From contig NZ_CP017298.1 of assembly GCF_001746855.1 (NCBI RefSeq), forward strand, positions 713,443-748,252: a stretch of 34,810 nt of DNA. The letters are read 5' to 3'. Shown in pieces: positions 1 to 34,810 of the stretch. The DNA is from Pauljensenia hongkongensis. Its GTDB lineage: Bacteria > Actinomycetota > Actinomycetes > Actinomycetales > Actinomycetaceae. The position numbers and the translations under genes are program-made. Every line of letters begins with the position of its first letter. The first letter of the stretch is position 1. The notes under the pieces were generated by a model. It saw nothing but the letters and a program-made list of their open reading frames with translations, was not told where the DNA came from and made no database searches.

Positions 1-540
1 CGCGGCCTGGTGGTCGCGGGCCGCTCCCTGGCGCTGAGGGGGGCGGCCCGGGCGCTGGGCGCGGGCCTGGCGACCGAGCTGTTCGGGCTGGCTGTGGGCG
101 CGCGCGTGCGCTGCCTGGTCCTGGGCGGGGAGCTGCTGGGCATGACCGCGCGCGAGGGAGCCATCCACGTGCCGGACGACCTGGGGGGCGTGTGGTGGCC
201 CGGCCTCGACCGCGTCACCCGCTCCTGGGCGGGGACTCTGCCCGAGGGGCGAGGCGCGCCGCGCCCGGGGGACGAGCCGGGCGCCTCCGGGCCGTCCCAG
301 GTCCGCGGCGTCGTGGGACGCTGGTGCCAGCGCGTCCTCGACGCGGGGCCGAGCGCGCTCGCCTCCCCCGCCCTCGAGCGGGACCGAGCGTGGGCCGTGG
401 CCGCGGGCGCGCCGTTCGCCGCCCGGCTGCTGGGCGGCATGGAGGCGGCCACCCACCAGGGGAGCCGCCGTTTCGACGGGACGTGGGAGGCGGACGCGCC
501 GGCCCTCCTGGCCGCCTGGCTGGCCGCCAGCCAGTACTGA
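1..540 (+). CDS. 3' end of an unrecognised protein (partial)
   Basis: The reading frame is open from base 1 to a TGA at 538-540, so the window holds only the last 179 codons and the true start lies upstream. A GTG at position 10 is an in-frame valine with no ribosome-binding site and is probably internal. Codon use is strongly G/C at third positions, like the bulk of the chromosome. The protein is rich in Ala, Gly and Arg. It has an N-terminal Ala/Gly-rich stretch, a tryptophan pair near residue 62 (GVWWPG) and a C-terminal helical segment ending AAWLAASQY. I see no signal peptide, membrane segment or catalytic motif and do not recognise a family. Only 22 bases separate it from the next gene, but their base compositions differ sharply, so a common origin is doubtful. 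Confidence 0.6.
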   Translation, partial: RGLVVAGRSLALRGAARALGAGLATELFGLAVGARVRCLVLGGELLGMTAREGAIHVPDDLGGVWWPGLDRVTRSWAGTLPEGRGAPRPGDEPGASGPSQVRGVVGRWCQRVLDAGPSALASPALERDRAWAVAAGAPFAARLLGGMEAATHQGSRRFDGTWEADAPALLAAWLAASQY

Positions 541-562
541 GGCCACCGTCCAAACGCGGGTC

Positions 563-1309
563 ATGACACGCCAGTTCCGCACACTTTCAATCAGCGCTCT
601 TTCCACTGCACTCGCTTTCGCACTTTCAGCGCCAGCAGTCGCGACACCCGAAGACGCTGTCACTCAAATCCTTCAAATCACCCCTGGAGTCTCCAGAGAC
701 GAACTGGTCCACGCAGCCAGCGACTGGGCATCAGAAAACGGGACCACCCCGGAGGAAGCGCTCCGTACAACCCTGGACCAACTCCTCGAAGAGCAGAACT
801 CAAACGCTAGCACGCACACAAGCTCCAGCAGCGCGGAATTGGAAACGAGCTCCCCCAACGCTGCCACAGGCAGCACTTCCACTCTCCCCGAGTCATGGTA
901 CAAAGGCGACGTCTACTACACTCCGACAGGAGCTCCATGGGCGCACGTTGGAATCTACGGCGGCACCTGGTGGGTGGTGGAGGCCAGTGGTCCCGGTTAC
1001 AAATCCGACTGGTACCGACACACCTCCATTACAATCCGCTCCGGCGCAAAACAGGTCTACTACCATGTCTCGCAAGCGACGCAGGACGCCGCAGCCGATT
1101 ACGCCTACAACAATCTACGCGGTTACAGCTACAATCTGAATTTCGCTTTCAACAAGTCGAAGAATCCGTGGATGCTGAACTGCTCACAGCTCGTCTGGTA
1201 CGCGTACAAGTATGGAGCCGGAGTAGATATTGACAGCAACGGCGGCCCCGGCGTGTACCCGCACGACATCGTGGAAGGGTCGCTCGCCTACACCTACGCG
1301 AACCTCTAG
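563..1309 (+). CDS. Secreted permuted NlpC/P60 (YiiX-like) cysteine peptidase/amidase
   Basis: A 248-aa secreted protein. Residues 1-27 form a Sec signal peptide (positive MTRQFR, hydrophobic core, APAVA cleavage site). Residues 28-110 are a polar Ser/Thr/Glu-rich linker. The C-terminal domain begins GDVYYTP and carries HVGIYGG followed, near the end, by NCSQLVWYAYK. A His motif placed before the Cys motif is the hallmark order of circularly permuted papain-like folds (YiiX/YebB group), as opposed to canonical NlpC/P60, where Cys comes first. By family, a likely role is cleaving an amide or ester bond in cell wall or lipid substrates outside the cell; the substrate cannot be read from the sequence. 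Many codons end in A or T, unlike the GC-rich flanks, which suggests acquisition. The ATG has only a weak GCGGG upstream. A good AGGAGG overlaps the stop and serves the next gene. Confidence 0.8.
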   Translation: MTRQFRTLSISALSTALAFALSAPAVATPEDAVTQILQITPGVSRDELVHAASDWASENGTTPEEALRTTLDQLLEEQNSNASTHTSSSSAELETSSPNAATGSTSTLPESWYKGDVYYTPTGAPWAHVGIYGGTWWVVEASGPGYKSDWYRHTSITIRSGAKQVYYHVSQATQDAAADYAYNNLRGYSYNLNFAFNKSKNPWMLNCSQLVWYAYKYGAGVDIDSNGGPGVYPHDIVEGSLAYTYANL

Positions 1310-1318
1310 GAGGCGCTG

Positions 1319-2623
1319 ATGCTGTCCCAGTCCCCCCGCGCCCTCTCGGCGCCATCAGCGGGCATCGCAGCCCTCGCGCTCGTGTGCGCCTGCGCCCTGC
1401 CGGGGTGCTCGTCGAGCACGGCATTCCCCGAGGTCGGCCAGGACCGCGCGACGACGGCGAACTCGGTTCTGGCGCTGCGCATCGGGAACTCCCCCGGAGT
1501 CGGCGCCGACGCCTACAGCACCGGAGTCGGCCGCCTGCTGCTGGTCGACGGAGCGGGGACTGGGAACAGCGTTGACGTGGGCGCCATGATCGACGCCGGA
1601 CTGGTGTGGAACGCCTCCGGCCTCCACTACGGGACTTCGGGGGCCGAGGTCGCGGTGTCCGACAGCGGGACGACCAGCGTCCCGCGCGGCAAGGACGAGC
1701 GCCACGAGCTCAGCCGGTACTCGATCGACGACGGCGCGGCCTCGCTCGCCTTCTACATCGACGGCGACCAACAGGACGCGGTGGCGGTCACCGCCGACGG
1801 CGGCAGCGCATTCGCGCCGATCCCAGGCATGCACCCCTTCAACTCCGTCTGCGACGGCCACCTTTACTCCATGACATCGACGCGCTTCCCCGGGAACGGG
1901 TCCCTGCCCACCCAGTTGGACGCCTCGGGCCTCCAGGCGGACACCCGTCCGGATGGCCAGGGCCCCGCGGACATGCTCATCCGCGTGGACCCGCATGATG
2001 ACCCCCAGGCCACCATCGTCGGCATCGCGCCGATGGACGAGGGGCTGGACACCCCCCAGAACGAGGCGCCCTGCTACGACGGCAAAATCTACGTGCCGAC
2101 ATTCCACAAGACGTACCCGGGGGCGAATCCCGACAACGGGCAGGACCCCACCGCGGGCGAACCCGTGCTGCAGGTCTGGGACACCACCAACGGGACGCGC
2201 GACCTGGTCCCCATGGCCGGGGACGACGGATCGCCCATCGCGTTCTCCCCCGGGCACCTCGATTGGCTGGTCGGGCACCTATCGGGATCGGTGTACACCT
2301 TCGTGACCTCGTACGGCGAGGTGTACAGCACGGACTTGGGCACCGGGACCACGCGGCCGCTGTTCACCGTCCCACTGACCGACCCCGATAGCCAGGCATC
2401 CCGTTTCACCGTCGACGCCCAGAACGTCTTCACACTGGACGTCCCCGCCGATTCCGAGGCCCCCCTCACGCTCCGCCGGGATCCCCTCGACGGCGGCGGG
2501 GGCGAGGTCCTGCTCACAGTGGACGCGTCTCCTGTCCGCAAGGGCACGTTCCTCACCGGCGGCCCGCTGATGGTGCAGGCCTTCGCGCTTCGCCCGGCCT
2601 ACATGGAGGACTTCGCGCGCTGA
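1319..2623 (+). CDS. Lipoprotein, likely beta-propeller-like
   Basis: A 434-aa predicted lipoprotein. The N-terminus has a hydrophobic segment (residues 14-27) and a lipobox L27-P28-G29-C30, then a Ser-rich tether, so the protein should be anchored on the outer face of the membrane. The start ATG is preceded by AGGAGG at good spacing (1308-1313), inside the end of the upstream gene, which implies cotranscription with the secreted peptidase-like gene. The mature part is about 400 residues of short beta-rich stretches with repeated Gly/Asp turns, such as YSTDLGTG and VQVWDTTNG-like strings, compatible with a WD/PQQ-like propeller. No catalytic motif is visible. The same blade-like character is seen in the membrane protein downstream. 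Codon use is GC-rich, unlike the gene before it. Function unknown. Confidence 0.8.
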   Translation: MLSQSPRALSAPSAGIAALALVCACALPGCSSSTAFPEVGQDRATTANSVLALRIGNSPGVGADAYSTGVGRLLLVDGAGTGNSVDVGAMIDAGLVWNASGLHYGTSGAEVAVSDSGTTSVPRGKDERHELSRYSIDDGAASLAFYIDGDQQDAVAVTADGGSAFAPIPGMHPFNSVCDGHLYSMTSTRFPGNGSLPTQLDASGLQADTRPDGQGPADMLIRVDPHDDPQATIVGIAPMDEGLDTPQNEAPCYDGKIYVPTFHKTYPGANPDNGQDPTAGEPVLQVWDTTNGTRDLVPMAGDDGSPIAFSPGHLDWLVGHLSGSVYTFVTSYGEVYSTDLGTGTTRPLFTVPLTDPDSQASRFTVDAQNVFTLDVPADSEAPLTLRRDPLDGGGGEVLLTVDASPVRKGTFLTGGPLMVQAFALRPAYMEDFAR

Positions 2624-2798
2624 CGCCCCGCGACCGGCGGACACAAGGAGCGCCCGAGCCCACCCTGCGCCCGGACCCGCCCCCGCCTCGTGCCCTGTGG
2701 ACCGGCCCTGCAGCGCCGCGCGCGCCCGATGTAGCCTATGAGTGCGAGTCAGTTGCCCAAGCGGACCGGATCCGCGCAGCACGAGGAAGGCATCGGCG

Positions 2799-4364
2799 AT
2801 GAGTGCTTCACCGGATGGGCGGCGTGAGGGATCCCGGGAGCAGGACGGGCCGGGGGGAGGGCGTTCGCCCTCCGGGCGGGTCGTCCTTCCTCTGCCGGGG
2901 GCCACGCCGATCTCGCGTTTTCCGTCGGGGATGGTGCCGTTGTCCGGTTCCGTGGCGGGTCCGGCCCCGTATGGGGGCGCGGTGCCGCAGCCCCGTGCGG
3001 CGTGGTCCACCTCGAGGAAGCTCTTCGTCCTGGTCATGTTCCTGATAATGCTCGCATTCAACCTCTACCTTCTGCATTCCATCAACTCCTCCTCGTCCTC
3101 TGATTGGCGGCAGTCGGATCCGTGGTGGCAGAAGTCCGACATCGTGGAGACGGATTCCGTTCCCTGGGAGGTGGCGGGGGCGGTGGTGCGCCCGGATACC
3201 GCCGTTGTGCCGTCGGGCCAGTGGCTCAACGGCCTGCAACAGGCGTGGGGCCTTGACTTTCCCGCAGCCGATGGGGGCGCCGAGCAGAACGTCCGCGTCT
3301 CCTCGAATGGGAGCGTTCTGGTGACCCTGGAGAGGGCGAACCTATGGCAGGGCACGGTCAAGGGCTGGGACGTGGGCGGGGGCGAGCCCCGCCAGCTGTG
3401 GTCCCACACCGTCCAGGACCTGGACAGCCCCGGTATCGGGGACGAGCGGAAGAGCACGTGGGTGGGCAGCACCCTGTTCGTCGGCCACTACGCGGTCAAC
3501 GCCGACACGGGCCAGATCGTATCCTTGACGTGGATGCGCCAGGAGGCGGAGGCCCATTCGGACAAGGACCTGCGCGTCACGGCGGACCTGATGCTGGTGG
3601 CCTGCGACAGCAGCACGGGCGGGTGTTCGGGGCGCAGGGCGGACGGCACCGTCGTGTGGGAGGCCTCCACCGGGCTGGCCGGCACCGACATGTGGGGCAG
3701 CGCCGCGTCCACTGGGCACGACTGGATCTGGCTGGGCAGGACCTCGACATCGAACGTGTTCCTCAACGCCGTCACCGGGCAGGTCAAGACCTCCTCTTTC
3801 GAGCCGGCGCAGGGGTGCTGGCGCGCGCCCGCTGCGGACGGGTGGCTGGTCGCCTGCGAGGGGGACTCCCAGATCAGGGCACTCGCAGCGGACGGCACCC
3901 CGGTCGAGGCGTTCGACGCCGCCCACTGGCCCGTGTCCACCCGCTCCAAGCACGAGTGCTCCGACGCCAGCGTGCCCGTCTGGGGCCAGGAGCCGACACT
4001 GGCCCAGGCCACCGCCTACTACCGCGACTCCGACGCCTCGGCCACGCGCGGCGTCCTCACGCCCGCCGACTGCGGGCACATCGAGTACCAGGCCCCCGAC
4101 GGGGCCACCACGGCCCTCGACCTGACCGGCGACGACGAACAGCGGGCGTTCACCCTGGGCGATTCGGGGGGCGAGCTCCAGGACCAGCTGTCCGTCAGCG
4201 ACGACGGGCGGGTCCTGGCCATCGGCAACTCCGTGCTCATCGACCTCACCACCGGCCAATACATGGACTTCGCCGACAGCGCCCCCGACAGGCCCGCACT
4301 CATCGCCCCCGCACTCATACTCACCAAGACCAACACCAACCTCACCGCGACCGCACCCCGCTGA
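2799..4364 (+). CDS. Single-pass membrane protein with extracytoplasmic PQQ-like propeller
   Basis: I start this 521-aa protein at the ATG at 2799, which has GAGGAAGG eight bases upstream. An in-frame GTG at 2742 has no such site. Residues 1-72 are a cytoplasmic Pro/Gly/Ser-rich tail. Residues about 74-95 (KLFVLVMFLIMLAFNLYLL) are a single membrane span after positive charges. The remaining ~425 residues are outside. They contain repeated blade-like pieces, for example WDVGGGEPRQLW, VNADTGQIVSLTW, RADGTVVWEAST and IDLTTGQYMDF, which resemble PQQ/BamB-type beta-propeller blades. Several cysteines in the outer domain (near CDSSTGGC and the CWRAP...VACEG region) could form disulphides. It lies 175 bases after the lipoprotein, with no obvious terminator between. 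Actinobacterial proteins of this design are mostly uncharacterised, so I assign no role. Confidence 0.8.
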   Translation: MSASPDGRREGSREQDGPGGGRSPSGRVVLPLPGATPISRFPSGMVPLSGSVAGPAPYGGAVPQPRAAWSTSRKLFVLVMFLIMLAFNLYLLHSINSSSSSDWRQSDPWWQKSDIVETDSVPWEVAGAVVRPDTAVVPSGQWLNGLQQAWGLDFPAADGGAEQNVRVSSNGSVLVTLERANLWQGTVKGWDVGGGEPRQLWSHTVQDLDSPGIGDERKSTWVGSTLFVGHYAVNADTGQIVSLTWMRQEAEAHSDKDLRVTADLMLVACDSSTGGCSGRRADGTVVWEASTGLAGTDMWGSAASTGHDWIWLGRTSTSNVFLNAVTGQVKTSSFEPAQGCWRAPAADGWLVACEGDSQIRALAADGTPVEAFDAAHWPVSTRSKHECSDASVPVWGQEPTLAQATAYYRDSDASATRGVLTPADCGHIEYQAPDGATTALDLTGDDEQRAFTLGDSGGELQDQLSVSDDGRVLAIGNSVLIDLTTGQYMDFADSAPDRPALIAPALILTKTNTNLTATAPR

Positions 4365-4569
4365 CCCCAACGACCAGCGCACACCACCAACACCCCCGCC
4401 CCGCGCGGCAGCAGCCCAGTGATAAACGCAAGCACCGCCTTGGCTAAGTCCTCCCGGCGAACGGCTCCGGGATAGTGGATCCGACCCCGGAGAAGCCGCT
4501 GACGAGAGGGACTTTCCGGCGCGGAAACGCCGTTCCCGCCATTCAGGCGGAAATGCCACGACAAAGGCG

Positions 4570-4580
4570 TGGTGGGACCT
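4570..4580 (+). promoter_or_regulatory. Possible LldR/FadR-type operator before lutABC
   Basis: The 11-mer TGGTGGGACCT matches the GntR/FadR-family consensus TNGTNNNACNA at six of seven fixed positions. It lies about 53 bases before the lutA ATG, and regulators of this family (LldR) control lactate operons in corynebacteria. A TATGCT hexamer at 4593-4598 could be the -10 box. A short GTGGG/CCCAC dyad overlaps the same place. In such GC-rich DNA this short match could be chance. Confidence 0.3.
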
Positions 4581-4632
4581 CTGACCCACGCATATGCTGG
4601 CGGCACCACGCCCCTCCGAGGAAGGACACCCT

Positions 4633-5430
4633 ATGCGCATCGCCCTCTTCGCCACGTGTCTTGCGGACGTCATGTTCCCGCAAGCCGCGCAGGCCACCGT
4701 CACACTCCTCGAGCGCCTCGGGCACGAAGTCGTGTTCCCCGAGGGACAGGTCTGCTGCGGGCAAATGCACGCCAACACCGGTTACTTCGAAGACGCGGCG
4801 AAGATCACCCGCAACCACGTGAAAGCGTTCGAACCCGTGCTCGACGGCCAGTGGGACGCGATCGTGGTCCCCTCCGGGTCCTGCACCGGCGCGGCCCGCC
4901 ACGAGCAGCGCGTCGTCGCCGAGCACGTCGGCGACCACGAACTGGCCAAGCGCTCCGCCCAGATCGCCGCCCACACCTACGACCTCACCGAGCTCATCAC
5001 CGACGTGCTGGGCATGGAGGACGTGGGCGCGTACTTCCCGCACACCGTCACCTACCACCCCACCTGCCACTCGCTGCGCATCGCACGGGTCGGCGACCGC
5101 CCCTACCGCCTGCTGCGCGCCGTCGAGGCGCTCACCCTGGTGGACCTGCCCGACGCCGAGGTGTGCTGCGGGTTCGGCGGGACGTTCTCGATCAAGAACG
5201 CGCAGACCTCCACGTCGATGCTGGCCGACAAGGTCGCCAACGTCATGTCCACCCGCGCCGAGGTGCTCGTCATGGGCGACTACTCCTGCCTCATGCACGT
5301 GGGCGGCGGCCTGTCGCGACTCCAGTCGGGCATCCGCCCCATGCACCTCGCCGAGATCCTCGCCTCCACCAAGGACCAGCCGTTCCTCGGGAACATCTCC
5401 TTCGCCCCAGAAAGCGCCCAGGTGATCTGA
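4633..5430 (+). CDS. lutA: L-lactate oxidation subunit LutA (CCG-domain protein)
   Basis: A 265-aa protein. The ATG at 4633 follows GAGGAAGGA at good spacing; the longer frame from 4594 lacks a site. It begins MRIALFATCLADVMFP, typical of LutA/YkgE. It has two CCG (cysteine-rich) domains: CCGQMHANTGYF at residues 41-52 and CCGFGGTFSIKN starting at C178. Such modules bind iron-sulphur clusters or quinone-linked cofactors in heterodisulphide-reductase-like proteins. LutA acts with LutB and LutC in a cytoplasmic or membrane-associated complex that oxidises L-lactate to pyruvate. It is first of three genes, and lutB begins two bases after its stop. Length is normal for the family (about 240-265 aa). 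An upstream GntR-type operator candidate fits lactate control. Confidence 0.95.
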   Translation: MRIALFATCLADVMFPQAAQATVTLLERLGHEVVFPEGQVCCGQMHANTGYFEDAAKITRNHVKAFEPVLDGQWDAIVVPSGSCTGAARHEQRVVAEHVGDHELAKRSAQIAAHTYDLTELITDVLGMEDVGAYFPHTVTYHPTCHSLRIARVGDRPYRLLRAVEALTLVDLPDAEVCCGFGGTFSIKNAQTSTSMLADKVANVMSTRAEVLVMGDYSCLMHVGGGLSRLQSGIRPMHLAEILASTKDQPFLGNISFAPESAQVI

Positions 5431-5432
5431 CA

Positions 5433-7061
5433 ATGACCGCAACATTCATCGGGATGCCCGCAGTCGCCGACTCGGCCTCCTCCGACGTCCACACCGGCGG
5501 GTGGCGCACCACCGTCGACATCCCAGAGGACACCCTGCGCTGGGGCACCACCTTCCCCGAGGGCGCGAAGAAGACCCTGGCGAACACGCAGATGCGCCGC
5601 AACCTGGGCCACGCCACGCGCACGATCCGCACGAAGCGCGGACAGCGCGTCGAGGAGATGCCGGACTGGGAGGACCTGCGCAACGCCGCCGAGGCCGTGA
5701 AGTTCGAAGTCGAATCGCGGCTGCCCGAACTGCTCGAAGAGTTCGAGCGCAACGTCACCGCCCGTGGGGGCATCGTCCACTGGGCGCGCGACAAGCACGA
5801 GGCGAACCGCATCATCGCGGGCATCATCAAGTCCAAGGGCGTCGACGAGGTCGTCAAGGTCAAGTCGATGGCCACCCAGGAGACGAACCTCAACGAGTAC
5901 CTCAAGGACCAGGGGATCTCCGCGCGCGAGACGGACCTGGCCGAGATGATCGTCCAGCTGGCCGACGACATGCCCAGCCACATCGTGGTCCCCGCCATCC
6001 ACCGCAACCGCTCCGAGGTGCGCGGCATCTTCCTGGACCGCATGGAGGACGCCCCCGAGGACCTGTCCGACGACCCGACCGAGCTCACCGGCGTCGCCCG
6101 GGCGCACCTGCGCAAGAAGTTCCTGCACGCCAAGGTCGCGGTCTCGGGCACCAACATGGGCATCGCGGAGACGGGCACCGTGTCCATCTTCGAGTCCGAG
6201 GGCAACGGCCGCATGTGCCTGACGCTGCCCGACACCCTCATCACCCTGATGGGCATCGAGAAGCTGGTCCCCCGCTTCCAGGACGTGGAGATCTTCTCGC
6301 AGCTGCTGCCGCGCAGCGCCACCGGCGAGCGCATGAACCCGTACACCTCCATGTGGACGGGCGTCACGCCCGGCGACGGCCCCCAGGAGTTCCACCTGGT
6401 GCTCATGGACAACGGGCGCACGAAGACCCTGGCGGACCCGATCGGCAGGCAGGCCCTGGCGTGCATCCGCTGCGGCTCGTGCATGAACATCTGCCCCGTG
6501 TACCAGCACACCTCCGGCCACGCCTACGGCTCCGTGTACCCCGGGCCGATCGGCGCGATCCTCACCCCCCAGCTCACCCAGGGCATGGCCCACGACGACC
6601 CGGTGCACACCCTGCCCTTCGCCTCGTCCCTGTGCGGCGCGTGCGGCGACGTGTGCCCCGTCAAGATCGAGATCCCCACGATCCTCATCCACCTGCGGGC
6701 CCGCACCGTCGACGAGAAGCACGCCGTGCTGCCCGACGTGTGGGACCTGGCGATGGGCTCGGCCACGCCCGTCATGTCGAACGCGAAGCTGTGGACCGCG
6801 GCGGGCATGGCCGTGAAGGCGACACGGCTCGTCGGCGGCAAGAAGGGGCGCATCGGCGCCCTGCCCTTCCCCGCCTCGTTGTGGACGGGGGCGCGGGATC
6901 TGCCCACGGCGCCGAAGGAGACCTTCCGCCAGTGGTGGAAGCGGACCCACCCGGACTCGGATGCCTCGTCGACCCGCTGGGACGCCCCCGCCCGGGGGAT
7001 CCCGCTGGCCAGCGAGCACGGCATGACGACCCGCACGAACGACGACACCACGGAGGACTGA
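5433..7061 (+). CDS. lutB: L-lactate oxidation iron-sulphur subunit LutB
   Basis: A 542-aa protein starting at an ATG two bases after the lutA stop, so translation is probably coupled. Residues 1 to about 330 form the LUD-type N-terminal domain shared with LutC (GTNMGIAETGTVSIFESEGN). The ferredoxin-like part follows: C344-IR-C347-GS-C350-MNI-C354-P, then a second set C401-GA-C404-GDV-C408-P, giving two [4Fe-4S] clusters that carry electrons from lactate. The C-terminal tail (RQWWKRTHPDSDASS onward) is somewhat long; LutB is commonly about 470-500 aa, and the excess is partly in this tail and partly in the N-terminus (MTATFIGMPAVADSASS). Family knowledge places LutB in the LutABC complex. lutC starts one base after its stop. 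Confidence 0.95.
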   Translation: MTATFIGMPAVADSASSDVHTGGWRTTVDIPEDTLRWGTTFPEGAKKTLANTQMRRNLGHATRTIRTKRGQRVEEMPDWEDLRNAAEAVKFEVESRLPELLEEFERNVTARGGIVHWARDKHEANRIIAGIIKSKGVDEVVKVKSMATQETNLNEYLKDQGISARETDLAEMIVQLADDMPSHIVVPAIHRNRSEVRGIFLDRMEDAPEDLSDDPTELTGVARAHLRKKFLHAKVAVSGTNMGIAETGTVSIFESEGNGRMCLTLPDTLITLMGIEKLVPRFQDVEIFSQLLPRSATGERMNPYTSMWTGVTPGDGPQEFHLVLMDNGRTKTLADPIGRQALACIRCGSCMNICPVYQHTSGHAYGSVYPGPIGAILTPQLTQGMAHDDPVHTLPFASSLCGACGDVCPVKIEIPTILIHLRARTVDEKHAVLPDVWDLAMGSATPVMSNAKLWTAAGMAVKATRLVGGKKGRIGALPFPASLWTGARDLPTAPKETFRQWWKRTHPDSDASSTRWDAPARGIPLASEHGMTTRTNDDTTED

Positions 7062-7062
7062 C

Positions 7063-7725
7063 ATGGCTCCCATGGACGCGAAGACCGCGATTCTGGCCCG
7101 TGCGCGCGACGCGATCGGGCGCTCGCAGCAGGGCCGCCCCGTGCGCCCCATCCCCCGGGACTACATCCGCTCCACGGCGGACGCCCCCGGCTCGGACGCC
7201 GTGGTCGGGGAGATGATCGAGAAGCTCGAGGACTACTCGGCGAAGGTGGTCCTGGCGCCCACTGACGCCAAGGTGGCCGACGCCATCGACTCCTTCCTGG
7301 AGGGCATGGGCTCCGTCGTGGTCCCCACCGGGCTGGACGCGCCCTTCAAGAAGGCCGCCGCCCGGTCGGGCCGCACTGTGCGCGAGGACTCGCGGGAGAA
7401 GGCGATCCCCACCCTGGAGCTGGACGCCATCGACGCTGTGGTGACGCGCTCGCGCGTCGGCATCTCGATCTCCGGCACGATCGTGCTGGACGGCGAGCCC
7501 GACCAGGGGCGCCGCGCGATCTCCCTGGTGCCGGACACGCACGTGGTGGTGCTGGAACGCTCGGCGATCGTCCCCACGGTGCCGCAGGCGGTCGATGTCC
7601 TGGGCGAGAACCCCCTGCGCCCGATGACGTGGATCGCGGGCGGTTCGGCGACCAGCGACATCGAGCTGGTGCGGGTCAACGGCGTGCACGGCCCCCGCAA
7701 CCTGCGGGTCGTCATCGCGCACTGA
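7063..7725 (+). CDS. lutC: L-lactate oxidation subunit LutC (LUD domain)
   Basis: A 220-aa LUD-domain protein. The ATG lies one base beyond the lutB TGA, so the three lut genes form one operon. The signature region VVTRSRVGISISGTIVLDG and the following LVPDTHVVVLE match the LutC/YkgG fold, which belongs to the NagB/RpiA-like superfamily and completes the L-lactate oxidising complex. Length is usual. The first ~60 residues (ILARARDAIGRSQQG, then RSTADAPGSDAVVGEMIEKL) are the normal helical lead-in. A strong hairpin 20 bases after the stop probably ends the transcript. In Bacillus the operon allows growth on lactate; in an oral or mucosal actinobacterium it would also give access to host or streptococcal lactate, which is inference. 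Confidence 0.95.
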   Translation: MAPMDAKTAILARARDAIGRSQQGRPVRPIPRDYIRSTADAPGSDAVVGEMIEKLEDYSAKVVLAPTDAKVADAIDSFLEGMGSVVVPTGLDAPFKKAAARSGRTVREDSREKAIPTLELDAIDAVVTRSRVGISISGTIVLDGEPDQGRRAISLVPDTHVVVLERSAIVPTVPQAVDVLGENPLRPMTWIAGGSATSDIELVRVNGVHGPRNLRVVIAH

Positions 7726-7745
7726 CTCCCTGGCCCCGCTTTTCC

Positions 7746-7787
7746 GGCCCCCGTCCCGCCCACTATTCGGTGGGCGGGGCGGGGGCC
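7746..7787 (+). terminator. Hairpin terminator after lutABC
   Basis: An 18-base left arm (7746-7763) and right arm (7770-7787) pair with one G-U-type mismatch around the loop TATTCG. There is no U tract, which is common for hairpin terminators in high-GC actinobacteria. It begins 20 bases after the lutC stop. Confidence 0.7.
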
Positions 7788-7878
7788 GCACTCGCGTGGC
7801 ATCCGTCCCGCGCTCCCCCGCAACCATCGTCAACCGGGCACGGGCCACTCCCGGTCCCGCCCGCTCGTACGAGCCCCC

Positions 7879-7907
7879 TGTTCAACCGCGCCCCGCAGTG
7901 GGACAAT
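7879..7907 (+). promoter_or_regulatory. Possible promoter of the polyol dehydrogenase gene
   Basis: GACAAT at 7902-7907 could be a -10 box. TGTTCA lies 17 bases upstream at 7879-7884 and is a weak -35. They would give a leader of about 80 bases before the ATG at 7993. The rest of 7788-7992 shows no other clear signal. Confidence 0.3.
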
Positions 7908-7992
7908 GGGACTGGGCACCGCCCGCGGACGCGCCGTGCCCACAGCCGCCCCGCGTTCGTTCCAACCGCCGAGAACCACCCAGGAGCCCCTC

Positions 7993-9444
7993 ATGACAAC
8001 GTTGTCCCAATCGGACCTCGCCCCCGACTACGACCGTTCCCGCATCACGACGGGCATCGTGCACATGGGCGTCGGCGGCTTCCACCGCGCCCACCAGGCC
8101 GCCTACCTCGACGACCTCATGAGGCGCGGCGAGGCACTGGACTGGGGGATCTGCGGCGTGGGCCTGATGCCGCAGGACACGCGCATGCGTGACGCGCTGC
8201 GCGGCCAGGACTACCTGTACTCCCTCACCCTCAAGCACCCCGGAGGGCGGGCCGAGTCCCGCGTCATCGGGTCGATCCACGACTACCTCTTCGCCCCCGA
8301 CGACCCCGGGGCCGTCCTGGGAGTCATGACCGCGCCGACGACGCGCATCGTGTCCCTGACGGTGACGGAGGGCGGTTACAACGTCGACGACGCCACCGGC
8401 CTGTTCCGCACGGAGTCCGAGGGCGCCGCCCGCGACGCCGCCGATCCGCACCACCCGACGACCAGTTTCGGCTACATCGTGGAGGCCCTGCGCCGGCGCC
8501 GCGACGCCGGCGTCCCCCCGTTCACGGTGATGAGCTGCGACAACCTGCCCGGCAACGGGAAGGTGGCGCGCACGGCCGTCGTGTCGCAGGCGCGGATGAG
8601 CGACCCGGTCTTCGCGCAGTGGATCGACGACAATGTCGCCTTCCCCAACTGCATGGTCGACCGCATCACCCCGCAGACGACGCCCGCGGACATCGAGTCC
8701 GTCCGCGAGCGCCTGGGCGTGGAGGACGCGTGGCCGGTGGTGTGCGAGCCCTTCACGCAGTGGGTTCTGGAGGACCGCTTCACCGACGGGCGCCCGCCCT
8801 TCGAGGACGTCGGCGTGCAGATGGTGTCCGACGTGGTGCCCTACGAGCTCATGAAACTGCGCCTGCTCAACGCCTCGCACCAGGGCCTCGCCCACTGGGG
8901 GCGGCTGTTGGGCATCGAGTACGCGCACGACGCCGCCGCCGATCCGGACATCGCCGCCTGGGTGCGCGCCTACTTGGAGCGCGAGGCCCGCCCGACGCTG
9001 CGGCCCGTGCCCGGCATCGATCTGGACGGGTACGTGGACACGCTCTTCGAGCGCTTCACGAACGAGGCCATCGCCGACACGCTGTTCCGCTTGGCCCAGG
9101 ACGCGTCGAACAGGATGCCGAAGTTCGTGCTGGGCACTGTGCGCGACAACCTGGCATCCGGGGGCCCGATCCGCTTGGGCGCCGCGATGGTGGCCGCGTG
9201 GGCGCTGGGCGATGAGGGCGTCGACGAGGCGGGCGCCCCGATCGCGGTCGACGACCCGGCTGGCGCGCGCCTGCTGGAGCTGGCGGCGGCCCAGAAGGCC
9301 GGTGACGACCGCGCCTTCGTCTCCGACACCGCGGTGTTCGGCGACTTGGCCGGCCAGGAGCGCTTCGTCGAGGAGTTCGCCTCGCAGCTGAGGGCACTGC
9401 GGGCGGAGGGCGCCCGCGCCCGGATGCGGGCGCTCGTCGGCTGA
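7993..9444 (+). CDS. Long-chain mannitol dehydrogenase / fructuronate reductase family protein
   Basis: A 483-aa NAD(P)-dependent polyol dehydrogenase. The ATG at 7993 has AGGAG seven bases upstream; longer readings start in the untranslated leader. The nucleotide-binding motif is GIVHMGVGGFHRAHQAAYLDD (residues ~19-39, the G-x-G-x-F-H-R-A-H form of this family). SCDNLPGNG follows, and the catalytic segment KLRLLNASHQ carries the lysine that acts as general base. The family interconverts a ketose or keto-uronate and its alcohol: fructose/mannitol, fructuronate/mannonate, or tagaturonate/altronate. I cannot separate these by eye. No sugar transporter or kinase lies beside it, and it appears to be a one-gene unit between two hairpins. 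A perfect 12-bp palindrome over codons 2-5 may be an operator. Confidence 0.9.
   Translation: MTTLSQSDLAPDYDRSRITTGIVHMGVGGFHRAHQAAYLDDLMRRGEALDWGICGVGLMPQDTRMRDALRGQDYLYSLTLKHPGGRAESRVIGSIHDYLFAPDDPGAVLGVMTAPTTRIVSLTVTEGGYNVDDATGLFRTESEGAARDAADPHHPTTSFGYIVEALRRRRDAGVPPFTVMSCDNLPGNGKVARTAVVSQARMSDPVFAQWIDDNVAFPNCMVDRITPQTTPADIESVRERLGVEDAWPVVCEPFTQWVLEDRFTDGRPPFEDVGVQMVSDVVPYELMKLRLLNASHQGLAHWGRLLGIEYAHDAAADPDIAAWVRAYLEREARPTLRPVPGIDLDGYVDTLFERFTNEAIADTLFRLAQDASNRMPKFVLGTVRDNLASGGPIRLGAAMVAAWALGDEGVDEAGAPIAVDDPAGARLLELAAAQKAGDDRAFVSDTAVFGDLAGQERFVEEFASQLRALRAEGARARMRALVG
7995..8006. promoter_or_regulatory. LacI-type operator candidate GACAACGTTGTC
   Basis: This is a perfect 12-bp palindrome with central CG that overlaps the first codons of the dehydrogenase gene. 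LacI-family carbohydrate regulators often bind sites of this kind. The core CAACGTTG recurs in the treC leader at 17202-17209. The core also occurs once inside uvrA-like coding DNA near 11790, so chance matches exist. Confidence 0.35.
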
Positions 9445-9459
9445 GCGCGGGCCCGGTGG

Positions 9460-9584
9460 TCCATTTTGCGTCTGAGTCTGACGGTTTCGAGCGGATTCGC
9501 ACGAATCCGGGCAGACTCAGACGCTTTTTGGAACAGCTGCCCCTTGCGCCCCCGTTTCCACCCGGGACTCAGACGCATTGTGGA
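9460..9584. repeat. Three copies of a 19-bp GACTCAGACGC motif
   Basis: The motif GACTCAGACGC-NNNN-TGGA occurs at 9514-9532 and 9566-9584 in direct orientation 52 bases apart, and inverted at 9460-9478. The four N bases differ between copies. Copies one and two form the terminator stem. The third copy makes the set more than a terminator. Confidence 0.6.
9468..9529 (+). terminator. Hairpin terminator after the dehydrogenase gene
   Basis: GCGTCTGAGTCT (9468-9479) pairs perfectly with AGACTCAGACGC (9513-9524), followed directly by TTTTT (9525-9529). The loop contains a second nested hairpin, GGATTCG/CGAATCC (9493-9508). This fits a rho-independent terminator on the plus strand, starting 24 bases after the stop codon. 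Confidence 0.65.
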
Positions 9585-9627
9585 ACTCGGGACGCGCCGC
9601 GAGCAGGGTCCAGTCCCGTGCTGCGGC

Positions 9628-12204
9628 CTAACCCAGGATCCCGGGCCGGGCGGCGCGCAGGTGGCGTCCCGTGACCGAGTCCGGGCGGGCCGCCACGTCA
9701 CGGGGCGCGCCCTGCGCCACGATGCGCCCGCCGTCGGCCCCGCCGCCGGGCCCCATGTCGATCACCCAGTCGGAGTTGGCGATGACGTCCAGGTCGTGCT
9801 CGATGACGACGACGGTGGCACCGCGGTCGATGAGGCGCTGGAGCACGTCGAGGAGGACCTGCACGTCGTCGGGGTGCAATCCGATGGTCGGCTCGTCGAA
9901 GACGAAGAGCGCTCCCTCCTGGCGCCGCCCCATCTCCGAGGCGAGTTTGAGCCGCTGCGCCTCGCCTCCGGACAGTGCGGGCGTGGCCTCGCCGAGCGCC
10001 AGGTAGCCGAGTCCCAAGCCCGACAGGGTGCCGAGCAGCGCGCCCGCTTTCTTCAGGCCCTGCACCGCTCCCCGCGCGTCGTCCACGCTCATGGCCATGA
10101 TGTCGGGCAGGCTAAGCCCGTCGCGCCGGATCCCGTGGGCCTGCGCGCTGTACCTGCTGCCCCGGCAGTCCGTGCACTCGATGTCCACGTCGGGCAGGAA
10201 CTGCACGTCGAGGGTGATCTGGCCGGTCCCGTCGCACGTGGGGCAGCGCAGCGAGCCCGTGTTGTAGGAGAAGGCGCCCGCCTTGAGGCCCGCCGCCCTT
10301 GCCTTCTCAGTGCGCGCGAACGCCCGGCGCAGCTCGTCCAGGACACCGGAGTACGTGGCGACGGTGGAGCGCACATTGACGCCGATGGGCGTCGCGTCGA
10401 TCAGGTTCACCCGCGTCACGCCCGCCGCGTCCACGTCCCGCACGTGCGCGGGCAGCGCCTCCCCCGCCAGGGCCGCGCGCAGGGCGGGCACCAGGGACTC
10501 CAGGACCATCGTCGTCTTGCCCGATCCGCTGACCCCGGTGACCGCCGTGAGCGCTCCCACCGGGATGTCGACGCCCAGGGGGTGGACCGTGTGGATCCGC
10601 GAGGTCTCCAGGTGGATGGCGCCGCGCCCGTCAGCGCCCGCCTCGCCGTGCCCGTCACTGCCTGGGCCGCCGCATTCGTCAGCGCCCGCCTCGCCGTGCC
10701 CGTCCGTTCCCGCGCGCTCCCGGTCCCAGCCCGCCCGGCGCTCCACCCGGCGCCTCCCGGCCAGGTACGGGCCGATACGGGAGGCTGGGGCGGCTGAGGC
10801 CCCGGGGACAGGGCCCTGGTAGACGACGCGTCCGCCGTCCGCGCCCGCGCCCGGGCCGATCTCGATGAGGTGGTCGGCTGCGGCCAGCACCCGGGTGTCG
10901 TGGTCGACCACGACGACGGAGTTCCCATCCTCGATGAGCTCGCGGACGATGTCCAGGACGCCGTCGACGTTGGAGGGGTGCAGGCCGATGGTGGGTTCGT
11001 CCAGGACGTAGAGGACGCCGGTCGTGCGGTTGCGGACAGCGCGGGCCAGCTGCACGCGCTGGCGCTCGCCGTTGGACAGTGTGGAGGAGGCGCGGTCGAG
11101 CGAGAGGTAGGACAGGCCCAGGTCGGCCAGGCGCTCCATGGGCTCGGCCATCTCGTCGACGATGACGCGGGCCATGGGCGCGACCTCGTCGGGGACGAGG
11201 CCGGGCACGCGCGCCGCCCACTCGCGCAGTCCGCTCAGGGTCAGGTGCGAGGCCTGGCCCAAGTCGATGCCGCCGATGAGGGTCGAGCGCACCCGCTCCC
11301 CCAGGCGCGTGCCGTCGCAGGCGGGGCACGTGCGCGTGATGAGGTACTTGCCGACGCGGGCGAGGGCCTTCTCGTCCTTGGCCTTGGCGAGCGCGTTCTC
11401 CACGGTGGCGACCGCGTTGAAGTAGGTGAAGTCCAGTTCCGCGCCGCCCGTCTTCGTGGAGACCACGATGTGCCGTTTCTCGGCGGGCCCCTCGTAGACG
11501 ATGGCCCTCTCCTCCTCGCTGAGGTCGCGGAAAGGCACGTTCGTGCGCACCCCCATCTCGCGTGCGACGTCCTTCATGAGCTTCCACATGAGGGAGCCCC
11601 ACGGCGAGACTGCCCCCTGGTCGATGGTGAGCGACTCGTCGGGCACCAGGGCGGCGCGGTCGACGACGCGTTGGACCCCGGTGCCCTCGCACACGGGGCA
11701 GGCCCCGGTGGAGTTGAAGGCCATCTCCTCGGCGCCCAGTCCGTGGAAGGACTCACCGCACTGGGGGCACACGAGCGGCACTTCCAGGGCAACGTTGCGC
11801 GAGGGCGGCACGCGGTGCCCGCTGGGGCACAGGTAGGAGCCGGCGCGCGAGAACAGCAGGCGCAGGTGGTTGAGCAGCTCCGTGGCCGTGCCGAAGGTGG
11901 AGCGCACGTCGGGCACACCCGGCCTTTGGCGCAGGGCGAGGGCGGCGGGGACGTGGGCGACCCGGTCGACCGGCGCCCTGGCGGCCTGGGAGATGCGCCT
12001 GCGCGTGTAGGTCGCCAGGGACTCCAGGTAGCGGCGGGATCCTTCCGCGTAGAGGGTGCCCAGGGCCAGGGAGGACTTGCCCGACCCGGACACTCCCGCG
12101 ATAGCGACGAAAGAGTTTAAGGGGACGTCGACGTCGAGGTCCTTGAGGTTGTGGACGCGCGCTCCGCGCACTTGGATGCTGGAGGGGGTCGTGCGGTGGG
12201 GCAT
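9628..12204 (-). CDS. uvrA: UvrA-like ABC ATPase lacking the UvrB-binding domain (class II UvrA)
   Basis: I start this 858-aa protein at the ATG at 12204 (MPHRTTPSSIQVRGARVHNL); the frame upstream to 12939 is repeat-rich non-coding DNA. It has two ABC modules: GVSGSGKSS (residues 37-45) with LSNGERQRVQLARA and LDEPTIGLHP, then GVSGSGKTT with LSGGEAQRLKLA and FDEPTIGLHPDD. Zinc-module cysteines are present (CPQCGESF, CPVCEGTG, CPTCDGTG, CTDCRG). After the RLLFSRAG region, where canonical UvrA (~940-950 aa) has a UvrB-binding domain of roughly 110 residues, only a short CPSGHRVPPSRN link remains. This makes it UvrA2/DrrC-like: it may bind DNA or drug-modified DNA but should not load UvrB in the usual way. 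The linker before the second module holds a 16-residue repeat. The gene is convergent with the dehydrogenase gene. Confidence 0.88.
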   Translation of the reverse strand: MPHRTTPSSIQVRGARVHNLKDLDVDVPLNSFVAIAGVSGSGKSSLALGTLYAEGSRRYLESLATYTRRRISQAARAPVDRVAHVPAALALRQRPGVPDVRSTFGTATELLNHLRLLFSRAGSYLCPSGHRVPPSRNVALEVPLVCPQCGESFHGLGAEEMAFNSTGACPVCEGTGVQRVVDRAALVPDESLTIDQGAVSPWGSLMWKLMKDVAREMGVRTNVPFRDLSEEERAIVYEGPAEKRHIVVSTKTGGAELDFTYFNAVATVENALAKAKDEKALARVGKYLITRTCPACDGTRLGERVRSTLIGGIDLGQASHLTLSGLREWAARVPGLVPDEVAPMARVIVDEMAEPMERLADLGLSYLSLDRASSTLSNGERQRVQLARAVRNRTTGVLYVLDEPTIGLHPSNVDGVLDIVRELIEDGNSVVVVDHDTRVLAAADHLIEIGPGAGADGGRVVYQGPVPGASAAPASRIGPYLAGRRRVERRAGWDRERAGTDGHGEAGADECGGPGSDGHGEAGADGRGAIHLETSRIHTVHPLGVDIPVGALTAVTGVSGSGKTTMVLESLVPALRAALAGEALPAHVRDVDAAGVTRVNLIDATPIGVNVRSTVATYSGVLDELRRAFARTEKARAAGLKAGAFSYNTGSLRCPTCDGTGQITLDVQFLPDVDIECTDCRGSRYSAQAHGIRRDGLSLPDIMAMSVDDARGAVQGLKKAGALLGTLSGLGLGYLALGEATPALSGGEAQRLKLASEMGRRQEGALFVFDEPTIGLHPDDVQVLLDVLQRLIDRGATVVVIEHDLDVIANSDWVIDMGPGGGADGGRIVAQGAPRDVAARPDSVTGRHLRAARPGILG
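10630..10704. repeat. In-frame repeat in the linker of the UvrA-like protein
   Basis: An identical 27-bp sequence occurs at 10630-10656 and 10678-10704, exactly 48 bases (16 codons) apart. It encodes DGHGEAGAD twice in the acidic Gly-rich linker between the two ABC modules. It probably arose by slippage and should vary between strains. Confidence 0.8.
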
Positions 12205-12255
12205 GTGTTTCCATTCGGGTCGACGAGGCGGGGGCCGGTCCGCCTGGTCCCACAG

Positions 12256-12347
12256 TAGCGCCGCCGCCCCGCGCGGGGAGGCAGGAAGTTCGGGATCGCG
12301 GACGCTCAATTCGTGGTTAGCGCCGCCGCCCCGCGCGGGGAGGCAGG
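12256..12347. repeat. Direct repeat pair A (30 bp, 62-bp spacing)
   Basis: Identical 30-mers lie at 12256-12285 and 12318-12347, separated by 32 unrelated bases. Each contains the self-complementary core CCCCGCGCGGGG. A more decayed version of GCGCGCGGGGAGGCG recurs near 12403 and 12465, again 62 apart. Confidence 0.8.
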
Positions 12348-12505
12348 GCGTCGTTCCACCGCCTACTGACAAGCCCTCCCCGGTGCAAGCCCGCCGAGCC
12401 GTGCGCGCGGGAAGGCGCGCCCGCCGGTCTTGAGGACGCGCAGCGCCTCCCTCGTCAAGTCGCGCGCGCGGGGAGGCGCGGGCGGCCCCCGCTCCGCCAT
12501 GGGTT

Positions 12506-12601
12506 CGCACGGGCACCAACCCGTGCGGGCGAGACGGCACACCTGAGGGGGCGGGCCCCGCCCCAACGGAAGGGCACCAACCCGTGCGGGCGAGACGGCA
12601 C
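12506..12601. repeat. Direct repeat pair B (30 bp, 61-bp spacing) with hairpin
   Basis: Identical 30-mers lie at 12511-12540 and 12572-12601, separated by 31 bases. The first copy also forms an 8-bp hairpin, CGCACGGG/CCCGTGCG around CACCAA (12506-12527). The second copy has lost the outer half of this stem. Confidence 0.8.
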
Positions 12602-12711
12602 GGCGGCACCACCGGCCACGCGGAATCTCGCGCCACCGGGAGCGCCTCTCCACTTATGCCCTGCCATGCCCCCGGTTTCTCAGTCTTCTTGGGGGTCCAA
12701 GTGGTGCGGAG

Positions 12712-12803
12712 GCGGTCTGAGTCGCGCAGTGGCACCCCGGCACGCAATGCTGAAACTCGCACTCCTCGGTGCGAACGCGGTCTGAGTCGCGCAGTGGCAC
12801 CCC
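12712..12803. repeat. Direct repeat pair C (27 bp, 65-bp spacing)
   Basis: Identical 27-mers begin at 12712 and 12777, each starting GCGGTCTGAGTCGCGCAGTG. They are separated by 38 unrelated bases. Weaker similarity (GGTGCG) extends a few bases upstream of both copies. Confidence 0.8.
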
Positions 12804-12831
12804 TATGGGAAACGCAGTGGTCGGGAGCCCC

Positions 12832-13136
12832 GCATCGGGGCAGGTTGCGGCAGTAGGCGCATCTCCTCGGCTTCCTCCCGCAGTCGATGGACCGCGCATT
12901 GGGGCACCTTACAGTGCATTGGGGCAGGCTACCGTGCATTGGGGTAGGTTACTAGCCTGCCCCAATGGGGGTTAACCTGCCCCAGTAGGTGGTTTCCTGC
13001 CCCAATGCGGGCCCGAGCGCCACCAACTGGGCGAGCACACCGTCCACGCCGCGGTGGTTTCCTGCCCCAATGCGGGCCCGAGCGCCACCTGACGACGTTG
13101 GTCCGCCCGAGGCTGGGTGGTTTCCCGCCCCAATGC
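12832..13136. repeat. Array of nine GCATTGGGGCAGG motifs, six at exact 20-bp spacing
   Basis: The 13-bp motif occurs forward at 12832, 12896, 12916 and 12936 and reversed (CCTGCCCCAATGC) at 12956, 12976, 12996, 13061 and 13124, some copies with one to three changes. From 12896 to 12996 every step is exactly 20 bases. Three forward and three reverse copies therefore face each other around position 12952, where AGGTTACTAGCCT forms the central dyad. The geometry resembles iterons or a cooperative protein-binding array, with sites roughly two helical turns apart. No replication-initiator or partition gene is nearby. Confidence 0.75.
12988..13136. repeat. Direct repeat D (37 bp x2 plus partial third, 63-65-bp spacing)
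   Basis: An identical 37-mer lies at 12988-13024 and 13053-13089, with ends GGTGG and CCACC that can pair. The unrelated spacer is 28 bases. A partial third copy (21 bases, one change) begins at 13116. Each copy embeds one motif of the GCATTGGGGCAGG array. The repeat-spacer-repeat form looks CRISPR-like, but there are too few copies and no cas gene. Confidence 0.75.
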
Positions 13137-13286
13137 TCCCCCTCTTCATCGAGTCCCTGGCTGAGGCGTTGTTCAAGGGCGCCATGACTCTCAAGGACAC
13201 GAACAACGGAGCACGCCGCCCCCGGCGACGCGCCATAAGCCGGGCGCACACAGACCCGGAGGGCACTAAGAACCCGCCGACTCAGT

Positions 13287-13322
13287 GCTGGCCAATAGCC
13301 GGGCGCTGGCCAATAGCCGGGC
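13287..13322. repeat. 18-bp tandem duplication
   Basis: GCTGGCCAATAGCCGGGC is present twice without a gap (13287-13304 and 13305-13322). It sits next to the hairpin that ends the trehalose operon. Confidence 0.85.
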
Positions 13323-13354
13323 GCGCGGGCCGGACCCAGGCCCAGCCCGCGCGC
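13321..13354 (-). terminator. Hairpin terminator of the trehalose operon
   Basis: GCGCGCGGGC (13321-13330) pairs perfectly with GCCCGCGCGC (13345-13354) around a 14-base loop. It begins about 30 bases beyond the stop of the PTS gene. There is no U tract. Confidence 0.5.
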
Positions 13355-13384
13355 CCCGCCGCGGTAGTCGTAGTGGTCGGGCCG

Positions 13385-15496
13385 CTACTCCTTCTTGGCG
13401 GCCTCGCGGTTGCCCAGGCGGACCTTCTCAACGGTCCTGCCCTGGCCGAAGTCGTCCTCCTTGAACCCGAAGAAGTAGGTGCACACGAAGGCGACGGCGA
13501 GCGCCACGAAGGACGCGATCCAGAAGTTGACGGCGGAGGAGGTGTCCTTGCCGGTGGGGTCCACGAAGGACGCGAACCCGGTGAACGCCCCGGCGAAGCC
13601 GTACATGTTGATGTTGAGCAGGCCGGTGACCAGGCCGCCGGCGGCCCCGCCGACCGAGGCGGTGAGGAAGGCGCGCCCGTACTTGAGGTTGAGGCCGTAC
13701 ATGGCGGGCTCGGTGACCCCGCAGAACGCGGAGATCGTGGCGGGACCGGCCAGGGAGCGGATCTTCGCGCTGCGGGCCTTGATCCAGAAGGCCAGGGCGC
13801 CGCCGCCCTGCGCGATCATCGTGGCGGACACGATGGCGTTGATCGTGGAGGACTGCCCGTGGACGGCAAGCTGCTGGGCGATCACGGGGATCACGGCCCA
13901 GTGCAGGCCGAAGATCACGAGGCACTGGTAGAAGGCGCCGATGACGAGGCCCGCGAAGGCGTAGTTGATGGCCAGCACCCAGTTCAGCCCGGCCGCGACG
14001 CCGCCGGAGACGAACATGATGATGGGTCCGAAGACGGTGAACAGCAGCGTGGAGATCACGAAGATCTCGATGAGCGGGGCGAAGATGGAGTGGACCACGG
14101 CGGGGATCCACTTCTTGAGCAGGGGCTCGATCTTGGACGCCAGCCACGCCCCCACGATGATCGGGAAGATCGAGTAGGCGTAGGCGTTGTCCAGCGGCAG
14201 GGAGATGGGGATCCCGAAGAGTTCCGCGTTGAAGTTCACGCCCAGCAGCGTGTGCAGCACGTGGTACCCGGGAGCATCGTGCTTGGCCAGCTGGACGATC
14301 GACGGGTAGGCCAGGACGCCGCCGATGATCGCGACGATGATCGGGTCGGCGCCCAGGCGCTTGGCGGCCGTGAAACCGATGATGATGGGCAGGAAGAAGA
14401 ACATCGAGTCCGCCATCGCGTTGAGGATGATGTTCGTGTCGGAGTCCTTCACCAGCCAGCCGACCTGGACCAGCAGGCCCAGCAGGCCCTTGAGGATGCC
14501 CGATCCGGCCAGGACGCCGACGACGGGGATCATCGACCCGGTGATGACGCCGATCAGAGAGCTGAACCCGTACTTCACCCAGCCCAGGGGGGTGGTGGGC
14601 TTCTCGACGGGGTCGGCCGCCGCCTCGTCGTCCCCGGCCGCGCCCTGCGGGAGCCGCTTGACGATCTCCTGGTAGACGTCGCCGACGGTGGCGCCGATGA
14701 CGACCTGGTACTGCCCGCCGGCCTTGGCGACGTCGATGACGCCGTCGATGTCGGCGACGGCCGCGTCATCGGCCTTGGCGTCGTCCTTGAGGTAGAAGCG
14801 CACGCGGGTGATGCAGTGGATGACGGAGGCGACGTTGTCCGCGCCGCCGATGCCGTCGATGATGCGGACGGCCTGCAGGGCGAACCCGGTCAGGCCCTCG
14901 TAGCCGTCGTCCGCCTCGACGGCGGCGCCCGCCGCTTCCGGTGCGGTTCCCGACGACGCGGCGCTGGTGCCGGACGAGGCGGGGGCCGCCTCCGCCTGGG
15001 CGGGCGCGGCAGGAGCGGCGGCCTTGAGGAGGGCGTCGGCGACGGGGTCGCCGGCCTGGGCCCGGCCGGTCCGCACGTCGAGGGACTCCACGCGCTTCTT
15101 GGAGTTGGTGATGACGGTGATGGCGACCGTGGACTTACCGGCGGCCTCGACGGCGGCCAGATCCATCGTCCCGACCGGGCCGCCCGCCTGCACGGTGTCG
15201 CCCTTGGCGACGACGAGGCGGAAGGGCGCGCCCTTGAGCTCGACGGTGTCGACGCCCAGGTGGAGCAGCACCTGCAGCCCGTCGGCGGTTTCGAAGCCGA
15301 CGGCGTGGCCGGTGTCGGCCACCATCGTGATCCGCCCTGAGACGGGGGCCACGACCGTGTTCTCCTCGGGGACCACACCGAAGCCGACGCCCATGGCGCC
15401 CCCGGCGAATGCGGGGTCGGGGATGTCGGCCTGGGCGATGACGTCGCCCGGCATCGGGGCGAGCAGTGACGCCCTCTGCTGTGGTGATTCGGACAT
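13385..15496 (-). CDS. treB: Trehalose-type PTS permease, EIIA-EIIB-EIIC fusion
   Basis: A 703-aa PTS transporter of the glucose/beta-glucoside superfamily. The ATG at 15496 has AAAGGAAC just upstream. Domains run A-B-C. The EIIA (Crr-like) domain covers residues ~1-140, with both active-site histidines in DTGHAVG (H64) and LLHLGVDT (H79). An Ala/Pro/Ser linker (155-195) follows. EIIB covers ~200-285, with phosphorylated Cys228 in HCITRVRF. EIIC is a multi-span membrane domain with GVTEPAMYGLNLKYG, the substrate-loop signature. It should import and phosphorylate a disaccharide. Trehalose is inferred from the partner gene, a trehalose-6-phosphate hydrolase ending 34 bases upstream. The classical TreB/TreP proteins have B-C only and borrow an external IIA, so the N-terminal IIA is notable. 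Sucrose or another glucoside is a less likely substrate. Confidence 0.88.
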   Translation of the reverse strand: MSESPQQRASLLAPMPGDVIAQADIPDPAFAGGAMGVGFGVVPEENTVVAPVSGRITMVADTGHAVGFETADGLQVLLHLGVDTVELKGAPFRLVVAKGDTVQAGGPVGTMDLAAVEAAGKSTVAITVITNSKKRVESLDVRTGRAQAGDPVADALLKAAAPAAPAQAEAAPASSGTSAASSGTAPEAAGAAVEADDGYEGLTGFALQAVRIIDGIGGADNVASVIHCITRVRFYLKDDAKADDAAVADIDGVIDVAKAGGQYQVVIGATVGDVYQEIVKRLPQGAAGDDEAAADPVEKPTTPLGWVKYGFSSLIGVITGSMIPVVGVLAGSGILKGLLGLLVQVGWLVKDSDTNIILNAMADSMFFFLPIIIGFTAAKRLGADPIIVAIIGGVLAYPSIVQLAKHDAPGYHVLHTLLGVNFNAELFGIPISLPLDNAYAYSIFPIIVGAWLASKIEPLLKKWIPAVVHSIFAPLIEIFVISTLLFTVFGPIIMFVSGGVAAGLNWVLAINYAFAGLVIGAFYQCLVIFGLHWAVIPVIAQQLAVHGQSSTINAIVSATMIAQGGGALAFWIKARSAKIRSLAGPATISAFCGVTEPAMYGLNLKYGRAFLTASVGGAAGGLVTGLLNINMYGFAGAFTGFASFVDPTGKDTSSAVNFWIASFVALAVAFVCTYFFGFKEDDFGQGRTVEKVRLGNREAAKKE

Positions 15497-15530
15497 GGTT
15501 GTTCCTTTCGTGCCGTGTTCGGGCACCGTG

Positions 15531-17174
15531 TCAGGCACCTGTGATGATGGACAGGCTCTCGTAGGGGCGCAGCGTGATGCGCGAGCGCACGACCGCGTCG
15601 TCGTAGTTCCCGATGAGGACGCGCCCCTGGGCGAAGCCCCCCAGGACGTCGACGCCGACGTCGTGGGCGCGGAAGTTGTTGAGCACCAGCAGGCGCTGGC
15701 CGTCGTGCTCGCGCACGTAGGCGAAGACCTCGTCGGGGGCGTTGTAGGGGATGTAGGAGCCCTCGGCGATGACCGGGTGGGTGTGCCGCGCCTCGATGAG
15801 GCGCCGGTAGTAGGGCAGGATGCGGCCCCGCTCGGCGGACTCGACGTTGACCTCGGCGTGGTTGACGGGCCGCAGCCAGGGGGTGCCCCGCGTGAACCCG
15901 GCGTTGTCGGAGGCGTCCCACTGCATGGGGGTGCGGGCGTTGTCGCGGGCCTTGGAGTGGACGACGGCGAACGCCCGCGCGGGGTCCGTGCCCCCTTCGA
16001 CGAGGGCGCGGTAGGCGTTGCGCGCCTCGACGTCCACGTAGTCGTCGATGCTCGTGTAGGCGGGGTCGCTCATGCCGATCTCCTCGCCCATGTACACGAA
16101 GGGCGTTCCGCGCAGCAGGTGGATGGCGGAGGCGAGCATCGTCGCGGACTCGTAGCGGTACTCGTCCACGTTCCCGAAGCGGTCGAGGGCTCGGGGCTGG
16201 TCGTGGTTGTTCCAGAACAGGGCGTTCCAGCCCCCGCCCTCCTGCATGCCGAGCGCCCACTCCCCCAGCAGGCGCTTGAGCGCCGCCAGGTCGAAGTCCT
16301 TGAGCGTCCACTTCTGGCCATCCTCGTAGTCGACTTTGAGGTGGTGGAAGTTGAACACCATCGACAGCTCGTGGTTGGCGGGGTTGGAGTAGCCGATGCA
16401 CGCCTGGATGGAGGTCGAGGACATCTCGCCGACAGTGATGGAGTCGGCGTCCTGCCCGAAGGACTGCTCGGAGAGCCACTGCAGGTAGGTGTGGACATCG
16501 GGGCCGTCGGTGTACATCGCGCGGTCGTCGGTGCCCTCGGGGGCGTCGAGCAGCGCCTCCGGCTTTCCGATGAGGTTGATGACGTCGAAGCGGAAGCCCC
16601 GCACTCCCTTGGAGCGCCAGAAGTTCACGACTTTGGCGGCCTCCTCGCGGACATCGGGGTTGTGCCAGTCGAGGTCCGCCTGCGTCCGGTCGAAGAGGTG
16701 CAGGTAGTACTTGCCGGTGTCCCCGAAGGGCTCCCAGGCGGGGCCCCCGAACTTGGACACCCAGTTGGTGGGCAGTGAGCCGTCGGGCTTGGGGTCGCGC
16801 AGGTAGTAGTAGCGCTGGTAGCGCTCGTCGCCGGCCAGCGCCTTGCGGAACCACTCGTGCTCGGTGGAGGTGTGGTTGAGGACCATGTCGAGCATGACGC
16901 CGATCCCGTGGGCACCCAGGGCCTCGACGAGCTCCTCGAAGTCCTCCATCGTGCCCATGGCGGGGTCGATGGCGCAGTAGTCGGAGATGTCGTAGCCGTT
17001 GTCCCGCCCCGGCGAGGGGAAGAACGGGTTGAACCAGACGTGGTCCACGCCCAGCGAGGCGATGTAGGGGATCTTCTCGATGACTCCCCTCAGGTCCCCG
17101 ACGCCGTCGCCGTTCGAGTCGTAGAACGACTTGGGGTAGATCTGGTAGACGACTGAACTACGGAACCCCGTCAT
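15531..17174 (-). CDS. treC: Alpha,alpha-phosphotrehalase (trehalose-6-phosphate hydrolase), GH13
   Basis: A 547-aa glycoside hydrolase family 13 enzyme. The ATG at 17174 has GGAGGG four bases upstream; a longer frame to 17204 is possible but lacks a site. It begins SSVVYQIYPKSFYDSNGDGVGDL, and the catalytic triad is D197 (GFRFDVINL), E250 (TVGEMSS) and D325 (NNHDQPR). DVINLI after the nucleophile is characteristic of TreC, as opposed to oligo-1,6-glucosidases, though that distinction is not absolute. The enzyme splits cytoplasmic trehalose-6-phosphate into glucose and glucose-6-phosphate. It is the first gene of a two-gene operon with the PTS permease. A long dyad and a LacI-type core lie between 15 and 50 bases upstream of the start. 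Length is normal. Confidence 0.9.
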   Translation of the reverse strand: MTGFRSSVVYQIYPKSFYDSNGDGVGDLRGVIEKIPYIASLGVDHVWFNPFFPSPGRDNGYDISDYCAIDPAMGTMEDFEELVEALGAHGIGVMLDMVLNHTSTEHEWFRKALAGDERYQRYYYLRDPKPDGSLPTNWVSKFGGPAWEPFGDTGKYYLHLFDRTQADLDWHNPDVREEAAKVVNFWRSKGVRGFRFDVINLIGKPEALLDAPEGTDDRAMYTDGPDVHTYLQWLSEQSFGQDADSITVGEMSSTSIQACIGYSNPANHELSMVFNFHHLKVDYEDGQKWTLKDFDLAALKRLLGEWALGMQEGGGWNALFWNNHDQPRALDRFGNVDEYRYESATMLASAIHLLRGTPFVYMGEEIGMSDPAYTSIDDYVDVEARNAYRALVEGGTDPARAFAVVHSKARDNARTPMQWDASDNAGFTRGTPWLRPVNHAEVNVESAERGRILPYYRRLIEARHTHPVIAEGSYIPYNAPDEVFAYVREHDGQRLLVLNNFRAHDVGVDVLGGFAQGRVLIGNYDDAVVRSRITLRPYESLSIITGA

Positions 17175-17188
17175 CGTGCCCTCCAATG

Positions 17189-17224
17189 CTCTCGCATTCG
17201 CCAACGTTGTTTCGTATGCGAAAG
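17189..17224. promoter_or_regulatory. Operator-like dyad upstream of treC
   Basis: CTCTCGCATTCG (17189-17200) and CGTATGCGAAAG (17213-17224) are inverted copies with ten of twelve matches. The 12 bases between contain CAACGTTG, a LacI-type palindromic core shared with 7995-8006. The dyad covers positions about -15 to -50 relative to the treC start. On the minus strand a TTGACT (plus 17243-17248) lies beyond it and may be part of a -35 box, though a -10 at good spacing is not clear. It is probably the binding site of a trehalose repressor of unknown family. Confidence 0.5.
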
Positions 17225-17302
17225 TTTACACTTTGGAAGACAAGTCAACGAGTGGTCTTTCACATATTCACACCACCGTTGTGGACGGCTACAATGCTCC
17301 CC

Positions 17303-18493
17303 TCAGAAGCCGAGGCGCCCCAGCATCTTCGGGTCGGACTGCCAGTCCTTGGCAGTGCGCACGTGCAGGTCCAGGTACACCCGCTTGCCCAGCAGCTCCT
17401 CGATGTGGCGCCGCGCCTCGGTGCCGATCTCCTTGAGGCGCGCCCCGCGCCGCCCGATGATGATCGCCTTCTGGGAGTCGCGCTCCACGTAGACGTTGAC
17501 GTGGACGTCCACCAGGGGCGGACGGGTGTCGCCCTCCCTGCGCTCCCTCTCGATGATCTCCTCGACCTGCACGGCCAGGGAGTGGGGCAGCTCGTCGCGC
17601 ACACCCTCCAGGGCGGCCTCGCGGATGAACTCGGCGATCAGGGTGTCGCGGGACTCGTCGGTCACGTCGCCTTCGGGGTACAGGGGCGGCGAGGCGGGGA
17701 CCGTCTGGGCGAGCACGTCGCGCAGGTGGTCGATGCCCTTGCCCTCCACGGAGGACACGGGGACGATGGCGCTCCACTCGCCCAGCCGCTCGATGGCGAG
17801 CAGGTGCTTCATGACGCGCTCGCGGCCCACCGCGTCGCACTTGGTGGCCACGGCGATGACCGGGCGCTTCACGCCCCGCAGCTCGCGGGCGATGAACTGG
17901 TCGCCCGGGCCGATCCTCTGGTCGGCGGGCAGGCAGAAGAGCACGGCGTCCACCTCGGCCAGCGCCTCGCGCACCATGTCGTTGAGCCGCTTGCCCAGCA
18001 GCGTGCGGGGACGGTGGTAGCCGGGGGTGTCCACGAGGACCAGCTGGTAGCCGTCGCCGTGGACGATGCCGCGGATGTTGTGGCGGGTCGTCTCGGGGCG
18101 CCCCGACGTGATCGCCACCTTCTGGCCGACCAGGGCGTTGGTGAGGGTGGACTTGCCGACGTTGGGGCGCCCCACGATGGAGACGAAGCCCGCGCGGAAG
18201 TCCTCGGGGTAGTCGGGGACCCCGATCGCGGCGGCCGCGTCCTGGCGCAGCGAGGCCACCGAGGCCAGCGCCTCGAAGGCGCCCAGGTCCGCGTCCGCCT
18301 CGTCCTCCAGGTCCGACAGGCCGTCATCGGCGTTGCCGGCGTCCGGGTCTTCCGCGTCGCCGAGGCCGGAGTCGCCGCCGATCTGGGCGCGCGCCTCGGC
18401 TTCGGGGTCGGCGGCACCGGGCGGCACCTCGATGCGCGCGTCCCCGAGGGCGTTGGGGCCTGCCATGAGCTCGTCGTCACTGGGGAAGCGCAT
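17303..18493 (-). CDS. era: GTPase Era with long acidic N-terminal extension
   Basis: A 396-aa Era. The ATG at 18493 overlaps the stop of the upstream gene by one base and has GAGG at good spacing. The GTPase motifs are GRPNVGKST (residues 108-116), DTPGYHRPR, and TKCD in place of the usual NKxD. The C-terminal KH domain has KAIIIGRRGARLKEIG. Era binds 16S rRNA near its 3' end and helps 30S maturation. Usual length is about 300 aa; here the first ~95 residues are an extra Asp/Glu/Ala-rich segment (for example LGDAEDPDAG) that looks disordered. The site at 18493 argues that it is translated, though an in-frame ATG (M10) exists. It is the last gene of the phoH-ybeY-CBS-era operon, an arrangement common in actinobacteria. 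Confidence 0.93.
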   Translation of the reverse strand: MRFPSDDELMAGPNALGDARIEVPPGAADPEAEARAQIGGDSGLGDAEDPDAGNADDGLSDLEDEADADLGAFEALASVASLRQDAAAAIGVPDYPEDFRAGFVSIVGRPNVGKSTLTNALVGQKVAITSGRPETTRHNIRGIVHGDGYQLVLVDTPGYHRPRTLLGKRLNDMVREALAEVDAVLFCLPADQRIGPGDQFIARELRGVKRPVIAVATKCDAVGRERVMKHLLAIERLGEWSAIVPVSSVEGKGIDHLRDVLAQTVPASPPLYPEGDVTDESRDTLIAEFIREAALEGVRDELPHSLAVQVEEIIERERREGDTRPPLVDVHVNVYVERDSQKAIIIGRRGARLKEIGTEARRHIEELLGKRVYLDLHVRTAKDWQSDPKMLGRLGF

Positions 18494-19854
18494 CAGTCCT
18501 CTTTCCGTGTTCCTACCTGGGGCGGGGCGCCGGGCGCCCCGCTGCCCCCAACTGTAGAGCACACGATGGTGCCCACCTGGCGCCGGCGCCCCCGCGCCTC
18601 CTCGGCGCGCATGCGCACCCCCGCCAGTTCGCCGCGCGCCCCGGGCAGAGGGACCCTGCCGATGGCCTTGGCCAGCAGGCCGCCCACCGAGTCCACGTCC
18701 TCGTCCTCGACCTCGACGCCCAGCAGGTCGCCGAGCTCGGAGATCGGGTAGCGCGCGGGCACGCGCCACTGCCCCCCTCCCAGGGCCTCGGGCTCGATGA
18801 CGTGCCGGTCGTGCTCGTCGGTGACCTCGCCGACGACCTCTTCGATGATGTCCTCCAGGGTGACCAGGCCGGCCACTCCCCCGTACTCGTCGATGACGAT
18901 CGCCATGTGGGAGTGCTCGGCCTGCATCTGGCGCAGCAGGTCGTCGGCGGGCTTCATCTCGACGGTGAACTCGGCGGGCCGCATCATCTGCTCGGCGGTG
19001 AGGTCCAAGTCGGGCCCGTGGGCCTCCAGGCGGGCCACTACGTCCTTGAAGTAGAGGACGCCGCGCACGTCGTCGACGTCGTCGCCCACCACGGGCAGGC
19101 GCGAGAACCCGGAGCGCACGAAGAGGCGCAGGGCCTTGCGGGCGCCCAGGTCCGCGTCGGCGGTCACCATGTCCGTGCGCGGGACCATGACCTCGCGCAC
19201 CAGGGTCTGGCCCAGGTCCAGGACGGAGCGCACCATCTCGCGGTCCTCCTCCTCGATGGACTCGGGCTCCCCCACCTCGTCGACGATCTCGCGCAGGTCG
19301 GAGACCAGTTCGGCGCGGGCCTGCGCCTCGGTGGGCTCGGGCGCGGGGCGGGAGGCGCGCACGCGCCCCAGCAGCGGGTCCACAAGGCGGCTGAGCCGCA
19401 CGAGGCGGGCGGCGGTGGGAGCCCCCGCCAGGGCGATCCCCTCGGGGCGGCGCGCCGCCCACTGGCTGGGGACCAGGGACACGAAGAGGAACTGCAGGGC
19501 GGAGACGGAGGCGACGGCGATGAGGGCCACGGCCCACCAGGCGATGCCCTTGTCGACCAGGATGAGCGTGACGGACACGGCGAAGACCACCTGCCACAGG
19601 GTGCGCGCCGAGCGCAGGACCAGCAGAGTGCGCCTGCGGTGGGCGACCAGGCCCGCCAGCACCCCGGCGCGCGCCCTGCCCTGCTCGGCCAGGTCCTCCA
19701 CGGCGGCGGCGCTCAGGCGCGACACGCCCTGTTCGACGCTCTGCGCCAGGCAGGCCACCACCAGGGCGAAGGCGGCCAGCACTGCGAGCGGCAGGTCGGG
19801 GACGGCCCCGATCGACGAGGCGCCCGCCGCCTGGACGGGCAGCGGCGGGGTCAT
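18493..19854 (-). CDS. HlyC/CorC-family membrane protein with CBS domains
   Basis: A 453-aa member of the CNNM/CorC group. The N-terminal ~150 residues include hydrophobic spans (LPLAVLAAFALVVACLA, the VVFAVSVTLILVDKG region, WWAVALIAVASVSALQFLF), a short DUF21-like transmembrane part. Two CBS domains follow (MVPRTDMVTADADL, then the MMRPAEFTVEMKPADDLL region with DEYGGVAGLVTLEDIIEEVVGE), and then a C-terminal CorC_HlyC domain (WRVPARYPISELGDLLGVE). Proteins of this family are linked to Mg/Co export; many are annotated as hemolysins without direct evidence. The ATG overlaps the ybeY stop (ATGA), and its own stop overlaps the era ATG. The C-terminal tail beyond the CorC domain is rich in Gly/Arg. 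Transport itself is not proven by sequence. Confidence 0.88.
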   Translation of the reverse strand: MTPPLPVQAAGASSIGAVPDLPLAVLAAFALVVACLAQSVEQGVSRLSAAAVEDLAEQGRARAGVLAGLVAHRRRTLLVLRSARTLWQVVFAVSVTLILVDKGIAWWAVALIAVASVSALQFLFVSLVPSQWAARRPEGIALAGAPTAARLVRLSRLVDPLLGRVRASRPAPEPTEAQARAELVSDLREIVDEVGEPESIEEEDREMVRSVLDLGQTLVREVMVPRTDMVTADADLGARKALRLFVRSGFSRLPVVGDDVDDVRGVLYFKDVVARLEAHGPDLDLTAEQMMRPAEFTVEMKPADDLLRQMQAEHSHMAIVIDEYGGVAGLVTLEDIIEEVVGEVTDEHDRHVIEPEALGGGQWRVPARYPISELGDLLGVEVEDEDVDSVGGLLAKAIGRVPLPGARGELAGVRMRAEEARGRRRQVGTIVCSTVGGSGAPGAPPQVGTRKED

Positions 19855-20300
19855 CGGGACGCCAGGAAGGTGAGGAGCAGTTTGCGCTGCAGGGCGAACA
19901 TCTCCGCCCTCTCGGCGTCCTCAGCGTGGTCGTAGCCCAGCAGATGGAGGATGCCGTGGGTGGCCAGCAGCAGCATCTCCTCGGCGGCGGTGTGCCCGGA
20001 GTCGGCGGCCTGTCGGGTGGCCACCTCGGGGCAGATGCAGATGTCGCCGAGCATCCCCGGCGGCGTGGGGTTGTCGGCGGTGCCGGGTTTGAGCTCGTCC
20101 ATGGGGAAGCTCATGACGTCGGTGGGGCCGGGCAGGTCCAGCCATTTGACGTGCAGCTCCTCCATGGGGCCGGCCCCGATGAACAGGATGTTGAGCTCGG
20201 CGTCGGAGGCGACGTGCATCTGCGTGAGCACGTAGTCGGCCAGGGCCGCGAATTCGGCGCAGTCGATGTCGTAGTCGGTCTCGTTCAGAACCTCGGTCAT
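19851..20300 (-). CDS. ybeY: Endoribonuclease YbeY
   Basis: A 149-aa single-domain protein. I start at the ATG at 20300, which overlaps the phoH stop (ATGA); the frame runs further upstream only as an antisense shadow within phoH. The metal site H-x3-H-x5-H is present as HGILHLLGYDH, preceded by LGDICICPE, the conserved strand of the family. YbeY binds zinc and takes part in 16S rRNA 3'-end maturation and ribosome quality control. Its partners phoH upstream and era downstream are functionally linked in the same process. Length is usual. Confidence 0.95.
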   Translation of the reverse strand: MTEVLNETDYDIDCAEFAALADYVLTQMHVASDAELNILFIGAGPMEELHVKWLDLPGPTDVMSFPMDELKPGTADNPTPPGMLGDICICPEVATRQAADSGHTAAEEMLLLATHGILHLLGYDHAEDAERAEMFALQRKLLLTFLASR

Positions 20301-21328
20301 GAGCGGTCCTCTCGGGGGTGTCGGGCGCGGGAGCGGGCGGAGCGCCGGCGCGCGGCGCCGTCCTCCCACCGCTGGTACGCGTCGATGATATGGCCGACCA
20401 GTTCATGGCGGACCACGTCCGCGCTGGTGAGGTGGCAGAACTCGATGCCGTCCACGCCCTCCAGGATGGTCTGGATGACGGCGAGGCCGCTGGGCTGGCC
20501 GCCGGGCAGGTCCACCTGGGAGGCGTCGCCGGTGACGACCACTTTGGATCCGAAGCCCAGGCGGGTGAGGAACATCTTCATCTGGCCCAGCGTGGTGTTC
20601 TGCGCCTCGTCGAGGATGATGAAGGAGTCGTTGAGGGTGCGCCCGCGCATGTACGCCAGGGGCGCCACCTCGATGGTCCCGGCGGCCATGAGCTTGGGCA
20701 GGGCCTCGGGGTCCAGCATGTCCCCCAGGGCGTCGTAGAGGGGCCGCAGGTAGGGGTCGATCTTGTCGGTGAGGGACCCGGGCAGGAACCCCAGGTTCTC
20801 GCCCGCCTCGACGGCCGGGCGGGTCAGGACGATGCGGCGGGCCTCGCCGGACAGGAGGCGGCGCACGGCCTGCGCCATGGCCAGGTAGGTCTTGCCCGTG
20901 CCCGCCGGGCCGATGCCGAAGACGACGGTGGAGCGGTCGATGGCGTCCGTGTACGCCTTCTGCCCGGGCGTCTTGGGGCGGATGGAGCGGCCGCGGGCGG
21001 AGAGGATCTCCTCGGAGGGCGCTTCGCCGCGCGTGACGCGCCCCAGCAGTGAGATGGCCTGTTCGACGGCGTCGGCGTCGAGCGCCTGGCCCCGCCCGGC
21101 CAGGCCGATGAGCTCCTCGACCAGGTTCGCGGCCAGGTCGATGTCGGCTTGGACGCCGGCCATGGAGATCTCGCGCCCGGTGACCAGGAAGCGCACGTGG
21201 GGGAAGCCGCGCTCCAGCGCGCGCAGCACCTGGTCGGCGACCCCCAGGACCATGATGGGCTCCAGGCGCGCGGGGATCATGGCGCGCCTGGTCTGCACGA
21301 GGGTGCTTTCAACGGTGGGGTCGCTCAT
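20297..21328 (-). CDS. phoH: PhoH family ATPase
   Basis: A 343-aa P-loop protein. I choose the ATG at 21328 (MSDPTVESTL). The nearest purine-rich site (AAGGAG) is about 16 bases upstream, and the bases between can fold (GTGG/CCAC), so the start is a little uncertain. Walker A is GIGPAGTGKT (residues ~138-147); Walker B and sensor region is FIILDEAQNTT; then VVVTGDASQVDLPGG. The N-terminal ~100 residues form the KH-like part seen in bacterial PhoH/PhoL. It is the first gene of an operon with ybeY, a CBS-domain gene and era; phoH-ybeY pairing is widespread and points to RNA metabolism. A TAGAAT on the minus strand (plus 21377-21382) is a fair -10 box about 50 bases upstream. Confidence 0.93.
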   Translation of the reverse strand: MSDPTVESTLVQTRRAMIPARLEPIMVLGVADQVLRALERGFPHVRFLVTGREISMAGVQADIDLAANLVEELIGLAGRGQALDADAVEQAISLLGRVTRGEAPSEEILSARGRSIRPKTPGQKAYTDAIDRSTVVFGIGPAGTGKTYLAMAQAVRRLLSGEARRIVLTRPAVEAGENLGFLPGSLTDKIDPYLRPLYDALGDMLDPEALPKLMAAGTIEVAPLAYMRGRTLNDSFIILDEAQNTTLGQMKMFLTRLGFGSKVVVTGDASQVDLPGGQPSGLAVIQTILEGVDGIEFCHLTSADVVRHELVGHIIDAYQRWEDGAARRRSARSRARHPREDRS

Positions 21329-21391
21329 GCGGTGGAGGTCCACGCTCCTTCGGATCCGCTTGTGGTGCTGCCCTGATTCTATCGGCGCCGC

Positions 21392-21423
21392 CGGGGCGGG
21401 AGCCACTCGGCGTGCCCGCCCCG
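21392..21423 (-). terminator. Hairpin terminator after the tetR operon
   Basis: CGGGGCGGG (21392-21400) pairs perfectly with CCCGCCCCG (21415-21423) around a 14-base loop, just beyond the tetR stop. It separates this operon from the phoH promoter region. There is no U tract. Confidence 0.5.
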
Positions 21424-21436
21424 CCCGCAGCCGCCC

Positions 21437-22237
21437 CTACCCTGCCCCCGGGGGCAGCGGGCCCGTCATGTAGCGCTGCAGCACCGGCGCGTAGTGGGCG
21501 ACGACCTGCTCGTCGTCCAGGTCCGCCAAGGGCTGGAGCCGCAGCACGTAGCGGGCGACGATGAGCCCGATGACCTGCGAGGCGGCCAGGTCCGTCCGCA
21601 GCGCCCCCGTGCCCGGGGGGTCGTCCAGCAGCCAGGCCGCCAGGGAGTAGACCTCCTCGGTGAGGAAGCCCGCCACGGACTCGACAGGGCCGCCGGGCGC
21701 CATGCGGGCGCGCATGACAGCCACGTAGTCGCGCCCGTGGGGCGAGGCGAAGACCGCGAGGATCCCCCGCACGACGGCCTCCCCCAGGTCCTCCAGGGTC
21801 CCGTCCGACAGCTTCTCCAGGGCGCCGCCCATGTGCTCCATGGGGTCGAAGGGCACGTCCATGGCGGACAGGAACAGGTCCTTCTTGGTGCCGAAGTAGT
21901 GGTGGACCAGGGATTGGTCGACGCCCGCCTGGGACGCTATCGACCTCACCGAGACCGCGGCGTAGCCGCCGCTCGCGAACGCCTGCCGGGCGGCGGCGAG
22001 GATGCGCTCGCGGGTCGCCCTCCCCTTGCCGCCCTTGGCGCCGCCCGCGCTGCTCGCCCACGCCTTGCCCTCCGCGGCGGCTCCGGCACGAGCCGCCTTC
22101 CCCTTGCTGTCCGCGGCGGCTCCGGCATTGCCCGCGGTGCTCCTGGCGCCCGCGGGGGCGCCGGCCCTGGCCCTCTGGCGGGGCTTTCCTTTCCGTTCTC
22201 CGTCGTCTCCGCGCGGAGCGGGGGTCCGCCTCGTCAC
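21437..22237 (-). CDS. TetR-family transcriptional regulator
   Basis: A 266-aa regulator. The start is a GTG at 22237 that overlaps the permease stop (GTGA), so its translation is coupled. Residues 1-72 are an unusual Lys/Arg/Ala/Gly-rich tail, probably disordered and able to touch DNA non-specifically. The TetR helix-turn-helix follows at residues ~74-120 (RERILAAARQAFASGGY, VSVRSIASQAGVDQSLVHHY, then FGTKKDLFL). The rest is a helical ligand-binding domain. TetR proteins usually have about 190-220 aa, so the tail accounts for the excess. As third gene of the exporter operon it probably represses that operon until an exported compound binds. Two abutting palindromes over the first start codon are the likely operators. 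Confidence 0.92.
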   Translation of the reverse strand: MTRRTPAPRGDDGERKGKPRQRARAGAPAGARSTAGNAGAAADSKGKAARAGAAAEGKAWASSAGGAKGGKGRATRERILAAARQAFASGGYAAVSVRSIASQAGVDQSLVHHYFGTKKDLFLSAMDVPFDPMEHMGGALEKLSDGTLEDLGEAVVRGILAVFASPHGRDYVAVMRARMAPGGPVESVAGFLTEEVYSLAAWLLDDPPGTGALRTDLAASQVIGLIVARYVLRLQPLADLDDEQVVAHYAPVLQRYMTGPLPPGAG

Positions 22238-22989
22238 CTCGTGCGCCTCGGCATGGTGAGCGAGGCGACGACCAGCGCCCCGATCCCCCACGCGAGCATG
22301 ACCGCGAGCGCCTTCCAGTACCCCTGGCCCGGCGCGGATTGGAGGCGCACCTCCTCCAGGGCGGCCACGGTGTGGGTCATGGGGAGCACCGCGGCGATCC
22401 GCTCCAGGGGGCTGGGCAGGTATGCGGTGGGCACGAAGAACCCGCACAGGAACAGCTGGGGGATGATGAAGACGGGCATGAACTGGACGGCCTGGAACTC
22501 GCTGCGCGCGAAGGCGCTGGCCACCAGGCCCAGTGCGATGCCGACGAAGGCCCCTGCGCCCGTCACGTCCACCACCCAGGGCGCGCCGGCCTCGGTACTC
22601 ACGCCCAGGAAGAAGGCGCCCACGGACCACATGACCAGGGATTGGAGGACGCCGATCACGGTGAAGGCGGCGGCGTAGCCGAAGAGCAGGTCGGCGCGGT
22701 GCAGGCGGGTGGTCCACAGGCGCTCCAGCGCGCCGGTCACGCGCTCGCGCTGCATGGTGATCGAGGTGACCAGGAACATCGCGACCATGGGGAAGATCCC
22801 GTACATGTTGACCGCCAGCACCGGGAAGGCGGGTTCCGCTCCGGGGGCGACCGGGACGTCGAGGAACACGAAGTGGAGCAGGACCAGCAGCGCCGTGGGG
22901 ACGACGAGGACGATGCCGATGGTGCGGCGATCGGCGACCAGTTGGCGCAGGACGCGGGTGGTGGTGGCCCACCAGGTTGCCGGGTTCAT
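22234..22989 (-). CDS. ABC-2 type exporter permease
   Basis: A 251-aa membrane protein. The ATG at 22989 overlaps the stop of the ATPase gene (ATGA). Hydrophobic segments in order are IGIVLVVPTALLVLLHFVFL, MYGIFPMVAMFLVTSI, FGYAAAFTVIGVLQSLVMW, the GAGAFVGIALGLVASAFA segment, FMPVFIIPQLFLCGFFVP and the C-terminal ALAVMLAWGIGALVVA: six spans. RERVTGALERLWTT lies in the first cytosolic loop, and an AYLPSPLERIAAVLPMTH motif precedes the last helix; both are typical of the DrrB/NodJ group. With the preceding ATPase it should form a drug or lipid exporter as a homodimer of this subunit. The substrate is unknown. Confidence 0.9.
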   Translation of the reverse strand: MNPATWWATTTRVLRQLVADRRTIGIVLVVPTALLVLLHFVFLDVPVAPGAEPAFPVLAVNMYGIFPMVAMFLVTSITMQRERVTGALERLWTTRLHRADLLFGYAAAFTVIGVLQSLVMWSVGAFFLGVSTEAGAPWVVDVTGAGAFVGIALGLVASAFARSEFQAVQFMPVFIIPQLFLCGFFVPTAYLPSPLERIAAVLPMTHTVAALEEVRLQSAPGQGYWKALAVMLAWGIGALVVASLTMPRRTR

Positions 22990-23792
22990 CGGACGCTCCC
23001 TTCTGCGCCGTCGTCGGCGTCCTCCCTCACCAGGGCGAGGAAGGCGCGGTCCGGGGTGTCCTGCCCCGTGGCCTCCAGGAGCTCCGCGGGCGTCATGACC
23101 CCCAGGACGCGGCCCCTCCTCATGAGGATGAGGCGGTCGCAGCGCATCGCCTCGTCCATGACGTGGCTGGAGACCAGCAGGGTGCGGCCCTGCCCCGCCA
23201 GTTCGCGGAACACGTCCCACAGGGACTCGCGGGTCAGGGGGTCCAGGCCGACGGTCGGCTCGTCCAGGACCATGACCTCGGGATCGCCGACCAGGGCGCA
23301 GGCGATGGAGGCCCGCGAGGCCTGCCCTCCCGACAGTGTGGAGACGACCTGCCCGGCCCGGTCGGCCAGGCCGACGGAGCGGATGGCGGCGTCGGCGGCG
23401 CCGCGCCCGGCCCCGGCGAGGGCGGCGAAGTAGACGGCGTTGCGCCGCACAGTGAGGTCGGGGTAGGCGCTCGCCTGCTGGGTGGAGTAGCCGATGCGGG
23501 CGCGCAGGCGCTTGGACCCGGCGGGGCAGCCGAGCACGGCGGCGGTTCCGGCGTCGATGCGCTGCACCCCGACCAGGGCGCGCATCAGGGTGGTCTTGCC
23601 GCAGCCCGAGGGGCCCAGCAGACCGACGATCTCGCCGCACCGTATCGAGAAGGACACGTCGTGGAGGACGGGCGCGCGCCCGCGCGACACCCGTAGGCGC
23701 TCGACGCTGATCGCGGGAGGGGGCTCCGCGCCGGGGCGCTCCGGGACCGTCGGAGCGGTGTCCCGAGCTTCATCACTCGATGAATTAATCAC
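22986..23792 (-). CDS. ABC exporter ATP-binding protein
   Basis: A 268-aa ABC ATPase and first gene of the exporter-regulator operon. I use the GTG at 23792: an ATG two bases upstream runs straight into TGA, and AGGAGG lies 12 bases ahead. Walker A is GLLGPSGCGKTT (G60-T67 core), the Q-loop region is STQQASAYPDLT, the signature is TLSGGQASRAS (the usual R/Q after SGGQ is replaced by A), Walker B is VMVLDEPTVGLDP, and the switch histidine lies in VSSHVMDEA. Residues 1-28 are a polar extension. The family is the DrrA-like multidrug/polyketide exporters. The last residues (REDADDGAEGSVR) are acidic. The divergent YbaB-like gene starts 97 bases away and belongs to the toxin locus. Confidence 0.92.
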   Translation of the reverse strand: MINSSSDEARDTAPTVPERPGAEPPPAISVERLRVSRGRAPVLHDVSFSIRCGEIVGLLGPSGCGKTTLMRALVGVQRIDAGTAAVLGCPAGSKRLRARIGYSTQQASAYPDLTVRRNAVYFAALAGAGRGAADAAIRSVGLADRAGQVVSTLSGGQASRASIACALVGDPEVMVLDEPTVGLDPLTRESLWDVFRELAGQGRTLLVSSHVMDEAMRCDRLILMRRGRVLGVMTPAELLEATGQDTPDRAFLALVREDADDGAEGSVR

Positions 23793-23800
23793 ATGATGAA
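23769..23800. promoter_or_regulatory. Two abutting 16-bp TetR-type operators over the start of the exporter operon
   Basis: TTCATCACTCGATGAA (23769-23784) and TTAATCACATGATGAA (23785-23800) are two imperfect palindromes of consensus TTMATCACWYGATGAA placed end to end without a gap. They cover the GTG start at 23790-23792. A repressor bound here would block transcription elongation or initiation close by. The TetR gene of the same operon is the obvious candidate. Confidence 0.6.
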
Positions 23801-23853
23801 TATACCTCCTACCAGCTCAGGGAACAAGCCCCTCACTCACGGTTTTCGAGTAC

Positions 23854-23883
23854 TTGTCGGCTCTGTGCCGACGGGCGTAGTTT
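23854..23883 (+). promoter_or_regulatory. Candidate promoter of the toxin locus (leaderless transcript)
   Basis: TTGTCG (23854-23859) and TAGTTT (23878-23883) are 18 bases apart and end seven bases before the ATG at 23890. No ribosome-binding site precedes that ATG, so the transcript would start at or near it. The GTCGGC/GCCGAC dyad (23856-23872) lies between the boxes and could be an operator. Confidence 0.4.
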
Positions 23884-23889
23884 TGGAAT

Positions 23890-24246
23890 ATGGCTGGAGC
23901 TTTCGAAGATTTCGATCAGATGATCGCTGACGCGCAGCGGCGCGTGTCGGAGAACGCCCGGGCGGGGGCGCGTTTCAGACGGGCCAGCGAGGGGATGGTG
24001 GGGCGCGGGCGCGCCCTGGGCGGCGAAGTCGCGGTGGAGGTGGACGCCTCGGGCGCGCTGGTGCGCTGCGCTTTCGGGCGGGGCGCCCAGCGTGTCTCCC
24101 TGTCGCGCTTGGGCGCCGGGGTGGTGGAGGCGTACACGGCGGCGCGGGCGGACGCTCTCGCCGGGGTGCGCGGGGCCGCTGTGGAGGCGTTCGGGGCGGA
24201 CAACCCGATCCTGGCCCCCTTGATGGGGGGTGGGGACGGTGAGTGA
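23890..24246 (+). CDS. YbaB/EbfC-like small protein of a type VII-associated locus
   Basis: A 118-aa protein. The pattern GEVAVEVDASGALVRCAF followed by a helix VVEAYTAARADALAGVR fits the YbaB/EbfC fold: a central antiparallel sheet flanked by helices that forms dimers. In actinobacteria, YbaB-like genes often stand directly before WXG100/ESX-type effector genes, as here; they may be chaperones or regulators and need not bind DNA. The N-terminus (AFEDFDQMIADAQRRVSENAR) is a predicted long helix. There is no Shine-Dalgarno sequence before the ATG, and a promoter-like -10 ends seven bases ahead, so leaderless translation is likely. The next gene starts inside its last codons. Codon use is GC-rich. 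Confidence 0.75.
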   Translation: MAGAFEDFDQMIADAQRRVSENARAGARFRRASEGMVGRGRALGGEVAVEVDASGALVRCAFGRGAQRVSLSRLGAGVVEAYTAARADALAGVRGAAVEAFGADNPILAPLMGGGDGE

Positions 24247-24556
24247 GGAACTGCGGGTCAACACGGACATGCTGCGCTCCTACGCGGCGCGCGTGGACGC
24301 GACCGCCGACCAGGTGTCGCAGGCCCAGTGGGCGGTGGGCTCCTTGAACACCATCGGGGCGCTGGGGGTGTTGTGCGCGCCGCTCCTGGGGCCGGCGGTC
24401 GGCTTCGTCGAGGCGGGGGCGCGCTCGTGCATCGACGCGACGGGCCAGGGCCTGGGGCGCATGTACGAGCTCCTGGGGCGCACGGCCCAGGTCTACGACG
24501 CGGTGGAGGCGCAGATCGCCGAGGACCTGCGCGCGATCATGGAGCGCCTGCCGTGA
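24239..24556 (+). CDS. EspC/WXG100-like type VII secretion partner
   Basis: A 105-aa helical protein. I prefer the GTG at 24239, which overlaps the end of the preceding gene and has a GGGG-rich site; a GTG at 24230 would add three residues. The sequence SEELRVNTDMLRSYAARVDATADQVSQAQWAV forms one amphipathic helix, and MYELLGRTAQVYDAVEAQIAEDLRAI forms a second, joined by a Gly/Pro-rich turn. This helix-turn-helix hairpin of about 100 aa is the ESX/EspC design of type VII substrates and partners. No classic W-x-G is present; SLNTIGALG lies at that place. It probably pairs with the N-terminal domain of the effector downstream to form a secretion signal. The stop overlaps the GTG of that gene. 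Confidence 0.75.
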   Translation: MSEELRVNTDMLRSYAARVDATADQVSQAQWAVGSLNTIGALGVLCAPLLGPAVGFVEAGARSCIDATGQGLGRMYELLGRTAQVYDAVEAQIAEDLRAIMERLP

Positions 24557-26343
24557 GCGGCGGGGAGGCGCTGACCACTGCTGACGTGCCCGGCGGGGCG
24601 GTCGGCGGCAGCGGGAACCCCGGCAGCACCCTGGTAGCCGAGCGCCAGGACGCGCGCAGCGGCTTCGAGGGCCTGGGCATCATCGAGGACGGGCACGCCC
24701 TGGTGGAGGCCATCCAGGGCGGCAGCTGGATGGGCACCGCGCTGGGGGTCGCGTTCACGGGGTTGGACGTGGCGTCCGCCGTCTCGGATCCCATTGGCAC
24801 CCTCATCTCGATGGGCCTCGGCTGGGCACTGGAGTGGGTGTGGCCCTTCAACGAGCTGTTCAACGCCCTGGCCGGGGACGCGGCGCAGGTGGAGGCGAAC
24901 GCGCAGACGTGGGAGAACGTGGCCATGGCCCTGGGGGCCGCCGGCGCGCAGTTGGAGGAGGACACGGCCACGTGCCTGTCCGACATGGCCGGGGACGGGG
25001 TCGAGGCGATCCGGACCTCGGCCGGCGGCGTGGCGGAGCACGTGCAGGCGGCTTCCCAGTGGGCGCAGGCCATGGCGGACGGCCTGCGCATGGCGTCGGG
25101 CATCGTCCAGGTGGTGCACGACGTGGTGCGCCAGGCGATATCGGATCTGATCGGCACGATCTGCTCGGTGGCCATCGAGGAGGCCTGCACCCTGGGTCTG
25201 GCCACCGCCTTGGTCGTCGAGCAGATCACCACCCGGGTCGCCGCGTTGTCGACCCACGTCTTCGAGGCCATCGGCCATTTGAAGACCGTGTTCTCCAGTT
25301 TCCACGGGCTCCTGTCGGAGCTGGGGCGCTTGTGGAACACGCTCACCGGGGCGATCAGCTCCATGTTCCACCGGGGGGCCGCCGCACTGACGCCCCACGG
25401 CCCCGTGGCGGGCGCGACTGCGGCCATCGGAATCGGCGGCGCCCCGCACGGCGTTCACGGCCCGCACGCCTCTGCCCAGCCCACTCCCCCGCCCCATGCC
25501 AAAGACCCCGTGAAGGACGAGCCCCTGGTCTTCCCCGAGCGCAAGCCGTGGAAGGACACGAAGAGGGAGAAACCCGACGAGTCCCACAACGGCGCCAAAT
25601 GGGGCGAGGGGCGCGACCAGGCCCAGCTCAACACACTGAGGGACGCCCGTGTCGAGACCAAGCAGCACATCAAAGACCTGGAGGCGGAACTCCGCGCCCA
25701 CGGGGTGGATCCCAAGGACGCGACGATAAACACCATTGAAGCCACAATCGCACGGCTCAAAAAAGAGCACCGGCCAGTGTTCGAACGAGAAACGATCATC
25801 CGCCTCGCCGATGATTTGTCCCACGCCCGCGGAAGATACTCAGCACTTGGCGAAGAAGTCGGAATCGTTGGAGCAGAATCCAAACTGGAAAGCCAGGGAA
25901 TGGAGCTCCTCCCCAACACCGGGGGCGCTGGTGCGGGGAACGGCAGCGGCGACATCTACGCGACCGCCCTAGACAAGGAAGGCAATCACCAAGCCTTCCA
26001 CGTGGTGGAGGCCAAAGGATACAGTAGCAAACTGGGGACGCGACTGGTCGACGGAACACCCTTCAAACAGGGGTCCCCCACATACGTGCGCGACATCATG
26101 CTCAACGACACCCAGCTGCACGACGCACTGGCCAGGAACGCCGCACTCCGCGAAGCCATACTCAAAAGAGAGATCCCGGTGATCGCGGACGTATACCGCA
26201 CCCGCCACCCGTACATGTCCTGCGTCACCCTGCAACAGACAAAGGCCGTACCCCTCGACGACGACTTCATAAAGAAGCTGGAAAAGATCCTCAAGGGACA
26301 CCCCGCATACGCGCCTTTCCCACCCTCAAAACCCACCCCCTGA
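24553..26343 (+). CDS. Type VII-type polymorphic toxin with C-terminal PD-(D/E)XK-like nuclease domain
   Basis: A 596-aa effector starting at a GTG (24553) that overlaps the previous stop. Residues ~30-270 are Ala-rich helices of WXG/LXG-effector type (TWENVAMALGAAGAQLEED; hydrophobic LIGTICSVAIEEACTLG). Residues ~280-380 are a Pro/His/Gly then Lys-rich linker. The toxin domain spans ~395-596: LGEEVGIVGAES, GNGSGDIYATALD with D467, HVVEAKGYSS with E486 and K488, then QGSPTY, VYRTRHPYMS. D followed by E-x-K after a beta strand is the PD-(D/E)XK nuclease pattern, so DNA or RNA cleavage in rival cells is the likely role (inference). No secretion machinery lies in the window. From about 25720 codons become markedly richer in A/T, marking the toxin cassette as newer than the N-terminus. 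Confidence 0.82.
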   Translation: MSGGEALTTADVPGGAVGGSGNPGSTLVAERQDARSGFEGLGIIEDGHALVEAIQGGSWMGTALGVAFTGLDVASAVSDPIGTLISMGLGWALEWVWPFNELFNALAGDAAQVEANAQTWENVAMALGAAGAQLEEDTATCLSDMAGDGVEAIRTSAGGVAEHVQAASQWAQAMADGLRMASGIVQVVHDVVRQAISDLIGTICSVAIEEACTLGLATALVVEQITTRVAALSTHVFEAIGHLKTVFSSFHGLLSELGRLWNTLTGAISSMFHRGAAALTPHGPVAGATAAIGIGGAPHGVHGPHASAQPTPPPHAKDPVKDEPLVFPERKPWKDTKREKPDESHNGAKWGEGRDQAQLNTLRDARVETKQHIKDLEAELRAHGVDPKDATINTIEATIARLKKEHRPVFERETIIRLADDLSHARGRYSALGEEVGIVGAESKLESQGMELLPNTGGAGAGNGSGDIYATALDKEGNHQAFHVVEAKGYSSKLGTRLVDGTPFKQGSPTYVRDIMLNDTQLHDALARNAALREAILKREIPVIADVYRTRHPYMSCVTLQQTKAVPLDDDFIKKLEKILKGHPAYAPFPPSKPTP

Positions 26344-26352
26344 GAACAACAC

Positions 26353-26381
26353 TGGAAGAAAACGCCGACACAGAGTAGAAT
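26353..26381 (+). promoter_or_regulatory. Candidate private promoter of the first immunity gene
   Basis: TAGAAT (26376-26381) is a strong -10 box eight bases before the ATG at 26390. Only a weak -35 (TGGAAG, 26353-26358) lies 17 bases upstream. No ribosome-binding site is seen, so the transcript would be leaderless. This would let immunity be made without the toxin. Confidence 0.45.
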
Positions 26382-26389
26382 CATAGACT

Positions 26390-26914
26390 ATGAGCACCAC
26401 ACTCAACGCATACCCTACGGACCGTTTCATCGAAATCGTCAAAGCCTGGGTCAACCACCCTTGGCCGATTACTTCTGACGAGGGGCAGGCTATATACGAG
26501 AGTCTCGGCCTCCGCGGGTACGCTCCGCGCCCGAACTTCTTCTGGTCCGACTTTTCCACGGACGACGAACCCGACTCATACTACGTCGTCACACAGGATC
26601 AAATTAGTACTATCGACCTGGAAGTCGCGAAACTCACCCTTCCCGAAAATGAGGTTGGCAACGATTCGACGCTCTGCGACACGTATACCCAATACTGCGC
26701 CGCTATTGATAGCGCATTCGATGGCGGCGCAACAAAGCATGTGATCCATGACAAGGCGATCGAATGGACGTTTTATAACGATGTCCGAATCAGGATCGAA
26801 AACATCGACTTCGCATTGTCTTTTATTATCCGCTCACCTCGCATGACCCAATTGCGTCGCAAAGAGGAAGAAATGGGCCTGACCAGCTACGACGAGATCC
26901 TCGAGGACGACTGA
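26390..26914 (+). CDS. Immunity-like protein 1 (toxin-adjacent)
   Basis: A 174-aa acidic protein and the first of eleven tandem paralogues. It lies 46 bases after the toxin, the usual place of a cognate immunity gene. It has the family plan: a conserved start YPTDRFIEIVKAWVNHPWPI, a variable middle, a conserved EPDSYYVV element, EWTFYNDVRIRI, and a conserved end SPRMTQLRRKEEEMGLTS then an EDD tail. There is no signal or membrane segment, so it is cytoplasmic. Its N-terminus MSTTLNAYP differs from most paralogues but resembles the other toxin-adjacent copy at 29789 (MNSTTFQSYP). Codons are A/T-rich compared with the chromosome. I do not recognise a named immunity family; the role is inferred from position and from being multicopy. 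Confidence 0.8.
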   Translation: MSTTLNAYPTDRFIEIVKAWVNHPWPITSDEGQAIYESLGLRGYAPRPNFFWSDFSTDDEPDSYYVVTQDQISTIDLEVAKLTLPENEVGNDSTLCDTYTQYCAAIDSAFDGGATKHVIHDKAIEWTFYNDVRIRIENIDFALSFIIRSPRMTQLRRKEEEMGLTSYDEILEDD

Positions 26915-26930
26915 AGAGGACATTCAGCCC

Positions 26931-27461
26931 GTGACACAGCGCCTCGCCGGATTCGAAGCCTACCCAACAGATCGCTTCATTGAAATAGTCGAAGCATGGG
27001 TCAACCACCCTTGGCCGATTGCTTCTGACGAGGGGCAGGCTATATACAAGAGCCTAGGTCTCCGCGGGTACGCTCCGCGCCCGAACTTCTTCTGGTCCGA
27101 TTTCTCCACGGACAAGGAACCAGACTCCTACTACGTCGTCACGCGGGATCAAGTCAGCGTGATCGACATGGAAATGGCGCGACTCCTCCCCGACGGGGAA
27201 GCCAGCGACGATTCACCACTCTATGAGATATATACCCGGTACTGCAACGCCATCGACACGGTATTCAATGGAAACGCAACAAAACATCCAGTTCACGACA
27301 AAGCGACCGAATGGACGTTTCATAACGATGTCCGAATCAGGATCGCGAACATCGATATCGCGATATCCTTAGTTATCCATTCACCACGCATGACCCAATT
27401 GCGCCGCGAAGAAGAGGAAATGGGCTTGACCAGCTACGACGATATCCTCGAGGACGACTGA
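26931..27461 (+). CDS. Immunity-like protein 2
   Basis: A 176-aa paralogue starting at GTG 26931 after a 16-base junction (type A: AGAGGAC...TTCAGCCC). Residues ~25-75 are almost the same as in protein 1 (GQAIY-SLGLRGYAPRPNFF, then WSDFSTD), whereas the middle (MARLLPDGEASDDSPLYEIY) has diverged. The N-terminus MTQRLAGFEAYP is the type-A form. The tail EEEEMGLTSYDDILEDD is conserved. It probably arose by duplication of gene 1 with replacement of the start by a type-A end. The cognate toxin is unknown; it may be a spare immunity gene against a variant of the toxin. Confidence 0.78.
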   Translation: MTQRLAGFEAYPTDRFIEIVEAWVNHPWPIASDEGQAIYKSLGLRGYAPRPNFFWSDFSTDKEPDSYYVVTRDQVSVIDMEMARLLPDGEASDDSPLYEIYTRYCNAIDTVFNGNATKHPVHDKATEWTFHNDVRIRIANIDIAISLVIHSPRMTQLRREEEEMGLTSYDDILEDD

Positions 27462-27477
27462 AGAGGACGTTCAGCCC

Positions 27478-28011
27478 ATGACGCAGAACCCCGCCAGATT
27501 CGAAGCCTACCCAACAGATCGCTTCGTTGAAATAGTCGAAACATGGGTCAACCACCCTTGGCCCATAACCACAGAAGAGGCGAAAGAAATATACGAAAGC
27601 ATCGGCTACCGCCCCTACATCCCAGATCCGAGTTTGTTCGCATCAGATTTGTCAAAAGACGGCGAACCGGACTCTTACTACACACAAAGTGACGGTTGCA
27701 TAAACACGGTCAACATAACAGTTACGAGACAAGGAGAAAAAGGGACTGAGAGACATAATGCAGACAAAATTGAGAAGATATACAAACAGTACTGTAACGC
27801 GATTGACACCCTTGTTTCGAAACGACTTATCCTACGACATCAACAGGATTCCGCAACTGAGTGGTTCATCGACAATAATGTGAACATAAGAGTCGGAAAC
27901 CCTGGACACAGGGTAACGTTTTCCGTCTCCTCGCCGGCCATGACCCAGTTGCGTCGCGAGGAGCAGGAAATGGGCTTGACCAGCTACGATGAGATCCTCG
28001 AGGACGACTGA
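27478..28011 (+). CDS. Immunity-like protein 3
   Basis: A 177-aa paralogue with ATG after a type-A 16-base junction. The N-terminus MTQNPARFEAYPTDRFVEIV and the tail LRREEQEMGLTSYDEILEDD are conserved. The middle is the most divergent in the first block: YRPYIPDPSLFASDLSKDG, then QGEKGTERHNADKIEKIY and a Lys/Arg-rich stretch near SKRLILRHQQDS. The DNA is strongly A/T-rich for this genome, for example around 27660-27800. Conserved EPDSYYTQ and EWFIDNNVNIRV elements are present. It is cytoplasmic by sequence. Its middle has no close partner among the other ten, which suggests a different specificity. Confidence 0.78.
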   Translation: MTQNPARFEAYPTDRFVEIVETWVNHPWPITTEEAKEIYESIGYRPYIPDPSLFASDLSKDGEPDSYYTQSDGCINTVNITVTRQGEKGTERHNADKIEKIYKQYCNAIDTLVSKRLILRHQQDSATEWFIDNNVNIRVGNPGHRVTFSVSSPAMTQLRREEQEMGLTSYDEILEDD

Positions 28012-28027
28012 AGAGGACGTTCAGCCC

Positions 28028-28558
28028 ATGACGCAGCGCCCCACCAGATTCGAAGCCTACCCAACAGATCGCTTCATCGAAATCGTTAAGACATGGATCG
28101 ACCGCCCATGGCCCATCACCTCGAAAGACGGAAGGATAATATTCGAGGATTTAGGGTACTCAGTCGATTCAGAAGACCCGGGGATGTTCGCGTCACCATT
28201 TGCGGAACAAGAACCGGATTCCTACTTTATCGTTCGGAACGGGCTTATTGACGACATTGATGTCGCAGTATCCACAATATGCACAAGAGAGTCCATGAAA
28301 GAAAACGCAGCCGCGATGGAGAGAACCTACGACACGTATTGCAAAGCGGTAAGCGGCGCATACCCTGAAGCATTATCAAGAAGAGATAGGACACACAACG
28401 CGGTCGAATGGTTCTTTAAGAATGACGCACAAATTAGACTCAGCAACATCGGGATCACTATTTCATTCTACATACACTCACCGCGTATGACCCAATTGCG
28501 CCGCGAGGAGCAGGAAATGGGCTTGACCAGCTACGGCGAGATCCTCGAGGACGACTGA
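28028..28558 (+). CDS. Immunity-like protein 4
   Basis: A 176-aa paralogue. I start at the ATG at 28028, which sits at the standard place after the type-A junction; the frame is open 39 bases further upstream only because it overlaps the end of gene 3. The middle IIFEDLGYSVDSEDPGMFAS resembles the gene at 31973 (LFEDLGYAVDSEEPEMFLS), so these two are closer to each other than to their neighbours. The element EPDSYFIVRNGLIDDID and the element EWFFKNDAQIRL are the family's. The tail has a single change, SYGEILEDD for SYDEILEDD. Confidence 0.78.
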   Translation: MTQRPTRFEAYPTDRFIEIVKTWIDRPWPITSKDGRIIFEDLGYSVDSEDPGMFASPFAEQEPDSYFIVRNGLIDDIDVAVSTICTRESMKENAAAMERTYDTYCKAVSGAYPEALSRRDRTHNAVEWFFKNDAQIRLSNIGITISFYIHSPRMTQLRREEQEMGLTSYGEILEDD

Positions 28559-28574
28559 AGAGGAAATTCAGCCC

Positions 28575-29102
28575 ATGACGCAGCGCCCCACCAGATTCGA
28601 AGCCTACCCAACAGATCGCTTCATCGAGATTATCAAAGCCTGGGTCAACCACTTTTGGCCCATGACATCAGCAGAAGCTCAAGAACTGTACGAAAGCTTT
28701 GGATACCGCGCTTACGCACCGAAACCGGAGCTATTTATTTCAGACTTTTCGCAGATAGAGCCCGACTCCTACGTCACCACACACAATGATCGCGTAGGCG
28801 ACGCACGCATTTCAATGTCCCACCCATGCGACACTGTGACACCACAGAACACAGACACGATCTCCCGCACGTTCAGCGATTACTGCACCGCCATCGAAGA
28901 CAAGCTCAAAGACATGATTTCACACCGCAAGAGCGAAAGGAACGCAGTCAGGTGGACACTACGCAACGGTGTTGACATTCGTTTAGCGAAACTATCGAGA
29001 AATATTTCAGTTTTCATCGGATCACCTCGTATGACCCAGTTGCGTCGCGAAGAGGGAGAAATGGGCTTGACCAGATACGACGAGATCCTCGAGGACGATT
29101 GA
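28575..29102 (+). CDS. Immunity-like protein 5
   Basis: A 175-aa paralogue, last of the first block, with type-A junction and N-terminus MTQRPTRFEAYPTDR. The middle has DRVGDARISMSHPCDT, MISHRKSERNAVRWTL and IRLAKLSRNISVF, shared in pattern with the gene at 30336 (NRVGNVRISVSRPCAA; SQRKTEESSIRWTL; IRLAKLPRNISL). The two therefore form a pair on either side of the detached toxin domain. The tail is EEGEMGLTRYDEILEDD. After its stop comes a perfect 16-bp palindrome, and then the toxin fragment in place of another immunity gene. Confidence 0.78.
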   Translation: MTQRPTRFEAYPTDRFIEIIKAWVNHFWPMTSAEAQELYESFGYRAYAPKPELFISDFSQIEPDSYVTTHNDRVGDARISMSHPCDTVTPQNTDTISRTFSDYCTAIEDKLKDMISHRKSERNAVRWTLRNGVDIRLAKLSRNISVFIGSPRMTQLRREEGEMGLTRYDEILEDD

Positions 29103-29104
29103 GC

Positions 29105-29120
29105 GGAGCACCGGTGCTCC
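29105..29120. repeat. Perfect 16-bp palindrome GGAGCACCGGTGCTCC
   Basis: It lies three bases after the stop of immunity-like gene 5, at the left edge of the detached toxin cassette. No other junction in the array has it. It may be a small transcript hairpin or a mark of the insertion event. Confidence 0.6.
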
Positions 29121-29167
29121 AGACTTGAGACCACCACTAGGGAAGAGAAGAAACGAGGATTCGAGGA

Positions 29168-29782
29168 GTGGACACCACCAACGTGACACGGACGCGCATA
29201 AGGCGCACACTCAGGCAGATGGCGAACAACCGGAGCCCGATCACGGAGCAGCGCCGCATCGAGCACATCGCCGACGCCCTGGCCCACGAGCAGGGCGAGT
29301 ACACCAGGCTCGGCGAGGAAGTCGGCATCGTGGGCGCCGAGTCCTCCCTGGAGCGCGAGGGGATGGTAATACTCCCCGGCATCGACGGCCCCAACGAGGG
29401 GAACCACAGCGGCGACATCTACGCCGTCGCCTACGACGAGGACTCCAGGCCCCGTTCCCTCCACGTGGTCGCGGCCAAGGGGTACTCGCACAGGCTGAGG
29501 ACGCGGCCAGTCGACGGCGCCTCCGCCACGCAGGGCTCCCCGGAGTACGCGTGCCACCTCATGCTCACAGACCGGTGCCTCCACGCCGCCCTCGCCAAAG
29601 ATCCCGTTCTGCGCCGGGGAATACTCGACGGCAGCGTCGAAGTCATCACCGACGTGTACCGCACGCCGTACCCTTACATGTCGAGCGTCATCCACCTGAG
29701 CGCCATCCCCGTCCCCCTCGACCGGGCCTACGCCTCCACGCTCCAGGGCCTCGTGAGGCAGCACCCGGACTACACCGAGTAG
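29168..29782 (+). CDS. Detached toxin C-terminal module with E-to-A change in the ExK motif
   Basis: A 204-aa frame with GTG start (29168); GAGG at 29155-29158 could serve as ribosome-binding site. It has no N-terminal secretion part. It is homologous to the last ~190 residues of the effector at 24553: LGEEVGIVGAES, GMVILPG, HSGDIYAVAYD (D83), HVVAAKGYS, TQGSPEY, VYRTPYPYMSS. The E486 of the intact toxin corresponds to A102 here (codon GCG at 29471), while K104 is kept. If the PD-(D/E)XK reading is right, the nuclease is probably inactive. It is GC-rich, unlike most of the array but like the immunity gene six bases downstream, so the two likely moved and aged together. It may be a silent cassette available for recombination into the effector gene, or a remnant. 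Confidence 0.8.
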   Translation: MDTTNVTRTRIRRTLRQMANNRSPITEQRRIEHIADALAHEQGEYTRLGEEVGIVGAESSLEREGMVILPGIDGPNEGNHSGDIYAVAYDEDSRPRSLHVVAAKGYSHRLRTRPVDGASATQGSPEYACHLMLTDRCLHAALAKDPVLRRGILDGSVEVITDVYRTPYPYMSSVIHLSAIPVPLDRAYASTLQGLVRQHPDYTE

Positions 29783-29788
29783 AGCACA

Positions 29789-30319
29789 ATGAACAGCACC
29801 ACATTCCAGTCCTACCCTGTGGACCACTTCATCAGCATCGTTCAAGCCTGGGTCCACCAGGCATGGCCCATCACCACGGCGCACGGCCGACGAGTGTACG
29901 AATCCCTCGGCATGAGGCCCCACGCCGCCGATCCCGGCCTCTTCATGTCCCACTTCGCGGTGGGCGGCGAGCCCGACGCGTACTTCACGGAACACGAGGG
30001 CCTCATCAACACGGTCCGCATGCAGATCGGCCACCCGTGCCCTCCTGGAACCGAAGGGCAGAACGGGCCCGTTATCGCCCAGTACTTCACCGCGTACTAC
30101 GGTTCAATCGAACAGGCATTCGGGCCGAGCACGCTCATGCGCAGGCGAAAGGACGACGGGGCAATCGACTGGATCCTGGACAACAACGTCGGAATCAGCC
30201 TCGGCCCCCTCAGCCACTCGATCATCCTGTTCATCGACTCCCCCACCATGACGCAGCTGCTCCGCGAGGAGGAGGAGAACGGCCTGACCAACTACAACGA
30301 CATCCTCGAAGACGACTGA
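29789..30319 (+). CDS. Immunity-like protein 6 (adjacent to detached toxin module)
   Basis: A 176-aa paralogue starting six bases after the stop of the detached toxin module. Its N-terminus MNSTTFQSYPVDHF matches the toxin-adjacent protein 1 rather than the MTQ/MPQ forms of the rest, which suggests that this N-terminus travels with toxin genes. Base composition is GC-rich like the module before it. The middle MRPHAADPGLFMSHFAVGGE and HPCPPGTEGQNGPVIAQYF is unlike other copies. EPDAYFTEHEG replaces the usual EPDSY. The tail is EEEENGLTNYNDILEDD, with N for M at one position. It is probably the cognate immunity for the detached toxin sequence. Confidence 0.8.
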   Translation: MNSTTFQSYPVDHFISIVQAWVHQAWPITTAHGRRVYESLGMRPHAADPGLFMSHFAVGGEPDAYFTEHEGLINTVRMQIGHPCPPGTEGQNGPVIAQYFTAYYGSIEQAFGPSTLMRRRKDDGAIDWILDNNVGISLGPLSHSIILFIDSPTMTQLLREEEENGLTNYNDILEDD

Positions 30320-30335
30320 GCAGAACGGAAAAGGC

Positions 30336-30863
30336 ATGCCACAGCACCCCACCGCCTTCGAGGCCTACCCCGTAGACCGCTTCAGCGAAATCATCGAAGC
30401 CTGGATCACGCATCCATGGCCGATGACACCAATACAAGCCAAAGAGCTCTACGAAAGTCTCGGGTACCGCGTTCACACCCCAAAACCAAGACTATTCTTC
30501 TCAGAGTTCGCTCAGGAGGAACCCGATTCTTTCTTCACAGCGCAGCACAACCGAGTAGGGAACGTGCGGATCTCTGTATCTCGTCCATGCGCTGCACGGA
30601 CACAACAGGATGAGAACCACATCTCACACGTATTCACAGAGTACTGTGTCATCATCGACAGCAGTCTCAGAGACTCGATCTCCCAGCGCAAGACAGAGGA
30701 AAGCTCCATTAGATGGACCCTTGATAAGGATATCGAAATCCGACTGGCAAAGCTACCGAGGAACATTTCACTCAGAATCGCGTCGCCACGCATGACACAG
30801 CTGCTCCGCGAGGAAAGGGAAATGGGCTTGACCTGCTACGACGAGGTCCTCGAGGATGACTGA
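30336..30863 (+). CDS. Immunity-like protein 7
   Basis: A 175-aa paralogue following a type-B junction (AGCAGAACGGAAAAGGC) and carrying the type-B N-terminus MPQHPTAFEAYPVDRFSEII. The middle (RVHTPKPRLFFSEFAQEEPD, NRVGNVRISVSRPC, IRLAKLPRNISLRI) resembles protein 5 at 28575, though the leaders differ, which shows that middle and ends have been shuffled. The tail EEREMGLTCYDEVLEDD has small changes. Cytoplasmic, no other motif. Confidence 0.78.
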   Translation: MPQHPTAFEAYPVDRFSEIIEAWITHPWPMTPIQAKELYESLGYRVHTPKPRLFFSEFAQEEPDSFFTAQHNRVGNVRISVSRPCAARTQQDENHISHVFTEYCVIIDSSLRDSISQRKTEESSIRWTLDKDIEIRLAKLPRNISLRIASPRMTQLLREEREMGLTCYDEVLEDD

Positions 30864-30878
30864 GCAGAAAGGAAAAAC

Positions 30879-31409
30879 ATGCCACAGCACCCCGTCAGCT
30901 TCGAGGCCTACCCAGTAGACCGCTTCATCGACATTGTGAAGGCATGGATAGAGCACCCTTGGCCAATCACAGCAGCAGAAGCCCGGCAGGTTTACGAAAG
31001 CTTGGGCTACTTAGTGGATCCGGAGGATCCCGAAATGTTCGCCTCCCCCTTCGCAGACGGAGAGGCCGACTCATACTATGTCACTGTGAAGGGCCTTGTC
31101 AGCACGGTTGACATCGCCGTTGCGCGCCCATGCAATGTGGGCGAGGAAAAGGAATCCTCAGCCGCCATAGCAAGTGCCTACGATGCGTTCCGCCAGGCGA
31201 TCAATTCGCACTACAAGAACATGATTAGTGCCACACGGTCCGAGGATGGTTCCACAGAATGGACTTTTACAAGTGGCGTTGAGCTAGATGTTTCAGTCTG
31301 GAATCGTTCCGTTTCAGCACGTATTCACTCTCCTTACATGACCCAGTTGCGCCGCGAAGAGAAAGAAATGGGCTTGACTAGCTACGACGACATCCTCGAA
31401 GACGACTGA
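30879..31409 (+). CDS. Immunity-like protein 8
   Basis: A 176-aa paralogue with a 15-base type-B junction, one base shorter than the others. It is nearly identical to the next gene along most of its length: EARQVYESLGYLVDPEDPEM, SPFADGEADSYYVTVKG, CNVGEEKESSAAIASAYDAF and the NHYKN-like NSHYKNMISATRSEDGS. The element EADSYY replaces EPDSYY. The end LRREEKEMGLTSYDDILEDD is conserved. This is the clearest recent duplication in the array and is probably variable between strains. Confidence 0.8.
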   Translation: MPQHPVSFEAYPVDRFIDIVKAWIEHPWPITAAEARQVYESLGYLVDPEDPEMFASPFADGEADSYYVTVKGLVSTVDIAVARPCNVGEEKESSAAIASAYDAFRQAINSHYKNMISATRSEDGSTEWTFTSGVELDVSVWNRSVSARIHSPYMTQLRREEKEMGLTSYDDILEDD

Positions 31410-31425
31410 GCAGAACGGAGAAGGC

Positions 31426-31956
31426 ATGTCACAGCACCCCGTCAGCTTCGAGGCCTACCCCGTAGACCGCTTCATCGATATTGTGAAGGCATGGATAGAG
31501 CACTCCCGGCCAATCACAGCGGCAGAAGCCCGGAACATTTACGAAAGCTTGGGCTACTCAGTGGATCCAGGGGACCCCGAGATGTTCGCCTCCCCTTTCG
31601 CAGGCGGAGAGGCCGATTCTTACTATGTCACTGTGAAGGGCCTTGTCAGCACGGTTGACATCGCCGTTGCGCGCCCATGCAATGTGGGCGAGGAAAAGGA
31701 ATCCTCAGCCGCCATAGCAGATGCATACGCTACGTTCTGTCAAGCGATCAATTCGCACTACAAGAACGTGATTAGTGCCACACGGTCCGAGGATGGTTCC
31801 ACGGAATGGACTTTTACAAGTGACGTTGAGTTAGAAGTCTCAGTCTGGAACCGTTCCGTTTCAGCGTGTATCCATTCTCCTTACATGACCCAGTTGCGCC
31901 GCGAGGAGCAGGAAATGGGCTTGGCCAGCTACGACGACATTCTCGAGGACGACTGA
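31426..31956 (+). CDS. Immunity-like protein 9 (recent duplicate of 8)
   Basis: A 176-aa paralogue with type-B junction and N-terminus MSQHPVSFEAYPVDRFIDIV. It differs from protein 8 at only a scatter of residues, such as EHSRPITAAEARNIYESLGY for EHPWPIT..., PGDPEMFASPFAGGE and ATFCQAINSHYKNV. The loss of the WP pair that all others have (NHPWPI or HPWPM) is its main oddity and might reduce function. The tail EEQEMGLASYDDILEDD is conserved. Confidence 0.8.
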   Translation: MSQHPVSFEAYPVDRFIDIVKAWIEHSRPITAAEARNIYESLGYSVDPGDPEMFASPFAGGEADSYYVTVKGLVSTVDIAVARPCNVGEEKESSAAIADAYATFCQAINSHYKNVISATRSEDGSTEWTFTSDVELEVSVWNRSVSACIHSPYMTQLRREEQEMGLASYDDILEDD

Positions 31957-31972
31957 AGAGGAGATTAAGTCC

Positions 31973-32506
31973 ATGACGCAGCGCCCCGCCAGATTCGAAG
32001 CCTACCCGGCGGAACGATTCATTGAGATCGTCAAAGCGTGGGTCGACCACCATTGGCCGATTTCTGCCGAAGAGGGAAGGAGACTATTCGAGGACCTTGG
32101 GTACGCAGTCGATTCAGAAGAGCCGGAGATGTTCCTCTCAGAGTTCGCCTCGAACGGAGAGGCCGATTCGTACTTCACAGCTCGGAACGGCACAGTGGGC
32201 AGTGTCGACATCAGCGTCACGAAATACTATAACGCTGATGACGCCACTGTGGACGCCAAGGCGGTCGCGGAACGGTACGCGCAGTACTGCGAAGCCGTTG
32301 ATCGCGCGTTTCGCGGCACAATAGTCCGAAGGAGGGAGAAGCCCCGGGCAACCGAGTGGATCATGAGGCACGGAGTCCTGCTATGGATCGGCAATCCAGG
32401 CAGTATAATCACACTGTACATCGACTCCCCTCGCATGACGCGACTACTCCTAGAGGAAGAGGCTATGGGACTCACCGACTACGACGACATCCTCGAGGAC
32501 GACTGA
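31973..32506 (+). CDS. Immunity-like protein 10 (mosaic)
   Basis: A 177-aa paralogue with a type-A junction and N-terminus (MTQRPARFEAYPAERF), although it stands among type-B genes and is followed by a type-B junction. Its middle RLFEDLGYAVDSEEPEMFLS resembles protein 4 at 28028. The end differs from most: SPRMTRLLLEEEAMGLTDYD then DILEDD, closer to protein 11. This is a mosaic of first-block start and second-block end. EADSYFTARNG and EWIMRHGVLLWI are the family elements. Confidence 0.78.
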   Translation: MTQRPARFEAYPAERFIEIVKAWVDHHWPISAEEGRRLFEDLGYAVDSEEPEMFLSEFASNGEADSYFTARNGTVGSVDISVTKYYNADDATVDAKAVAERYAQYCEAVDRAFRGTIVRRREKPRATEWIMRHGVLLWIGNPGSIITLYIDSPRMTRLLLEEEAMGLTDYDDILEDD

Positions 32507-32522
32507 GCAGAACGGAGAAGGT

Positions 32523-33053
32523 ATGCCACAGCAACCCGTCACCTTCAAAGCCTACCCCGTAGAACGCTTTATCCAAATCGTCAAAGCCTGGGCGACTCAC
32601 CGCTGGCCCATGACACCCGACGAGGGCAGACAACTATACGAAAGCCTTGGTTACAAAACAGACGACACGGACCGAGACATGTTCTCCTCACCATTCGCCA
32701 AGGGCGAGCCAGACTCTTTCTTCACGCACATTGGAAACGCCATTGCAGACGTCGTCATCGCCGTCGGGGAGCGTTACACAGTCGAAGAAGAAGACAGCTG
32801 CATAGAAGCGGTGACGCGGGCATACGAGGAGTACTGCGGAGCCATTGACGCATCGTTCATTGGAGCAGTAGACAGCCGCCAGAAGGCAAGCGACGCGATG
32901 GAGTGGTTTTTGAACAATGAGGTGCAGATTAGGATTGACAATGTGGGAATAATGGTCGGCCTCACACTCCACTCCCCGCACATGACCCGACTGCGCCGCG
33001 AAGAAGAGGCCATGGGGCTGACCGACTACGACGACTTCTTCGGGGACGACTGA
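32523..33053 (+). CDS. Immunity-like protein 11 (end of array)
   Basis: A 176-aa paralogue and the last of the array. Type-B junction and N-terminus MPQQPVTFKAYPVERFIQIV. The middle YKTDDTDRDMFSSPFAKGEP and the acidic VEEEDSCIEAVTRAYEEYC are its own. The end is LRREEEAMGLTDYDDFFGDD, so the usual ILEDD is changed to FFGDD, as might be expected where no further copy follows to recombine with. After the stop the DNA returns to very high GC. Confidence 0.78.
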   Translation: MPQQPVTFKAYPVERFIQIVKAWATHRWPMTPDEGRQLYESLGYKTDDTDRDMFSSPFAKGEPDSFFTHIGNAIADVVIAVGERYTVEEEDSCIEAVTRAYEEYCGAIDASFIGAVDSRQKASDAMEWFLNNEVQIRIDNVGIMVGLTLHSPHMTRLRREEEAMGLTDYDDFFGDD

Positions 33054-33085
33054 CCCGGATCGCCCGCCCTGGCGGCCTAGCCCTC

Positions 33086-33238
33086 CACCCACCGACTCCC
33101 CGCCGTTCGGACGCAGGCATGGGGCAGTATCCGGCCACCCCCAACACCCACCGACTCCCCGCCGTTCGGACGCAGCCGTGCGGCGGCAGTGCCCCACCAC
33201 CACCCACTGCCCCGCCCCCGCGCCTTCGGAGCGCAGCG
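33086..33238. repeat. Direct repeat pair E (31 bp, 59-bp spacing) plus decayed third copy
   Basis: Identical 31-mers lie at 33086-33116 and 33145-33175 with a 28-base spacer. A degenerate third copy (CACCCACTGCCCCGCC ... TTCGGAGCGCAG) spans roughly 33200-33238. They fill most of the gap between the array and the helicase gene. The same repeat-spacer-repeat plan is seen in the 12205-13384 region with other sequences. Confidence 0.8.
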
Positions 33239-33240
33239 GC

Positions 33241-33246
33241 GATAAT
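33241..33246 (+). promoter_or_regulatory. -10 box of the helicase gene (leaderless)
   Basis: GATAAT ends six bases before the GTG at 33253. No ribosome-binding site precedes the GTG, so a leaderless transcript is likely. No convincing -35 box is visible in the GC-rich repeats upstream. Confidence 0.4.
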
Positions 33247-33252
33247 GGTGGC

Positions 33253-34810
33253 GTGCGCACGCTTGAGGACCTCGTATCGGACCCGCCCGACCTGCCCGTC
33301 GCGGCCTCGCTACCCGCGATCACCCGGGCCGCCCGCCCCGGCGCCTGCGCCGTCATCACCGCTCCCCCGGGAACCGGCAAGACCACCCTGGTCCCCGCCG
33401 CCCTCGCCGCAGCACTGACCCAGCCCTACCGCGAGCGCCCGGGCCGGATCCTGGTCACCCAGCCGCGCCGCGTCGCCGTGCGCGCCGCCGCCCGCCGCAT
33501 CGCACGCCTCCTCGGCGAACGGGTGGGCGGCCAAGTCGGCTACACGGTGCGCGGCGACTCCGTCGCCTCCCGCTCCACCCGCGTTGAGATGGTCACCCCT
33601 GGCGTCCTGCTGCGCAGGCTCCAACGGGACCCCGAACTGCCCGTAGTGGCCGGCGTGCTCCTCGACGAGTTCCACGAGCGGGACCTCGACACCGACCTCG
33701 CCCTCGCCTTCCTGCTGGACGCGCGCGCCGCCCTGCGCGAAGACCTTTTCATCGCCCTCACCTCCGCCACCCTGGAGGCCTCCCGCACGGCCGGCCTGCT
33801 GGAGGAGGCGACGGGCACCGCCCCCTCGCTCATCGACATCCCCGGCGCCATCCACCCCCTGGACGTGCGGTGGGCCCCTCCCCCGCGGGGGGCCGAGCCC
33901 CTCGGAGCCGTGGGCGGGCGCGTCGGCGTGCGCCGCGAGTTCCTGGCCCACGTGGCCCGCACCGTGGAGTCCGCCTACGCCGGAAGCGACGGGGACCTGC
34001 TGGTGTTCCTGCCCGGCGTGGCCGAGATCGAACGCGTCCGCTCCCTCATCAGCGCTCCGGGCGCCGACGTGCTCCCCCTCCACGGGCGCCTCAGCGCCGC
34101 CCAGCAGGACGCGGCCCTGTCCCCCGGCTCCCGGCGCCGCGTCGTGCTCTCCACGTCCATCGCCGAGTCGTCGCTGACCGTGCCGGGCGTGCGCGTCGTC
34201 GTCGACGCCTCCCTGGCCCGCGAGCCCCGCCTCGACGCGGCGCGCGGAATCTCCCAGCTGGCCACGGTCCCCGCCTCGCGGGCCCGCCTCGAACAGCGCG
34301 CGGGCCGCGCCGCCCGCCTGGGGCCCGGCACCGCCGTCCGCGTCATGGACCCCGTGGACTTCTCTCGCCGCCCCGCCCAGTCCGCGCCCGGCATCGCCAC
34401 AGACGACCTCACCGGCGCGCGTTTGCAGGCCGCCGTGTGGGGCGCCCCCGACGCCACCGGCCTCGCCCTGTTGGACGCCCCTCCGGCGGGCGCGTGGAAC
34501 GCCGCCGGGGCCAGGTTGCGCGCGTTGGGCGCCATCGACGAGGCGGGGGCGGCCACCCCCTTCGGCCGCGCCCTGGCTTCCCTTCCCCTCGACCCGCCGC
34601 TGGGACGCGCGCTTCTGGCGGCTTCCCCCGTTGTGGGCGCCGCCCGGGCGGCGCGTTTCACGGCCCTGCTCTCCGAGGACGTGCGGGCCGACGGCGCGGA
34701 CCTGGCGCGCCTGGAGCGGTCCCTGGGGTCCCCGCCCGCCCACCTGCGCGCCACTGCCTCGCGGGTGGCGGAGCAGGAGGCGCGCCTCGTGGCCCTGGCG
34801 TCCGCGGTGG
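33253..34810 (+). CDS. hrpB: ATP-dependent helicase HrpB (5' part; runs off the window)
   Basis: The frame is open from a GTG at 33253 to the end of the window, 519 codons, so the gene is incomplete at its 3' end (HrpB usually has about 800-850 aa). DEAH-box motifs in order are TAPPGTGKTT (residues ~36-45), TQPRRVAVRAAA, VTPGVLLRRL, LLDEFHERDLDTDLA with the family-specific DEFH, LTSATLE, STSIAESSLTVPGV and EQRAGRAARLGPG. It then enters the winged-helix/ratchet region. HrpB is a superfamily 2 helicase whose physiological role is poorly known; in E. coli it is non-essential. The GTG start has no Shine-Dalgarno sequence and a GATAAT close upstream. GC-rich codons show it is chromosomal core DNA and the right boundary of the immunity array. 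Confidence 0.93.
   Translation, partial: MRTLEDLVSDPPDLPVAASLPAITRAARPGACAVITAPPGTGKTTLVPAALAAALTQPYRERPGRILVTQPRRVAVRAAARRIARLLGERVGGQVGYTVRGDSVASRSTRVEMVTPGVLLRRLQRDPELPVVAGVLLDEFHERDLDTDLALAFLLDARAALREDLFIALTSATLEASRTAGLLEEATGTAPSLIDIPGAIHPLDVRWAPPPRGAEPLGAVGGRVGVRREFLAHVARTVESAYAGSDGDLLVFLPGVAEIERVRSLISAPGADVLPLHGRLSAAQQDAALSPGSRRRVVLSTSIAESSLTVPGVRVVVDASLAREPRLDAARGISQLATVPASRARLEQRAGRAARLGPGTAVRVMDPVDFSRRPAQSAPGIATDDLTGARLQAAVWGAPDATGLALLDAPPAGAWNAAGARLRALGAIDEAGAATPFGRALASLPLDPPLGRALLAASPVVGAARAARFTALLSEDVRADGADLARLERSLGSPPAHLRATASRVAEQEARLVALASAV

Follow-up and report, generated by a model that had tools for sequence, protein, structure and literature searches.

Tandem protein sites about two helical turns apart are characteristic of plasmid iterons and partition sites, and in mycobacteriophage L5 many dispersed asymmetric stoperators are recognised by one silencer protein. 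The arrays described here share with iterons and partition sites the tandem sites at about two helical turns, but they are dispersed in dozens on a chromosome, their sites face inward, and no rep or par gene was found among the neighbours examined. They differ from stoperators, which are single sites in a phage genome, in being phased and facing and in lying on a bacterial chromosome. DtxR/IdeR boxes, which we take to resemble the GGATAGGTTA arrays in the 7-mer TAGGTTA and in a period near 19 bp, offer a lead only; they have another central spacing and a promoter location, and form no six-site arrays. A further likeness is to the REP, BIME and REPIN sequences of Escherichia coli and Pseudomonas, which are likewise dispersed intergenic inverted repeats present in tens of lineage-specific copies, growing in tandem and occupying codirectional and convergent gaps. 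Here, in contrast, no RAYT-type transposase was found, several sites at a 19/20-bp pitch replace the single hairpin, and the half-site arms do not covary. REPINs are described, in the text drawn on here, as doublets forming hairpins (PMC3116915). According to the portion of PMC3733652 drawn on here, a CGTC-tagged class of REPs apparently has no dedicated transposase and shows the same gap preference as the arrays; the arrays thus resemble it in being REP-like without a known mobiliser, but that portion describes short tagged hairpins and no phased six-site layout.

Searches of a PMC collection by title and abstract returned nothing that describes such arrays. To our knowledge, no bacterium has been described that keeps dozens of strictly phased, facing arrays of protein sites between gene ends.

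The array under study belongs to a window, the whole stretch of 34,810 nucleotides that was analysed, and is flanked there by two minus-strand genes, one for a PTS EIIABC transporter and one UvrA-like, which are separated by 1.18 kb (Table 1). Direct reading together with repeat and site scans confirmed what the sequence-only reading had described: six 13-bp motifs at 20-bp steps, three facing three, with a dyad at 12952 and extra copies 63–65 bases off on both sides, which were located at 12832, 13061 and 13124 (64, 65 and 63 bases). At two mismatches or fewer the window holds 14 sites, 9 of them at the array, against a mean of 5.7 per window after resampling, and no tandem pair at +20 arose across 300 dinucleotide resamplings of the window. 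The PTS gene has its own hairpin shortly after its stop, so that the array lies beyond that hairpin. Genes were called with our own codon-model caller, and their starts are approximate. Reading of the window at 24230-33053 also showed a small ORF, a large ORF that may encode a polymorphic toxin and, after these, a tandem series of eleven paralogous ORFs, each about 175 aa long and perhaps an immunity gene.

Table 1. Positions of the array components and flanking features in the window
Feature	Position	Strand	Basis or remark
UvrA-like gene, 858 aa (ABC_tran, UvrA_DNA-bind)	9628..12204	-	start faces array
Outlying half-site, 64 bases left	12832..12844	+	repeat and site scans
Outer left half-site GCATTGGGGCACC	12896..12908	+	reading, site scan; ends CC, not GG
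Middle left half-site GCATTGGGGCAGG	12916..12928	+	reading, repeat scan
Inner left half-site GCATTGGGGTAGG	12936..12948	+	reading, repeat scan
Centre TTACTAG, 7 nt	12949..12955	no strand	
Inner right half-site	12956..12968	-	reading, repeat scan
Middle right half-site, 2 changes	12976..12988	-	reading, site scan
Outer right half-site	12996..13008	-	reading, repeat scan
Outlying half-site, 65 bases right, within 37-bp direct repeat	13061..13073	-	repeat scan
Outlying half-site, another 63 bases to the right	13124..13136	-	repeat and site scans
Strong hairpin, ~20-bp stem, ~25 bp past PTS stop	13316..13359	-	likely terminator
PTS transporter EIIABC gene	13385..15454	-	end faces array; ORF start possibly 15538

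Judged by sequence, the window comes from a member of Schaalia closely related to S. georgiae DSM 6843 (G149), and aligned array flanks are mostly 92–97% identical between the two genomes. The window's genome (G000; 2.14 Mb, listed as 70.5% complete, with N runs in some retrieved loci) matches the facing, palindromic pattern at 40 places and the tandem pattern at 65 and 72 places on its two strands, each at three mismatches or fewer, while the reversed-pattern controls gave 0. The loci retrieved from it, selected because they hold arrays, contain at least 40 clusters of this family, termed A, with at least 282 half-sites at two mismatches or fewer; 100 of the 137 tandem places entered this count, which may therefore lack arrays whose centre is poor. 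Over the 282 sites the half-site consensus is CATYGGGGYAGGnAA, with high information at 12 bases and the AA and low information in the variable spacers. At least two sites face two others at 19–20-bp steps around a 7-nt centre in 38 of the 40 counted clusters; the inner right site is degraded in one of the remaining two and the outer left in the other, and one cluster contains two cores. All 90 occurrences of the 12-mer CATTGGGGTAGG in the retrieved sequence of this genome fall between called genes and none inside one, the window array being counted twice (the window and locus L083 hold the same array, and both entered the 12-mer, lag-20 and 60–66-bp-lag counts). Isolated sites with at most one mismatch number 7, against 282 sites in arrays, in these array-selected loci, a distribution unlike the single scattered copies, also within genes, of a DNA uptake sequence.

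The count in the genome and its relatives that the sequence-only reading had proposed gave matches to the A pattern in 3 of 213 family genomes, with 40 facing matches in the window's genome, 28 in DSM 6843 and 1 in G159. The scatter of unphased sites that would have marked an ordinary repeat did not appear: the sites are dispersed, but in phased arrays. Exact facing cores were found only in S. georgiae DSM 6843 (21 stretches), in a database that may omit the records nearest the window's own, and both genomes have an array at 15 flank-matched pairs, the two arrays frequently differing greatly in their outer parts and spacers; these pairs were drawn from array-holding loci and do not estimate how frequently positions are shared. 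A blastn search of plasmids and phages with window 12820-13140 gave no match, and Rfam gave a single chance match (mir-1451, 30 bits against a gathering score of 85, E 0.64). In the viral contig collection the facing pattern was absent and the tandem pattern matched one contig, with an analogous but different motif. That contig (L075, IMGVR_UViG_3300028608_000022) has a long stretch of TATTGGGGTAGGGGCAAC at 9376-10325, in 20-bp tandem and facing order, together with TTTTCGGAATATTCCGAAA palindromes, and four of its ten proteins match PHROGs of unknown function.

In the 40 arrays of the window's genome, 132 of 200 same-direction intervals measure 20 bp, and a 19-bp step is near-universal in 34 arrays from other species, orthologous copies included. 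Larger arrays of the window's genome extend on one side in blocks that have no partner arm, with intervals near 32–35, 43–44, 52 and 61–65 bp. The 31 intervals of at least 28 bp sit near whole helical turns (R 0.76 at 10.5 bp; Rayleigh p ~1e-8, the values not being independent). For those of 61–65 bp, phasing is not separable from a general excess of duplications at that lag, which may be their origin. Unrelated sequences also repeat at a 60–66-bp lag in array-bearing gaps of G000 and G149 (for example window 12506-12601 and 12703-12803), where, with the arrays masked, this lag makes up 33–34% of lags against 14% expected; it makes up 21–25% in array-free gaps and 15–18% in genomes G148 and G159. 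A CRISPR-like 60-bp tandem repeat with identical spacers adjoins an A array at L104 3878-4087.

Two versions of half-site and pitch characterise two lineages, CATYGGGGYAGG at 20 bp and CATCYGGATAGG at 19 bp. The second version, with the core GGATAGG, emerged from sampled stretches of G159, in which a motif-free 60-bp self-identity scan found two arrays; counting at lag 20 alone had given no excess in G148 or G159. The same scan of G148 returned two 19–20-bp stretches with other motifs, AACCCCTTGATACGCACG (L132 ~2430) and TGCACCCGATCAG with an inverted copy (L145 ~6170). Centres of the form GGATAGG-N7-CCTATCC, counted with at most one mismatch and without checking arrays individually, number 14–46 per genome in ten genus genomes and 1–2 in three, with 0 in the remaining ones, including G000 and G149, and at most 1 in the control. 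With these ten, G000 and G149, 12 of the 35 genus genomes carry one version in numbers. The 20 GGATAGG loci retrieved were selected for arrays, with orthologous gaps of several species counted separately, and hold 34 arrays (clusters of at least three sites without mismatch; A clusters were counted at two mismatches or fewer). Ten read exactly >(19)>(19)>(14)<(19)<(19)<, and this arrangement, with three sites on each side of a 7-nt centre facing inward at exact 19-bp steps, is the commonest in the retrieved loci; the window array has the same layout with a pitch of 20 bp instead of 19 bp. G159 has both versions, with 16 GGATAGG centres and one A array. The A centres also vary, being mostly of the CAA-n-TTG type in the window's genome and most commonly TTAnTAA in DSM 6843. 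Of the 35 genus genomes, 12 have the centre AGGTTAnTAACCT, at 2–21 copies each (21 in G149, only 3 in G000; control 0 of 35), and outside the genus 1–2 copies occur in 9 of 178 family genomes, the control also reaching 1–2 in some. No protein flanking an A array (245 proteins; S. georgiae) matched one flanking a sampled GGATAGG array (154) at 50% identity, which indicates that the two sets occupy different places as far as compared, and suggests dispersal rather than a fixed function at fixed sites.

Other repeat families accompany the arrays. Family B consists of inverted arrays with the centre GTTATAAC / CTTTGCAAGYGTTATAACRCTTGCAAAG and arms like GGTATCGCTGTGAAAAC (for example L100 4242, L104 4492 and L095 3754); G000 has 8, all of them no further than about 300 bp from an A array, and G149 has 24, of which a hand count places 15 at about 450 bp or less from an A array; the search of the remaining 33 genus genomes gave 0. 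These species also have at least two more motifs with a 19–20-bp pitch, and the array build seems to be a class rather than one motif. Family C has GTTGYCGACAC units at 19–20 bp, in reverse TGTCRACAAC (L082 3875-4081, L094 2500-2680), and family D has units of about 20 bp with CTAAGTGGYG (L110 5690-5780, L104 880-990, L108 4780-4900, and also in G159).

The arrays favour gaps between convergent genes. In the window's genome, array-bearing gaps are convergent in 14 cases, codirectional in 21 and divergent in 2, compared with 12, 62 and 30 for other gaps (convergent to divergent 14:2 versus 12:30, Fisher p=7e-5), and they are long (median 738 versus 242 bp). The preference is weak in DSM 6843 (7:2 versus 15:24, p=0.06) and strong in other species (17:1 versus 50:96, p=8e-7, with orthologous gaps counted repeatedly); in evenly sampled stretches of G148 and G159, all five arrays lie in convergent gaps. 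Along the chromosome of the window's genome, in which the origin and parAB were not located, the at least 40 arrays do not depart from a uniform spread (KS p=0.14). Neighbours examined against Pfam are mostly ordinary genes, several proteins being without any family; a TetR-type regulator and an MFS transporter lie between two A arrays (L094), and the single A array of G159 has a phosphatase, an anti-sigma factor and a sigma factor as neighbours.

These data bear on the proposal, made from the window alone, of cooperative protein binding as in iterons, partition sites or multi-site operators. Cooperative binding as such gains indirect support from the 19/20-bp pitch, the conserved half-site and the lack of the covariation expected of RNA stems; the three specific comparisons fare less well. 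An iteron is not supported by at least 40 dispersed arrays and by a window array whose neighbours, uvrA-like and PTS genes, include no replication initiator, nor is a partition site by arrays spread over the chromosome among mostly ordinary neighbours. A multi-site operator is unlikely in general because the arrays avoid divergent promoter gaps.

Conservation could be followed at two orthologous places. An array near a class II tRNA-synthetase gene (domains tRNA-synt_2b and HGTP_anticodon; we take it for HisRS) is present in four species, a set picked because the array flanks looked alike. Its inner half-sites agree at 28/28 positions and its spacers at 21–23/24, compared with 16–37/80 in ungapped flanks; one species lacks one right unit and has more left units. 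In a gapped alignment three parts are well kept, namely the array, a hairpin that follows the upstream gene and the sequence leading up to the synthetase gene; alignment between them is poor, and conservation of the array far exceeds that of most of the gap. In three species an array separates the genes for ribosomal protein L9 and a penicillin-binding protein and stands between two hairpins, read as the genes' own terminators. Most of that gap is conserved (mean column identity 91%), and the case therefore says little about selection for the array.

Fixed pitch, base-specific half-sites and one-sided growth in near-helical steps favour protein binding to double-stranded DNA, and on this basis we give about even chances to the view that the window array is one of many dispersed copies of an array bound by protein as double-stranded DNA, the copies being preferably placed at convergent gene ends. 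An origin as REP/REPIN-like mobile DNA, in which non-autonomous palindromes would be copied in trans by a putative enzyme and persist at gene ends because insertions there are least harmful, is a lesser but real possibility. The copies are dispersed, extragenic and palindromic, with lineage-specific numbers; arrays of the window's genome are missing at three orthologous places in DSM 6843; A and GGATAGG arrays had no common flanking genes in the places compared; and some arrays share flanking sequence. Against such an origin, no target duplication was seen by eye at two of the empty DSM 6843 sites, the old four-species copy with its locus-specific spacers stays conserved over diverged sequence, and a Y1 RAYT-type transposase (PF01797) was found in 0 of 35 genus genomes, the window's 70.5% complete genome included, compared with 5 of 14 controls. 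The compensatory arm changes of REPs are absent: half-sites of the A arrays do not covary (p=0.31 inner, 0.97 outer), which, like the fixed pitch, is unexpected for a single-stranded DNA hairpin. REP hairpins may carry GTAG or CGTC as a terminal tag; in the arrays GTAG/GCAG, by reading, stands inside most half-sites instead of at one hairpin end, which may bear on kinship with REPs either way. Four array groups surround an IS256-family (Transposase_mut) gene at L194 7120-10798 of G162. The matching region of G143 (L199) has arrays and apparently no such gene, in a genome with 19 family matches in all; an IS256-family mobiliser is rejected, since G159 has none yet carries 16 GGATAGG centres, and G000 has none either. 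Spread in the past and maintenance in place now can both be partly true.

A bidirectional terminator or mRNA 3'-end stabiliser, formed by a long hairpin in the transcript, is improbable. The window array folds strongly as RNA (-76.6 kcal/mol, z -6.3), which facing repeats tend to do, and the arrays favour gene ends, some being only 20–54 bp away from one. Mismatched pairs in 24 codirectional arrays are more frequently G-U than A-C in the transcribed sense (53 versus 32, p=0.03), in keeping with what is expected of an RNA element; no single part is significant. Despite the strong fold, this hairpin reading was rejected on the half-sites without covariation. The 7-nt A centre does covary (p=0.002), as DNA dyads and hairpins both would; GGATAGG arrays show covariation in neither half-sites nor centre. 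The last four spacer nucleotides are complementary in 19 of 164 pairs, less than the 59 expected by chance, which is read as descent from one asymmetric copy. The window array, the only one so compared, has no terminator-like match, that is, no hairpin with a U tract near a stop. The one-sided extensions also speak against a transcript hairpin, as do hairpins (stem of at least 11) belonging to the genes themselves, which precede the array at 15 of the 33 gene ends in loci of other species (4 in shuffled sequence), at 4/5 in G148, 1/3 in G159 and only 10/39 in G000 (6 in shuffled sequence), and median distances of 232–450 bp between array and gene end in four sets (gene ends at least 60 bp away). 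Even less probable is a wrapping site for a topoisomerase or nucleoid protein, a phased, bendable and symmetric stretch of about 110 bp that would attract gyrase or a similar enzyme between convergent genes. BIMEs are bound by gyrase or IHF, and BIME-2 attracts gyrase where positive supercoils accumulate between convergent genes, and the length, symmetry, helical phasing and convergent placement of the arrays would suit such a role; a 12–15-bp half-site that is conserved base by base and differs between lineages exceeds what bendability needs.

Under the favoured reading of a double-stranded protein-binding array, a sequence-specific protein would bind each half-site and assemble cooperatively from the centre outwards into a rigid row. 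The position near gene ends suggests that this row would serve as an insulator, roadblock or anchor in the intergenic gap. More tentatively, the arrays may belong to a genus-wide system in which a polymerising putative DNA-binding protein occupies inward-facing six-site arrays mainly near gene ends, and whose specificity, motif and pitch may have switched together (GGATAGG at 19 bp versus GGGGYAGG at 20 bp) in the S. georgiae lineage, the array set being re-established at new places.

If mobile, the arrays would be a REP-like population without the REP transposase. If bound as proposed, they would constitute a defined boundary element of bacteria, and its natural variation in motif (two), pitch (two) and number of sites would be material for testing how a row of protein reads helical phase. 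They would also provide a case of a whole set of sites changing together with its protein.
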